Shown here: positions 1-64,000 of the stretch, in pieces
Position numbering within the stretch: the stretch's first letter is position 1
How the letters are laid out: every line of letters starts with the position of its first letter
NCBI GenBank assembly: GCA_014381465.1
Contig: JACNLP010000027.1
Coordinates: 1-64,000 of the forward strand
DNA length: 64,000 bases
Reading direction: 5' to 3'
DNA from: Flavobacteriales bacterium
GTDB taxonomy: Bacteria; Bacteroidota; Bacteroidia; Flavobacteriales; BACL11
Notes under the pieces: generated by a model
What the model was told of the DNA's origin: nothing
The model's input: the letters and a program-made list of their open reading frames with translations, nothing else
The model's database searches: none
Translations under genes and position numbers: made by a program

Positions 1-697
1 TTACAAGTCTTGTATCCTCACCACTTCCATAGTTTTTATTTGTGAGATTCTTTTTAGGTTTAATTACAATCCCTTCATATTGTCCCGCTAAATACCCTTT
101 AGTAGTGAATACGTTATCATCCATTTGCTCCATGTCTTCTTTAATTATACATGCTTCAATCAAAATTCTTTCGTTTACTCTGTCTGTTCTCCAAACACAA
201 AAATCGTTTGCTTGTGTCCAACTCACTCCAACAACAGGATAGTTCCTGTAAGCAGGATGTCGTAAATAAGACTCAACAAAAGGCTCATTGTAGCCTAATT
301 TATCTCTCCAAACCAAAGTATCTGGAAGTGCTTTTTTATATACTTCAGGATAAGATTGTCCATAAACCCTGTTAATCCAGTATAAGTATTCTAAATAATC
401 AACATTACTTACTTCAGTTTCGTCCAAATAAAAAGAAGAAACAGTAACTGTTTTAGGTACATTATTCCAATCGGAAAAAACATCTTGCTCTGTTCTTCCC
501 ATAGTGAAAGACCCCCCTTCAACAAATAATAGTCCAGGACCTGTTACTTGCTCAGTGTATCTTGAATTGGTTTCAAATCCGCCATTTTTTGGGTTGTTAT
601 AGTCCCAACCAGTAGTTGGAGAATGATGCTTGTTAGAGCATCCAGCAATTAAGAAACTTGCTACTGTAATAGTGGAAATAAATTTAATAGTTTTCAT
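1..697 (-). CDS. gldJ: Gliding motility lipoprotein GldJ-like, formylglycine-generating-enzyme fold (partial, C-terminus beyond window edge)
   Basis: Minus-strand frame from ATG at 697 reads MKTIKFISTITVASFLIAGCSNKHHSPTTGWDYNNPKNGGFETNSRYTEQVTGPGLLFVEGGSFTMGRTEQDVFSDWNNVPKTVTVSSFYLDETEVSNVDYLEYLYW...; lipobox and GldJ-type motifs. Open at window edge, so absent from ORF track. Confidence 0.85.
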   Translation of the reverse strand, partial: MKTIKFISTITVASFLIAGCSNKHHSPTTGWDYNNPKNGGFETNSRYTEQVTGPGLLFVEGGSFTMGRTEQDVFSDWNNVPKTVTVSSFYLDETEVSNVDYLEYLYWINRVYGQSYPEVYKKALPDTLVWRDKLGYNEPFVESYLRHPAYRNYPVVGVSWTQANDFCVWRTDRVNERILIEACIIKEDMEQMDDNVFTTKGYLAGQYEGIVIKPKKNLTNKNYGSGEDTRLV

Positions 698-732
698 TAT
701 TGTATTTGTTTTTTTTAAGATGATATTAATAA

Positions 733-1722
733 CTAAAAGGATGGGCAACTTATTGTATTGAATGATTTGCTTTTGTTTCTACAAGGCATAAACAAAGTAA
801 AGGAAAGCTCATGTGCGCCCAAAGTATTACTATTTTTTAAATTACTTAATGTGATATCGTAACTATATCCAAATTTGAAAGCATCTTGAATAAGCCCAAC
901 CATCAAAATGAAAGAATCAACATTTTTCACGCTATGTCTTGCCCAAAGTCCACCAACAATAGGACCTCTATTTACATATACTCCATAGTTAAATTGCTGA
1001 AAATCTTGTTGTTTTTGGTAAAGAAAATTAGGAGAAATAGTAGTTACATTATTTCTGTATCTACTAAGTGGAATATTACCTCCAATATGAGCTGTAAGTT
1101 TTGTTGGTAATTGGCTTTCACTTATAAACCCTTGGTTAGGTTGGGTAAGGTGGTGTGCTGCAAATCCAAAGAACAAATTCTCGGAATAACCAATAAAACC
1201 AGCTGAAAAATCAGGAAAATTAACAGCAGTAGGATTGTTTCCAATATCTTCATTCGTTGGAAAAATAAACCCATATTGAGGGTCAATCATATCTCCAAAA
1301 GTTAAATCTGACCAATCCAGACTTATTGACCTGTATGATGCTTCAAAGCCAGCTTTTACAGAAAATTTTCTACTTACTTCTAAATGATACGAATATAAAA
1401 GAGAAGCATTTAATGTTTTTAAATTTCCAGCACCACTTCTGTCCTGAGAAACAATAATACCTAAACCACCTCCTAAAGAGTTGACATGTTGATCGTAAGC
1501 AACAGATGTAGTTACATAAGTCCTCCCAATTCCTGGCCATTGATCTCTGTAATTTAAAGTCGTTCGTGGGCATCCACCTGGTGAAGCGCCAGCAAAAGCC
1601 GGATTCAAATAAAGCGGGTTTGCATAAAACTGACTAAATGCTGGGTCTTGTGCATTTGCAGTGTTTGCAAAAAGTAAACCTAAGCAAAGCACCCCTAATA
1701 TCTTCATAATTTGTTTTATCAT
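733..1722 (-). CDS. Type IX secretion system membrane protein, PorP/SprF family
   Basis: Signal peptide then QDPAFSQFYANPLYLNPAFAGA, the PorP/SprF N-terminal signature. Confidence 0.93.
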   Translation of the reverse strand: MIKQIMKILGVLCLGLLFANTANAQDPAFSQFYANPLYLNPAFAGASPGGCPRTTLNYRDQWPGIGRTYVTTSVAYDQHVNSLGGGLGIIVSQDRSGAGNLKTLNASLLYSYHLEVSRKFSVKAGFEASYRSISLDWSDLTFGDMIDPQYGFIFPTNEDIGNNPTAVNFPDFSAGFIGYSENLFFGFAAHHLTQPNQGFISESQLPTKLTAHIGGNIPLSRYRNNVTTISPNFLYQKQQDFQQFNYGVYVNRGPIVGGLWARHSVKNVDSFILMVGLIQDAFKFGYSYDITLSNLKNSNTLGAHELSFTLFMPCRNKSKSFNTISCPSF

Positions 1723-1887
1723 TTTCCTTTGTTTTTATCAATCATTCCGAATTTCAATTTTACAAAGATATAAATTTTATTTGTTATCTTATTTAAACAG
1801 TAAAAAATTGATGTAATAAATAACAACAAATAGTCGTTAATAAGTCAGTTAAATCCAAAAAAGCATTATCAGTTTATTTACAAATAC

Positions 1888-1895
1888 TAACTTTG
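1888..1895 (+). promoter_or_regulatory. Bacteroidota -7 box TAnnTTTG (TAACTTTG) just upstream of porU
   Basis: TAACTTTG 5 nt before the porU ATG; near-leaderless spacing. Confidence 0.5.
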
Positions 1896-1900
1896 CCATT

Positions 1901-4900
1901 ATGAAAAACCTTCTTTTTTTACTCTTTATATTTTGCTTTTCTTTATCTAGCAAATCAGAAGAAAATATTAATTCTGTTTTAGCCAATGGTAATTGGTATA
2001 AAATTGCTGTGCAGCAAGATGGTGTTTATAAAATTAGCTATTCGAATTTATCTGATTTAGGCATAAATACTAGTAATTTATCTTGTGATAAAATCCGTAT
2101 TTTTGGTAATGGAGGCGGCATGTTGCCTAAATTAAACAATGATTTTAGGCATGATGGACTACAAGAAAATGCCATAAAAGTAGTTGACAACAACAATAAT
2201 GGTGTTTTTGAAAGTGGGGATTACATCTTATTTTTTGGACAATCGCCTGACAGATGGAACTATAATGAAACCGACAATCGATTTCATCATCAGAAGAACT
2301 TATTTAGCCGAAAAACCTACTATTTTATTACTACTGATATGGGGAATGGAGGCAAAAGAATACAAAGTAAAAGCACTCCTAATTTTGATGTGAGCGTAAG
2401 TGAATTTGATGATTTTGCTTTTCATGAGCAGGATTTGGAGAACTTTATAAAATCAGGTGCTCAATGGTATGGCGAAAAATTTGATTTAACAAATACCTAT
2501 AATTTTAGTTTTAGTTTTCCAAATATTGATGATTCAACTCCTGTATATATTAAAACATCAGTTGCGGCTCGTTCTTTTTCAGCTTCTTCATTTTTAGTAA
2601 AAACAAATTCAACTAATATTCAAAGTATTTCAGTAGCACAAGCTGATCCACATTATACTGCTGATTATGCTAAACTATCTTCTAGTTCCGCCACATTTAC
2701 AGGGCAACCTAATATGGAGATTTCTGTTTCTTATAATCAGCCACAAAATACTTCTGTTGGTTGGCTAAATTTTTTAGAACTAAATGCAAGAAGACAATTA
2801 AAAATGAGTGGCAATCAAATGCTTTTTAGAGATGTGCAGTCGGTAGCGGACAGTGTAAATGCAAAGTTTGTTATTTCAAATGCTACTTCAAATTTAATAG
2901 TTTGGGATGTAACAAATTCTGTTAATATAAAAGAAAGAGTTGCTTCATTTTCTTCCAGTAAAACTACTTTTATATCATCAACTGATTCCTTAAAAGAGTA
3001 TTTGGCTTTTAATGGAAATTCTTTTTATTCCACAGAGCTTATTGGTAAAATAAGTAATCAAAATCTACATGGTAGTTCTGATGATGTAGAATATGTAATT
3101 GTATCTCACCCTAATTTTTTATCAGCAGCAAATGATTTAGCCGCATACCATGAGCAACAAGATGGGATAAATACCATTGTAGTAACGCCTCAGCAAATTT
3201 ATAATGAGTTTTCATCAGGGGCACAAGATATTAGTGCAATTCGTGATTTTATGAGGATGTTTTACAAAAAACCAAACAGCAAAATTAAATATCTTTTATT
3301 ATTTGGAGATGGCTCTTACGATCCTCTTAATCGTATTTCTTCAAATACAAATTTTATCCCATCTTTTCAATCCAACAACTCGGTTTCCCCAACACAAAGC
3401 TATGTAACGGATGATTATTTCGGGCTTTTAGATGATTCGGAAGGTAATTTTGCTAACGATTTGGTAGATATTGGTATTGGAAGATTTCCAGTACAGACCC
3501 TTACGGAAGCTAATAATATGGTAGATAAGGTAAAAAGATATAATGGAAAAATGTCTTTTGGTGATTGGCGAAATAAAGTCACTTTTATTGCGGATGATGG
3601 GGATGCGGCTGATGGAAATACCCACATGTGGCAAGCCGATAGTTTGGCAAATATAATTGATGATAATTACAAAAACATCAACATTAAAAAAATATATTTA
3701 GATGCTTTTACACAAGAATCTACCCCTGGCGGACCAAGATCGCCTGATGCACAAAAAGCCATTACCGAAAGTGTAGAAAAAGGAAGTTTGCTTATCAATT
3801 ATTCTGGACATGGAGGAGAGTTGGGCTGGACAAAAGAAAGGATTTTGGAAGTAGGACAAATAAACAAATGGGAAAATGAAAATAATTTACCACTTTTTGT
3901 AACGGCAACTTGCGAGTTTTCCCGCTTTGATGATCCGGATAGAATTTCTGCTGGCGAATACACTTTGCTTAATAAAAATGGAGGTGCTATTGCACTGCTT
4001 TCCACCACACGCTTGGTTTATGCTAGCCCAAATTATTTTCTTAACAAACAATTTGTAAAAGTACTTTTTGAAAAAGAAAATGGAGAATCTCCAAGATTAG
4101 GCGATTTATTCCGGCAAACAAAAGTAAATAGCGGCACGGCACTTAACAATAGAAACTTTACGCTTTTGGGCGATCCTGCACTTTGCTTGGCTTATCCGGA
4201 TTTGAATGTAAGTACAACAGCAATTTCCGATACAATTTCTGCTTTGGGAGAAGTAACAATTTCAGGAAAAATTGAGGATGAGAATGGAACTTTAGCAAGC
4301 AATTTTAATGGTGTGGTTTTTCCAACAGTTTATGATAAACAGGAGATACTAAAAACTTTGGGGCAAGAAAGTAGCACTCAAATGCCTTATAGAAGTCAGA
4401 ATAACATACTATATAAAGGAAAAGCATCAGTAACAAATGGAACTTTCAGCTTTTCCTTTATAGTGCCAAAGGATATTGCATACAATTTTGGTAGCGGAAG
4501 AATATCCTATTATGCTGTTTCAGCCGATAGTTTGCAAGATGCAAGTGGCTATGATGAGAGTTTTACTATTGGCGGAACATCTAGCAATATTACAGCCGAT
4601 TTTGACGGACCAGAAATTGAACTTTTTATTAATAATGAGCAATTTGTTTCTGGAGGAATGACCAATGAAGACCCACTACTTTTTGCAATACTTAATGATT
4701 TTAGTGGTATTAACACGGTAGGAAATGGAATAGGGCACGATATTATTGCAGTTTTGGATAATGAGACTAACCAATCTATTTCTTTGAATGATTATTACAC
4801 TGCCGATATTGATAATTATAAAAGTGGAAGTGTAGCTTATCCTTTTTACGATTTGGAGAAAGGGCATCATACTTTGCATCTAAAAGTGTGGGATGTTTTT

Positions 4901-5260
4901 AATAATTCTGCCGAACAAGAAATAGATTTTTATGTAACGGATGCCATTGATTTTACTTTGTCAGAACTTTTGAATTACCCAAATCCTTTTAAAGAATATA
5001 CCAATTTTTATTTTCAACATAATAGGGCAGGAGAAATTTTAGAAGTAGAGTTGCAAATTTTTGATTTATCGGGTAGAATGGTAGCTTCTATAAAAGAAAA
5101 TAAGTATGATGAGGGATATAGAGTTGGCCCTATAAATTGGGATGGAACTACAAATTCTGGTGAAAAATTGGGTGCTGGAATTTATGTTTATCGCTTTAAT
5201 GTTAAAGCGGAAGATGGCACTTTAGAAAGTAAAGCAGAAAAACTAATAATATTAAGATAA
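1901..5260 (+). CDS. porU: Type IX secretion system sortase PorU (C25 gingipain-like peptidase)
   Basis: 1119 aa, signal peptide, C25 motifs LLINYSGHGGELGWTKERI and FVTATCEFSRFDDP, C-terminal FlgD/CTD-like domain; next to porV. Confidence 0.93.
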   Translation: MKNLLFLLFIFCFSLSSKSEENINSVLANGNWYKIAVQQDGVYKISYSNLSDLGINTSNLSCDKIRIFGNGGGMLPKLNNDFRHDGLQENAIKVVDNNNNGVFESGDYILFFGQSPDRWNYNETDNRFHHQKNLFSRKTYYFITTDMGNGGKRIQSKSTPNFDVSVSEFDDFAFHEQDLENFIKSGAQWYGEKFDLTNTYNFSFSFPNIDDSTPVYIKTSVAARSFSASSFLVKTNSTNIQSISVAQADPHYTADYAKLSSSSATFTGQPNMEISVSYNQPQNTSVGWLNFLELNARRQLKMSGNQMLFRDVQSVADSVNAKFVISNATSNLIVWDVTNSVNIKERVASFSSSKTTFISSTDSLKEYLAFNGNSFYSTELIGKISNQNLHGSSDDVEYVIVSHPNFLSAANDLAAYHEQQDGINTIVVTPQQIYNEFSSGAQDISAIRDFMRMFYKKPNSKIKYLLLFGDGSYDPLNRISSNTNFIPSFQSNNSVSPTQSYVTDDYFGLLDDSEGNFANDLVDIGIGRFPVQTLTEANNMVDKVKRYNGKMSFGDWRNKVTFIADDGDAADGNTHMWQADSLANIIDDNYKNINIKKIYLDAFTQESTPGGPRSPDAQKAITESVEKGSLLINYSGHGGELGWTKERILEVGQINKWENENNLPLFVTATCEFSRFDDPDRISAGEYTLLNKNGGAIALLSTTRLVYASPNYFLNKQFVKVLFEKENGESPRLGDLFRQTKVNSGTALNNRNFTLLGDPALCLAYPDLNVSTTAISDTISALGEVTISGKIEDENGTLASNFNGVVFPTVYDKQEILKTLGQESSTQMPYRSQNNILYKGKASVTNGTFSFSFIVPKDIAYNFGSGRISYYAVSADSLQDASGYDESFTIGGTSSNITADFDGPEIELFINNEQFVSGGMTNEDPLLFAILNDFSGINTVGNGIGHDIIAVLDNETNQSISLNDYYTADIDNYKSGSVAYPFYDLEKGHHTLHLKVWDVFNNSAEQEIDFYVTDAIDFTLSELLNYPNPFKEYTNFYFQHNRAGEILEVELQIFDLSGRMVASIKENKYDEGYRVGPINWDGTTNSGEKLGAGIYVYRFNVKAEDGTLESKAEKLIILR

Positions 5261-5291
5261 CAAAAGCGTTATAGCCCTCAATAAAAAGATA

Positions 5292-5299
5292 TATATTTG
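5292..5299 (+). promoter_or_regulatory. Bacteroidota -7 box (TATATTTG) upstream of porV
   Basis: TATATTTG 22 nt before the ATG at 5322. Confidence 0.4.
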
Positions 5300-5321
5300 C
5301 CAACCTAAAATTAATTTAAGA

Positions 5322-6497
5322 ATGAGAAAGATTTTTTTGATAGTTATTGCCTTTGCATTTTGTGTGCAAACCTTTGGGCAAGATAATGCAATGCACAGAA
5401 CGGATCAATTGAACACTATTACTACTTCTGTTCCTTTCCTTATAATAGGGCCGGATTCCAGAAGCGGTGGTATGGGAGATGTGGGGGTGGCTTCTACGCC
5501 TGATGCAAATTCAATGCATTGGAATCCTGCAAAATATGCTTTTGTTAAAGATGATATGGGAATCGCTATGAATTATGTGCCATGGCTTAGGTCATTGGTT
5601 CCTGATATTTCTCTTTCTTATCTTTCCGGATATTTTAAAAGAAACGATAATGAAACTATTGGCTTTTCCCTTAGATATTTTTCCTTAGGAGATATTACAT
5701 TTACAAATAATACTGGAGGTGAAATTGGGCAATACAACCCAAATGAATTCGCTTTCTCTGGGGCTTATGCCCGTAAGCTTTCCGAGCATTATTCTATTGC
5801 AATTGCAGCAAGATATATTCGTTCAGATCTTACTGGAGGGCAAACACTTACTGGGTCAGGAAATATGTCAACACATGCAGGACAATCCATTGCTGCCGAT
5901 ATATCTTCTTATTTTACTAAAGAAGTACGAATAGCAAAAAAAGATTTTGATTGGGCAATGGGCTTAAATATTTCTAATCTGGGAAATAAAATATCCTATA
6001 CCGAGACAGCAGTAAGAGATTTTATTCCTATCAATATGCGTTTTGGAACTTCCATTGGAACCGATTTTGATGACTATAATAGAATGAGTATAGAGTTTGA
6101 TGTCAATAAATTGTTGGTTCCAACACCGCCTTCAAGAAATGGTGATGGTGAAATAAATGGAGGAATGGATCCAGATGTGTCGGTAGTAAATGGGGTATTT
6201 CAGTCTTTTTGGGATGCACCAGGAGGAACAAAAGAAGAGTTTAGAGAATTGAATTATTCAACAGGGTTAGAATATTGGTATGCCGAGCAATTTGCCATAC
6301 GAGCAGGGTATTTTTATGAGCATCCTACAAAAGGAGACAGGCAATATTTCACCATGGGAGCGGGTGTAAAATACAATGTTTTTGTTTTGGATTTCTCTTA
6401 TTTAATTGATGCGAGTAGCTCTATAAATGGAAGTAATCCACTTGCAAATACAATTCGCTTTTCTATGACTTGGAATCTTGGAGAGGTTGCAAATTAA
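5322..6497 (+). CDS. porV: Type IX secretion system outer membrane protein PorV (LptO)
   Basis: 391 aa beta-barrel with PDSRSGGMGDVGVASTPDANSMHWNPAKYAF; follows porU. Confidence 0.93.
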   Translation: MRKIFLIVIAFAFCVQTFGQDNAMHRTDQLNTITTSVPFLIIGPDSRSGGMGDVGVASTPDANSMHWNPAKYAFVKDDMGIAMNYVPWLRSLVPDISLSYLSGYFKRNDNETIGFSLRYFSLGDITFTNNTGGEIGQYNPNEFAFSGAYARKLSEHYSIAIAARYIRSDLTGGQTLTGSGNMSTHAGQSIAADISSYFTKEVRIAKKDFDWAMGLNISNLGNKISYTETAVRDFIPINMRFGTSIGTDFDDYNRMSIEFDVNKLLVPTPPSRNGDGEINGGMDPDVSVVNGVFQSFWDAPGGTKEEFRELNYSTGLEYWYAEQFAIRAGYFYEHPTKGDRQYFTMGAGVKYNVFVLDFSYLIDASSSINGSNPLANTIRFSMTWNLGEVAN

Positions 6498-6499
6498 TC

Positions 6500-6976
6500 A
6501 TGAATTTTAGAATAGGTTTCGGATTTGATGTTCATCAGTTGCAAGAGGGACTTGACTTTTGGCTTGGGGGGATTTTGGTTCCTCATAATAAAGGGGCTCT
6601 CGGTCATTCTGATGCTGATGTATTAATTCATACTATTTGTGATGCGCTTTTAGGAGCTGCTAATTTGGGAGATATTGGAAAGCATTTCCCTGATACTGCA
6701 GCAGAGTACAAAGGAATTGATAGTAAAATTTTGCTGAAAGAAGTAATGGTTTTGATTAGAGAAAAGGGCTATGAAATAGGTAATATCGATTCTACTATTT
6801 GTTTACAAACTCCTAAAATAGGTCCTTATATTCCTGAGATGCAAAAAGTATTAGCAGGCTGTATGGGGGTGGATACGGATTTAGTTTCTATTAAAGCCAC
6901 CACTACTGAAAAACTAAGTTTTGTTGGCAGAGAAGAAGGCGTTTCTGCTTATGCCACTGTGCTTATTCAAAAATAG
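6500..6976 (+). CDS. ispF: 2-C-methyl-D-erythritol 2,4-cyclodiphosphate synthase
   Basis: RIGFGFDVHQL, GHSDADVLIHTICDALLGAANLGDIGKHFPDT; ATG at 6500. Confidence 0.96.
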   Translation: MNFRIGFGFDVHQLQEGLDFWLGGILVPHNKGALGHSDADVLIHTICDALLGAANLGDIGKHFPDTAAEYKGIDSKILLKEVMVLIREKGYEIGNIDSTICLQTPKIGPYIPEMQKVLAGCMGVDTDLVSIKATTTEKLSFVGREEGVSAYATVLIQK

Positions 6977-7017
6977 ATTTTAGACCGCTTTCCTTTTAGT
7001 ATTAAGATATTAGACAT

Positions 7018-7494
7018 CTAAAATCTAACATCTGTTTTTACATCATCCCTTAAATAGACTTGCATTTTTGCTCTAGCACAAACAATTCCTTTTTTGTTAA
7101 TGCCCTCCACTGTGTGCCAAATTTCAAACTTTCCTTTCTCGTTTAAGGTTTTTTCAGCTAGATTGATATCTTTCTCAGTAATCTTGAAATGTAATTTAAG
7201 AGAGCTGTCAGCAGGGTGTAAATATTGTATTTCAGCAGATTTTAACCAAATAATAAGTTTACGGTTTTTATTTGCAAAAATGTGGTAGTACATGGTTGGG
7301 AAATAAGGGTCGCAAGCTGAGAAGATACTGCCGCCAAAAATAGTTTTATGAAAATTTATATTGAATAATGCTCTTCTAATAACTACTTTCATTTCCAAGA
7401 AATCATCAGAAATTTCCTTTAATACTATTCGGTTGAATAATAATGGAGGAAAGATATTTAAAACAAATTTGAGTAAAAATTTAGGAACTTGCAT
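7018..7494 (-). CDS. DUF4442-type hot-dog fold thioesterase-like protein
   Basis: LKFVLNIFPPLLFNRI...GGSIFSACDPYFPTMYYHIF pattern; ATG at 7494. Confidence 0.65.
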   Translation of the reverse strand: MQVPKFLLKFVLNIFPPLLFNRIVLKEISDDFLEMKVVIRRALFNINFHKTIFGGSIFSACDPYFPTMYYHIFANKNRKLIIWLKSAEIQYLHPADSSLKLHFKITEKDINLAEKTLNEKGKFEIWHTVEGINKKGIVCARAKMQVYLRDDVKTDVRF

Positions 7495-7504
7495 ATTGCA
7501 AAAA

Positions 7505-7536
7505 TAAAAAAACCCCACTCAAAAAGAGCAGGGTTT
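7505..7536 (-). terminator. Rho-independent terminator downstream of peroxiredoxin gene
   Basis: On minus strand AAACCCTGCTC-TTTTT-GAGTGGGGTTT followed by T tract. Confidence 0.75.
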
Positions 7537-7558
7537 GAAAGTTTAGATTTTTATTTCT

Positions 7559-8191
7559 TTAGTGCTTTGATAAATAATCAGCTACTCCTTCATGTGATTC
7601 TTTCATTGCATCTTGTCCTTTACTCCAGTTTGCTGGACAAACTTCACCATTTTCTTCAAAGTGTTGCAATGCATCTACCATTCTTAGCGCTTCATCAACA
7701 TTTCTTCCTAATGGAAAATTATTAACTACTTGGTGTTGTACTACACCATTCTTATCGATTAAGAAAAGCCCTCTAAAAGCAATCATTGGTCCGTTAGCAA
7801 CCATGTTGTCGTTTTCATCTAACTCATACTCTCCAGCTAAAACACCAAAGTTCATTGAAATTGTTTTATCAGTATCTGCAACAATTGGGTAAGTAATTCT
7901 TTGAATACCACCTTCAGATTTTGGCATTTGCAACCAGCCCCAATGCGACTGCTCTGTATCAGTTGAACAAGCAACTACAGCACATCCTCTTGCTTCAAAT
8001 TCAGCTAATTTATTTTGAAATGCAAATAATTCTGTTGGGCACACAAAAGTAAAATCTTTTGGGTAAAAGAAAAACAAAACTGGCTTTTCTCCTACAAATT
8101 GCTCTAATGAATATCCTTTTACAAATTCCCCTCCGTTAACTACTGCTTGAGCAGAAAATACTGGAGCTTTTTTACCTACTAATACTGACAT
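7559..8191 (-). CDS. Peroxiredoxin (AhpC/Prx family, 2-Cys)
   Basis: FFYPKDFTFVCPTELFAFQ and GEVCPANW motifs. Confidence 0.96.
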   Translation of the reverse strand: MSVLVGKKAPVFSAQAVVNGGEFVKGYSLEQFVGEKPVLFFFYPKDFTFVCPTELFAFQNKLAEFEARGCAVVACSTDTEQSHWGWLQMPKSEGGIQRITYPIVADTDKTISMNFGVLAGEYELDENDNMVANGPMIAFRGLFLIDKNGVVQHQVVNNFPLGRNVDEALRMVDALQHFEENGEVCPANWSKGQDAMKESHEGVADYLSKH

Positions 8192-8255
8192 AATTTTTTA
8201 TTTTTTATTGTTATTAATTTTTGCAAAAATATTAATAAAAAGCATAAAAGTCATA

Positions 8256-8299
8256 TTTTGGAAAGGATAAATTTTACTCTTTCTTTAATATTTGATTTT
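8256..8299. repeat. 44-nt direct repeat, copy 1 (matches 15219..15262)
   Basis: ttttggaaaggataaattttactctttctttaatatttgatttt, identical to 15219..15262. Confidence 0.97.
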
Positions 8300-8369
8300 C
8301 GGCTGCCCCATTTTAACTTTTCCAATATTACAAAAAATACAAATAGTATTAAGGATTTTTATCAATTTA

Positions 8370-9677
8370 TTAAAAACCTTGAATAATCCCACCAGTAATT
8401 TTCAGCAATGCAACTTTACTTTCCATCAAATTATAAGCCGCCTGCTGAGCATTAATACCAGATGTAATATAAGCAATTTCAATATCCCTAAGCATAAAAG
8501 AATTGATAACTCCTCTGTTTTGTTTATCGGTAGCTAAAGTATAATTAGTTGCAGCAATCTTAAATGCCTTTTGATTTAAACTAAATGCTGTAATACGGCT
8601 GTTATATTGATCATTAGTCAAGGATAATTGATGCAACACTTCTCTTTTAATCTTCTCATACTGCAAGTCATTTACTTCCTTTTGTACTTTTACTTTTCTT
8701 AAAGTATTGTACAATTTTCCTCCATCAAACAACCTAAAGTTTACTGAGAAATTTGCAAAATAATTTAAGCTCTCACCAGTATTATCTATACTATTACTAA
8801 GCTCACCTATATCATAGGTACTCTCATTATAAGCAGCCCCAGAATTTACCGAAATAATAGGGTAAAAAGCTGCTTTGGATAAACGAATATCTTGTTTGGC
8901 TAATTGAATATTGTAATACTGATTTTTAATGTTTGTATTATCAGCAAGAGTACTAGCTTTTAGATTTTCATAAGAGAATAATTGTATTTCAGTATCAATT
9001 TCATCTGTAAAAACCCAAGTTGTTTCAATTTCTTTTCCTAGAGTTAAATTAAGGTTTTTGATTGCATTATTATAATTAAGTTCTTGCATTATTAGATTTG
9101 AACTATCCGTGAGCATAGCATTTTCAATTTGTAATAAATCAATTTTACTACTTACGCCAATCTCATATTTCGTTTGCTGATATTCCAAACGGTTATTTGC
9201 CAATCGCACAACTTTTTGCAACAATTCTAACCTTTGCTTTTGCAACACACAGTTATAGTACTGAAGGATTATTCCTTGTATTGTATTTTCAATAGTTAGT
9301 GTTGCATTATTATCACTTATTTCTTCAAGATTTTTGAGTTTTGCTTTATTGGCCCTAATTGCAAATCCGTTAAAAAGCGTCCAACTTACATTGGCGTTAC
9401 CATTTAATGCAGTTGATCGTAATTCATAAGGCATAAAAGAAGTTGGGTTATTGGTTTGATCTGATAAAGCCTCTTCTTTTTTAGCTGATAGATTGATAGT
9501 AGGCAAAGCTCCTGCATTAGCCCAATTGTTATTTATTTCACTAATTTTTTTATTTTTACTACTCAATTGGATATCGTAATTTTCTTGCATTCCAATTTTA
9601 ATAGCATCCATTAAACTCAGCTCAGTTTGAGCAAAAAGTAAGTTTGGAAACAGCAATAATATAATGTACTTTTTCAT
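8370..9677 (-). CDS. TolC-family outer membrane efflux protein
   Basis: Signal peptide, ELSLMDAIKIGMQENYDIQLSSKNKKISE; coiled-coil TolC pattern; adjacent RND genes. Confidence 0.9.
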   Translation of the reverse strand: MKKYIILLLFPNLLFAQTELSLMDAIKIGMQENYDIQLSSKNKKISEINNNWANAGALPTINLSAKKEEALSDQTNNPTSFMPYELRSTALNGNANVSWTLFNGFAIRANKAKLKNLEEISDNNATLTIENTIQGIILQYYNCVLQKQRLELLQKVVRLANNRLEYQQTKYEIGVSSKIDLLQIENAMLTDSSNLIMQELNYNNAIKNLNLTLGKEIETTWVFTDEIDTEIQLFSYENLKASTLADNTNIKNQYYNIQLAKQDIRLSKAAFYPIISVNSGAAYNESTYDIGELSNSIDNTGESLNYFANFSVNFRLFDGGKLYNTLRKVKVQKEVNDLQYEKIKREVLHQLSLTNDQYNSRITAFSLNQKAFKIAATNYTLATDKQNRGVINSFMLRDIEIAYITSGINAQQAAYNLMESKVALLKITGGIIQGF

Positions 9678-12600
9678 TAGTCCTCTCTTTCGTTTAGTCT
9701 TTTTTGTAATTTAGTATAAGGCTCTACCTCCATCTTAGTTGGTGGAGTTTGACCTCCTATCCATAGCCACCATCTTGCGCGTCTCATATCATTAAAATAA
9801 AGTATTAATGACGGGAAATAAAGAAGCAATATAACAGTACCAAATAGCACACCAAATGCTACTGATATTGCCATAGGAATTAGGAATTGTGCTTGGAAAC
9901 TTTTTTCTAAAATTAAAGGAAATAACCCTACAAAAGTTGTAATTGTTGTAAGTATAATTGCTCTAAATCTGCTTGTACCAGCAGCAATTACAGCATCATC
10001 CATATTCATTCCTTCTGCAATATTTCTATTGTATTTATCAAGCATTACTACTGCATCATTTACTAGTATTCCAATAAGTGCAATTACACCCCATACACTC
10101 ATTATTGAGAATGGTTTTCCGATAATACCATGTCCTAAAATTGCCGAGAAAATACCTATTGGGACTACCATCAAGATTAATCTTGCCTGATAGAATGACT
10201 TAAAGTTTAGGGAAATTGTAAGTACAATCAATATAATACTAATAAGAAATGCGATTCCTAGTCTTTTACCACTATCTGCTGCTTCTTCAGCTTGTCCCAT
10301 TATCTTATAACTAACTTCAGGAAATTCATTTCTCATAATTCCTAAATATTCCCTTTCAATTTCAGCATTTACATCTCCTGAAAATTCTGCATTATAAAGA
10401 TTAGCATCAACTCTTATTTCTTTAGTTCCGTTAATGTGGTTTATTTTTACTCTACCTCTTTTGTACTCATAATTAGCAATAGCTTCAAGCGGATACATTT
10501 CCCCACTCATAGTTTTGATTTTCACTTTATTCAAATCTTCTATGCTATTTCTGTCACTCTCAGGGTATCTTAACCAAATTTTAACCTCATCTCTACCTAC
10601 AATAAGTCTTTGCACTTCTTCTCCGAAAAACCCTTGTCTTATTTGCTTCATTACTGTTGCTTCATTCAGTCCTAAAGCATAAGCTTTTTCTTTTAAATTA
10701 ATGTGAATTTCACGGTTTCCAACTCCACCATTATCCATCACTTCTTTTACCATGTTTATTGAGCTTATTCTTTCTTTAAGCCAATTTACTGCATTTTTTA
10801 ATTGCTCATCATCTTCTGATTGTAAAGAAATAGATACTGCTTTACCAAATTGCTGAAAACCACCTACTGAAATCTTTTTCATTACCGCTAAGGAATCAGA
10901 GTGTATTCTCCTTTGAATCTCGTTAGAAATATCAATAGTAGATATAAGTTCGTTCTCCTCAATAGCAAGTCTTAAACTTCCTACATGAGAACCAGAAACT
11001 CCTAAATTCTCAGTAAAACCTACAGTTAAAGAAACATCTGTAAATATACTATCATTAAATTCTTCTATTAACTCTTTATGATAATCTTGAATAATACCAT
11101 CAATATACCACAAGAAATTTTCAGTTCTAAATTCTCTTTCACCAGGTTTGTAAGCGAACTCAATCTTTACTTCATTAAAGGGAACTGACGGGAAGAAAGT
11201 CCATCTAATAACACCAGTTGCTAGCATAATAACTACTATTACTATAATTGCAACTGGAGTCCAAACATGCTTTCGGTAATTCTTTACAAAAGAGGTATTT
11301 ACTTTTGTGTACCAATTCCTAAGCTTTACCACCTTACTCTCAACTACTTTTTTTATTTTTCCTATTCTAGAATCAGTATCTTCAGTTAATACAGCTCTTG
11401 AAGCTAAGTGAGATGGCAACACTAAAAATGCTTCTATCAAAGAAAAGAGTAAGGCTGCTATCACACTAAACGCCATTTCCTGCATCATTTCCATTTGCCC
11501 ACCAACAAATAACAAAGTAGAGAAAGCAAATACAGTTGTAAGTACTGATGTTAATACAGGAGTTACAACTTCCATAGTTCCATCAAGTGCTGCTTTCATT
11601 GGAGATTTACCTTTTTCAAAGTGGTTGTAAATATTTTCTGCAATTACAATACCATCATCAACAAGTATACCTACAACTAATATCATACCAAATAATGAAA
11701 TCATGTTTATAGTCATTCCATAAAGCAAACCGAAAGAAATCATTCCTATAAAGGAGAACGGAATACCAAATGCAACCCATGATGAAAGCCTAAAACTTAA
11801 GAACAACCCAAGAATAACCACCACTAAAAACAAACCAATAAGTAAATTATTACTTAATGTTTCTATTCTTTGATCAAGCATATCTGCAAACTGAAATAGT
11901 GTTATTATTTCAAATTCAGGATTTTCTGCATTAAACTTTGCAATGTATTTTTCTAAAGAGTTTGCTATTTTTTTAATATCCTCTTCAGGAGTTTTCTTAA
12001 TCAAAAAACTAATTGATCGCTCTCCATTTACAAAAGATTTCATTGGAATATCAGAAAACTCTAAAGCTACTTTTGCAATATCTTTAAGTCTGACAATATC
12101 CCCATTTCTATCAGAAAAAATAACAATATTCTCTACTCCTGCAGTTGTAGTATTTCTGTTATTTGACCGTATAATTATCTCATCTTTTTGAGTTTTAATA
12201 CTCCCTCCTGATATATCAATATTACTTAACTTGATTGCAGTGCTGATTGCATCAAAATTGATATTATGCCTTAAAAGTGAGGATTCATCTATCTCTACAG
12301 AAATAATAATTGGCGCATAACCAATCACTTGAATCTGACTTATTTCATCATCATTCAATAAATCTTGCTCAATTTTATCCGCTTTTTCTTTTAGTTGCCA
12401 AAGGTCATCTGGCCCGTTTAAAGCATAGTAACCAACCATATTACCCATCCCGCCCATTCCTCTGCTTTTCTGCTTTTGAACAGTTGGCTTCTCAGCTCCT
12501 GAAGGAAAGGAATAGATTGCATCAACAGAGTTTTTTACATCAGTAAGTACATCATCTATATCAAAACCTTCATAGACTTCAATAGTAACTGCTGATACAT

Positions 12601-12862
12601 TTTCAGATGATGTAGAAGTAACTTCCTCTATCCCTTCAATTCCATTTAAGGATTCTTCAATTCGGGTAGTAATTCCTTCTTCTATCTCTTCAGGTGAAGC
12701 ACCAGGATAAGCAACATTTACATACACTTTATTTGGTGGCAACTCAGGGAAAAACGACTGAGGCATCATTGCTAGACTAAGGAATCCAGCAATAGCAGTA
12801 ATAATTATTACTGCATTGGCATAGATAGGGTACTTTATAAAATAGGCAATTAATTTTCTCAT
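9677..12862 (-). CDS. RND efflux transporter permease (AcrB/AcrD/AcrF family)
   Basis: 1061 aa, MPQSFFPELPPNKVYVNVAYPGASPEEIEEGIT, GILVDDGIVIAENIY, two sets of TM helices. Confidence 0.96.
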   Translation of the reverse strand: MRKLIAYFIKYPIYANAVIIITAIAGFLSLAMMPQSFFPELPPNKVYVNVAYPGASPEEIEEGITTRIEESLNGIEGIEEVTSTSSENVSAVTIEVYEGFDIDDVLTDVKNSVDAIYSFPSGAEKPTVQKQKSRGMGGMGNMVGYYALNGPDDLWQLKEKADKIEQDLLNDDEISQIQVIGYAPIIISVEIDESSLLRHNINFDAISTAIKLSNIDISGGSIKTQKDEIIIRSNNRNTTTAGVENIVIFSDRNGDIVRLKDIAKVALEFSDIPMKSFVNGERSISFLIKKTPEEDIKKIANSLEKYIAKFNAENPEFEIITLFQFADMLDQRIETLSNNLLIGLFLVVVILGLFLSFRLSSWVAFGIPFSFIGMISFGLLYGMTINMISLFGMILVVGILVDDGIVIAENIYNHFEKGKSPMKAALDGTMEVVTPVLTSVLTTVFAFSTLLFVGGQMEMMQEMAFSVIAALLFSLIEAFLVLPSHLASRAVLTEDTDSRIGKIKKVVESKVVKLRNWYTKVNTSFVKNYRKHVWTPVAIIVIVVIMLATGVIRWTFFPSVPFNEVKIEFAYKPGEREFRTENFLWYIDGIIQDYHKELIEEFNDSIFTDVSLTVGFTENLGVSGSHVGSLRLAIEENELISTIDISNEIQRRIHSDSLAVMKKISVGGFQQFGKAVSISLQSEDDEQLKNAVNWLKERISSINMVKEVMDNGGVGNREIHINLKEKAYALGLNEATVMKQIRQGFFGEEVQRLIVGRDEVKIWLRYPESDRNSIEDLNKVKIKTMSGEMYPLEAIANYEYKRGRVKINHINGTKEIRVDANLYNAEFSGDVNAEIEREYLGIMRNEFPEVSYKIMGQAEEAADSGKRLGIAFLISIILIVLTISLNFKSFYQARLILMVVPIGIFSAILGHGIIGKPFSIMSVWGVIALIGILVNDAVVMLDKYNRNIAEGMNMDDAVIAAGTSRFRAIILTTITTFVGLFPLILEKSFQAQFLIPMAISVAFGVLFGTVILLLYFPSLILYFNDMRRARWWLWIGGQTPPTKMEVEPYTKLQKRLNERED

Positions 12863-12863
12863 T

Positions 12864-14024
12864 TTAGTTGCTTATTGGTTTTACAATTGTGCCCTCAGAA
12901 ATATTAACTAGTGGTTCACTTACTATTAATGTGTTGTCTGATAAATTATCAACTATTACATCATCACCTTGGTAGGCGATAATATTCACTTCAGTAATTT
13001 TTAATTTATTATCATTGTTTACTGTAAAAACTTTATTTTCTTCAAAGATTGCTCTTCTAGGTAATTTACAAACATCATCAGTTCCATTGGTAGTAATTGT
13101 AGCATTTAAGTACATTCCATTAAATAATGAATTTTCATTAATATTTATAGATGTAAATACTGATATATTTTGAGTACTTGGATTTACAAAGTTTCCTTTT
13201 CTGATAACTTTTCCATTATAAGTATTCCCGTTTTCAGAAAAACTTACTTTATCTCCAACATTAATAAATTGAATTTCTGAAGTATTTACAGTAAGCTCAA
13301 TTTCCATTTTCCCTTTACGGATAAAATCAACAACAGGGCTACCTGGATTTACATTTCCGCCAACATCAGAATATGATTTTGTTATGATTCCATCAAAAGG
13401 AGCAAAAACAGTGTATTTACTTAGCTTTTCTTCATCAGATTTTACAGACAAATACTCAGCCAAAATAGAACGAGAAACAATATAATTTTTCTCTTTTGTA
13501 CTACTCATTTCCGGAAAATCAGGTAAACTTTTATCAATATTAATTGCATTGAAAAAACGCTCCCACTTAGCGTATTCCGTATTATAATCAAGTTTAATAT
13601 CAGCCAAATTTGATGAAACCAAACTCATAAATCTGCTTTTCTTTGCATCAATTAGATGTTTTAAATCTGTGTTTTTAACAGAAAAAATTACCTCACCTTT
13701 TTTAATCTCAGTTCCTTTTTTAAAGGCATTAACTCCAATCAATCTTCCTTGAACTTCTGATGAAATGGTAATATTATTTAAAGAAACAACTCTACCTGAA
13801 CTGTTAATTTCATTTTTGATTTGAGAATTTGTAATTTTTGCAACAAGTACCGATTTTACAAGTTGTTCATGCGTTTCTTCTGCCTTAGCTTTAGATGCTC
13901 TAATAGATTCTGCATTATCTGCTCCATAAGACATTCCCATGTTATAGCTTACGGAAGAAACAAAGCCGAATAAGAGTAAGATTATTGCACTTGCAATAAT
14001 GATTAATGTTTTTCTAATGTTCAT
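12864..14024 (-). CDS. RND efflux periplasmic adaptor subunit (HlyD/MFP family)
   Basis: SSGRVVSLNNITISSEVQGRLIGVNAFKKGTEIKKGEVIFSVKN and YTVFAPFDGIITKSYSDVGGNVNPGSPVV. Confidence 0.93.
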   Translation of the reverse strand: MNIRKTLIIIASAIILLLFGFVSSVSYNMGMSYGADNAESIRASKAKAEETHEQLVKSVLVAKITNSQIKNEINSSGRVVSLNNITISSEVQGRLIGVNAFKKGTEIKKGEVIFSVKNTDLKHLIDAKKSRFMSLVSSNLADIKLDYNTEYAKWERFFNAINIDKSLPDFPEMSSTKEKNYIVSRSILAEYLSVKSDEEKLSKYTVFAPFDGIITKSYSDVGGNVNPGSPVVDFIRKGKMEIELTVNTSEIQFINVGDKVSFSENGNTYNGKVIRKGNFVNPSTQNISVFTSININENSLFNGMYLNATITTNGTDDVCKLPRRAIFEENKVFTVNNDNKLKITEVNIIAYQGDDVIVDNLSDNTLIVSEPLVNISEGTIVKPISN

Positions 14025-14026
14025 GA

Positions 14027-14425
14027 TTATTTAAAATAAGTTGTGTATTCGTTCAAATGTATGTTCAATTGGTTTAAGCCATCTTTTACCTCTTCAATAT
14101 CTTTTGAATCTATTTTTTTAAAATAGTCAAGCAATATAGGTTTAATATAATGATGTAATTGGTCGTGCGCATCACCTTCCATATTACAAGCCTTAATAAT
14201 TTTATTAAATTCCCTTTTTAATTCTGAATTTAGATTATGATAATCTTCAATAGAAATTCCATTAAACTTTGAAATGAGAGTTTGCATTTGGGTTATACCG
14301 TTAGTTGTTTCAATATTTGCTTCCCATTTATCTCCATTGTTAAGAGTTAGGTTTTCAATTTCTATTTTATTTTCTGTGCAGGATAACAAAAACACACTTA
14401 GAAGTATTGCTATAATTTTATTCAT
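14027..14425 (-). CDS. Small lipoprotein in RND operon, putative metal-binding (CNMEGDAHDQLHHYIKP)
   Basis: Lipobox LLSC; Met/His/Cys-containing motif KACNMEGDAHDQLHHYIKPIL. Confidence 0.6.
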   Translation of the reverse strand: MNKIIAILLSVFLLSCTENKIEIENLTLNNGDKWEANIETTNGITQMQTLISKFNGISIEDYHNLNSELKREFNKIIKACNMEGDAHDQLHHYIKPILLDYFKKIDSKDIEEVKDGLNQLNIHLNEYTTYFK

Positions 14426-15012
14426 TTGTTGGTTTTTTTAATAATATTTCTAATGTTTTCCATAGTTTCTTTCCATCATCTTTCAAACCTCCTTTAAAGC
14501 CAGAAAGTTTCCAAGTTAAAATTGTACTTCTTATTCCTCCAAGTACAATAATAGCTAATTGTTCTACATCTAAATCATTTCGGATACTTCCTTCTTGTTG
14601 TCCGCTCTTTATTAGTGTAGTAATTTTTTTTGCCCTTTGTTCTAAAATTTTATTTACTACCCCTGATAAAACAGAGCAATATTGAAAAGATGTTTCAGAG
14701 AAAATAACCATTACTAGTGCCGGATTTTTCTCGATATGTGCAAATTTAAATTTTAAGATGAGTCTGAATTTTTCTAAAGCAGTTTTGTCGCTACTATGTA
14801 TATCTGAAAGTTTTTGAATAATCTTTTCTCTGTGAAACAACAATAATGCTTTTAGTATCTCAGTTTTGTCTTTAAAATGACGATAAAAGAGCAGGTTCAG
14901 AAAAAGACATTTTATTTGCTAGATTCTTTATAGTAAGGTTTTGTACGCCCTTTTCACCAATCAAATCTTTTGAAGCATCAATAATTTCTATTTGTCTTTT
15001 TGTGAAATTCAT
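14418..15012 (-). pseudogene. TetR/AcrR-family regulator disrupted by a 1-nt frameshift
   Basis: Minus strand from ATG 15012: MNFTKRQIEIIDASKDLIGEKGVQNLTIKNLANKMSFSEPAL, then stop in frame. Removing one T from the T4 run (plus-strand AAAA 14885-14888) restores ...SEPALYRHFKDKTEILKALLLFHREK into the 14418..14843 TetR C-terminal ORF. Confidence 0.85.
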
Positions 15013-15016
15013 GCGG

Positions 15017-15024
15017 CAAAGATA
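15017..15024 (-). promoter_or_regulatory. Bacteroidota -7 box (TATCTTTG) of the TetR gene
   Basis: Minus strand TATCTTTGCCGCATG; 4 nt before the ATG. Confidence 0.5.
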
Positions 15025-15028
15025 TAAA

Positions 15029-15046
15029 AGTTAGTAAATACTAACT
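15029..15046. promoter_or_regulatory. Candidate TetR operator palindrome
   Basis: AGTTAGTA-AA-TACTAACT, perfect 8-bp arms, immediately upstream of the -7 box of the TetR gene. Confidence 0.65.
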
Positions 15047-15063
15047 AACTTTTTGATTTTTAT

Positions 15064-15213
15064 TTATAAGCTTGTTAAATATGAATCATACCCTGAAAAA
15101 TAAAAGCTTACATTATCAATTGAATCTGCCTCTAATACTGCTTTTTATTTAATGTAACTATCTTCTACAGTGGTATTATAATAAAAAGCATGGCTCAAGT
15201 CAACCCTCTTAAG
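15064..15213 (-). pseudogene. Possible gene remnant between ATPase stop and TetR promoter
   Basis: Minus-strand frame LKRVDLSHAFYYNTTVEDSYIK*KAVLEADSIDNVSFYFSGYDSYLTSL* reads protein-like with one internal stop. Confidence 0.3.
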
Positions 15214-15741
15214 TTATCTTTTGGAAAGGATAAATTTTACTCTTTCTTTAATATTTGATTTTGGGATTTCTATTAAATTATAATCAAACTCTTTATAAGC
15301 AGTAATTAGTTCTTTCTCAATTAGCTTTGCCTGAAAAATATCTTCTTTCCTTTCTTTATCTTTTATGTAAATTTCTTCCCAAATTGGGGTGTAAAAAACC
15401 GATTTTGAATATTTCATTTCTTTACATTTTTTTATCAAATAATTATCTATTTCTAGATTATCTATACGCATATATGCAATTACATCTACAATTCCTCTAT
15501 CAAAAAAATGAATTTTATTGTTTGGTGCATTGTCAAACTGAACTTTTCTTAAAGCTGCAACTCTTTCAGAAAAAGCTTGAAGATTTTTCCATGGTAGAAT
15601 ATCACCTCCACTTGCTAATTGTTCTGCAATTATTTCCCTTGAAATTTCTTTACTGCAACTATATCCAAGTTTTTTTAAACAATCAATAATAGCTGTTTTT
15701 CCAGTTCCTGGAGCACCTGTTATTACGATTTTCTTTTCCAT
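15214..15741 (-). CDS. AAA_28-type ATPase (NadR/Ttd14-like P-loop)
   Basis: KKIVITGAPGTGKTAIIDCLKKLGYSCSKEISREIIAEQLASGGDILPW. Confidence 0.85.
   Translation of the reverse strand: MEKKIVITGAPGTGKTAIIDCLKKLGYSCSKEISREIIAEQLASGGDILPWKNLQAFSERVAALRKVQFDNAPNNKIHFFDRGIVDVIAYMRIDNLEIDNYLIKKCKEMKYSKSVFYTPIWEEIYIKDKERKEDIFQAKLIEKELITAYKEFDYNLIEIPKSNIKERVKFILSKR
15219..15262. repeat. 44-nt direct repeat, copy 2, inside the 3' end of the ATPase gene
   Basis: Identical to 8256..8299; encodes the ATPase C-terminus (KSNIKERVKFILSK). Confidence 0.97.
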
Positions 15742-16443
15742 TTAAAAACTTAAAACAGCTAATAATACACCAACTATTATAGTAATTATTTTAGTAAAAC
15801 TGAATCTGTGCCCCTCAGTACTTTCAAATAAAATAGTAGTAGAAATATGTAAGAAAACACCAATTACAATTGCCATAATCTCATTGTGATAATCAGCAAG
15901 AGTTGTAAATAAACTTCCTGCAAAAACTCCTAAAGGCGCCATAAGTGCAAATAAAAAGAGTAATAAATATGCTTTCGATTTCTTCATGTTTGATTGTAAA
16001 AAGAAAGTCATCAGTACGATAGCAACTGGCATTTTGTGTAGCACAATTCCTGTAAGTAAGGCGTTATGTGTATGATTGTGCAAATGCCCTCCAAGGGGAA
16101 CACCTTCTAGTAAAGCATGTAAACAAAGGCTAGTTAAAACTGAGAATGGAATTACATTACTCTTGTGGAAATGACCGTGTTCTATCCCCTGAGAAAAGTA
16201 TTCTAAAAGAATTTGGATTAAGAAACCTCCAAGTATATATAGCCCAATATTTTCAGTAGTATCGTGCTTAAATAATTCAGGTAGTAAATGAAGTAAACTT
16301 ACAGCAAGAAGATATGCGCCACTAAAAGTTAAAAGCAATTGAATATTCTTGCTTTTTTTGATGTTGAAAATTTCAACAATTATTGCTCCGGCAATTACTG
16401 AGCTAAATAATAATATGATTGTTAAAGCATTCACTTTTTGCAA
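15742..16443 (-). CDS. ZIP-family metal transporter
   Basis: His-rich ZIP pattern SLCLHALLEGVPLGGHLHNHTHNALLTGIVLHKMPVAIVL; start may be GTG near 16434. Confidence 0.9.
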   Translation of the reverse strand: MQKVNALTIILLFSSVIAGAIIVEIFNIKKSKNIQLLLTFSGAYLLAVSLLHLLPELFKHDTTENIGLYILGGFLIQILLEYFSQGIEHGHFHKSNVIPFSVLTSLCLHALLEGVPLGGHLHNHTHNALLTGIVLHKMPVAIVLMTFFLQSNMKKSKAYLLLFLFALMAPLGVFAGSLFTTLADYHNEIMAIVIGVFLHISTTILFESTEGHRFSFTKIITIIVGVLLAVLSF

Positions 16444-17153
16444 ATTAAGATTAATCTATCAGAAGAAGTAGCGTTAAAATCTTCCAATTTATAGTTGCCA
16501 AAGATATCAATAATTCTTAGCCCTGCATTACTTATAAATGTAGAAAAATCAGCCAAAGTGATTGTCTTTACTTTTTCTTGAAAATGTTGTTTTTCAGTTC
16601 CGTTAATAATTTCAATATCTTTAATAATATGTCCGTTCTCTACTTTCCTTGTAATCTTAAATAGTATATCATCAATACTCTTTTGTTCTTCTAGTACTAA
16701 ATTAGTAATTACCTTTTTCACATTCATAAAATCAATAATCAAAATTCCTTCTAATTTTAAATTACTAGCCATAGCATTTATGGCTTTTTGTTCATCTTTA
16801 GTATCCTCAAAATAACCAAAAGAGGTAAATAAATTAGTAACAACATCAAAGTTGTTTTTTTGATATACCTCACGCATATCGTGTACTGCAAAATTCAGAG
16901 TTGTATTTTTATCTTTTTTGGCAGCACTTATACTGTTAGGCGATAAATCAACCCCAACAACATCCATTCCTTTTTGATTAAAGTATTTTGCATGCCTTCC
17001 TTTTCCACAGGCAATATCAATGAGTTTACTCCCCTTTTTAATCTGTAAGTGAGCAACTAAATTGTCAATAAATGCTTGCGCTTCTTTTTCATCTCTATTT
17101 TTATAGAGGGTATGGTAGTAGAGGGAATCAAACCAGCTTGTAAACCAACTCAT
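16431..17153 (-). CDS. Class I SAM-dependent methyltransferase
   Basis: KLIDIACGKGRHAKYFNQKGMDVVGVDLSPNSI. Confidence 0.9.
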   Translation of the reverse strand: MSWFTSWFDSLYYHTLYKNRDEKEAQAFIDNLVAHLQIKKGSKLIDIACGKGRHAKYFNQKGMDVVGVDLSPNSISAAKKDKNTTLNFAVHDMREVYQKNNFDVVTNLFTSFGYFEDTKDEQKAINAMASNLKLEGILIIDFMNVKKVITNLVLEEQKSIDDILFKITRKVENGHIIKDIEIINGTEKQHFQEKVKTITLADFSTFISNAGLRIIDIFGNYKLEDFNATSSDRLILICKK

Positions 17154-17494
17154 AATTGTTCTCTTAATTTTTTAGGCATATTTTTTACCACCAATTTGTA
17201 AGAATCGGCAATCCACTCTTCAATTTGTTTGTCGCTTAAATCCCCAGTAAAACTTACGGAATTCCAATGTTTTTTGTTCATGTGCCAAGCAGGAGTTACT
17301 TCCGTGTGTTCTTCTCTTAAATTTATTGCTTTTTCAGGATCACATTTTAAGTTGCAAAACTCAAACGACATCATATTACAAAGTGCAAACATTTTACCGA
17401 CCACTTTAAATACTAAGGTGTCTTCATCAAAAGGCAATTCTTCTGTTGTTCCTTTGAATGATAAGCAATATTTTCTGAAATGGTCAAGGGTCAT
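17150..17494 (-). CDS. MmcQ/YjbR family protein
   Basis: RKYCLSFKGTTEELPFDEDTLVFKVVGKMFAL ... TPAWHMNKKHWNSV. Confidence 0.92.
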   Translation of the reverse strand: MTLDHFRKYCLSFKGTTEELPFDEDTLVFKVVGKMFALCNMMSFEFCNLKCDPEKAINLREEHTEVTPAWHMNKKHWNSVSFTGDLSDKQIEEWIADSYKLVVKNMPKKLREQL

Positions 17495-17586
17495 AAGGGC
17501 AAATATAAGGTCTTTATGTAATTAATTAGAAACTATTTTGATAGATTTTTATAAGAACCACACGATACAATCGTGCGGGAGCTAGG
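17445..17586. repeat. 142-nt direct repeat copy 1 (YjbR 5' end + promoter + REP palindrome)
   Basis: Aligns to 18415..18556 at constant offset 970 with 6 mismatches by eye. Confidence 0.95.
17557..17584 (-). repeat. REP-like palindrome (reverse orientation)
   Basis: ACCACACGATACAATCGTGCGGGAGCT; stem CACGAT-ACA-ATCGTG. Confidence 0.85.
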
Positions 17587-17714
17587 TCATAGTTGCAAAT
17601 GTAGTTAAATCAATTTTTTTGGTTATATTTAAAATATTCTTTGTACTTTGAAACGCAAAATTTTAACATCTTAACCAAGCAAATAGGGTAAAAATTTTAA
17701 ATAATAATGAGTTT

Positions 17715-18368
17715 ATGACGATAATCAAGAAAATGAGAAGCAACTGTCCAAGTTGTGGTAAAGTTGTAGAAAAATCAGGTTTTATGAGTTTTAACTATTC
17801 AAATACGAACTTATATTCTGATGGAAATAAGCAGGGAGGAGAGGATTTAGATTTTGCATCACCCATAGTTAGTTGTTTCAATTGTAAAGAGTATTTTTTT
17901 GAGGGAGATATATTTTCTGTATGGTTTAATTCTGTTGATGAATCAGATGAAGAAATAAATGAGTCTGAAGTAGGCTCTATGTATGCTGCAAGGGTTACAG
18001 ATATTTATAAGTTGCTAGAGAGTAAAAATTCAAAATTTATTAAAGATGCTTTTAATTTGTATAAATATATTATTCAATGCTTAAATCAAGTATTTTTGAG
18101 TAATGGCAAACTATATAACTACCAGAAAGAGATTTATTATAATTCTATTGATAGAACTATTGAGATTTTAGAAAGTAAAGAAGTAGTTGGTAAAAGTGAA
18201 AGCTCTAAAATTCTTTTTCTTGCAGAACTTTATAGATACCAAGAGGAGTATGAGAAAAGTTTAGAAATATTAAATACTATTAACAATAGAGAGTATAGAA
18301 ATTTTGTAACTCAACTTAAAGAAGCGTGTAAACAGAAAATTAAGAATTGTATAATTATTAACAAATAA
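17715..18368 (+). CDS. Uncharacterised zinc-ribbon N-terminal / helical (DUF2225-like) protein
   Basis: CPSCG...CFNC pairs; C-terminus SSKILFLAELYRYQEEYEKSLEIL. Confidence 0.6.
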   Translation: MTIIKKMRSNCPSCGKVVEKSGFMSFNYSNTNLYSDGNKQGGEDLDFASPIVSCFNCKEYFFEGDIFSVWFNSVDESDEEINESEVGSMYAARVTDIYKLLESKNSKFIKDAFNLYKYIIQCLNQVFLSNGKLYNYQKEIYYNSIDRTIEILESKEVVGKSESSKILFLAELYRYQEEYEKSLEILNTINNREYRNFVTQLKEACKQKIKNCIIINK

Positions 18369-18414
18369 AAATTAATTTAAACTTAAACCCTTTAAGGGCT
18401 AGTCTTATTCCTCA

Positions 18415-18556
18415 GTTGTTCCTTTAAGTGAAAGGCAATATTCTCTGAAATGGTCAAGGGTCATAAGGGCAAATATAAGTTCTTTATGTAATTAATTAGA
18501 AACTATTTTGATAGATTTTTATAAGAACCACACGATACAATCGTGCGGGAGCTAGG
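18415..18556. repeat. 142-nt direct repeat copy 2, with orphan YjbR 5' fragment (18415..18464)
   Basis: Offset 970 from 17445..17586; YjbR-like fragment not continued by a full gene. Confidence 0.95.
18527..18554 (-). repeat. REP-like palindrome (reverse orientation)
   Basis: Identical to 17557..17584. Confidence 0.85.
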
Positions 18557-18597
18557 ATTTAATTTTCAATAATAATTAAACAATAAAATATAAAAAG

Positions 18598-19346
18598 ATG
18601 AATTTTAGATTAACAAATAAACAGAAGCGAGTATTTATGATATTCATTAGTATTAATTTCATTATACTAATAATAAACCTATTTAGCCTTAGCCCTTCAT
18701 TTAAGTTTACAAAAATTGACAAAGAAGAAAAAGCTAAATATGATCAATTGATGATTGAAAAAAAACTTGCTTTAATAGAAAAAGATAAATTAACTAGTAA
18801 ATATAAAGAATTTAATTCAGATTTTTATTTAATCGAAAAGGAAGGAATATGTAAAACCTTAATGCCAAATTTCAAGTCAAAATCAGGTGGTTTTGATTTT
18901 ACAGAAGTTGATAAGTGGCAACATAAGCAGACTGGAAAATGTGAATATTGTTATGATATTTCAGACTCTCTAAAAAAAGTTTATGATAGATTTATTGAGT
19001 TAGAAGATTTAATTGAAAGACAAGAATGGAAAATTGAAAGAATAGATTTAGAAAAGATTTATAAATGTTATATTTTAACGGATATATATGTAGGAGATCA
19101 ATCTACTAATGATTGGAATTCTAGAGGAAGAAGGAAATTTAATAATATTGATTATTTCATAGAAATAAAACCTAATCAATTTTATCCTTTTGTTAATTTT
19201 GTAAGAGAAGGTAACCTTTTGGGTCGATAAATGAACGGTCTCAAAATGTAATAATAAGAGGTCTATTCCCTGATTATGATTATACAGAGTTTATTGTGTA
19301 CAGTTTATTGTTGCTAGGTATATTTTGGTTCAAGAATAATTGGTAA
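18598..19346 (+). pseudogene. Uncharacterised membrane protein gene, probable 1-nt frameshift near 19220
   Basis: ORF 18598..19230 stops at ...REGNLLGR*. Adding one T to the T4 run (ccttttggg) gives ...REGNLFGSINERSQNVIIRGLFPDYDYTEFIVYSLLLLGIFWFKNNW*, adding a C-terminal TM helix and ending at 19346. Confidence 0.5.
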
Positions 19347-19348
19347 CT

Positions 19349-19419
19349 ACCCAGCTCCCGCACGATTTTATCGTGTGGTTTTGTAGTTTATCTAATAATA
19401 ATAACATCATTTAATATTC
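19349..19419. repeat. 71-nt tandem repeat copy 1 (REP palindrome + copied RAYT 3' end)
   Basis: acccagctcccgcacgattttatcgtgtggttttgtagtttatcta...; 2 mismatches to 19420..19490. Confidence 0.95.
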
Positions 19420-19490
19420 ACCCAGCTCCCGCACGATTTTATCGTGTGGTTTTGTAGTTTATCTAACAATAATAACATTATTTAATATTC
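19420..19490. repeat. 71-nt tandem repeat copy 2, overlapping the RAYT stop and last codons
   Basis: Period 71; overlaps RAYT 3' end (19459..19490). Confidence 0.95.
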
Positions 19491-20013
19491 CTTTTCTACC
19501 GCTATAATCTCCTGCACTACTATATACATAGTCTTCTGCTCTAAAAACAAAACCCGCTTCAACTGGGTTATTATGAATGTAATTAATTTTTTCATCAATC
19601 ACTTTATTACTCCATAATTCAATTGGTTTATTATCATGCCTCCAAAATTGATATTTTTTTACATTGGAACTTTCTTTTCCAGCTTTTAAGAACTCAGATA
19701 ATAACCATTTTTTTCTGCTTTCTTGTGGGTTTTCTTCAATTGCTTTTACGATTGCTTTACTAGTAAACCTTTTCATATCACCAATAAGAAGCTCTGGTTT
19801 ATAAGAATTAACGCTTCTAAAAATAAGATGAATATGATTTGTCATAATACACCAAGCAAAGATCTCCATTCCTTTTTCTTTTTGACAATAATGTAAACTT
19901 TCAATAATGATATTTTTGTATTTATTTCTTGTAAAAACATCAAGCCAATTAACAACTGCAAAGCTTATAAAATAAGTTCCTTCTGGATTATGAAATTTGT
20001 AATTGCGGCTCAT
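19459..20013 (-). mobile_element. REP-associated tyrosine transposase (RAYT; Y1/HUH family)
   Basis: MSRNYKFHNPEGTYFISFAVVNWLDVFTRNKY..., HUH motif TNHIHLIFR, candidate catalytic Tyr in KINYIHNNPVEAGFV, flanked by REP-like palindromes. Confidence 0.93.
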
Positions 20014-20030
20014 TTTTAACTATTTAACTT

Positions 20031-20208
20031 TTTATTGTTCCCACACGATACAATCGTTCGGAAGCATTTTAATAAATGCTAATACTACCTTTTATTGTTC
20101 CCACACGATACAATCGTTCGGAAGCATCTTATAAATGCTTATACTACCTTTTATTGTTCCCACAGGATACAATCGTGCGGAAGCATCTTATAAATGCTAA
20201 TACTACCC
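20031..20208. repeat. Three tandem ~59-60 nt REP/BIME-like units
   Basis: Units at 20031, 20091, 20150: tttattgttcccacacgatacaatcgttcggaagcat(c/t)tt..aaatgctaatactacc; two hairpins per unit. Confidence 0.95.
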
Positions 20209-20955
20209 TCTCTGCCTTAAGGCTTCATATAAAATAACACCAGTAGCAACCGATACATTTAAGGAAGCAATTTTTCCAGCCATAGGGATTTTTGCTCTCG
20301 CATCACACATTTTTAAAAACTCAGGAGATACTCCATCTTCCTCCGACCCCATAATAATTGCAGTAGGTGGGATGTAGTCCGGCTTATACATATTGTCCTG
20401 TGTTTTTTCAGTACAGCCAACCAATTGTATTCCGCTATCTTTCATGAATTGCAAAGCCAATTTCAAATTCCAAGTACGGCAAACTGTAATTTTATGCAAG
20501 GCTCCAGCTGAGGTTTTTATCGCATCAGCATTAATGGCAGCCGCATTTTGTTCAGGAATTATAATTGCATCTACTCCGGCACATTCGGCAGTACGAGCAA
20601 TCGCCCCAAAGTTTCTTACATCTGTAATTCTATCTAAAACTAAAACAAGAGGATTTTTCCCTTGTTCGTATAAATTTGGGACTACATCCTCAATATTATG
20701 AAAGTCGATAGGGGAGATGAAAGCAAAAACTCCTTGGTGATTTTTTCTTGTCAAACGATTGATTTTCTCTAGAGGAACATGCTTGTAATTTATTCTTTTT
20801 TCACGGACTAATTTCCAGAGTTCAGCAAATAAATCATTGTGCAATCCTTTTTGGATAAATAGTTTGTCAATTGTTTTTCCGGCTTCTACTGCTTCAATTA
20901 TTGGCCTAATACCAAAAATAAAGTTGGCTTTGTCTTTGTCGTCTTTCCTGTTCAT
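20203..20955 (-). CDS. rlmB: 23S rRNA (guanosine-2'-O)-methyltransferase RlmB (SpoU/TrmH family)
   Basis: FIFGIRPIIEAVEAGK, VLDRITDVRNFGAIARTAECAGVDAIIIP, IMGSEEDGVSPEFL, NVSVATGVILYEALRQR. Confidence 0.95.
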   Translation of the reverse strand: MNRKDDKDKANFIFGIRPIIEAVEAGKTIDKLFIQKGLHNDLFAELWKLVREKRINYKHVPLEKINRLTRKNHQGVFAFISPIDFHNIEDVVPNLYEQGKNPLVLVLDRITDVRNFGAIARTAECAGVDAIIIPEQNAAAINADAIKTSAGALHKITVCRTWNLKLALQFMKDSGIQLVGCTEKTQDNMYKPDYIPPTAIIMGSEEDGVSPEFLKMCDARAKIPMAGKIASLNVSVATGVILYEALRQRG

Positions 20956-22219
20956 ATATTTTTTCTTTTATGTCAATATCCGAATAAATGTGTCCATCTC
21001 TCCAAGCGTTTTGTGCCGTATTCCAAATGCTTTTAAAATAGACAGAACGATTCAGCTGATAGTCATTATCTGTAAATTTGTTTTCCATTTTTGTAAAAGT
21101 AAAATTTAATGAATAAACATTATTCTTTTCCCCATAAATCCAACTCTCTCCTTGCTCGCTTTGATAAATAATATTTGGCGGCCCAAAGATAATCATTATC
21201 ATGCCTCTATCGGTTTTCCAGCCCGCTTTATATGAGGTGAAAAAAGTATTGGCATTTTCTACTCTTTTGTAAAAAGTGCTGATAATTTTTTTGGCTTGCT
21301 CTTTATCGCCTTTTGTTCTGCCTAGCCAAAATTCATCAATGGCTATTTTTGGGTTTTTGATTTCTTGCAGTTGAAAAAGCTCCTCATTACTGCTAATATA
21401 TTGCAAAGGAGATATCATATCGTTTGCAGTATTTATTTTTGGAAAATCATTTTCAAATGATAAAATACTCATTCCATTTTCAGCTTCTTCCTTGTCTAAA
21501 ATTTGATAAATCCCCTTTTCATTTATTGGTAAAATAAAGAAAGTAGTATCAGTGGTAAGCGAGAAAATATTTGCCGCTTTTATTTTTTTTGATTTTATTT
21601 CACCCACAATAAATGGCGGTTTTGCCAGAGGAAATATTTCTTTATAATATTTTACAAAGATGGTTTTTTGCTTTGTATTGTTTTGGATAAAAAGTGTGTC
21701 CGAAATGTTAAAATAGTTATTAAATTGTAATTGATTTTCCTTATCATAAACCAAAAAATCACCTTTATTGATATTGGTTTTGTCGACAATAATACTATGA
21801 TTTGTTGTGCTTATTTTATGATTGTCTGTTAATTTTATTTTCAGTACATATTTTTCTCCCTCCTTTGTTTGCAAACTTATTTTTTCGTTTATTTCTGCAA
21901 TGGTATCGGTTGCGATATTTTTGCTTATGCTGAAACTATCCACAGCAATATCTTCTCCTTGAAAACACAAAATCCCTGCTAATGAATAGCTAATTTTATT
22001 TTCTTTTTTGCTTGCAGAATAGACACTCAAAAAATCGCCAGTTTTTATTTTACAATAAAGGGTACTTGAAGTTTTACTATCGTTATATACTTTGAATAAT
22101 GGCAGTGTCTTTTTTATACTTTCAGTATAAATAAAAGCACGATTTTGCAGATTATTTTTCTTTCCAAAGGTGCAGGCGCTAAGCAGAAGGATGAAAATGA
22201 AGAATTTACTCCTCATCAT
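20906..22219 (-). CDS. GWxTD domain-containing lipoprotein
   Basis: Lipobox LLSAC; GWKTDRGMIMIIFGPPNIIYQSEQGESWIYG; likely ATG at 22219. Confidence 0.88.
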   Translation of the reverse strand: MMRSKFFIFILLLSACTFGKKNNLQNRAFIYTESIKKTLPLFKVYNDSKTSSTLYCKIKTGDFLSVYSASKKENKISYSLAGILCFQGEDIAVDSFSISKNIATDTIAEINEKISLQTKEGEKYVLKIKLTDNHKISTTNHSIIVDKTNINKGDFLVYDKENQLQFNNYFNISDTLFIQNNTKQKTIFVKYYKEIFPLAKPPFIVGEIKSKKIKAANIFSLTTDTTFFILPINEKGIYQILDKEEAENGMSILSFENDFPKINTANDMISPLQYISSNEELFQLQEIKNPKIAIDEFWLGRTKGDKEQAKKIISTFYKRVENANTFFTSYKAGWKTDRGMIMIIFGPPNIIYQSEQGESWIYGEKNNVYSLNFTFTKMENKFTDNDYQLNRSVYFKSIWNTAQNAWRDGHIYSDIDIKEKIYEQERRQRQSQLYFWY

Positions 22220-23402
22220 TTTTTTTGTCTTTAAAACTGATTTTTGCATCAATTTCAGGAATTTCTCTAATTTCTATTTCTTTATTAAGTTGAATTCTTT
22301 TGTCAATCAATTCTTGAGTTAATATTTGCTTATTTCTTTTTTCCATAGGTGGGTTTAATTTTTCCGCACCTTCAAATTCTATTACACTTTTTAGTATTTC
22401 TCTAGGTAATTGGTTGCTCGCTTTTTTCAAGGTATCTAAAAATTCTTCAGCAAAGTATTGGTCAATTTGAATTCTTCTTTTTGTTGTATGTGCAAATTTC
22501 CCAATTATTCTGCAAATATCATCTCTTTCTTCAGGACTTAATTTTTCAACCAATTGGAATTCTTGTATTTTTCTTAAACTAATAATAATTGGTTCAATCG
22601 CATCTTTTGTAATTACATATACATTATAGTCTCCCATATTGTAAGTGAATTGCTTAATTGTATGCAATGTGTTTGTTGGAATTACCAAGAATAATTCCTT
22701 TTTTACATCTTTGTGTTTGGCATATTTTTTAAGGTTGTCTGTTTGGTTTTTTATGTAATTTGGGAAATTACTCAAATCATCATTTGATGGGCTTTTGGAG
22801 TCAAAGATTATATATTGTTCTGAAATTTTAACTGTATTGTCAGGTTTGTTTCTGGGATAAGGAAAATCTTCTTGAGGGATGTAAGTTAAAATATGATTTT
22901 TGCAAATCATTTGAATGTGATTCTCTATATCTTTTTCGTGTTCTCCCCATTGTTTTTTCATGCTTTCAAATTGGGCTTCTTTTTCTGCTACTCTTTCATC
23001 ATTTAATCGTTCTTTTTCTTTTTCTAATGATTCTTGTAGCGCATTACTTTTGTCTAGTGATTTTCTTAATGCTTCATTTCTAGCATCCTCCTTATTTTCA
23101 AGTGTTGTTACTTTTGTTTTTAATATGTTTCGTTCTTGTTCTACTGATTTTAAGCGTTCTTCAGCTTGTGTTTTTTCAGTTTTTATTTGCTCAAATGAAC
23201 TCATTTTAGCATTTACAATATCTGTGTTTTGTTCTAAATTATTAATCTTCTCATCTCTTGTTGCTAGGTCTTTTTCTAATTCCGAAATTCTTTTTTTATC
23301 ATCTTCCGTATTGTCATTGGTGACAATCTCTTTTTTCAGGTAAAGAGCAGTAAATCCTCCAATAATTAATATTGCTAAAATAATGTATCCCATGTATTCC
23401 AT
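22206..23402 (-). CDS. rmuC: DNA recombination protein RmuC
   Basis: N-terminal TM + coiled coil, then YIIFDSKSPSNDDLSNFPNYIKNQTDNLKKYAKHK. Confidence 0.8.
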   Translation of the reverse strand: MEYMGYIILAILIIGGFTALYLKKEIVTNDNTEDDKKRISELEKDLATRDEKINNLEQNTDIVNAKMSSFEQIKTEKTQAEERLKSVEQERNILKTKVTTLENKEDARNEALRKSLDKSNALQESLEKEKERLNDERVAEKEAQFESMKKQWGEHEKDIENHIQMICKNHILTYIPQEDFPYPRNKPDNTVKISEQYIIFDSKSPSNDDLSNFPNYIKNQTDNLKKYAKHKDVKKELFLVIPTNTLHTIKQFTYNMGDYNVYVITKDAIEPIIISLRKIQEFQLVEKLSPEERDDICRIIGKFAHTTKRRIQIDQYFAEEFLDTLKKASNQLPREILKSVIEFEGAEKLNPPMEKRNKQILTQELIDKRIQLNKEIEIREIPEIDAKISFKDKKNDEE

Positions 23403-23419
23403 AAGTATTTTTTTTTAGA

Positions 23420-24022
23420 TTATAAAATGAGCACTAATGTACCGATTTTTACTTTATCAAAGAGTTCAATTACGGCTTTATTTTTCATTCTTATACAGCC
23501 GTGTGAAGCGGGCTTTCCTAATCTTCCTTCTTCTGAGGTGCCATGAATGTAAATGTAGCGTTTGTAGGAATCAATTCCTTCTCCTTTATTTTTACCTTTT
23601 TCTAAACCCTCTAACCAAAGTATTCTACTTGTCACATCATCTGTTTTACTTTTGCTGTCGTCCTTATATATGGTAGCAATTTCTCCATAAAAAACCCTAC
23701 CAATCATTCTGCCATTTATAGGTGTTTCTTCTCCATATTTTTGTTTTACTTTATGTAGGCCAAGAGGCGTTTTGTTGCTTCCTGCTTTGCTTCCTGTCCC
23801 ATATTCAGAGGACGAAATCACAAAGGTTTTTACAATTTTATTTTTTTTAATATGATACATTTTCTGCTTAGCAATACTTACAAACAAAACTTCATCAAAG
23901 CTTTTATTGCATTTGTTTTCAATGTAGTTTTTAGCGGTTTCTATTATCTGCTCTTGTCCAAAACAAGCCAATGCAAAAAATAAAAATGTTATAAGTAAAA
24001 TTCTTTTTATCATATTTTCCAA
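23420..24022 (-). CDS. L,D-transpeptidase (YkuD-type)
   Basis: YIHGTSEEGRLGKPASHGCIRMKNKAVIELFDKV. Confidence 0.93.
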   Translation of the reverse strand: MENMIKRILLITFLFFALACFGQEQIIETAKNYIENKCNKSFDEVLFVSIAKQKMYHIKKNKIVKTFVISSSEYGTGSKAGSNKTPLGLHKVKQKYGEETPINGRMIGRVFYGEIATIYKDDSKSKTDDVTSRILWLEGLEKGKNKGEGIDSYKRYIYIHGTSEEGRLGKPASHGCIRMKNKAVIELFDKVKIGTLVLIL

Positions 24023-24687
24023 TCGATTTCTTTTAATCCTTGCTCGGTCAATAATTTATTGGTTTTCGAAAAATGCTTACAACCAAAAAATCCAGAATAA
24101 GCAGAGAAAGGGGAGGGGTGAGGGGAAGTTAAAATATAATGTTTGTTTTTATCAATCAGCTCTGCTTTATCCTGTGCAAATCTTCCCCAAAGCAGGAAAA
24201 TAACCCCTTCTTTTTTTTCTGAAATCTCCTGAATTACGCTATTTGTAAACTGTTCCCAGCCTTTTTTCTGGTGTGATCCGGCTTCTTTTGCTCTAACGGT
24301 TAAGGTAGCATTCAAAAGTAGAACGCCTTGCTTTGCCCAAGTAGACAAATTTCCAGTTTCAGGAATAGGGAGCTTTAAATCAGAGGCAATTTCTTTAAAA
24401 ATGTTTTTCAGTGAGGGGGGTTGTTTCATTCCATCTGGGACTGAAAAGGATAAGCCATGCGCTTGCCCTATTCCATGATAAGGATCTTGCCCTAGAATCA
24501 CCACTTTTACCTTGTTAAGAGGGGTGTAATTAAAAGCATTAAAGATGTCTTTCCCTTTTGGGAAAATGGTGTGTTGTTTTTTTTCATCAAGTAAAAATTG
24601 CTTTAACTCCAAAAAATAATTTTTGTTAAACTCATCTGAGAGAATTGTTTTCCAACTAGTTTCTATTTGTGGCTTGATTATGGACAT
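24010..24687 (-). CDS. ung: Uracil-DNA glycosylase
   Basis: VVILGQDPYHGIGQAHGLSFSVPDG; LLLNATLTVRAKEAGSHQKKGWE; TSPHPSPFSAYSGFFGCKHFSKTN. Confidence 0.97.
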   Translation of the reverse strand: MSIIKPQIETSWKTILSDEFNKNYFLELKQFLLDEKKQHTIFPKGKDIFNAFNYTPLNKVKVVILGQDPYHGIGQAHGLSFSVPDGMKQPPSLKNIFKEIASDLKLPIPETGNLSTWAKQGVLLLNATLTVRAKEAGSHQKKGWEQFTNSVIQEISEKKEGVIFLLWGRFAQDKAELIDKNKHYILTSPHPSPFSAYSGFFGCKHFSKTNKLLTEQGLKEIDWKI

Positions 24688-24796
24688 TTGTTATTAAAAA
24701 AAGAGTATTCAAAGATAAATAATCTAATTTTAAAAACAGTAAGTAATGAAAAACAAAATTCGTATTTTTGCGTTTAATTAAAAAATCGAACTTGCC

Positions 24797-24922
24797 ATGA
24801 ATAAAAAATATATCCTTATATCAGTTGTTTTACTTTTTGTACTTGTTCTTTCTTCTTGTGGTGTGTATGAGCAATGCCCTGGTGCAGGAAGTACGGAAAA
24901 ACATACTGAGTCAAACGCTTAA
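24797..24922 (+). CDS. 41-aa small lipoprotein
   Basis: MNKKYILISVVLLFVLVLSSCGVYEQCPGAGSTEKHTESNA*; lipobox; below ORF-track cutoff. Confidence 0.75.
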   Translation: MNKKYILISVVLLFVLVLSSCGVYEQCPGAGSTEKHTESNA

Positions 24923-24936
24923 TTTATTATAAAAAT

Positions 24937-25719
24937 ATGAAGAAAATAAGCTTCATATTATTTCTTTTCCCATTTTTTGTTTTTTCGCAAGAACCACTAA
25001 AACGAGCTGAAAAAATTCTTTACAAACATCAAAGAAATTTTGGAGTGAATGTGCATTCTCTGGGTTGGGGTTTGCATGGTAGAAGGGTTTGGAATGATAA
25101 TGTTAGATGGCAACATTTTTTGGAGGTGGATATTGTGAGCTTGAAACATCCTAAACAAATAAAGACTATCAATACTTTTTTTAGTGATGCAAAAGGCTAT
25201 GATTACGGAAAACAAAACTCTACTTTTTTATTTAGAAGCGGTTTTGGAAAGGAAAGAATTCTTTTTGATAAGCCAGATTTTGGAGGGATTACTATTAGTG
25301 TAATTGGTGCAGCAGGAGTTAGTTTGGCGTTTTTAAACCCAGTTTATTTAGAGATACTTTATCAAGATGATATTACAAAAGAGTTTTATGTTGAAACAGA
25401 AAAATATGATCCAATTAATCCTAACCACACTCCTTATAATATTTTTGGTCGTGCTTCCTATTTTAAAGGTTTTAATGAGATGAAATTGCAATTTGGTGGC
25501 TATTTTAAAGCAGGGTTTAACTTTGAATTCTCTAAAAAGGATAATGCAATACGCTCTATAGAAACAGGAGTGATAATTGATGCTTTTAAAGTAGGGGAAA
25601 ATGCAATACTAAAAAATGCAATTGGTAAAGAGCTTCCAATTATGGCTTTTACCAATAATAAAAATAACTTCCTTACATTTTATATTAATATGAATTTTTT
25701 CTTTGGGAAGAAATGGTAA
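24937..25719 (+). CDS. Secreted/outer membrane hypothetical protein
   Basis: Signal peptide, beta-rich pattern, aromatic C-terminus. Confidence 0.6.
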
Positions 25720-26567
25720 AACAAAGTAAAATACGAAAGCCGACTTGGCTAAAAGTAAAACTTCCAACAGGAAAAGCTTACAAGCAAGTAAAATCTTTGG
25801 TGAAAGGGTATAGTTTGCATACTATTTGCGAAAGTGGTCATTGCCCTAATATAGGTGAATGTTGGGGTGAGGGTACTGCCACTTTTATGATTCTGGGAAA
25901 TATTTGTACTCGTTCTTGTGGGTTTTGTAATGTGCAAACTGGAAGACCACTTCCAGTAGATTACAATGAGCCCAAAAGAGTAGCAGAATCCGTTTGTTTA
26001 ATGAAAGTAAAACATGCAGTAATTACCTCTGTAGATAGAGATGATTTGCCTGATGGTGGGGCAGAGATTTGGGCAATGACAATAAATGAGATTAGAAAAC
26101 AAAATTCTAATACTACTATTGAAACTTTAATTCCTGATTTTAAAGCTCACTCAAGCCAAATTCAGAAAATAATTGATGTAAAACCAGAAATTGTATCGCA
26201 CAATATGGAAACAGTAAAACGATTAACTAAAAAAGTGCGCATTCAAGCAAAATACGAAAGAAGTTTGAAAACACTTGAAATATTAAAAAAAGGGGGGATG
26301 AAAACAAAATCTGGTATAATGCTTGGTCTTGGAGAAACAGAGAAAGAGATAATAGAAACAATGTACGATTTAAGAAATGTTGGCGTATCAATACTTACTA
26401 TGGGGCAATATTTGCAACCAACAAGCAAACACTTGACTGTTGTGGAGTTTATAAAGCCAAAACAATTCCAAAAACTAAAAGGAATTGGTTTGAAGATGGG
26501 TTTTCAAGTGGTGGAAAGCGGGCCATTAGTTCGCTCTTCTTATCATGCAGAAAAGCATCTTCTTTAA
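25713..26567 (+). CDS. lipA: Lipoyl synthase
   Basis: [36 protein letters not shown] radical SAM clusters; [14 protein letters not shown]. Confidence 0.97.
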
Positions 26568-26653
26568 TTTTTTTTATTATAAAGCTGCATTTATGTTTTT
26601 AATGGATAATTACTATATTTGTTTCCTTGAAAATTAACAAATAATTAAGTCAA

Positions 26654-29146
26654 ATGAAAAAAAGAATTTTACCTATTATTTTAAGTACTTTGTTTTTTGC
26701 AAACCTATCGTATGCACAAGGTACTTGTGGTTCATACAAAGGTTATTTGCAAGATGACATTAAAAAACATCCTGAATTTTATCAAAATTTGCAGCAACAA
26801 AATGCTGAATTAGAAAAAGCAAATGAAGGATTCTTGAAAAACATCAATAGAGCAAAATCTATTGAGCAGGGAAAAAGAATTATACCTGTTGTGGTGCATG
26901 TAATTCATGAAATGGGTAATGAAAACATTCCTGTTTCTGATATACAAAATGCATTGGATGCCCTTAATAAAAATATAAATGGGCAATCGGATAAATTTTT
27001 GGATAAATACCAAAATCAATTTCCACTTACTCCGGATGTGTTTGCTGCCGTAAGAGGTGAAGCAAATGTAGAGTTTCGTTTGGCAAAGTTGGATCCACAA
27101 GGCAATCCTACTAATGGTGTGCTTAGAGTGCAATCTGATTTTACTAATGGAACAGATCCAAACAATTTGGTAAAAACGCTTAGTTATTGGAATTCATACC
27201 AATATTTTAATATTTGGGTGGTAAGAACTATCAATTCAGGTGATGGCGGAATAACTTTGGGTTATGCTCAATTTCCTCAGGGTGGTTTTATGTCCACTGA
27301 TGGGGTAGTCATTCTATGGAATGAAATGAATGATCCTCAATCTACTACCTTAACACATGAAGCAGGGCATTGGTTGGGCCTTTGCCACACTTGGGATTGT
27401 GGAGGAGGCTCATGTGGAACAGATAATGTGCTAGATACACCTCCACAACATACGTCAAATGGTTTTACTACTGATCCTGGAGCAGATCCTGGTGTGCCAG
27501 ATCCATCTAAATTCCCATGGCATGTTGGTGTTCCTTCTGGTGTTATTTATGGTTGTGAAGCAGATTCTTTAAATTGGGCTGGAGAGATGTATATGAATTA
27601 TATGGATTATACAAATGATAATTTTTGCACAATGTTTTCTAAAGGACAAGTAGAAGTTATGAATGAAACTCTTGAGGGCGATACGGCAGATTTTGGTTTC
27701 AGAATTCATATTTGGTCAGATGATAACATTGCAGCAACTGGTACTATTGATGGTTTTTTATCACCATCTTGTGATAAAGAAGTTTCTTTTGATGAAGACC
27801 TATCGCATTACACAATTTGTGTTGGTTCTCCCTCTGTACTTAAAGGAAATAAATCAATTTTTGGGAATAATATTACAAAATGGGAATGGGATTTTGGAGA
27901 TGGAAATACGGATGTTACTGGGAATAATTCTCCACAGCATACTTATGCTGTTGAGGGTTCTTATAATCTTAGTTTAAAGGTTGAATATAGTGAAACTACA
28001 GAGGCAAAAGCATATAATTTATCAGATTTGGATTTAACAAATGCCTCATCTTACGATTCAATTATTTCAACTCTGATAGTACAAGGTACACAAGCAGAAC
28101 TAAATACAATGGGTGCTTCCAATATTTCTCCACATACTATTGATAGTTTGGGTGTTTACTATGATATGCAGGACTCTACTTTTTACAGAGGAGAATTAGA
28201 TGAAACTATTTATGTTGCTTATTATATTAATAGCTGTTCCTCTACAATTACAAAATCTAATTTTATAACTGTTATGCCGTCAGTTGGTAGTAATAATGCT
28301 TCTTCTTATAATTATAGTTTTGAAAATGCTTCTGAGCTTGGTACGGACTGGATAATTAATGCTTCAGTGGATGGCGAGAATATTTGGAATTTTACAACTT
28401 TTGAAGATAAAACTTGGGAGAATACTAATAGAGCTGCATCTGAAGGAAATTCATCTGTGATGATGCCGGCAAAAGATGGTGCGATATTAAGTACCTCATC
28501 TATTAGTTCTGCTGCTTATGATTTAAGCGGACTTACTAATCCTGCTATTAAATTTTCATGGGCAGGAGCGGCAGCCAATACATCTCCAGTAAATGAGTTG
28601 AATGTGTATTACTCTGATAATTGCGGTTGGAGTTGGAAATCTCTTGGCTCACTTACTCCTTATCAAGTAGCAAGTGCGGGTTTATATAATAGCAGTTTTA
28701 TGCCAAAAAATTATGAATGGAATGATAGTATTATGTATGATAGAATAGGAACAAATGCTTTAAAAAGCGAAAATATTAGATTCAAATTTGAGTATGTTAC
28801 AAATGGCTCGAGCAATAATTTTTACTTAGATAATATTCAGATTGGTGAGGAATCATCATTATTACAAAATGTTAATGAAAATAATGCGAGATTAGAAATT
28901 TTCCCAAATCCAACTAATGGAGAAGCAACAATTGTATTAGAGAATTTAAATGATATGAATGTTCAGGTGGAATTAGTAAACATTTTAGGAGCTGAGGTTA
29001 TGCTACTATATACAGGAACAGTAGTTAATAAATATCATGCTATTGATGCCAATTTAAGCAATTTGGAAAACGGCATTTACTTTGTAAATGTTTTCTCAGA
29101 TGGGAAGTCGGTTGTAACAGATAAAATTATTTTATACAGTAAATAA
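26654..29146 (+). CDS. Secreted M43-family (pappalysin-like) zinc metalloprotease with PKD domain and T9SS type A sorting domain
   Basis: LTHEAGHWLGLCHTWD; PKD WEWDFGDGNTD; C-terminal IFPNPTNGEATIVL... Confidence 0.93.
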   Translation: MKKRILPIILSTLFFANLSYAQGTCGSYKGYLQDDIKKHPEFYQNLQQQNAELEKANEGFLKNINRAKSIEQGKRIIPVVVHVIHEMGNENIPVSDIQNALDALNKNINGQSDKFLDKYQNQFPLTPDVFAAVRGEANVEFRLAKLDPQGNPTNGVLRVQSDFTNGTDPNNLVKTLSYWNSYQYFNIWVVRTINSGDGGITLGYAQFPQGGFMSTDGVVILWNEMNDPQSTTLTHEAGHWLGLCHTWDCGGGSCGTDNVLDTPPQHTSNGFTTDPGADPGVPDPSKFPWHVGVPSGVIYGCEADSLNWAGEMYMNYMDYTNDNFCTMFSKGQVEVMNETLEGDTADFGFRIHIWSDDNIAATGTIDGFLSPSCDKEVSFDEDLSHYTICVGSPSVLKGNKSIFGNNITKWEWDFGDGNTDVTGNNSPQHTYAVEGSYNLSLKVEYSETTEAKAYNLSDLDLTNASSYDSIISTLIVQGTQAELNTMGASNISPHTIDSLGVYYDMQDSTFYRGELDETIYVAYYINSCSSTITKSNFITVMPSVGSNNASSYNYSFENASELGTDWIINASVDGENIWNFTTFEDKTWENTNRAASEGNSSVMMPAKDGAILSTSSISSAAYDLSGLTNPAIKFSWAGAAANTSPVNELNVYYSDNCGWSWKSLGSLTPYQVASAGLYNSSFMPKNYEWNDSIMYDRIGTNALKSENIRFKFEYVTNGSSNNFYLDNIQIGEESSLLQNVNENNARLEIFPNPTNGEATIVLENLNDMNVQVELVNILGAEVMLLYTGTVVNKYHAIDANLSNLENGIYFVNVFSDGKSVVTDKIILYSK

Positions 29147-29169
29147 TATAAGAAGTTTTAAAATAAAGA

Positions 29170-29194
29170 AAAGCCCTCATGGAGGGCTTTTTTT
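29170..29194 (+). terminator. Rho-independent terminator after M43 protease gene
   Basis: aaagccctc-atg-gagggctttttt. Confidence 0.85.
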
Positions 29195-29212
29195 ATTTGC
29201 TAAAATTTAGCC

Positions 29213-29965
29213 TTAGTTGTTTGTGAAATATTTGAGTTCTAGTTTTTCTCCATCAAAAACTGCATAAGAGTTATAGTGAATCCAATCGCCCAAATTGATG
29301 TATTTGCTAGCTGAATCAATATCAATTTCTAATGCTAAATGCCGGTGACCAAATACATAATAATCTACTGGATTTTCTTTTTGTTTTTCCTTACAATAAC
29401 TTACCAGCCATTCTTTGTCTTCTCCCAAAAATGGTTCAGGATTTTCTTGGTTTGCAATTCTGCTTCTTTGTGACCAAAATTGTGCAATTCCAATACCAAA
29501 ATTGGGGTGCAAGCGGGAAAAAAACCATTGACAAAATTTAGATGCAAATATTTTCTTGATAAGTTTATAGCCTATATCGCCAGGTCCTAATCCATCTCCA
29601 TGCGCTAAGAATATTTTTCTCCCATTTTCTTCTAGTAAGGTTCTATCGTTAATTATTTTTACACCTATTTCTTTTGGCAAGTAATCGTACATCCACATGT
29701 CATGATTTCCTTTTAGAATATAAATTTCCGTGCCACTATCAGTAAGCTGGGCAAGCTTTCCCAATAGGCGAACAAATCCCTTTGGAACTACTGTTTTGTA
29801 TTCAAACCAAAAGTCAAAAATATCTCCCAAAAGATAAATGCTTTTGGCATCTTCTTTGATGCTATCGAGCCAACTTACAATTAACCTCTCACGCACCAAA
29901 CTATCTTTATGTGTTGGAACGCCTAAATGAAAATCAGAAGCAAAATATATTTTGTTTTTTATCAT
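29213..29965 (-). CDS. lpxH: UDP-2,3-diacylglucosamine diphosphatase (LpxH-like metallophosphatase)
   Basis: YFASDFHLG, LGDIFDFWFEYK, LKGNHDMWMYDYL, FLAHGDGLGPGD, VFGHRHL. Confidence 0.88.
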   Translation of the reverse strand: MIKNKIYFASDFHLGVPTHKDSLVRERLIVSWLDSIKEDAKSIYLLGDIFDFWFEYKTVVPKGFVRLLGKLAQLTDSGTEIYILKGNHDMWMYDYLPKEIGVKIINDRTLLEENGRKIFLAHGDGLGPGDIGYKLIKKIFASKFCQWFFSRLHPNFGIGIAQFWSQRSRIANQENPEPFLGEDKEWLVSYCKEKQKENPVDYYVFGHRHLALEIDIDSASKYINLGDWIHYNSYAVFDGEKLELKYFTNN

Positions 29966-31410
29966 TTATCTAATATTTCCCTTAGCATTTGGTTACAAAG
30001 TTTGGGGTCAGCTTTTCCCTTTGATAGTTTCATTACTTCCCCCATAAAAAGCCCAATAAGTCCTTTTTTCCCATTTTTGTATTCTTCCACTTTTTCTGGA
30101 TATTTTACAATGGCTTGTCTTATAAATTCACTTAAAGCGCTACTATCACTTTCTTGTATCCAATTATTTTTTGTTGCAATCTTATCAGCTGAATCATTGC
30201 TTTTAAGCATAGCAGCAAACACCTTAGATGTTGCTAGCGTATTACTCACTTTTCCACTATCAACTAATGTAATAAGCTGGGCTAATCGCTCAGGAAGAAT
30301 AGTAAAATCAGCAATATCAGTGGCGGTTTCGTTGAGGTATGATTTTACACTTCCCATTACAAAATTTGCCGCCATTTTATAGTTTTTGGTGCAGTTACAA
30401 AGGGAGTTAAAATAAAGGGCGATTCCTTTTTCATCTACCAAAATATTCGCATCATAATCCGACAAATCAAATTCTTTGGTAAATTTTTGGAATAATTCTT
30501 TTGGTAATGGAGGCAGTGCCTTTTTTACTTTTTCAATGTAATTTTGCGTAATAATTACCGGCTGCAAATCTGGTTCCGGAAAGTAACGATAATCGTTTGC
30601 TTCCTCTTTGTGACGCATACTGATGGTGGAGTTGTTTGCTGCATTAAAACTTCTTGTTTCGTGCTTTATTTTCTCTCCATTTTCAAGTAAGGCAATTTGT
30701 CTTTTTACTTCAAATTCAATGGCTTTTTTTACATTTCTGGTAGAATTCATATTTTTTACTTCTACCTTGGTACCAAACTCTTTTGCCCCTTTTAACCTTA
30801 CCGAAATATTGGCATCACACCTTAAACTTCCTTCTTCCATATTTCCATCACAAATCTCTAAATAACGCACCAATTTTCGCACTTCATTAATGTAATTGTA
30901 GGCCTGATTGGCAGATCGAATATCTGGTTCAGAAACAACCTCCACTAGTGGAACACCAGCTCGATTAAGGTCAATTAGTGTATTAAAAGGGTCTAAGTCA
31001 TGTATACTTTTTCCAGCATCTTCTTCCATGTGAATTCTTGTGAGTTTAATTTCTTTCATTTTGCCATTATCATCTTTTATCTCAATTGTTCCTCCACTGC
31101 AAATTGGGGTTTTGTCTTGGGTAATTTGATAGCCCTTTGGCAGGTCGGCATAAAAATAATTTTTTCTGGCATATTCATTTCTCTCACGGATTTTAGCCCC
31201 AACTGCAACCCCTAATTTCACTGCATATTCTATTACCTTTTTATTTGCTTTTGGAAGCGTGCCAGGATGCCCTAAAGTGATGACAGAGGTTTTAGTATTA
31301 GGAGTTGCTCCATAAATATTCTCATCAGAAGAATAGGCTTTGGTTTTGGTTAAAAGTTGCGCATGCACTTCCAAGCCAATTACAACTTCATATTTATTAC
31401 TTACATTCAT
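29962..31410 (-). CDS. gatB: Aspartyl/glutamyl-tRNA(Asn/Gln) amidotransferase subunit B
   Basis: YEVVIGLEVHAQLLTKTKAYS; GVPLVEVVSEPDIRS; DYRYFPEPDL. Confidence 0.97.
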   Translation of the reverse strand: MNVSNKYEVVIGLEVHAQLLTKTKAYSSDENIYGATPNTKTSVITLGHPGTLPKANKKVIEYAVKLGVAVGAKIRERNEYARKNYFYADLPKGYQITQDKTPICSGGTIEIKDDNGKMKEIKLTRIHMEEDAGKSIHDLDPFNTLIDLNRAGVPLVEVVSEPDIRSANQAYNYINEVRKLVRYLEICDGNMEEGSLRCDANISVRLKGAKEFGTKVEVKNMNSTRNVKKAIEFEVKRQIALLENGEKIKHETRSFNAANNSTISMRHKEEANDYRYFPEPDLQPVIITQNYIEKVKKALPPLPKELFQKFTKEFDLSDYDANILVDEKGIALYFNSLCNCTKNYKMAANFVMGSVKSYLNETATDIADFTILPERLAQLITLVDSGKVSNTLATSKVFAAMLKSNDSADKIATKNNWIQESDSSALSEFIRQAIVKYPEKVEEYKNGKKGLIGLFMGEVMKLSKGKADPKLCNQMLREILDK

Positions 31411-32793
31411 TTACTCAAAAATTATTTTACCGTTTTCTATTATTTCTTCTTTTGTTTTAAGTGAGTAAAAATACATGCCGCTTGAAATATTTCCTCTTTT
31501 AATAGTTTTATTATTTGATACATCTTTTTCTAATACTTTTTTCCCAAACACATCATAAAGCACAATAGAAGTCGTTTTTTTATTTCCAATTGTAAATTGA
31601 TTTTCAGCAGGATTTGGAAAAACTAAACTTGTTACTGGTTCTAAATTATTTATAGCAAGAGGAAATGAACCGCTAAAAACATAAAGTCCTGTTTGCATAT
31701 CAGATACTAGAATACTTGAAAAAGCATGACTTTGAGCATCCCAGAAAGGGTATACACCCCAGGCTCCTTTATATGAAGCATGACTATTTGGTAGATATGT
31801 ATCGTAATGTAATACCTCAAAAGGGCTTGTAGGGTCAACAATATTAAAAACCCTCAAACCATCATGATAATAGGAAACAAACAAAAGCCCCTCTTTTATA
31901 ATAGCATTATGTGCCATAGATTGAGAATCAACCCCAGAATTAAAAGTAGATAAAACAGAAATATTATTAAAATCACTTACATCTAAAAGTTTGATGTCGT
32001 ATCCATGATTTTCATCTAACATAACATATACTGTACCGTCATCATTCAACCAACCCGAATGATTATAACCGGCATCAGGATAAGAGGTAAGTGAAGCCAA
32101 TAAATTGGGCTGTACAGGAGAAGGTGTTCCTATCATAGAAAAATCTATAATTCTTAGTCCTTCATTTCCGCAATTAAGGTAAGCTGTGTCATTTCGAACA
32201 TAAGCATCATGCACATGTCCAACATCATTGTAAGTATGTAAAAGGGTAGGACTTACAGGATTTGCTAAAGAATAAACTTCCATTGCTGAATTAAAATTAT
32301 TAGGATTGGTGTGTTTCACGGCACAAACATAAAGTTTGGCGGTAGCAGTATCAATAAATATATTGTGGGATTTAGTAAAAAGTATATTCGAATCATAAAC
32401 TATACTTACAGAATTTGGTAAATTGCTAATATCCATAATCTGAAGTGTGCTAGTATTACCTTCATCACAAACTACATACAAATAATTATCAAAATCATGA
32501 TAATCTCTATGGATTACACCACTTCCAAAATAAGCTCCAGCAACAAAAGCAACTTCTGTGGCAGTGGCAGGATTGCTCACATCAAAAAAGTGTGTGCCAG
32601 CTGTTGAGCCAATAATAGCAATTTCTGCTCCATTTATCTCCACTCCCCATATTTCGTTATAAGTATTATTGAATGCTGAAGATCCAACTAAAGTTGTATC
32701 TTCCCAATGAAAGAGTAAATTGGTATTAAATTGTGCGAAAGATAATGTTGCAATGAAACAATTTGCTAATGTAAAAATTATTGATTTCTTCAT
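31411..32793 (-). CDS. Choice-of-anchor B family protein with T9SS type A sorting domain
   Basis: LVIP-repeat-like GAYFGSGVIHRDYHDFDNYLYVVCDEG; C-terminal VFPNPAENQFTIGN. Confidence 0.85.
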   Translation of the reverse strand: MKKSIIFTLANCFIATLSFAQFNTNLLFHWEDTTLVGSSAFNNTYNEIWGVEINGAEIAIIGSTAGTHFFDVSNPATATEVAFVAGAYFGSGVIHRDYHDFDNYLYVVCDEGNTSTLQIMDISNLPNSVSIVYDSNILFTKSHNIFIDTATAKLYVCAVKHTNPNNFNSAMEVYSLANPVSPTLLHTYNDVGHVHDAYVRNDTAYLNCGNEGLRIIDFSMIGTPSPVQPNLLASLTSYPDAGYNHSGWLNDDGTVYVMLDENHGYDIKLLDVSDFNNISVLSTFNSGVDSQSMAHNAIIKEGLLFVSYYHDGLRVFNIVDPTSPFEVLHYDTYLPNSHASYKGAWGVYPFWDAQSHAFSSILVSDMQTGLYVFSGSFPLAINNLEPVTSLVFPNPAENQFTIGNKKTTSIVLYDVFGKKVLEKDVSNNKTIKRGNISSGMYFYSLKTKEEIIENGKIIFE

Positions 32794-32795
32794 TT

Positions 32796-33605
32796 TTATA
32801 AGTTTGAAATTAGTTCTTTTATTATTAAGGTGAGTTTGGGTTCTGTAACTTCTGCTACCGCTTGCACATCTTCATGGGTTACTTTCTTTATTTTTCCAGG
32901 AACGCCCAAATCGGTAATTACCGAAATAGCAAATGAGGGAATATCCATGTGCCGTGCTACTACCACTTCCGGAACGGTGGACATACCAACAGTATCGCCT
33001 CCAATTTTTCTGAAATAGAAATATTCAGCAGGGGTTTCTAGGGTAGGGCCAGTTACGGCTACATAAACTCCTTTTTGAATTTTAATGCTGTTTGCACTTG
33101 CAATCTGCTCAGCAGAGGCTATCATATTTGGACAATATGGCTCACTCATATCTGGGAATCTTGGTCCAAGTTCATTATCATTATGTCCAATTAAAGGATT
33201 AGGAATAAGGTTAATGTGGTCAGAAATAATCATTAAATCGCCAATTTCAAAATCAGGATTTACCCCGCCACTTGCATTGGAAACGATTAGATTTTTTATG
33301 CCTAAATACTTCATTACTCTTACAGGAAAAGTTACTTTTTCCATTGGGTAGCCTTCATAAAAATGAAATCTGCCTTGCATGGCAACTACAACTTTTCCTC
33401 CCAATTTTCCAAAAATTAGTCTGCCAGAATGACCTTCCACAGTAGAGATAGGAAAATTAGGAATATCCTCATACGAAATGGAATGTTCAATCTCAATTTC
33501 TTGCACTAAACCACCCAATCCTGTCCCTAAAATAATGCCAACTGCTGGCTTTTCATTTACTTTCTCTTTTAGAAAATTAGCTGTTTCTTTTATTTGCTGT
33601 AACAT
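32796..33605 (-). CDS. Purine-nucleoside phosphorylase
   Basis: GIILGTGLGGLVQEI; VVAMQGRFHFYEGYP; NASGGVNPDFEIGDLMII. Confidence 0.95.
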   Translation of the reverse strand: MLQQIKETANFLKEKVNEKPAVGIILGTGLGGLVQEIEIEHSISYEDIPNFPISTVEGHSGRLIFGKLGGKVVVAMQGRFHFYEGYPMEKVTFPVRVMKYLGIKNLIVSNASGGVNPDFEIGDLMIISDHINLIPNPLIGHNDNELGPRFPDMSEPYCPNMIASAEQIASANSIKIQKGVYVAVTGPTLETPAEYFYFRKIGGDTVGMSTVPEVVVARHMDIPSFAISVITDLGVPGKIKKVTHEDVQAVAEVTEPKLTLIIKELISNL

Positions 33606-34617
33606 AGTTTAATATTTGTTTTTCAAAATTTTCTTTTTCCTCAAATCCAGTTTCAATAGGAGCAAAATAAATATTTGCATCTCCAAATTTATTTTCAAAT
33701 TTCCTTAATTTTACTGCATCTTTTTCGGTGGTCAAGATAAGTTTTTTTGTAGAGTTATCCTGATTGTATTTATTTAAGATATCCTCAATATCATTTAAGG
33801 TATAATTATGATGGTCGGCATATTCTAAATGGGAAACAGTATGATTATTATTTTTCAAATTTTCTACAAGAGTGGAGGCATTTGCAATTCCTGTAACCAA
33901 AGTAATACTGTATTTTTCTTCTACTAAAAAATCCTTATTTGTAGTAATACATTTCCAACTTTTGTAATTAATATGGCTGAAATAACATTTTTGGGTAATA
34001 AAGACCCCCAATTGCTGAATAATACCTTTTTTCTCGGTGGGGTTTATATCTTTTGGCGATTTGCTTACCACAATTATTTCAGCTCTTTTACTTGATTCTT
34101 TACTTTCTCTGAGGGTTCCCATTGGTAGTAAATAGTCCTTATAATAAGGTAAACTATAATCTGTAATTAAGATATTGAAACCTGCTTTTACCCATCTATG
34201 CTGAAAACCATCATCTAAAAGAATAAGCTCTATTTCAGGATGTTTTTTCATTATATTTTCAATCCCTCTTTTTCTATTTTCATCCACAACTACCAAGCAG
34301 TTTGGATGTTTTTGTTTAATAAGTAATGACTCATCCCCCACTTTTTTTGCTGTACTTTCTGTACTGACTTCTTGGAATCCGCTTGTATTTCTGCCATACC
34401 CTCTACTAAGTACAGCTATATTTTTTTCGTTTTTTAATAATGTAATAATATAATCGGTAAGGGGGGTTTTCCCTGTGCCGCCAACCGATAAATTGCCAAT
34501 GCAAATAATAGGAATATCAAATGTTTTAGAAGGAAAAATACCCATGTCAAAAAGTAAATTTCTCAAATTTGTAACAATAGCATACAAAACAGAAAAGGGG
34601 TAAAGGACTAATTGCAT
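33577..34617 (-). CDS. lpxK: Tetraacyldisaccharide 4'-kinase
   Basis: IPIICIGNLSVGGTGKTPLTDYII; ILLDDGFQHRWVK; TTEKDAVKL. Confidence 0.95.
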   Translation of the reverse strand: MQLVLYPFSVLYAIVTNLRNLLFDMGIFPSKTFDIPIICIGNLSVGGTGKTPLTDYIITLLKNEKNIAVLSRGYGRNTSGFQEVSTESTAKKVGDESLLIKQKHPNCLVVVDENRKRGIENIMKKHPEIELILLDDGFQHRWVKAGFNILITDYSLPYYKDYLLPMGTLRESKESSKRAEIIVVSKSPKDINPTEKKGIIQQLGVFITQKCYFSHINYKSWKCITTNKDFLVEEKYSITLVTGIANASTLVENLKNNNHTVSHLEYADHHNYTLNDIEDILNKYNQDNSTKKLILTTEKDAVKLRKFENKFGDANIYFAPIETGFEEKENFEKQILNYVTANKRNS

Positions 34618-34738
34618 ACTGCAAAGATAGAATTTAGATATTAGAATAGATATTAGATGTGAGATTTTTGATTGTTTACTATTGGTTTTTGGTAGGTAAT
34701 TTTTTAGGGATTGTACTTTTGTTTTGTACTTTTGAAAA

Positions 34739-35833
34739 ATGAATATAAAAGAAGTAACTAATTTTTTAGAAAGCTATGCGCCTTTACAATATCAAGAAAG
34801 CTATGATAATTGTGGTTTAATTGTTGGAGATGCTAAAGCTAAAGTTAAGGGTGCGCTTATCACTTTGGATTGTACTGAAGTAATAATTGATGAGGCGATA
34901 GCAACAGAATGTAATCTAGTTATTGCTCATCATCCTATTGTTTTTGGAGGGCTTAAAAAACTAAATGGGAGTAATTATATTGAGCGTACGGTTATAAAGG
35001 CAATCAAAAATGATATTGCTATTTATGCTATCCACACCAACTTGGATAATGTCCATAATGGTGTAAGTGCAAAAATTGCTGAAAAAATTGGACTAGAAAA
35101 CTCTAAAGTGCTTGCACCTAAAAAAGATTTGCTAAGGCAATTGGCTGTTTATTGCCCAACCTCTGATGTCGAAAAAGTAAAAACAGTACTTTTTCAGGCA
35201 GGAGCAGGGGCAATAGGAAATTATGATGAGTGTAGTTTTTCTGCAAAAGGAGAAGGAACTTTTAGGGCAAATGAGGGTTGTGATCCTCATATTGGAAATA
35301 TTGGAGAAAGACACAGAGAAAAGGAGGAGAAAATAGAAGTAATTTTTCCTAAATATAAGGAAAATGCAATTATTTCAGCATTGAAAAGCGAACATCCTTA
35401 TGAAGAAGTTGCCTATCAAATATATATTTTAGACAATATTTACAACAATGTTGGTGCCGGAATTGTTGGAGATTTGCCTAATAAAGTAGATGCAAATCAG
35501 TTTTTAGAAATACTTAAAAGCAATATGAAAACCGATTGCATTCGCCATACAAAATTAGTAAAAAATCAGATAAAAAGAGTGGCTATTTGTGGAGGTAGTG
35601 GTAGTTTTTTACTCTCTAATGCTATATGTGAAAAAGCAGATGTTTTTATTACATCCGATTTTAAATATCACGAATTTTTTGATGCAGAAAATGACATAAT
35701 TATTGCAGATATTGGACACTTTGAAAGTGAACAATTTACAAAGGACTTAATTTATGATTTGCTTAGCAAAAAATTTAGTAAATTTGCCGTCCGATTATCA
35801 AAAGTAAATACAAACCCAATAAACTACCTTTAA
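34739..35833 (+). CDS. Nif3-like dinuclear metal center hexameric protein
   Basis: PLQYQESYDNCGLIVGD; VIAHHPIVFGGLKKL; YAIHTNLDNV; IADIGHFESEQF. Confidence 0.95.
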   Translation: MNIKEVTNFLESYAPLQYQESYDNCGLIVGDAKAKVKGALITLDCTEVIIDEAIATECNLVIAHHPIVFGGLKKLNGSNYIERTVIKAIKNDIAIYAIHTNLDNVHNGVSAKIAEKIGLENSKVLAPKKDLLRQLAVYCPTSDVEKVKTVLFQAGAGAIGNYDECSFSAKGEGTFRANEGCDPHIGNIGERHREKEEKIEVIFPKYKENAIISALKSEHPYEEVAYQIYILDNIYNNVGAGIVGDLPNKVDANQFLEILKSNMKTDCIRHTKLVKNQIKRVAICGGSGSFLLSNAICEKADVFITSDFKYHEFFDAENDIIIADIGHFESEQFTKDLIYDLLSKKFSKFAVRLSKVNTNPINYL

Positions 35834-35837
35834 AAAG

Positions 35838-36605
35838 ATGGCAAAAACCACAAAAAAATCTACCGCAAAAACCCTTAGCATTTCAGTAGAAGATAAATTA
35901 AAAGCATTATACCAACTACAATGTGTTGATTCTGATATTGATAGCATTAGGGTGACAAGAGGAGAACTTCCTTTAGAAATTCAAGATTTGGAAGATGATA
36001 TTACTGGGTTAAATACCAGAATTGATAAACTAAATGAGGAATTACTAACATTAGATGACTCTTTATCAGCATCTAGATTAAAGAAAAAAAATGCAAAAGC
36101 GCTAATTAAAAAATACGATAAGCAAATAACCAACATCAAAAACAATAGAGAATACGAATCTCTTTCTAAAGAAATTGAGTTTCAAACTTTAGAAATTGAA
36201 CTATGTGAGAAAAAAGAAAAAGAAATTAAGGCAAAAAAAATAATGAAGGATGAGGTGGTTTTAGGAACAAAGGATACTCTAAAAGAAAGAAAGAAAGAGC
36301 TGAAAATAAAAAATGGAGAATTGGATGAAATAATTAAAGATACCGAAAAAGAGGAAAAAAGCTTAATGGGAAAATCAGATAAAGCCCAAAAAGTAATTGA
36401 AGACAGATTATTAAATGCTTATGCTAGAATTCGTACAAATGTAAAGAACGGATTGGCTGTAGTTTCGGTAGATAGAGATGCTTGTGGAGGGTGTTTTAAT
36501 AAAATTCCACCGCAAAGACAAATAGATATTAGAATGCACAAAAAAGTAATTGTTTGCGAGCATTGTGGAAGAATTCTGATTGATGCTGAGATGTTTGAGA
36601 ATTAA
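35838..36605 (+). CDS. C4-type zinc ribbon, coiled-coil protein (CT398-like)
   Basis: Long coiled coil; CGGCFNKIPPQRQIDIRMHKKVIVCEHCGRIL. Confidence 0.92.
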   Translation: MAKTTKKSTAKTLSISVEDKLKALYQLQCVDSDIDSIRVTRGELPLEIQDLEDDITGLNTRIDKLNEELLTLDDSLSASRLKKKNAKALIKKYDKQITNIKNNREYESLSKEIEFQTLEIELCEKKEKEIKAKKIMKDEVVLGTKDTLKERKKELKIKNGELDEIIKDTEKEEKSLMGKSDKAQKVIEDRLLNAYARIRTNVKNGLAVVSVDRDACGGCFNKIPPQRQIDIRMHKKVIVCEHCGRILIDAEMFEN

Positions 36606-36640
36606 GATTTAAAAAATATTATCATTTAAATGGGGTTTCA

Positions 36641-36648
36641 TATCTTTG
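36641..36648 (+). promoter_or_regulatory. Bacteroidota -7 box (TATCTTTG) upstream of 36668 gene
   Basis: TATCTTTG 19 nt before ATG. Confidence 0.4.
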
Positions 36649-36667
36649 AAATCTCATTTTTTATGCC

Positions 36668-38155
36668 ATGAGAAAAATATTTCCCTTTTTAGTAATTGCT
36701 TTTTCTTGCCTTTTTGTATCGGCTTCATTCGATATGAATAACAATATGCAAAACGCTTATACTGCAATAATTGATTTACAATTTGAAAAAGGACAGAGCT
36801 ATATTGAACTAGAGAAAAAACAAAATCCTTATAATGGGCTTATTCTTCTAAATGAAAATTACAAAGATTTTTTAGAGTTAATAATAGGAGAGGATAAGCA
36901 GTTTTTTGAAAAAATTTCAGCAAATAAAAATAAGCGACTATCAGCAATTGAGAAATGCGATAAAAACTCTCCCTATTATTTGTATGCCAAAGCAGAGATA
37001 AATTTGCAATGGGCATTTGCTCGATTGAAATTTCAAGAGTATTTTCTAGCAGCTTATGAAATACAAAAGGCCTATTTTCTTTTAGAAGAAAACCAAAAGA
37101 AATTTCCGAATTTTCATCTTAATAAAAAAGGGATGGGTTTTTTGCATTGCCTTATTGGTTCAATCCCTGAAAATTATAAGTGGATTGTAAGTGCAATAGG
37201 GATAAATGGTGGAATTGATAAAGGACTTAATGAGTTGCGTGAATTGCTTTTACTTACCGAAAAAGATGAAAATTATAAAATCTATAATACAGAGTTACTT
37301 TTTTTAATTTCGTTTTTGGAAATGAATTTAACGATTGATAAAAGTCAATTTCAAAAAACATTAGATGCAATTGGCGAAAAACATCAGCAACATATTCTGC
37401 TAACTTTTGCGTCAGCTCGACTTTCTAGTAAACTAGGGAAAAATGACCTGACGCTTCAAATTCTAAAAAATCGCCAAAAAAAGCTGGGGCAATTTGAATT
37501 TGCTTATTTGGATTATTTGCTTGCCATGTCAGAACTTTATGAATTGCAACCATCTGCAAAAAAGAATTTCCTTTCTTTTATACAAAATTTCAAAGGGCAG
37601 AATTATATTAAATCGGCATATCAAAAATTAGCTTGGATTGCTTATTTGGATAATGATTCTATATTGAAAGATGTTTATTTTGAAAAAGTAAAACAAAACG
37701 GAAATACCTATTTAGATGAAGATAAACAAGCTCAGAGACAAGCTGAAAGCAGAATGATATCCCATCCTATTTTGCTAAGAAGTAGATTGTTTTATGATGG
37801 GGGCTATTATAAGAAAACACTTAAAGAATTAGAATCGGTTGAAAGTCCAGATCTTTTTTTCAATACAGAAAACATCATAGAATATTGGTACAGAATGGGA
37901 AGGGTTTTTCAAAAGATGAAAAAACTACAAAAAGAAACTATTTTATTTTTTGAGAAAGCAATAACTGTTGGGATAAATTCTAATTCTTATTATGCACCAA
38001 TGTCCTGTTTACAAATTGCTATTGAATACGAAAAAAATGGTGAAAGTAAAAAAGCAAAATCCTATTACAACAAATGTTTAAGCATGAAAAATTTTGATTA
38101 CCAAAGAGGAATTCATCAAAAAGCAAAAGCAGGTTTAGAAAGAGTTTCTAACTAG
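36668..38155 (+). CDS. Secreted TPR-rich hypothetical protein
   Basis: Signal peptide and TPR-like helical repeats; LHCLIGSIPENYKWIVSAIGINGGIDKGLNEL. Confidence 0.65.
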   Translation: MRKIFPFLVIAFSCLFVSASFDMNNNMQNAYTAIIDLQFEKGQSYIELEKKQNPYNGLILLNENYKDFLELIIGEDKQFFEKISANKNKRLSAIEKCDKNSPYYLYAKAEINLQWAFARLKFQEYFLAAYEIQKAYFLLEENQKKFPNFHLNKKGMGFLHCLIGSIPENYKWIVSAIGINGGIDKGLNELRELLLLTEKDENYKIYNTELLFLISFLEMNLTIDKSQFQKTLDAIGEKHQQHILLTFASARLSSKLGKNDLTLQILKNRQKKLGQFEFAYLDYLLAMSELYELQPSAKKNFLSFIQNFKGQNYIKSAYQKLAWIAYLDNDSILKDVYFEKVKQNGNTYLDEDKQAQRQAESRMISHPILLRSRLFYDGGYYKKTLKELESVESPDLFFNTENIIEYWYRMGRVFQKMKKLQKETILFFEKAITVGINSNSYYAPMSCLQIAIEYEKNGESKKAKSYYNKCLSMKNFDYQRGIHQKAKAGLERVSN

Positions 38156-39588
38156 TAACGCAAGCCCAAAGTAAATAAGAAATTGTGATAAGTTGTAGTA
38201 ATTGCTGCCGGTTGTACTAAATCAGCAGAATATGTATAATGTTCACTACTTCCTTCTGAGAATACATAAGCAAAATCAGCAATAAAATGCCCTCTATCAA
38301 TTCCTAAACCAAAGGAAAAACTTTGATTTGTTAGTTCTGTATTTTCTTTGTACGGGCTTCCATAAAGAGCGTATCCAGCTCTAATCCTAAATGGCTTGTA
38401 TTTCATTTCTCCACCCAAACGAATGTTTGTCGCTTTTGTATATAAAGAATTGATTATTTCATTTTCATCTGAAAATTTATAAGAATCAGAATTGAATTTA
38501 GTTGAGGAATAATCTATCATCTCAATATCAGCAGTAATAAGCCCTTTCTTCTGAATGTTAATTGCAATACTTCCAATTGTTTTCCAAGGGGTTCTAAGCT
38601 CATAATTAAAATAACCAAAAGGGGATGTTTCATATATTGTTCCTAAACTATCACTCCAAACAGCAGTAATTGCAGTGCTATATTCATCTTCCATATCATA
38701 AAAAGTAGGAGAGTGCAAAGCACCACCAACTCGAACCCAATCGTTTAGACGAACAATAGCACCAACTTTGAGATTAACACCTTTTCCTGTTGTAGTTAGT
38801 TCTTCCGAATAATCAAAGTATTGCAAATGTGCGGCAGTATCGGCAAATTCACTTTCGGTATAAGTCGATTTTTCATAATAATCCAAGCTTGGCATACCGA
38901 TAGTTGCACCCAAATATATTCTGTCTTCATAAGATGTGCCAACTGAGAAAACATATTCTCCAGCTGAGCCACTGCTGTTAATTACTTTTTCTTGTTTCTT
39001 ACTTAAATTGGCATTAAGATTTGAAATATAATTACCATTATCAATGGTGTCCAAAGGATCAAAAAGATAGGTATTCCAAGCTAATAGTTCCGTAAAGCTA
39101 TTTAGATTGTTTATTGTATTTCCTTGCGCATTTGCTACAAAATTATCAATCATAGAACTACTACTATTTTCTCCACTTATATAAGTTCTTTTTTTATAAT
39201 TAGCAGTTCTATTATATCCAAAAGCAAGATTAATGCGTTTCCACTGCTCATCATTTCTTGGTGATGAAACCACATATCCAAAATTAGAAAAATTAGTATT
39301 TAGTTTTTCATCTACATTTCTGCTGCCGCCGAAATAAGAAGTAGTTACAATATTACCAAAAGAGGGTGTAAAAGTAAGTTCGCTAAATTGATAAAATCCA
39401 ATTCCTGCTGGATTATAACTTAATGTAGTAAAATCCGCACCCAATGCTCCATAGGCCCCAGCCATTGCCGAAAACCTGGCAGTTCCTACAATATCATTCT
39501 GAGAGTATCTTAATGCATCAATTTCAGTTTGAGCATTGGAATAATAAAAAAGCGATACGCTTAGTAAAGTTAAAAATAGTTTTTGCAT
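38152..39588 (-). CDS. Outer membrane beta-barrel protein (OmpP1/FadL-like)
   Basis: GTARFSAMAGAYGALGADFTTLSYNPAGIGFYQFSELTFTPSF; terminal FTLGLRY. Confidence 0.85.
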   Translation of the reverse strand: MQKLFLTLLSVSLFYYSNAQTEIDALRYSQNDIVGTARFSAMAGAYGALGADFTTLSYNPAGIGFYQFSELTFTPSFGNIVTTSYFGGSRNVDEKLNTNFSNFGYVVSSPRNDEQWKRINLAFGYNRTANYKKRTYISGENSSSSMIDNFVANAQGNTINNLNSFTELLAWNTYLFDPLDTIDNGNYISNLNANLSKKQEKVINSSGSAGEYVFSVGTSYEDRIYLGATIGMPSLDYYEKSTYTESEFADTAAHLQYFDYSEELTTTGKGVNLKVGAIVRLNDWVRVGGALHSPTFYDMEDEYSTAITAVWSDSLGTIYETSPFGYFNYELRTPWKTIGSIAINIQKKGLITADIEMIDYSSTKFNSDSYKFSDENEIINSLYTKATNIRLGGEMKYKPFRIRAGYALYGSPYKENTELTNQSFSFGLGIDRGHFIADFAYVFSEGSSEHYTYSADLVQPAAITTTYHNFLFTLGLRY

Positions 39589-39592
39589 TTTT

Positions 39593-40594
39593 TTAATTTC
39601 TTGGTTTCACACTTCTGTTTCCTGACCTATTCGAACTGCCACTACTTCTATTAGAACTGCCGCTACTCCTTGTAGAGCTTCCTCTAGAATTTGATTTAGG
39701 AGTTGTATAAGTTCTGTTGGAATTTCCTCTATTTGAATTTCCGCTCTTATAAGTGTTGTTTCTTGAATTTGTTCTATTGTTTTTGTAGGTATTTGTTTTT
39801 ACAGCTCTATTAGTGGTGGGTTTTGTAGTATTATGTTTTATACTTGACCTATTAATATTACTTTTTACACTTTGATTAGAATTGTTTTTTACTTGTCTTG
39901 TAGTAATTTTATTATTTATTACTCTATCAAATTTATTGTAAGAAGAATTGTTGTTTTTGTTATTAGGAGATTTTACCACCGATTTTACCGATCGGTTCGT
40001 ATTTGTTTTTGATGACATGGATCCCCTTGGACCATAATGATAAGAATTTGCATCATAGCTATTGCTGTAGATGTAATCATTATTGTAATTATTATATCCA
40101 TAATGATGATTGTAGCTATAATTATGATGGTTGTAATAGCCATAATAAGGAGTGTAATACGAATATCCCCAACTATAATAAGGAGAATAAAATGGATCGT
40201 AATAATTATAGCCAAAATAAATACTTGTGCCGCAATGATAAGGATTGTGCGAATACCAATAATAATCGGTATAAAGCCCTCCATAATATCCCATGCTCCA
40301 AAGTGGTCGGTGGAATCTTCTTATTCTGGCAGAATAAGAAAAATCATAATAATCATCCGCTTGATAATAATCGCCATAATAATTGTTTACAATTGTACCA
40401 TCTTCTGAAGTGTCAGTTAGCACAACATTATCTTCATCCGTTGGTTCATTTTCTATGGATGTATAATCATTAAAATCTTCAAACTCATTTTGGTTTAAAT
40501 AATTTGCGTCTTCATAGCTTTGCGTATAATAAACAGTGGTACACGAACTAAGTAAAAATGCGGCTAAAAACGAAAGGATTGTTGTTGTTTTCAT
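39593..40594 (-). CDS. Low-complexity Tyr/Asn/Ser/Arg-rich lipoprotein
   Basis: MKTTTILSFLAAFLLSSCTT lipobox; Y-rich middle and N/S/R-rich C-terminus. Confidence 0.75.
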   Translation of the reverse strand: MKTTTILSFLAAFLLSSCTTVYYTQSYEDANYLNQNEFEDFNDYTSIENEPTDEDNVVLTDTSEDGTIVNNYYGDYYQADDYYDFSYSARIRRFHRPLWSMGYYGGLYTDYYWYSHNPYHCGTSIYFGYNYYDPFYSPYYSWGYSYYTPYYGYYNHHNYSYNHHYGYNNYNNDYIYSNSYDANSYHYGPRGSMSSKTNTNRSVKSVVKSPNNKNNNSSYNKFDRVINNKITTRQVKNNSNQSVKSNINRSSIKHNTTKPTTNRAVKTNTYKNNRTNSRNNTYKSGNSNRGNSNRTYTTPKSNSRGSSTRSSGSSNRSSGSSNRSGNRSVKPRN

Positions 40595-40707
40595 GACTTT
40601 ATTTTTTAATTTGACTAAACCAAACAAAGATAGTTTAATTTATTTAATTTTGGCATCTTAATTAGAAGAACGAAATATCGTCAATAAAATTACAATTTTA
40701 TAATTAA

Positions 40708-42180
40708 ATGGCAAAGAAGATTACATCAAGAGATACTGATTACTCCAAATGGTATAACGATATTGTGCAGCAAGCTGATTTGGCAGAGAATTCAGGAGTA
40801 AGAGGTTGTATGGTTATAAAGCCTTATGGCTATGCTATTTGGGAGAAAATGCAAGCAGAACTGGATAGAATGTTTAAAGAAACTGGGCATCAAAATGCTT
40901 ATTTTCCACTATTTATTCCAAAATCCTATTTTAGTAAAGAGGCAAGTCATGTAGATGGATTTGCAAAAGAATGTGCTGTAGTAACTCATTATCGACTTAA
41001 AAATGCAGAAGATGGCAATGGTATTGTTGTAGATGAAACTGCAAAATTGGAAGAAGAACTTATTGTACGCCCAACTTCTGAAACAATTATTTGGGATACT
41101 TATCGAAAGTGGATTCAATCATATAGAGATTTACCACTACTTATAAATCAATGGGCTAATGTAGTGCGTTGGGAAATGCGTACAAGATTATTTTTGCGTA
41201 CCACTGAATTCTTATGGCAGGAAGGGCATACTGCTCATGCAACAAAAGATGAAGCTATTCAAGAAACAAAAACTATATTAGATATTTATGCTGATTTTGC
41301 AGAGAGATTTATGGCAATGCCAGTGGAAAAAGGTACAAAAACAGAAGGAGAAAGGTTTGCAGGGGCAATAGAAACTTATTGTATAGAAGCGCTAATGCAA
41401 GATGGAAAAGCACTTCAAGCAGGAACATCTCATTTTTTAGGACAAAATTTTGCAAAAGCTTTTGATGTGAAATTTGCTACAAAAGAGGGTAAACAAGAAT
41501 ATGTTTGGGCTTCTTCTTGGGGGGTTTCTACTCGTTTAATGGGTGCTTTAATTATGACACACTCTGATGATAATGGATTGGTTCTTCCTCCAAATTTAGC
41601 ACCTTTTCAAGTAGTAATTGTTCCCATTTACAAAGGAGAGGAACAATTAAAATTAGTATCAAAGCAAGCGTTAAAAATAAAGGAATTGCTTAAAAGAAAA
41701 GGGATTTCAGTAAAATATGATGATAGAGATACGCATAAGCCAGGGTGGAAATTTGCAGAATACGAACTAAAAGGTGTGCCAGTTCGCTTGGCTATTGGAC
41801 AAAGGGATTTAGAAAATGGAACAATAGAAATTGCAAGAAGAGATACAATGGAGAAAGAGACTTATCAGATTACTGATATTGAAAATAAAATAGAACACCT
41901 TTTAGAGCAAATTCAATTGAATTTGTACAAGAAAGCACTTACAAGAAAAGAAGAAGAAACTTATAAAGCAGATACATTTGATGAGTTTAAAGATTTGGTT
42001 AAAAAGGGTGGGTTTATCTGGGCACATTGGGATGGAACGAGCGAAACAGAGGAGAAAATAAAGCAACAGACAAAAGCTACCATTAGATGTATTCCATTAG
42101 AAAAAACTAAAGAATTGGGAAAATGTATTTTTAGTGGAAAGGCGTCTAATCAAAGAGTATTATTTGCAAAAGCTTATTAA
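40708..42180 (+). CDS. proS: Proline--tRNA ligase
   Basis: [56 protein letters not shown]. Confidence 0.97.
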
Positions 42181-42181
42181 T

Positions 42182-42847
42182 ATGGAAAATGAAATAATAA
42201 ATTTATTATTACAAAAATCGTGCACAAAGCAGGCGGTTTACAGAAATACACAAGCGGTATTTGCAGATTTTCAAAAAATATTAAAGAAAAAAGCAGAGAG
42301 ATTAACTAAGGAAGTTACAGCAAAAGACAATTGTGTGGAGATTGCATATTCCTCAAAAGGAAAATTTGAAGCACAAATAAAATTCTCTGGTGATACACTG
42401 CTTTTTAATATGCATTCTAATGTTTTTGATTTTCCATCTACTCATGCAATTCACAAGACAAAATATGTAAAACAGGATAAATTAAGAAGTTTTTGCGGAG
42501 TGATTCATATTTACAATTTTCTTTCTGATTCCTTAAAATATAACAGAATGAATGATGAGGGACTTCTGATAGGGAGAGTTTTCATCAACAAAGATTCTCA
42601 TTTTTTAGTGGAAGGGGAGAAGCAGTTAGGGTTTTTATTTAACGATTTTGTAAAACAAGAAATAAACAAGGATCAAATTGATAAAATTATTGATTCAGCA
42701 ATGATATATTCTTTAAATTTTGATTTACAAACGCCAAATATTAATGATATTAATGTTGTTTCTGTTCATCAAATTATAGAAATGAGTGCTCTCCAAAAAA
42801 CAAGAACGGCAAAGCGTTTGGGTTACAAATTTTCTTTTGAAAAATAA
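42182..42847 (+). CDS. Conserved hypothetical protein
   Basis: Uninterrupted 221-codon ORF from ATG 42182 directly after proS. Confidence 0.6.
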   Translation: MENEIINLLLQKSCTKQAVYRNTQAVFADFQKILKKKAERLTKEVTAKDNCVEIAYSSKGKFEAQIKFSGDTLLFNMHSNVFDFPSTHAIHKTKYVKQDKLRSFCGVIHIYNFLSDSLKYNRMNDEGLLIGRVFINKDSHFLVEGEKQLGFLFNDFVKQEINKDQIDKIIDSAMIYSLNFDLQTPNINDINVVSVHQIIEMSALQKTRTAKRLGYKFSFEK

Positions 42848-42860
42848 AGACATCTAACTA

Positions 42861-42891
42861 TTTGCTAAAAATGAAAAATAGTATAGATTTG
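42861..42891 (+). promoter_or_regulatory. Bacteroidota promoter TTTG-N19-TAGATTTG for tRNA-Glu
   Basis: TTTG 42861-42864, TAGATTTG 42884-42891, 19-nt spacing. Confidence 0.75.
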
Positions 42892-42913
42892 CAAACTCAT
42901 TTTTTTGAAAAAT

Positions 42914-42987
42914 GGCCCGTTCGTCTAGTCAGGTCAGGACGCCAGGTTTTCATCCTGGTAACAGGGGTTCGAATCCCCTACGGGCTA
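42914..42987 (+). tRNA. tRNA-Glu (anticodon TTC)
   Basis: Acceptor GGCCCGT/ACGGGCT, anticodon arm CCAGG-TTTTCAT-CCTGG, T arm AGGGG-TTCGAAT-CCCCT. Confidence 0.95.
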
Positions 42988-43003
42988 CTAAAACATTTTA
43001 ACT

Positions 43004-43261
43004 ATGGCAAATCATAAATCTGCAATCAAACGAATTAGACAATCCGAGAAAAGAAGACTGTTTAATAAATACTATCATAAAACTGCAAGAAATGCAGTAA
43101 GAAAGTTAAAAGCATTAACTTCCAAAAAGGAAGTAACAGAGCTTTTCCCTAAGGTAGTGGCAATGCTTGATAAATTAGCAAAAAGAAACATTATTCATAA
43201 GAATAAAGCAGCTAATTTGAAATCAAAATTAGCTAAACACCTAAATTCACTTTCTAAGTAA
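43004..43261 (+). CDS. rpsT: 30S ribosomal protein S20
   Basis: [35 protein letters not shown]. Confidence 0.97.
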
Positions 43262-43282
43262 GAATGCTTAAATTCAAACAAA

Positions 43283-43317
43283 AAAGGTCTTCCCTTACTG
43301 GGTTAGGCCTTTTTTTG
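43283..43317 (+). terminator. Rho-independent terminator after rpsT
   Basis: aaaggtc...ggcctttttt stem plus T tract. Confidence 0.75.
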
Positions 43318-43364
43318 TTATTTTTATTGACTGATAGAAAATCGGTTAATTTTTCAAAATACTA

Positions 43365-44666
43365 ATGATACTTATTTACATACCCAAAATAACTCAAAGG
43401 CATAAGTATATTTTTAATCTTTTTTTTTGTGAGATTTATAAAATAAAATTTCAACTTACAGAAAATGTAGATGAATTTAAAGCCTTTGATGGAGCAAAAC
43501 TAAATTATTCCAACAATTGTTTTGAGGATGAAATTTTCATTGAAAGTATAGGATTATTAAATGAAAAAGGAATCAACCAGCAAGAAATAAGTGTTATATT
43601 GGAAAATGATATTCCTATATTTTTTCAATCCCAATCAAAAGCAAGCATGCCCTTTGATGTTTTCTCAGCAAGTTTTTATTTAGTAAGTCGATATGAAGAA
43701 TATCTGCCTTTTGTAAAAGATAAGTATCAAAGGTTTCAAGCGGAAAGTTCTTTGGCATATAAAAATGATTTTCTACAAAAACCAATGGTTAATATCTGGA
43801 CAAAGACTTTAATAGAAGAAATTAAGCAGAAATATCCTAGTTTAAAAATAGTTCATCCTACTTACAACTACATTTCTACTATTGATATTGACAATGCTTT
43901 TTATTATCTTGAAAAAGGATTTGTTCGCTCAATTGCAGGGCTTTTTAGATCTCTTTTTAGTGTTGATTTTAAAGCAATAAAAGAAAGAACAGCTGTTCTT
44001 TTTGGCAAAGAAAAAGACCCTTATGATACTTATGCAGCCCAGCTAAAATTGCAAAAAGAGTATGATTTAGAAGTTATTTATTTCATCCTTTTGGCAGATT
44101 ATGGTTTAAACGATAAGAATATTTCTTTTACAAAAAGAAAATTTCAACTGCTTATAAAGCACTTGGCGGATTATGCCCAAATCGGTATTCATCCATCTTA
44201 TGGTTCAAATACCAATTTTGAAAAGTTGCCAAAAGAAATAAAGCGACTGGAAGGGATTACAAAAAGAGAGGTTACTAAAAGCAGACAACATTTTTTAAAA
44301 CTCACATTGCCTGAAACTTATAATCAATTAGCCGATTTAGGCATCACTGATGATTACACTATGGGCTTTGCTTCTGCAATCGGTTTTCGTGCTAGTATTT
44401 GCTCATCTTTCACCTTTTATAACTTAGATACAGAGACTATTCTTCCCATAAAAATTCATCCTTTTGCAGTAATGGATGCTACCCTTTTGTATTATCTAAA
44501 TTTGTCTCCTGAGCAATCTATTAAGCAAATCAATCAGCTAATTGAGCAGGTGAAAAATGTAAATGGCACTTTCATTTCTCTTTGGCATAATGATACTTTT
44601 AGCAATTACAAACAATGGGAGGGTTGGCAAAGCGTTTATAAGGAAATGGTAAAAGTAGCAAAATAG
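43365..44666 (+). CDS. Polysaccharide deacetylase family protein
   Basis: ISTIDIDNAFYYLEKGFVRSIAGLFRSLF; IGIHPSYGSN; PETYNQLADLGITDDYTMGFA. Confidence 0.85.
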   Translation: MILIYIPKITQRHKYIFNLFFCEIYKIKFQLTENVDEFKAFDGAKLNYSNNCFEDEIFIESIGLLNEKGINQQEISVILENDIPIFFQSQSKASMPFDVFSASFYLVSRYEEYLPFVKDKYQRFQAESSLAYKNDFLQKPMVNIWTKTLIEEIKQKYPSLKIVHPTYNYISTIDIDNAFYYLEKGFVRSIAGLFRSLFSVDFKAIKERTAVLFGKEKDPYDTYAAQLKLQKEYDLEVIYFILLADYGLNDKNISFTKRKFQLLIKHLADYAQIGIHPSYGSNTNFEKLPKEIKRLEGITKREVTKSRQHFLKLTLPETYNQLADLGITDDYTMGFASAIGFRASICSSFTFYNLDTETILPIKIHPFAVMDATLLYYLNLSPEQSIKQINQLIEQVKNVNGTFISLWHNDTFSNYKQWEGWQSVYKEMVKVAK

Positions 44667-45517
44667 TGATTAAGTTTTATGCAAATAATGAGATTGATAA
44701 GCAAAAATGGGATAGCTGTGTGGCGAGTTCCCAAAATGGATTAATTTACGCTTACGCTTGGTATTTGGATATTGTTTCTCCTAATTGGACTGCTTTAATT
44801 TTGGATGATTATAGGGCAGTTTTCCCTTTGCCTATAAAAAAGAAATTGGGAATTTCTTATATATCACAACCACTCTTTACACAGCAATTGGGCTTGTTTT
44901 CTTCTGATAAAGAAATAGCATTGTCTTCTTTTCTAAAAGCAATACCAAAAAAAGTTTGGCTAAGAAGTTTACAAATTCATAATGAATTAGATAATGCTAA
45001 AACCAAAGATAATTTTGAATTGAATATTTCGTCTGATATTGAAGTGATTAGAAAAAAATATTCTCAAAATGTGAAAAGAAATTTGAAAAAATCAGCAGAA
45101 CACAATTTGGATATAAAAACTTGTTCTCATGATTTACTGATTCAACTTTTTAAGCAAAATAAAGGGAGGGAAGTGAAAGAAATGAACAAAAAAGCATATT
45201 CCATATTATCTGAATTACTAGATAAAATAAAGCAGAAACAAAAAGGAAATTGTTTTGGGGTTTATAAATATGATAAATTAATTAGTGCGGCTTTTTTTAG
45301 CAATTGTTTAGAAAGGTCCATTTATCTTTTTTCGGCATCTAATAGTATTGCCAAAGAAATAGGTGCAAACCATTTTTTAATTGACACTTATATTGAAAAT
45401 TTTAAGAAAGATTCCTTAATTTTGGACTTTGAAGGTTCTATGATTCCATCATTAGCTCGATTTTATGCTTCTTTTGGGGCAGAAAAAAAGCACTACTTTT
45501 TAATTAATAAAAGATAA
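44666..45517 (+). CDS. FemAB/GNAT-like acyltransferase
   Basis: YSQNVKRNLKKSAEHNLDIK; NHFLIDTYIENF; LDFEGSMIPSLARFYASFGA; GTG start overlapping previous stop. Confidence 0.75.
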   Translation: MIKFYANNEIDKQKWDSCVASSQNGLIYAYAWYLDIVSPNWTALILDDYRAVFPLPIKKKLGISYISQPLFTQQLGLFSSDKEIALSSFLKAIPKKVWLRSLQIHNELDNAKTKDNFELNISSDIEVIRKKYSQNVKRNLKKSAEHNLDIKTCSHDLLIQLFKQNKGREVKEMNKKAYSILSELLDKIKQKQKGNCFGVYKYDKLISAAFFSNCLERSIYLFSASNSIAKEIGANHFLIDTYIENFKKDSLILDFEGSMIPSLARFYASFGAEKKHYFLINKR

Positions 45518-45519
45518 GT

Positions 45520-46173
45520 ATGAAAACAATCCACTTAGGAAAACAAAATTCCATTTTTAATCACTTTATCAGAGAGATAAGAGATATGAAAATTCAAAAT
45601 GACTCCATGCGTTTTAGAAGAAATATAGAAAGAATTGGAGAGATTTTTGCTTATGAAATAAGTAAAGTAATGGATTATGAAAATAAAGATATTACCACTC
45701 CATTAGGAATATCTACAGAAAGTTTAATGACAGAAAATCCTGTTTTAGCAACTATACTTAGAGCAGGATTACCACTTCATCAAGGATTTTTAAATTATTT
45801 CGACAAGTCAGATAACTGTTTTATTTCTGCTTATAGAAAACATAAAAAATCGGGAGATTTTGAAATCAAGATTGAATACATGTCCTCTCCTGATTTGGAA
45901 GGAAAAACGGTAATTTTGTGCGATCCAATGCTGGCGAGTGGTTCTTCCATGATTTTGGCTATGGAAGCAATTTTAAGTAAAGCAAAGCCAAAGCACATTC
46001 ATATTGTTGCAATTATTGCTTCTGCTGAGGGGGTGGATTATGTAAAAGAAAATATCCCCATGCAAGATTGCACACTTTGGCTTGGAGCAGAAGATGCTGA
46101 AATGACTGCCCAATCTTATATCGTTCCAGGGTTAGGTGATGCTGGGGATTTGGCTTTTGGGGAGAAAGAATAA
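45520..46173 (+). CDS. upp: Uracil phosphoribosyltransferase
   Basis: PVLATILRAGLPLHQGF; VILCDPMLASGSSMILAM; VPGLGDAGDLAFGEKE. Confidence 0.96.
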   Translation: MKTIHLGKQNSIFNHFIREIRDMKIQNDSMRFRRNIERIGEIFAYEISKVMDYENKDITTPLGISTESLMTENPVLATILRAGLPLHQGFLNYFDKSDNCFISAYRKHKKSGDFEIKIEYMSSPDLEGKTVILCDPMLASGSSMILAMEAILSKAKPKHIHIVAIIASAEGVDYVKENIPMQDCTLWLGAEDAEMTAQSYIVPGLGDAGDLAFGEKE

Positions 46174-46866
46174 ATGAAATACAAGCATATTTTTTTTGAT
46201 TTAGATCGCACCCTTTGGGATTTTGAAGTAAACTCTCATGAAACTTTATTGGAACTTTGTAGTAATTACAATTTGAAAAAAATAGGAGTAGATGATTATG
46301 AAAATTTCATAAGAACTTATAAGAATCATAATGCCAAACTTTGGGATTTATACAGAGTAGATAAAATTTCTCAAGAAGATTTAAGGAGAGAAAGATTTCA
46401 AAGGACACTTGCAGATTATAATATTAAAGATTCACTTTTAGCAGAAAAAATTGGAGAAGATTATATTAATGTTTGTCCAAGGAAGAATAAATTATATCCT
46501 TATGCATTTGAAGTTTTGGATTACTTAAAAGAAAGATATGAACTTCATATTATCACTAACGGATTTGATAAAACACAACATATTAAATTAGAACATTCCA
46601 ATCTGAAGCCTTATTTCAAGCAGATAATAACCTCAGAAAAGACAGGAGTAAAGAAGCCAAATCCTTTGATTTTTTCTCAAGCAATTAGTTTAGCAACTGC
46701 ATCAAAGAATGAGAGTGTTTATATTGGAGATGATCTTATTGTGGATATTTTAGGGTGTCAAAATTTTGGAATTGATGGAGTGTATTTTAACCCTGAAAAA
46801 ACAAAACATTCAGAATGTCCAAAATTTGAAATTTCTTGTTTAAGCGAACTTAAGAAGATATTTTAA
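46174..46866 (+). CDS. YjjG-family HAD nucleotidase
   Basis: IFFDLDRTLWDFEVNS; ITNGFDKTQHIKLEHSNL; TSEKTGVKKPNPLIF; YIGDDLIVDILGC. Confidence 0.92.
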   Translation: MKYKHIFFDLDRTLWDFEVNSHETLLELCSNYNLKKIGVDDYENFIRTYKNHNAKLWDLYRVDKISQEDLRRERFQRTLADYNIKDSLLAEKIGEDYINVCPRKNKLYPYAFEVLDYLKERYELHIITNGFDKTQHIKLEHSNLKPYFKQIITSEKTGVKKPNPLIFSQAISLATASKNESVYIGDDLIVDILGCQNFGIDGVYFNPEKTKHSECPKFEISCLSELKKIF

Positions 46867-48013
46867 ACCCTCCTTTCTCTAAATCTTGCCAATAGTTAGG
46901 ATAGGATTTACTTACAACCTCTGGGTTATTTATTTGTAGTTCTTCAAATTTTAAACAAAGTGGAGCAAAACTCATTGCCATTCTGTGGTCCTTATATGTT
47001 TCAATAATTTTAGTTGAACTTAGTTTTTGAAATTCATTTTCTACTGCAATAATTCTATCCGTTTCCTTGTTTTTTAAAGTAGTAAGTCCTGAAAAATTGG
47101 AGCTTTTATTCAATCCGAAAAGAGCACATTTTAAAGGTTGGTATAAATCTGGAGTTTCTAGTAAATCAAGAGTGTTTGGGAAATTGAGTATTTTATTTTT
47201 TGTTAAAGTTAAAGTGCCATTTTCAAATGTTGATCGCACTCCCAATTCTTTAAATAACTCCATTACTTTTTTATCGCCTTGAATTGAGTTTTCAGTAAGA
47301 CCGTTTAACTTAATATTGCAATTATCTGATAGAGCTGCAATTTCAAACCAAAAAGAAGCTGCTGACCAATCCGATTCAACAGTATAATTTTGTGCAATAT
47401 ATTTTTGATGTTTAATACTGATTGTATTGTTATTCCAAGAATGGGTAATACCAAATTCTTCCATTAAACTCAAGGTCATTTTTACATAAGGTTTAGATAC
47501 TAATTCTCCTATAATGGAAAGGTTTAAACCTTCTGTTAAAGTAGGAGCAATTAATAATAATGCAGAAATAAATTGTGAACTAATACCTCCGTCAATTTCT
47601 ATTTTATCGCCCTTTAATTCACTTCCTTCTATATTTAATGGTGGAAAGCCTTCCTTTTCTAAATACTCAATCTGAGCTCCCATTTTTCTTAAAACATCTA
47701 CCAATATTTTGATTGGTCGTTCTTTCATTCTTTCTGTACCGGTCAAAATAAATTCTTTTCCTTTTTGGGAAGAAAGAAAGGCGGTTAAAAAACGAAAGGA
47801 AGTTCCTGCAGCACCAATATCTATGGTAGTTTTTGAAGAGTTTAAAGCTTCTTCTAAACTTCTTGTATCATCAGAAGCAGATAAGTTTTTAATCTCAAAA
47901 TTATTTTTGCAAAGTGATTGTATGATTAATAATCTGTTAGAAATACTTTTAGAAGAAGGTAAGTCAATTTCACATTCCACCACTTTTGTTGGGTGTGAAA
48001 TTTTATAAGTCAT
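46850..48013 (-). CDS. aroA: 3-phosphoshikimate 1-carboxyvinyltransferase
   Basis: LPSSKSISNRLLII; GAAGTSFRFLTAFL; ETYKDHRMAMSFA. Confidence 0.96.
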   Translation of the reverse strand: MTYKISHPTKVVECEIDLPSSKSISNRLLIIQSLCKNNFEIKNLSASDDTRSLEEALNSSKTTIDIGAAGTSFRFLTAFLSSQKGKEFILTGTERMKERPIKILVDVLRKMGAQIEYLEKEGFPPLNIEGSELKGDKIEIDGGISSQFISALLLIAPTLTEGLNLSIIGELVSKPYVKMTLSLMEEFGITHSWNNNTISIKHQKYIAQNYTVESDWSAASFWFEIAALSDNCNIKLNGLTENSIQGDKKVMELFKELGVRSTFENGTLTLTKNKILNFPNTLDLLETPDLYQPLKCALFGLNKSSNFSGLTTLKNKETDRIIAVENEFQKLSSTKIIETYKDHRMAMSFAPLCLKFEELQINNPEVVSKSYPNYWQDLEKGGFKISS

Positions 48014-48992
48014 CTGCTAAAAATAAATTATCTATGCTGCAATTTCCTATTCCATTTAATAGAGAAAAATTGATTTTTCCGTCTTTATTTTTTTTATCTC
48101 CTTTCATTAAATCAATGATTTCATGCTTTGGTGGTAATTCTGGAATTTGAAAAAAATTATAGAGAAATATATTGATTGTTTCTTTTTCAATAACTGTTAA
48201 ATCCGACAAATCTGACTCTAACATCATTCCTAAAGCTATTGCCTCTCCATGTAGGATTGGAGTTCCTTTTTCCAGATAATAACTTTCTATTGCATGACCA
48301 AAAGTATGTCCAAAATTTAGTTTTTTTCGTTCTCCTTTTTCAAAAGGATCAGATTCAACAATCTTGTTTTTTATTTGAATAGAGGTCTCAATTATTTCTT
48401 CCCAAATTAACTCATTAAAAGAAGTGGAAATAATTTTATTCCATAAATTTTTATCGGCAATAAGGGTGTGTTTAACTACTTCTGCAAATCCAGATTTTAA
48501 TTCATTTTCAGGGAGAGTGCTTAAAAATTCAGGGTTTATTATTACAGAATTAGGATAATTGAAAATACCAATTTGATTTTTTAATCCATTAAAATCAACT
48601 CCTAGTTTACCGCCAACTGATGCATCTACCATTGCAAGTAAAGTTGTTGGGATTTGTATAAAATCAATACCTCTTTTATAGGTGCTTGCACAAAATCCTC
48701 CCATATCTCCAATTACTCCACCACCTAAATTTATTAGCAATGAATTTCTGTCAAAATTATTTTTTGTAAGCTGTTCCCAAATAAAATTACAAGTAGTAAT
48801 ATTCTTCTTTTCTTCACCTGATTGTATCTCAATTAGTATTGAATTATCAATTTTTGGTAATTTATGTAAGCAATCTTTTTTTGTGTTTTCATCTACTAAA
48901 ATTGCAACTTTTGAGTAAGAAGAAATATTTAGTTTGGAAAGGGAGTTTTCTCCTATCCAAATAGAATAATCAGATGCAATTATTTCTTTCAC
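48003..48992 (-). CDS. aroB: 3-dehydroquinate synthase
   Basis: LINLGGGVIGDMGGFCASTYKRGIDFIQIPTTLLAMVDASVGGKLGVD. Confidence 0.96.
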   Translation of the reverse strand: MKEIIASDYSIWIGENSLSKLNISSYSKVAILVDENTKKDCLHKLPKIDNSILIEIQSGEEKKNITTCNFIWEQLTKNNFDRNSLLINLGGGVIGDMGGFCASTYKRGIDFIQIPTTLLAMVDASVGGKLGVDFNGLKNQIGIFNYPNSVIINPEFLSTLPENELKSGFAEVVKHTLIADKNLWNKIISTSFNELIWEEIIETSIQIKNKIVESDPFEKGERKKLNFGHTFGHAIESYYLEKGTPILHGEAIALGMMLESDLSDLTVIEKETINIFLYNFFQIPELPPKHEIIDLMKGDKKNKDGKINFSLLNGIGNCSIDNLFLADDL

Positions 48993-50554
48993 TGTGTTAC
49001 TTCAGCTAAAGGATTCCCTGTGCACCCATTAGGATATGCTGTGCCCAAAATGGTTGAAATAGTTGGTGCAATATCTCTGATGTTTACTTTTCTGTCGGTT
49101 TGTCCTTGTGGGATATTTCCGCCCCAAAAAATAAGCGGAACATGGGTATCGTAACTATAAGACGAGCCGTGAGTGGTACCGCCATTTTCCCAATACTTGC
49201 TGATCCAACCTGTTTGCAAAGCCACCATTACATCCCCTGATCTTTTTTGGTTATATCCTCTTTGAATAAGGGCGTGAAATGAATTTTGATATTCATTATT
49301 ATGCATTTGCTTGGCGGTAAAAGTGTTTTTTACCCCTTCAATATTTAATAAGAAATCTGCACAGATTTGTTGCATTTTATCCAGTTCAAATCCCTTTTCA
49401 ACTATTAAATCATGATTCAAAAACAGTTGGTTGTTGGAATAATTTTTCACCCATTCTCCTTCCCCAAATTTTTGGGATAAGTGCAGTTTTAAGCCGTCAA
49501 TCATTACTGTACTTTCAAAATATCCTGCTGGAATTTTTCTTTCTAATAATTCATGAGGTTCAGAAACCACACCATGATCGGCAGTTATAAAAACGACTAC
49601 ATCTTCAAAGCCCACTTTGCTGTCAATGGTTTTTAAAAGTTGGGCAATGTCTTTGTCCAAACGAATATAAGTATCCACAAGTTCTGGCGCATGCGGGCCG
49701 TATTGATGCCCGATATAATCGGTGGAAGAATAACTGACAAACAAACAATCGGTTGTTTTGTTTTTTCCCAACTTTTCTTCTTTCAATATGCGAATAGCCA
49801 AATCGTTCAAAATAGTATTTCCAAAAGGTGTTTTCTTGATAGAAGCCCTTCCGTTTATCTTTAAAAGGGTATCCAAATTATGGGTGAATTTATTTTTCAC
49901 TTTCCATATTCCACTCATGTATTTTGTAACCTTATCTTTTGTGTTTTCCTCTTCAAGCCAATTGGGTAATGCATCCATATAGTAGGATGATGTAATCCAT
50001 TTACCATCACTACTCATCCAATAAGCAGCATCCCCAGAATGCCCAGCAGGCAAAATAGCGCCTCTGTCTTTTAAGGAAATTCCGATTACTTTTCCATTAT
50101 TAAACAATTGCAACTCATCCGAAAAAGTTGTAGTAAGCATATGATGAGGTGACATTTTTCCATCAGCAGATTGCACATCTACATTCTTTTGTTCACAATT
50201 ACAAACCGTGTGCATAGCCCCATCTCCTGCACAATAAATATATTCCCCAGAGTTTTTATCGTACCAATCATTAGCAATTATCCCATGAACGGATGGGGTG
50301 GTGCCAGTATAAATAGAGGCATGCCCAGGCCCAGTGTAAGTAGGCATATAGCCAAATTGTGTATTTCTGAAAAAGTGCCCTTCATTGACTAATCGTTTGA
50401 AGCCATCTTTGCCAAAATCATCCCAAAAACGATAGATATAATCGTAACGCATTTGGTCTACTACAATGCCCACCACCAATTTTGGTTTTTCTTGGGCAAA
50501 GGATAAGGTAACAATGCAACAGTTTATTAATGTGATAATTATTAGTTTCTTCAT
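48989..50554 (-). CDS. Alkaline phosphatase PafA-like / nucleotide pyrophosphatase family
   Basis: VVGIVVDQMRYDYIYRFW; YTGPGHASIYTGTTPSVHGIIANDWYDK; VVVFITADHGVV. Confidence 0.92.
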   Translation of the reverse strand: MKKLIIITLINCCIVTLSFAQEKPKLVVGIVVDQMRYDYIYRFWDDFGKDGFKRLVNEGHFFRNTQFGYMPTYTGPGHASIYTGTTPSVHGIIANDWYDKNSGEYIYCAGDGAMHTVCNCEQKNVDVQSADGKMSPHHMLTTTFSDELQLFNNGKVIGISLKDRGAILPAGHSGDAAYWMSSDGKWITSSYYMDALPNWLEEENTKDKVTKYMSGIWKVKNKFTHNLDTLLKINGRASIKKTPFGNTILNDLAIRILKEEKLGKNKTTDCLFVSYSSTDYIGHQYGPHAPELVDTYIRLDKDIAQLLKTIDSKVGFEDVVVFITADHGVVSEPHELLERKIPAGYFESTVMIDGLKLHLSQKFGEGEWVKNYSNNQLFLNHDLIVEKGFELDKMQQICADFLLNIEGVKNTFTAKQMHNNEYQNSFHALIQRGYNQKRSGDVMVALQTGWISKYWENGGTTHGSSYSYDTHVPLIFWGGNIPQGQTDRKVNIRDIAPTISTILGTAYPNGCTGNPLAEVTQ

Positions 50555-50573
50555 TTTTATTTATTTTTTATTT

Positions 50574-50645
50574 TGTCATGTTGAGCGTTAGTCGAAACAT
50601 CTCTTTTTTAAATCATGAGATTCTTCATTACATTCAGAATGACAG
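50574..50645. repeat. Intergenic GTCAT..CTC repeat pair in inverted configuration
   Basis: tgtcatgttgagcgttagtcgaaacatctc ... gagattcttcattacattcagaatgaca. Confidence 0.75.
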
Positions 50646-50650
50646 ATGTT

Positions 50651-51466
50651 TTATTCAATTATTATCTTTTTCTCCACTGTACCATCACTATAAATATAAA
50701 AGAGCAAACCTGTTGCATTAGGATTACTTTCTTTTCCTAAAATATCTACTATTTTAAGGAGGGTTTTTTCTTGTTGTGATATTTCATCAATACCTACACT
50801 TAAAGGTTCTTCTGTTTCTGTTAGTACAAAATTATCTATAAATACACTGTAATCAATCATACCATTTACACCAACCGTTACAGTAATGTACTCTTCTGCA
50901 TTTTGGGTTTCAAATACATAAGTGTACTCTTGCCATTCAGTATCTCCATAATTGCTAGTAATTAAGTGTCTGCCCAATGAATCTTCATAATTAGAGATGC
51001 CTACATTGACATAATTATTCTTAGCAGTTATGCAAATAGGTTCAGGGGGTGGGTCTTTAATCCAAAAACTGAGCTTATATCGCTTTGTATTTAATAAAGG
51101 AGCATCTAGGGATAACGAGATTTTACCTTGTTTGATAAGGTGTATAATTCCAGTTGGCGGGGGTAATACGACTGTTTTATCTTGTCCAATTAATATCAAC
51201 GCCCAATCTCCATGTTTGGCTTGCCCCCCCCATAATACTGGAGGAGAACAAGCAAAACAAGGTAGTTTGAAAAGTGTTGTAGTATAATCATCTCCAAAAT
51301 AATAAGAATTTAATATAGTACTTTCATATTCAACTTTATTATCTACAGTTGCCCAGCAGTCTAAAGCACTATTCAACTCAAAACTTCCATTAAGTACTAA
51401 GTTCTGTTGTGCTTTTACACTAAAAGCACAACAGAATAGTAACCCTATAAGACTTAATTTTCTCAT
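50651..51466 (-). CDS. Secreted protein with atypical C-terminal sorting-like tail
   Basis: Signal peptide; NLVLNGSFEL carbohydrate-binding-like; tail LKIVDILGKESNPNATGLLFYIYSDGTVEKKIIIE. Confidence 0.7.
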   Translation of the reverse strand: MRKLSLIGLLFCCAFSVKAQQNLVLNGSFELNSALDCWATVDNKVEYESTILNSYYFGDDYTTTLFKLPCFACSPPVLWGGQAKHGDWALILIGQDKTVVLPPPTGIIHLIKQGKISLSLDAPLLNTKRYKLSFWIKDPPPEPICITAKNNYVNVGISNYEDSLGRHLITSNYGDTEWQEYTYVFETQNAEEYITVTVGVNGMIDYSVFIDNFVLTETEEPLSVGIDEISQQEKTLLKIVDILGKESNPNATGLLFYIYSDGTVEKKIIIE

Positions 51467-52140
51467 TGCTTTCTAGTTTTAATTACAATTACTCCTAGTG
51501 AAAGAAGCACTGCCACAATTACATCCGCAATTGGTGGTACAGTTGGCCATACAAAGTTCCATACACATACAAGTGCCAACCAAACAAACCACAGCCAATC
51601 TAATTCTTTTATTTTCATATTATATATATAATATACAAGCAAACTTACGAAAAGTCCCCAGAACATACCTCCCAAAATATCAAATGGGTAATGCACTCCC
51701 AAATATACTCTAGAGAAACCAACTAATACAGCCCAAGAAAACAGGTGGACAAATCCCCAAAAATTCCTAAACAGTAAAGAAACAAAAAAGGCAATTGCAA
51801 AAGAATTAGAAGCATGAGAAGATATAAAACCAAAAGGGCCTCCACAGCCATCAACAACTCTTATTCCATCTAAAAAATGACATGGTCTTGATCTTTCAAA
51901 AACTTCTTTAAATAAATTGACAGATCCAAAGTCTGCAAGAAAGATTAATAACCCTAAAGAGAAAATAATCTTTAAGAAGTCCTTTGGAAACTTCTTATAA
52001 AATGCGTATAAAATGTAAAGGTATAATGGAATCCAAAGCCATTTGGAAGAGATGACACTCATCACTCCATCCATTTGTTCCCAGCCATAAGCATTGATTA
52101 ATCTGAATAAAAATTCATCTATTTGCTGCAAGCATTCCAT
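51463..52140 (-). CDS. PAP2-superfamily phosphatase
   Basis: KEVFERSRPCH; GFISSHASNSFA; SRVYLGVHYPFDILGG. Confidence 0.93.
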   Translation of the reverse strand: MECLQQIDEFLFRLINAYGWEQMDGVMSVISSKWLWIPLYLYILYAFYKKFPKDFLKIIFSLGLLIFLADFGSVNLFKEVFERSRPCHFLDGIRVVDGCGGPFGFISSHASNSFAIAFFVSLLFRNFWGFVHLFSWAVLVGFSRVYLGVHYPFDILGGMFWGLFVSLLVYYIYNMKIKELDWLWFVWLALVCVWNFVWPTVPPIADVIVAVLLSLGVIVIKTRKQ

Positions 52141-53139
52141 TTAGTCATTCAGTTTTTTCCAGATTAAATCTTTAAGTTCCGTTAGCCCTTGTTGAGCAAC
52201 TGAGGAAATGAAAAGGGAAGGTAAATCTTTCGGTAATTCTTTTGCTATTTCTGCTTTCAGTTCATCATCTAACATATCGGATTTACTAATGGCCAATATC
52301 CTGTCTTTATCAAGTAATTCAGGATTGTATTTTTGTAATTCCCCTAAAAGTATTTCATACTCTTTTGCAATATCATCCGAATCAGCAGGAACCATAAATA
52401 GCAAAGTTGAATTTCGTTCAATGTGGCGTAAAAATCGTAATCCTAATCCTTTTCCTTCAGCAGCTCCTTCAATAATTCCTGGAATATCTGCCATAATAAA
52501 AGATTTATCTCCTCTATAAGAAACAATCCCTAAATTGGGAACCAAAGTAGTAAATGGATAATTTGCAATTTCTGGTTTTGCAGCCGAAACGACTGAAAGT
52601 AAAGTTGATTTTCCTGCATTCGGAAATCCTACCAAACCAATATCAGCCAATACTTTTAACTCTAAAATAAACCATCCCTCCGTAACATCTATTCCAGGCT
52701 GTGCATATCTAGGAGATTGATTTGTGGGCGATTTGAAATGAGAATTTCCTCTACCGCCCATACCGCCTTTCACTAGGATGTGCTCCTGTCCATTTTCTGT
52801 TATTTCAAATAAAATTTCTCCGCTTGCTGCATCTTTTCCAATGGTGCCTAATGGCACTTCTAAATAACTACTTGCTCCATCTTTTCCGTGCTTGTGATTG
52901 CCGCTTCCGACTCCACCGTGCTCGGCAAAAATATGTTTTTTGTATTTAAGATGCAGCAAGGTCCACATTTGCTCATTTCCTTTAATGATGATATGCCCAC
53001 CATCACCTCCATCTCCACCATCAGGACCTCCTTTTGCAGTAGTTTTATCCCTTAAAAAATGAGCAGAGCCTGCTCCTCCTTTTCCAGAACGGCAAAAGAT
53101 TTTTACATAATCTACAAAGTTGGAATTTTTGACTTTCAT
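52141..53139 (-). CDS. obgE: GTPase ObgE/CgtA
   Basis: [58 protein letters not shown]. Confidence 0.97.
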
Positions 53140-53711
53140 TAGATACTATCAATTACTTCATTTAGTTTTTCGGCAATATCAGAAATACTGCCAATGCCTT
53201 CTATTTCACTGAGTTTATTTTGTGCTGCATAAAACTCTTTAAGTGGTGCCGTTTTGTTGTTGTATTCCTGAATTCTGTTGGCAATGATTTCCTCATTTTT
53301 ATCGTCCTCACGCCCAGAGTTTTTTCCTCTTTCCAATAATCTTCTAATGAGTTCTTCATCTTCTACTTTTAAAGACAACATAGCCGAAATTGCCGTTCCT
53401 TTTTCTGCTAGCAAATTATCCAAAGCAGTTGCTTGTGCGGCTGTTCTTGGGAATCCATCAAAAATAAATCCCTTTGCTGTTGGGTTATTGTCTAACTTGG
53501 AAGATATCATACCAATCACTACTTCATCCGGAACTAAATCTCCTCTGTCCATTAGTGTTTTTGCCTTCATCCCCAGTGCAGTTCCTGCTGCAATTTCTCC
53601 TCTTAAAATATCGCCAGTGGATAAATGCACTAAATTGTATTTGTCAATCAGTAGGTTCGATTGTGTTCCTTTTCCGGCACCCGGAGGGCCAAATAATACT
53701 AAGTTTAACAT
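53139..53711 (-). CDS. adk: Adenylate kinase
   Basis: [46 protein letters not shown]. Confidence 0.96.
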
Positions 53712-53716
53712 TGTTT

Positions 53717-54256
53717 TTATTCGTTTTTGAGTTTATAAATGTGCGGCAAATTACGACCAATTTCGTCATAATCCAATCCATATCCTACTACAAAATCATT
53801 AGGAATATTTTTTCCGATTAAATCGATAGGAATATCTTTATCATACACCTCCGCTTTATGCAGAAGCGTTACAATTTTTAAGGATTTAATATTTTCATTT
53901 TTTAGCAAATCAGTAATTTTCACCAAAGTGTTTCCCGTATCAATAATATCTTCCAAAACAATTACATTTCTTCCTGTTATATCCTCACCGATACCAATAA
54001 GTTCGTTTACTTTTCCAGTAGATTCAGTGCCTTCATAGGAAGCAAGTTTAATAAATGAGATTTCTGCATTTGCAAGTGTAATTTGTCGCATTACATCTGC
54101 TGCAAACAAAAAAGCCCCATTCATTACGGCAATAAATAAGGGGTTTTCTATCTTGCTTTTATTGATGTCATTAGCAATTTTAGCAACAATTTGCTGTATT
54201 TCTTTTTCAGAAATAAAAATCTCAAATGTTTTATCGTGTAGTTTTAAACTGTTCAT
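53717..54256 (-). CDS. hpt: Hypoxanthine phosphoribosyltransferase
   Basis: VLEDIIDTGNTLVKI; VGYGLDYDEIGRNLPHIYKLK. Confidence 0.95.
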   Translation of the reverse strand: MNSLKLHDKTFEIFISEKEIQQIVAKIANDINKSKIENPLFIAVMNGAFLFAADVMRQITLANAEISFIKLASYEGTESTGKVNELIGIGEDITGRNVIVLEDIIDTGNTLVKITDLLKNENIKSLKIVTLLHKAEVYDKDIPIDLIGKNIPNDFVVGYGLDYDEIGRNLPHIYKLKNE

Positions 54257-54318
54257 TTTTTAAAATAATTTACATACCACTCATGTTTGTCATGGTCTTT
54301 AACGCTATCTTTAATTGT

Positions 54319-54876
54319 TTAGTTTTTAATTATTTTAGAATATAGAATTTCTAATGATTCAAAATCTCTTTGGCTTATTACTTTAAATCCATTTTTATGG
54401 AGTTGTGCAGCACAAACCCCCATTCCTATTTGATAAATCGGATTTTCTGATTTTCTATTTCCATCATAAATCACTTGACTTCCGCATGCAGCACTTATAT
54501 CCATCAATATTGCTAATTCAACTTTCTCTTTTTTAGCAATATCTAACATTTTTAATGATGAATTAATCATTCCATCCGTCCAATCAATTCCAGATTCTGT
54601 AATCACTTTTGCATTTCCATTTAATACATCTATCCCTTCTCCTCCGTGAATATCAGATATTTCTCTTGGTGTTCCATAAGAATAATCCTCAGGGCAAAAA
54701 GGAATTATTTTAACATTCTTGCATTTTGACAAATTTAAAATTTCTAATTTGGAATAATGACCCCCTTCCCAACCACACATTGTCCCAATTAAACAAGCAC
54801 TTGTTAAAATGCGTAATGGATTCTCAATTGTAGGAACTCTTAAATTATTTAAATATTTTTTGTCAGTCATGTTCAA
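54319..54876 (-). CDS. DUF523 domain-containing protein
   Basis: LTSACLIG...CPEDYSYGTPRE...DISAACGSQVIYDG. Confidence 0.85.
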   Translation of the reverse strand: MNMTDKKYLNNLRVPTIENPLRILTSACLIGTMCGWEGGHYSKLEILNLSKCKNVKIIPFCPEDYSYGTPREISDIHGGEGIDVLNGNAKVITESGIDWTDGMINSSLKMLDIAKKEKVELAILMDISAACGSQVIYDGNRKSENPIYQIGMGVCAAQLHKNGFKVISQRDFESLEILYSKIIKN

Positions 54877-56579
54877 TTATTACTCCAAACTTTTCTTAAA
54901 ACAATTTGCTCATCAGTTGCATTGTCTTGTTTTACTAATTCCAATAATTGGTAATGATTTCCAACTTTTAGAGTAATATCTTTTTCTGAGAATTTCTTCT
55001 TAATTGTAAATACAACTTCCTTTTTGCAATCTTTTAAGATATCGGATAATTTTCCTTCTATTTTATTTCCATTTACTTTTGTAATTTCATCTTCAGGAGC
55101 AATACCATTTTTGTCGGTTACGGAATTTGGCTCTACTTTTTTGATAACTACCTTTCCATCTTCTTTTACAGCAACAAAACCAAAATACTGAGCAGATAGA
55201 TTTGTATTTTTCTTTTCTTTTAGTTCAATACCAACTGTATCCAAAGCAGATTTTAAAGTAGGAATGTAGTCCATAGTTCCATAAATATGGTTTTCAAAAA
55301 TTTCTGCAACTTTCAGTCCTCCAAATCTTACACATATATTTCTGAAATCATCTTCTGAATATCCTTTTCCTTTTAAAGCAAAATCTTCATACAATTCTTT
55401 CATTACAGAATGTAGGCTGCCTTTTCCATCTGAGTTACTGATAATCTCTAAATCAATCATAAGCATACAAAGTGCTGCATCTGGGTAAATTGAAGTTTTA
55501 CGATCAGGTGCACCCAATTTATATCCATCTAACCAATTGTCAAAACCACTATCTGCAACTGAAAGATTGAATCTCCCATAGTTTGTGAGGTGTCTTTCAA
55601 TATTTTGGTTTTGTGTTTTTGCAAATGATTCCCAATTAAATACTCCCGAGTTGTATAGCATCATGTCTCCCATGTAGGTTGTAACTCCTTCTGCTACAAA
55701 TCCTGTTCTAAAGTAATTTTCACCGGTATAATTATAAGGATACATTTCTACTGGGCGAATTGCTTTTATGTTCCAAGTATGGTATAATTCATGTGAACAA
55801 ACTCCCAATAAATCTTCATAACGCTTGTCCATTATTTCGTTTCCTGGACCTAAAAGTAAAACCGTATTTTTGGTATGTTCTACACCATGGTAACTTCTAT
55901 AAGGTGTAATCTGAAAAAAGAAATGGTACTCATCAACAGGAAAACCTCCAAAGTGCTTTATTTGACTTTTAGTATAGGCAATAAAATCTGTATTTAACTT
56001 GTCCCAATCAGGTTTGCATTCTCCTTGAAACCATAAATGAAATGTAATTCCATCTACCTCATAAGTTCCGTGTTGAAGTGAGTCCGAACAAATGATTGGA
56101 GATTCGGCTAGTAAATCATAACCTTTTATGCTTAGCGTATTCCCTTTTTGCTCCATTGAGGAAGCAATTTTATAGTGCTTTGGAATGTCTAAGTTTAAAG
56201 TATATTCTTCCTCCATTCTATCCACAATATAAAACATACAATGTACAGGGTTTAGGTAGAGTTGGTGCTCGTCTAAATAGCAAGCTCCAGCATCTAATTG
56301 GTTGGCATAAAAATTATAGACAACCGTAATTTCCATTGCATCTTTGGTTTCTACTTCCCATAAATCTTTTGTGATTTTTTTGAATGCTAGTGGATTATTA
56401 TTCTCATCAAAGGCACCCCATTTTTGAATGTTCTGAGAAAAATTTGCCAATTCATATCTTCCTGGTCTCCATGCCGAAAGTTGAAAGCGCATTTTTTCTT
56501 TCCCTAAAGTTGAGGTAGTAAATTCAAAATCAACATAATGTCTATGCGGATTGTTATATGAAATGTTGTAATGTATCAT
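54873..56579 (-). CDS. M61-family metallopeptidase with PDZ domain
   Basis: LGVCSHELYHTWNIKAIRPVEM; C-terminal PDZ VVIKKVEPNSVTDKNGIAPEDEITKVNG. Confidence 0.93.
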   Translation of the reverse strand: MIHYNISYNNPHRHYVDFEFTTSTLGKEKMRFQLSAWRPGRYELANFSQNIQKWGAFDENNNPLAFKKITKDLWEVETKDAMEITVVYNFYANQLDAGACYLDEHQLYLNPVHCMFYIVDRMEEEYTLNLDIPKHYKIASSMEQKGNTLSIKGYDLLAESPIICSDSLQHGTYEVDGITFHLWFQGECKPDWDKLNTDFIAYTKSQIKHFGGFPVDEYHFFFQITPYRSYHGVEHTKNTVLLLGPGNEIMDKRYEDLLGVCSHELYHTWNIKAIRPVEMYPYNYTGENYFRTGFVAEGVTTYMGDMMLYNSGVFNWESFAKTQNQNIERHLTNYGRFNLSVADSGFDNWLDGYKLGAPDRKTSIYPDAALCMLMIDLEIISNSDGKGSLHSVMKELYEDFALKGKGYSEDDFRNICVRFGGLKVAEIFENHIYGTMDYIPTLKSALDTVGIELKEKKNTNLSAQYFGFVAVKEDGKVVIKKVEPNSVTDKNGIAPEDEITKVNGNKIEGKLSDILKDCKKEVVFTIKKKFSEKDITLKVGNHYQLLELVKQDNATDEQIVLRKVWSNN

Positions 56580-56651
56580 TTGTTTTTATAAAGGTGCGAA
56601 AATACAAATTTTAAGGAGGATATAGTTTAATTGAAAGAACTACATTTTTAC

Positions 56652-56659
56652 TACATTTG
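56652..56659 (+). promoter_or_regulatory. Bacteroidota -7 box (TACATTTG) upstream of glycosyltransferase gene
   Basis: TACATTTG 22 nt before ATG 56682. Confidence 0.4.
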
Positions 56660-56681
56660 CAGTCAAACGAAAAGTAAAGAA

Positions 56682-57785
56682 ATGAAGAAAGAAGATGTAA
56701 AGTATGATTGCAGGTATTTTCAGGGGCATATTCCGTGTAAACCTAATAAATTGCATGATGTGCAATGTGATGATTGTACACATTATGACAAGGTTGAAAC
56801 TAAAATTTTATTTATAAAATTAGGTGCTATTGGGGATGTGATTAGAACTACTCCGCTACTTACTAAGTACAAGGAAAAGTACCCAAATTGCCATTTCACA
56901 TGGATTACATTAAGCCCTCAAGTTTTGCCAAAGGATAAAGTTGATGTAGTTTATAAATGGGATGCTACCTCATTATATATTTTAGAAAATGAGCAGTTTG
57001 ATATTGCCATTAACCTAGATAAAGATAAGGAAGCTTGTATGCTACTTTCCAATGTTATTGCTAAAGAAAAATTCGGATTTACTTGGAAGGATAATCACAT
57101 AAATACTGCAACTGAAAAAGCAGAACACAAATTGATTACTGGGCTTTTTGATCATATCTCAAAGAAGAATACTAAAAATTATTTAGAGGAGATTTTTGAA
57201 ATCTGTCATTTTGAGTTTAATAAAGAAGAATACATGATTAACTTAAATGAAAGTTTAAGTGAAAAATGGAAAGCTAAGTTTGAGAAATTGGCAAATGGAA
57301 AAACCATAATTGGTTTAAATACCGGCTGTGGATTAAGATGGAAAACTCGCCTTTGGCCAAAAGAATACTGGGTGGAACTCATTAAGGATTTGGAAAAACA
57401 GGGCTATTTCTGTTTGTTGATGGGAGGCCCTGATGAAGATGAAATGAACAACCATTATGCAAAGCAAACAAAAGCAACTTATTTAGGAACTTTCTCTTTA
57501 GAGGAATTTATTTCTATCACAGATAATACAGATATAATTGTAACTCCAGTAAGCATGATGATGCACATTGCATTAGCACTTAAAAAACAATTGATGTTGT
57601 TTCATAACATATTTAATGTGCATGAATTTGAACTCTACGGAAGAGGGATTATTATTGAGCCTACTAGTGGTTGCGACTGCTATTTTGGGAATAGTTGTAG
57701 CAGAGAAAAAAGATGTATGTATGATATTTCTGTGCAAGATGTTTTAAGTAATATTGCAGACTTAAATAAAAACTTAAAAAAATAA
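56682..57785 (+). CDS. Glycosyltransferase family 9 (heptosyltransferase-like)
   Basis: ILFIKLGAIGDVIRTTPLLTKYKEKYPNCHFTWIT; GLNTGCGLRWKTRLWPKEYW. Confidence 0.93.
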   Translation: MKKEDVKYDCRYFQGHIPCKPNKLHDVQCDDCTHYDKVETKILFIKLGAIGDVIRTTPLLTKYKEKYPNCHFTWITLSPQVLPKDKVDVVYKWDATSLYILENEQFDIAINLDKDKEACMLLSNVIAKEKFGFTWKDNHINTATEKAEHKLITGLFDHISKKNTKNYLEEIFEICHFEFNKEEYMINLNESLSEKWKAKFEKLANGKTIIGLNTGCGLRWKTRLWPKEYWVELIKDLEKQGYFCLLMGGPDEDEMNNHYAKQTKATYLGTFSLEEFISITDNTDIIVTPVSMMMHIALALKKQLMLFHNIFNVHEFELYGRGIIIEPTSGCDCYFGNSCSREKRCMYDISVQDVLSNIADLNKNLKK

Positions 57786-57791
57786 GAAAAT

Positions 57792-59177
57792 ATGAACTTT
57801 GATGTTATCGTATTAGGAAGTGGTCCTGGAGGATATGTAACGGCTATCCGTGCTTCACAATTAGGATTAAAAGTAGCAGTTGTTGAAAAAGAACACTTAG
57901 GTGGTATTTGCTTAAACTGGGGATGTATCCCGACTAAAGCATTGTTAAAATCAGCACAGGTTTTTGAATACATTAGCCATGCTGAAGATTACGGAATTAC
58001 GGTAAAAGATGCAAATGCTGACTTCCCATCTATCATTAAAAGAAGTAGAGATGTTGCTGAAGGAATGAGTAAAGGAATTGCTTACCTTTTAAAGAAAAAT
58101 AAAGTTGAGGTTATCAATGGTTTTGGAAAAGTAAAACCAGGAAATAAAGTAAGTGTTACTGCTGATGGAAAAGTGGCTGATTACACAGCAAAACACATTA
58201 TTATAGCAACAGGAGCAAGAAGTAGAGAATTACCTAACTTACCACAAGATGGTAAAAAAGTAATTGGTTACCGTGAGGCACTTAGCCTGCCAACTGCACC
58301 TAAAAAAATGGTGATTGTTGGGTCAGGAGCGATTGGTGTTGAGTTCGCTTATTTCTATAATGCAATGGGTGTTGATGTTACTGTGGTTGAGTTTATGCCA
58401 AACATTGTACCTGTTGAGGATGTTGATGTTTCTAAGCAATTACAAAGATCATTCAAAAAATCAGGAATTAAAGTAAAGACTAAATCATCAGTTGAGAAAG
58501 TAGATACTAAAGGAACGGGTTGTAAAGTATTAGTTAAAACGAAAAAAGGAGAAGAAACTATTGAATGTGATGTGGTATTATCAGCTGTTGGTATTGCTGC
58601 TAATATTGAGAATATCGGATTAGAAGAAGTAGGAATTAAAACGGATAGAGGTAGAATTTTAGTGGATGATTACTACAACACAAATGTAAACGGATACTAT
58701 GCAATTGGTGATGTATTGCCAACTCAAGCTTTGGCACATGTTGCTTCAGCTGAAGGAATTACTTGTGTAGAAAAAATTGCAGGACATAATCCTGAGCCAA
58801 TTGATTACGGAAATATTCCTGCATGTACTTATGCTAGTCCAGAGATTGCATCAGTAGGAATGACAGAGGCTGCTGCAAAAGAAGCAGGATATGAAATTAA
58901 AGTAGGGAAGTTCCCATTTACAGCATCAGGTAAAGCATCTGCAGCAGGACATAAGGATGGTTTTGTAAAAGTTATTTTTGATGCAAAATATGGGGAGTGG
59001 TTAGGTTGCCATATGATAGGATACAATGTTACAGAAATGATTGCTGAGGCAGTGGTTGCTCGTAAGTTGGAAACTACAGGACATGAAGTATTAAAGGCTG
59101 TTCACCCTCACCCAACTATGAGTGAAGCTGTGATGGAAGCAGTTGCTGATGCTTATGATGAGGTGATACATATTTAA
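57792..59177 (+). CDS. lpdA: Dihydrolipoyl dehydrogenase
   Basis: VIVLGSGPGGYVTAIRASQLG; GGICLNWGCIPTKALLKSA; AIGDVLPTQALAHVASAEG; HPHPTMSEAVMEA. Confidence 0.97.
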   Translation: MNFDVIVLGSGPGGYVTAIRASQLGLKVAVVEKEHLGGICLNWGCIPTKALLKSAQVFEYISHAEDYGITVKDANADFPSIIKRSRDVAEGMSKGIAYLLKKNKVEVINGFGKVKPGNKVSVTADGKVADYTAKHIIIATGARSRELPNLPQDGKKVIGYREALSLPTAPKKMVIVGSGAIGVEFAYFYNAMGVDVTVVEFMPNIVPVEDVDVSKQLQRSFKKSGIKVKTKSSVEKVDTKGTGCKVLVKTKKGEETIECDVVLSAVGIAANIENIGLEEVGIKTDRGRILVDDYYNTNVNGYYAIGDVLPTQALAHVASAEGITCVEKIAGHNPEPIDYGNIPACTYASPEIASVGMTEAAAKEAGYEIKVGKFPFTASGKASAAGHKDGFVKVIFDAKYGEWLGCHMIGYNVTEMIAEAVVARKLETTGHEVLKAVHPHPTMSEAVMEAVADAYDEVIHI

Positions 59178-59184
59178 AAAACAT

Positions 59185-59288
59185 TTGTCATCCTGAATGA
59201 AATGAAGGATCTCGCTTTAAATGTTTTTTAGATTTTAGTATTGAGATATTAGAAGTTAGACTTAAAGCCCACCAATTTGGTGGGCTTT
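59185..59288. repeat. Intergenic direct repeat copy 1 (GTCAT..CTC element + terminator)
   Basis: Matches 59821..59909 apart from a 14-nt indel and point differences. Confidence 0.9.
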
Positions 59289-59294
59289 TCTTTT
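59264..59294 (+). terminator. Rho-independent terminator downstream of lpdA
   Basis: aaagcccacc-aatt-tggtgggctttt. Confidence 0.85.
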
Positions 59295-59300
59295 ATAAAT

Positions 59301-59395
59301 CTCTCCCTTAATAAGGGGAGAACCCAAGCATTGGGAGAGGGGTGTTTTTGTAAAGGATTACACACCCCCAACCCCTCTTTTTAGAGGGGAGTGTA
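59301..59395. repeat. Intergenic CTCCCC/GGGGAG-type palindromic repeat cluster
   Basis: ctctcccttaataaggggagaac...gggagaggggtg...cacacccccaacccctctttttagaggggagtg. Confidence 0.75.
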
Positions 59396-59448
59396 TACTA
59401 AAATTTATTTTTTGTAATATTGCTTAATAATAACCTATAATTTTTATC

Positions 59449-59730
59449 ATGAAAAAACTAATTGTATCCGGGCTAATGATTATTTCTGTTTCTGCATTCT
59501 CACAAAGCACTTCTAAAACTTACAAATCAGGTAAGGCAACTATAACCGTTTGGGAAAACCAAAAAACAGGTGTTAATGGAGATTATACTGAAAGAAATTA
59601 TGAAGTAAATAAAATCTACAAGAAAGGAAACCAGTGGAAAGAAACAAATAATTTCACTTATTCTGAATTATTAAAATTGAGAGCAATAATCGATAAAGCC
59701 ATCTTAGAAGAAGAGATTAAAGTAGATTAA
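59449..59730 (+). CDS. Small secreted hypothetical protein
   Basis: Signal peptide MKKLIVSGLMIISVSAFSQ; 93 aa. Confidence 0.7.
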   Translation: MKKLIVSGLMIISVSAFSQSTSKTYKSGKATITVWENQKTGVNGDYTERNYEVNKIYKKGNQWKETNNFTYSELLKLRAIIDKAILEEEIKVD

Positions 59731-59820
59731 TTTGTCATCTTGAGCTTGTTGAAATGTAGTTTATTCGGTGAAACCAAAGATCTCTCTTTCCCTCTTGGGA
59801 GGGGATTAAGGGAAGGGTTT

Positions 59821-59909
59821 TTGTCATCCTGAATGAAATGAAGGATCTCGTTTTAAATGTTTTTTAGATTTTAGAAGTTAGACTTAAAGCCCACCAATTT
59901 GGAGGGTTT
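59821..59909. repeat. Intergenic direct repeat copy 2
   Basis: Matches 59185..59288; lacks tattgagatattag. Confidence 0.9.
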
Positions 59910-59931
59910 TTTGCATTTATTATTTTTTTAC

Positions 59932-59939
59932 TAACTTTG
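59932..59939 (+). promoter_or_regulatory. Bacteroidota -7 box (TAACTTTG)
   Basis: TAACTTTG 17 nt before ATG 59957. Confidence 0.4.
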
Positions 59940-59956
59940 TGCATTAACAAGAAATT

Positions 59957-60226
59957 ATGAAATTAGATAAATTTTGCCAAAGCTGCATGATGCCAAAAGA
60001 AAGTACAATGTTTAAAGCCTCTACTGAAAAAGATGGAACATTAAACACTAACTATTGTAATTACTGTTATAGTTTTGGAGAATTCTCCATGCCAGACACT
60101 ATAAAAACTGCTAAAGACATGCAGGAAATGGTAAAAACTCAACTCAAAAAACAAGGTGTAGGAAAAGTTAAAAGATGGTTTTACACTATTGGTATTCCAA
60201 AATTAGAAAGGTGGAATAAGAATTAA
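59957..60226 (+). CDS. Putative zinc-ribbon domain protein
   Basis: FCQSCMMPKESTMFKASTEKDGTLNTNYCNYCYSFGEF. Confidence 0.85.
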   Translation: MKLDKFCQSCMMPKESTMFKASTEKDGTLNTNYCNYCYSFGEFSMPDTIKTAKDMQEMVKTQLKKQGVGKVKRWFYTIGIPKLERWNKN

Positions 60227-60287
60227 ATTTATTAGATTGAAGAATGAAAAAGCGGAGTTTCTCGTTTTTTTGTAGTACAGGGTCTAT

Positions 60288-60896
60288 TTACAAATTCAAT
60301 ATTTCAGATTTGCTTTCTAATGTGCCTGCCCATTGTTTTGCTTCTGCTTCTGAGAAGTATGGACCAAGATATACTCTATAAATTTGTTCGTTCGAATTGG
60401 ATACAGAAGGCAAAAAGAAATAATTAGCAGCATAACCTTCATTAGTTTTCTTATTCATCAGTTCAATAGCAGCATTTTCATCTTCAAATGAAGATAATAT
60501 TACAAGGTGTTTTGCTTCTCCAAAATCAAGGGAATATTGCAGTGGAGCTGCTTCTTCTGAGGTTATTTGCTCAGAAACTTCATTGTTTTTTGGGATAAAT
60601 GCACTCAGGTCAAAATTTGTGTAAAGATAATATCCGCCACCAATTAAGATGACTAAAATTAAAAGTCTTACAAAAACTTTAGATGAAAAACCAGAAGGTT
60701 TTTTTTCTTTTATGTCTTCATTTACTAGGATAACATCCTCATCTGAACTTTGTGTAGCCTTAGGATTATAAGTAGGATAAGCAGGGGTGTTCTCAACTCT
60801 TGGTTGTTGCGTTTGCTGAGATTCTTGTTTGCTTTTTATTTGCCCAAGTCTTTCTTGCAGAATTCTTAACCTTTGTTCATTGTCATTGTGTTCCAT
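60288..60896 (-). CDS. SPOR domain-containing membrane protein
   Basis: TM helix LLILVILIGGGYYLY; C-terminal SPOR pattern LVILSSFEDENAAIELMNKKTNEGY...YRVYLGPYFSEAEAKQWAGTL. Confidence 0.82.
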   Translation of the reverse strand: MEHNDNEQRLRILQERLGQIKSKQESQQTQQPRVENTPAYPTYNPKATQSSDEDVILVNEDIKEKKPSGFSSKVFVRLLILVILIGGGYYLYTNFDLSAFIPKNNEVSEQITSEEAAPLQYSLDFGEAKHLVILSSFEDENAAIELMNKKTNEGYAANYFFLPSVSNSNEQIYRVYLGPYFSEAEAKQWAGTLESKSEILNL

Positions 60897-60926
60897 AATG
60901 TGTTATTTTTTACGGCTGTAAATATA

Positions 60927-61895
60927 TTACTTATTAAGCGTGTTTTCAATAGTAATCTCAAAAAGTTCTGAAAGTTTGTATCCCGCCTGTTTTGCTTGCT
61001 TTGGAATTATGCTTTCGGTAGAGAGTCCTGGAATAGTATTTATTTCTATAAGATATACCTTTCCTTTTATGATAATATAATCGATTCTTACGATTCCTTT
61101 TAACCCTAGTTTTTGATAGATTTTTTTTGTAATACTTTGTATTTTTTTAGTTTCTTCTTTGCTGATTCTCGCAGGGGTTATTTCATCAGAAAGCCCTTTA
61201 TATTTTGCTTCATAGTCAAAAAAGTCGTTATGGCTTACAATTTCAGTAAGCGGAAAAACTTTAATTTTTTCATCTGTAAAAACACCGCAACTTACTTCTG
61301 ATCCATCAATAAATTGTTCAATTAGTACTTGGTCATCATGTTCTAGAGCTAACTGAATGGCATCTATTAATTCTTCCTTTTTCATTACTTTACTAATACC
61401 AAAACTAGACCCTGCACTATTTGGCTTTACAAAACAAGGCAAATCAACTTTCTGGATAATTTCTCTTGTGTTGATTTTATCTCCCTTTTTATAAAAATAA
61501 GATTTAGCACATCTAAAACCCATCCCTTTCAAAGTTTCATTACATTTATATTTATCAAAAGTTAATGCAGATTCTTTTGCTCCAGAGCAGTTGTAGGGCA
61601 ATCCTATACTATCAAAATAAATTTGTAACTCTCCATTTTCGGCAGGTGGTCCGTGCAAAGCCATAAAAGCCAAATCAAAATTAATTTTTCTGTTTTTATT
61701 CTGAAACGAAAAATCATTTTTATCAATTACTAATCGTGTTTTATCCATTATTACCTCCCACTTATCTTCTTTTATATGCACGATTATTGCTTTATATTTA
61801 TCCTTAGAAAGATTTGCTTCTACTACCTTAGCAGATTGCAAAGATATTTCGTATTCGGCAGAGTTCCCCCCTGTTATTATAGCTATTGTTTTCAT
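60927..61895 (-). CDS. ddl: D-alanine--D-alanine ligase
   Basis: ALHGPPAENGELQIYFDSIGLPYNCSGAKESALTFDK; EINTIPGLSTESIIPKQA. Confidence 0.95.
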   Translation of the reverse strand: MKTIAIITGGNSAEYEISLQSAKVVEANLSKDKYKAIIVHIKEDKWEVIMDKTRLVIDKNDFSFQNKNRKINFDLAFMALHGPPAENGELQIYFDSIGLPYNCSGAKESALTFDKYKCNETLKGMGFRCAKSYFYKKGDKINTREIIQKVDLPCFVKPNSAGSSFGISKVMKKEELIDAIQLALEHDDQVLIEQFIDGSEVSCGVFTDEKIKVFPLTEIVSHNDFFDYEAKYKGLSDEITPARISKEETKKIQSITKKIYQKLGLKGIVRIDYIIIKGKVYLIEINTIPGLSTESIIPKQAKQAGYKLSELFEITIENTLNK

Positions 61896-62017
61896 CTATT
61901 AATCTTAAACAGCAAAAGTAAAATATTTATTGTATTAAATAATATCCTTCAAAGGCATCATAATTTTTATATTTGTATTTCGTTTAGCTAATAAAATAAG
62001 CAATATTGGAACAGAAT

Positions 62018-62785
62018 ATGCAAAGTAAATCTTCATTTTTTTCTATGTTTAAAAATAGGGTTTTTTATAAGCAGATTATTTTTGCAATTGTTACTGTATT
62101 TCTTTGTTTTTATTTATGGTTAAAGTATATTGATTTTTATACTCTACATGATGAGTACATTGTATTACCCGATTTTTATGGTGTGGATATCCATGATTTG
62201 GATTCTGTTTGCATGGAGCTTGATTTAAGATATGTTATTATTGATTCTGTATTTAATAAAACGATAGAAAAAGGGTGTGTTTTGGAACAAGACCCAATTG
62301 CAGGAACAAAGGTGAAAGAAAATAGAAGAGTGTACTTTACTATTAACGCTTTGCAAAACAAGATTGTAATCTTTCCATATATTACTGATTTATCTTTAAG
62401 GCAAACGGTAAGGAAGTTAGAGAACATAGGTTTAGTGGTAGGAAATTTAGAATATAAACCCGATTTGGCAAAAAATGTGGTGTTAAACCAGACAGTAAAT
62501 GGCATAAAAATACAAGCGGGACAAGAGCTTTTTGTTGGCACAGCTGTGGATTTGGTAATTGGGAGCGGTTTAAGCGATAAAACAACTAATATTCCTAACT
62601 TGCTTGGTCTTAATTTACAAAAAGCAAAAACAGAAATAAAGGTTGCCTCCTTAAATTTAGGTGCTGTAATTTTTAATGAAGGGATAACAGATTCTTCAAC
62701 TGCTGTGGTTTATAGGCAAAATCCGAAAGTAAATGAGAAAAGTAGAGTAAAGTTAGGAGCTTCAATAGATATATATTTACAATGA
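62018..62785 (+). CDS. PASTA domain-containing membrane protein
   Basis: TM segment, three PASTA-like repeats (VLEQDPIAGTKVKENRRVYFTIN; IPNLLGLNLQKAKTEIKVASLNLGAV...); ATG 62018. Confidence 0.88.
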   Translation: MQSKSSFFSMFKNRVFYKQIIFAIVTVFLCFYLWLKYIDFYTLHDEYIVLPDFYGVDIHDLDSVCMELDLRYVIIDSVFNKTIEKGCVLEQDPIAGTKVKENRRVYFTINALQNKIVIFPYITDLSLRQTVRKLENIGLVVGNLEYKPDLAKNVVLNQTVNGIKIQAGQELFVGTAVDLVIGSGLSDKTTNIPNLLGLNLQKAKTEIKVASLNLGAVIFNEGITDSSTAVVYRQNPKVNEKSRVKLGASIDIYLQ

Positions 62786-64000
62786 GAAAAGTTTGTATTG
62801 GTATTTTAATGATGGGTGTATTTGTTTTGCAAGCACAAGAACATATTTCGGTTTTGGAGAGTAATCCTTTACTAAAAACAAATCAAAAACAAGTGCAAAA
62901 AATGCGAACAAGTAGTGCTGTCGCTTTACCTTTTTTAGATGATTTTTCATACAATTCGTATTTCCCTGACAATTTACTTTGGGAAGATAGTGCGGTTTTT
63001 GTCAATCGATCTTATCCTATAAATCCTGTAACAATTGGAGTGGCTACTTTTGACGGATTAGATGCTAATGGTATGGCTTATGACATTTCGGCTTCTACCC
63101 AAGCACAAAGAGCGGATTCTCTTACTTCTAGGGCAATTGATTTATCGGCAGTGGATTCTGCTTATTTGCTTTTTTATTATCAAGCAGAAGGTTTGGGAGA
63201 TAATCCGCAAACAGAAGACTCTTTGGTTTTGGAGTTTCTTTCAGGAATAGATCCTTTAGGATTTCCTATTTGGCAACATATTTGGAGTATTGCTGGACAT
63301 AGCACACAAGAATTTCAGAGAATGGAGTTCAATATTAAAGGAGTAAATTACTTACATGCTAGCTTTCAATTTCGCTTTAGAAATTATGCTACACTTTCTG
63401 GAAATTTTGATCATTGGCATATAGATTATGTAAAGGTAGATGAATATTCAACTGGACAAATACCAAATTTAAATGATGTAGCTTTTGTGTATGAAAATCC
63501 GCAACTCTTAAAAAGGTACAGAGAAATGCCTTGGGTACAATATCAAGAAAATACAGCAGGCGAATTAAGAGATACTCTGGATATTATTTTGCGTAATAAT
63601 AATGCAGGACTAAGTGTAGATTATAAATATGATGTTTTTGAAAGCAGTAGTCAAGTAGAACACTACCCTTACTTAGGAAATTTGAGTTCTACAAGAAATG
63701 TGCAAATAAGTGTATATGATTCTATAGGAAATTTTGAATTTGTGCAACCCCCTGTTTTTTTAAGCGATACCATCTTTAAATCTGGCACAACTGATAGTGC
63801 GACATTCCTTTTTAAAAATGTAATTAAAACTGCTCCATCTGACAATAAAAACAATGATACGCTCACTCATTTTCAAAAATTCAATTCCCATTTTGCTTAT
63901 GATGATGGAGTAGCCGAGTTTGCTTATGGCATTAATGTGCAAGGGGCAAAAATGGCTTATCAGTTTCATTTAAATAAGGCAGATAGTTTGCGAATTATCC
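62782..64000 (+). CDS. Secreted hypothetical protein (partial, runs off window)
   Basis: ATGA overlap with previous stop; signal peptide MRKVCIGILMMGVFVLQAQ; open frame to window end. Confidence 0.8.
   Translation, partial: MRKVCIGILMMGVFVLQAQEHISVLESNPLLKTNQKQVQKMRTSSAVALPFLDDFSYNSYFPDNLLWEDSAVFVNRSYPINPVTIGVATFDGLDANGMAYDISASTQAQRADSLTSRAIDLSAVDSAYLLFYYQAEGLGDNPQTEDSLVLEFLSGIDPLGFPIWQHIWSIAGHSTQEFQRMEFNIKGVNYLHASFQFRFRNYATLSGNFDHWHIDYVKVDEYSTGQIPNLNDVAFVYENPQLLKRYREMPWVQYQENTAGELRDTLDIILRNNNAGLSVDYKYDVFESSSQVEHYPYLGNLSSTRNVQISVYDSIGNFEFVQPPVFLSDTIFKSGTTDSATFLFKNVIKTAPSDNKNNDTLTHFQKFNSHFAYDDGVAEFAYGINVQGAKMAYQFHLNKADSLRII

Follow-up and report, generated by a model that had tools for sequence, protein, structure and literature searches.

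TnpAREP, the REP-associated tyrosine transposase (RAYT), cuts single-stranded REP, and REPs have probably been moved by this enzyme (PMC6006769, PMC8266576). The REPs of its subclass 2.6 (group 5) are described as being without GT[AG]G, and according to the same study REPtrons do not move as a unit (PMC6006769). REP clusters reiterated together with flanking DNA were reported by Di Nocera et al. 2013 (PMC3733652) for GTAG families in other genomes, whereas the locus presented here has an atypical REP of very low copy number and, in further contrast, holds gene fragments with orphan genes between the copies. A low-copy REP system allows single events to be read, and it bears on the spread of REPs and on the role of RAYT.

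We analysed a stretch of 64,000 nt (the window) from Flavobacteriales bacterium (BACL11; GCA_014381465.1, contig JACNLP010000027.1, positions 1..64,000, forward strand). RAYT/REP systems of the kind found here are already known; the window appears to offer an unusually clean example of copying anchored at the foot, the short sequence that follows the REP hairpin.

A RAYT gene and its REPs between rlmB and yjbR

Synteny comparison with three relatives (G012, G001 and G003, of which G001 and G003 are congeneric) showed that yjbR directly follows rlmB there, with a gap of 0-4 nt and with yjbR orthologues at 90, 80 and 75% identity, respectively. In the window, 2.7 kb (17495..20202) separate rlmB (SpoU family; 20203..20955, minus strand), which forms the right-hand boundary of the insert, from an intact yjbR (MmcQ/YjbR family; 17150..17494, minus strand; PF04237, E 1.4e-31). 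The insert contains two open reading frames (orfA and orfB), the RAYT gene and seven hairpins that are REPs or resemble them. The initial annotation had anticipated an ancestral single-copy arrangement lacking only 17587..18556; a single-copy arrangement does occur in the three relatives, but all of 17495..20202 is missing from them. We read the insert as a RAYT/REP island placed between rlmB and yjbR and containing, as a REP-anchored duplicate, the 142-nt repeat described below. As an example of such an island, it has split the rlmB-yjbR pair, given yjbR a new upstream region and left gene fragments behind.

The RAYT gene (19459..20013, minus strand; 184 aa; PF01797) scores 89.6 bits against NF047646 (NCBIfam REP_Tyr_transpos), above the cutoff of 80. 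It lies 900 nt from the 142-nt repeat and probably encodes the cognate transposase of the REP found there. The protein carries NHIH at 59, YIHNNP at 145 and SS at 165, in agreement with the NH[LIV]H, YIH[QN]NP, long HuH-Y spacing and SS of subclass 2.6; the distance of 86 between the first two motifs compares with a subclass median of 82 (PMC6006769). It also shares with this subclass its occurrence in Bacteroidota and the atypical hairpins on either side of its gene, of which further copies exist elsewhere in the genome (PMC6006769). The published WQ consensus is not matched, the window protein reading FWRHDNKP, that is, WR with the W kept and the Q replaced. On these sequence features we provisionally place the protein in subclass 2.6 (group 5). 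It resembles IS200/IS605 transposases in being an HUH Y1 enzyme with subterminal hairpins and a right end 3' of the hairpin, and it scores 33.7 bits against the family model NF033573, below the cutoff of 55. No other sampled member of the family has the RAYT gene, but other families of the order contain relatives that reach 75% identity, which suggests that the gene arrived horizontally.

The REP at 17556..17586 (plus strand) folds into a hairpin, CACACGAT-ACA-ATCGTGCG, followed by the foot GGAGCTAGG; the computed hairpin, AACCACACGATACAATCGTGCGGGAGCTAGG, is present at both 17556 and 18526. Not mentioned in the initial annotation are its further occurrences at 19349..19451, diverged ones at 20037..20184 and two more outside the insert. 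The RAYT gene thus stands between inverted REPs, at 19354/19425 on the minus strand and diverged ones at 20042..20184 on the plus strand, and inverted REPs flank RAYT also in G029, G031 and others. The REPs at both copies of the 142-nt repeat are of the same type as the RAYT gene's own. Instead of the canonical 5' GT[AG]G at the hairpin foot, they have a 3' foot reading GGAGCTGGG or GGAGCTAGG. With nine REPs genome-wide, seven of them in the insert, there is no high-copy population of REP pairs of the REPIN/BIME kind.

A 142-nt repeat ending at the foot

Base-by-base comparison of 17445..17586 with 18415..18556 bore out the initial annotation's description of a 142-nt repeat with an offset of 970 and six differences in its early part: all six mismatches fall within the first 65 nt (five of them in the first 50 nt of yjbR), the final 77 nt are identical, and identity is lost immediately past GCTAGG in both copies, which do end at a REP as described. 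A repeat finder returned, as the top family and longest repeat of the region, 150 nt at 95% identity with a spacing of 970, far beyond chance. The homology extends 8 nt further left, to nt 58 (codon 19) of yjbR, adding two mismatches and bringing the yjbR part to seven in 58 nt. Copy 1 (17445..17586) comprises the 5' end of yjbR, its upstream promoter region and the REP. Copy 2 (18407..18556) repeats this layout, with its REP at 18526..18556; since similarity runs to codon 19 and is then followed by a stop codon, 18407..18464 is a 19-codon orphan yjbR fragment, somewhat longer than the ~50 nt noticed originally.

Five nucleotides ahead of the yjbR ATG, on the complement of 17500..17507, lies TATATTTG, a candidate -7 promoter element of the Bacteroidota type for yjbR, which is identical in copy 2 (18470..18477). 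To the left of copy 2, GGGCTAG (18396..18402, plus strand) follows a palindrome, CCCTTTAAGGG, and stands 4 nt before the homology starts. This is possibly a foot-like target site, a resemblance noticed post hoc in the sequence.

The divergence of the copies is uneven, with 7 of 58 coding but 1 of 92 non-coding nucleotides differing (Fisher p = 0.006). Because the coding difference of 12% approaches the 17% by which congeneric yjbR genes differ, the split between the copies is either old or mosaic. We assume that the 92 nt on the REP side of both copies were probably homogenised later by gene conversion. The excess of coding differences would also be expected if DNA of a relative carrying yjbR-REP and orfA had entered by homologous or homology-facilitated recombination, the copies then being a resident and an incoming allele. 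Over the 58 nt of yjbR, copy 2 is indeed nearer to the relatives than copy 1 (4 against 7 mismatches to G001, and 5 against 6 to G012). Such an exchange would, however, leave the near-identical non-coding part unexplained. The quartet site patterns of rlmB, yjbR, a methyltransferase gene and one further gene, moreover, all place G001 with G003 and G000 with G012, whichever side of the insert the gene lies on, so there is no phylogenetic break. We therefore regard this origin as improbable. Import of yjbR itself from another lineage, to which identity figures had at first pointed by indicating a G012-like yjbR, was dropped as the main reading on the same quartet patterns.

REP feet as ends of duplicated DNA

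Three duplications in the insert are anchored at REPs, and each of them includes a terminal part of an adjacent gene: the start of yjbR, the tail of RAYT and the stop of rlmB. At 19349..19490 (minus strand) are two tandem 71-nt units, 97% alike, each made up of the last ~31 nt of the RAYT gene, the REP and the foot GGGAGCTGGGT. At 20030..20207 (minus strand) are three tandem 59-nt units, which start with the rlmB end GGTAG and have a diverged inverted REP inside. REP ends supply TAG stop codons in the genomes studied by Di Nocera et al. 2013 (PMC3733652), and perhaps do likewise at rlmB here. The REP foot (AGCTAGG/AGCTGGG) is the right end of the 142-nt and 71-nt duplications; in the 59-nt array the unit limits are ambiguous, and a canonical foot is missing at the unit boundary.

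The only REPs outside the insert are two solo REPs, on contigs C77 and C85, which match over the REP and over the 46 nt 5' of it (42 of these identical) and cease to match just past GCTGGGG; this flank scored higher than all of 1000 shuffles. The REP on C77 lies ~15 nt or less from the 3' end of a gene. The foot of a solo REP also lies ~8 nt from the end of a gene with repeated TYDINNNL motifs (L048, 3281..4318).

The REPs of RAYT relatives in other Flavobacteriales end in AGCGGGG or similar. At 24 RAYT loci in which a foot could be recognised, the window being one of them, we counted 20 direct repeats that cross the 3' REP. Of these, 14 stop no more than 3 nt from the foot, nine of them exactly at it. 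The copied units at the other loci measure ~50-165 nt, a range that the ~150-nt unit of the window matches, and in G031, one of the genomes with inverted REPs around RAYT, the RAYT tail and its REP are duplicated perfectly in tandem over 124 nt. In G036 there are 11 REP copies, all of which diverge at the foot; in 55 of 55 pairs the similarity reaches further on the upstream side of the REP (median 22 nt) than past the foot (median 0 nt). The three copies found by REP search in G562 were too few to use. Although REPtrons are said not to be mobile as a unit (PMC6006769), whole element copies lie close together in some related genomes, and at L112, L123 and L134 whole RAYT copies end right at the foot and, on the left, at its complement. 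Taken together, the repeats at the 24 loci, the REP copies of G036 and these whole-element copies indicate that the foot behaves as the right terminus of copied DNA.

Hairpins provoke slippage and template switching during replication, and the duplications could have arisen in this way at the REPs with the transposase as a mere bystander. Both the 71-nt and the 59-nt array consist of units in head-to-tail order, as slippage would produce, and flanking gene ends would be carried along too. What such events do not predict is one fixed right-end base several nucleotides outside the stem, yet this recurs over independent loci and in dispersed copies, which makes slippage a distinctly unlikely origin.

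Shortened derivatives also occur in the related genomes. At L052 and L115 of G036, the RAYT element is accompanied within 6 kb by short end-to-end deletion derivatives in direct orientation. These resemble MITE-like internal deletion derivatives in that the short elements consist of the left and right ends of the G036 RAYT element, whereas the window units hold the ends of neighbouring genes rather than both RAYT ends. Small ORFs lie between the G036 elements, and an adjacent ORF resembles the end of an Rhs-type protein (YAFVANMPTVAKDPDGKD). In G031, fragments of the RAYT C-terminus within REP-like hairpins (L038 and L042, on C31) are dispersed deletion derivatives. G653 has four identical-scoring RAYT copies (C1:2213176, 2220488, 2227800 and 2260836), of which the first three follow one another at intervals of exactly 7312 bp, which points to a large tandem array.

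A possible mechanism of foot-anchored copying

A mechanism can be proposed in which RAYT, as an HUH nuclease that acts on single strands and a relative of the IS200/IS605 transposases, would recognise the REP hairpin and cut just 3' of the foot, making the foot the right-hand cut site. A second cut would be made upstream, loosely and at a variable place, and the piece consisting of variable flank, REP and foot would then be copied, and the copy attached beside a further foot-like sequence. In the window the piece would comprise the yjbR start, its upstream region and the REP, ~150 nt in all, and would have been inserted 4 nt past GGGCTAG, in the interval from orfA to orfB; orfA itself would have arrived earlier, with the island, rather than through this duplication. 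Copying of a ~150-nt unit of yjbR fragment plus REP from a RAYT cut at the foot is, judged from sequence comparison, the best explanation we can offer, and we give it an even chance of being right. The left ends of the copied units vary and have no fixed sequence, unlike those of IS200/IS605, so that ordinary illegitimate recombination at the hairpin is possible.

Placement of a ~150-nt unit between orfA and orfB would fit the same sequence as entry of a 970-bp cassette (17587..18556; orfA, yjbR fragment and REP) 3' of an existing foot at 17586. The cassette is bounded exactly by two GCTAGG feet, which suits a rule of foot-to-foot transposition, and G036, too, has a small-ORF segment between REP-type ends. 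It would nevertheless require a donor with orfA already directly beside a shortened yjbR, while none of the relatives has orfA and the genome has no second copy of it; moreover, analogous units are mostly ~50-165 nt or whole RAYT elements, to which the ~150-nt unit is closer in size. Cassette insertion is accordingly an unlikely, if serious, candidate. The REP-anchored duplication proposed in the initial annotation is well supported, since the foot end recurs in the 71-nt unit, in the solo REPs and in other Flavobacteriales; capture of the ORF in the process, which it also suggested, is less likely. When looked for beside REPs elsewhere, as the initial annotation advised, orfA proved to be single-copy and to adjoin no other REP.

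The window and its relatives yield a concrete rule, namely a right end fixed at the foot and a variable left end. More tentatively, Bacteroidota group-5 RAYTs in general may copy DNA one-endedly, the cut at the REP foot being fixed while the left end is free, a generalisation we consider doubtful at present. Were it true, REPs would continually carry off upstream gene fragments and build up islands composed of gene ends together with orphan genes.

orfA and orfB

The ORF noticed between the repeat copies, orfA (17715..18368, plus strand), encodes a protein of 217 aa with two CxxC pairs, a helical C-terminal part and a weak zinc-ribbon match. Full-length relatives were found in two distant Bacteroidota genomes at 21-25% identity, with CPxCG and CxxC invariant in the three-member alignment, and by these sequence matches orfA is a sporadic Bacteroidota family; none was found in the 40 relatives searched. 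A match in Bacilli (L065) was discarded as chance, covering 22 residues of an unrelated 748-aa protein.

The second ORF, orfB (18598..19230, plus strand), encodes 210 aa with an N-terminal hydrophobic segment and is frameshifted near 19220; the other frame runs on for ~42 codons to 19346 with a hydrophobic C-terminus, ending in ...YSLLLLGIFWFKNNW-stop 3 nt before a REP foot. The frameshift could reflect a real pseudogene or an assembly error. Searches with orfB returned weak, partial matches and no convincing relatives. Both ORFs have a lower GC content (27.1% for orfA and 24.0% for orfB) than the window (32.1%). Searches for phage, plasmid or viral cargo gave no match for orfA, PADLOC had no hit that would make either ORF a defence gene, and profile searches together with PADLOC gave no hit to a toxin, immunity or defence function for the pair.

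Upstream of orfA, 32 nt (17627..17658) recur at 97% identity upstream of another gene (G000:C54:17282..17313). This shared stretch is probably a promoter-type sequence and not a REP. Beside it on C54 lies a different hairpin, which ends in GGCTAGG.
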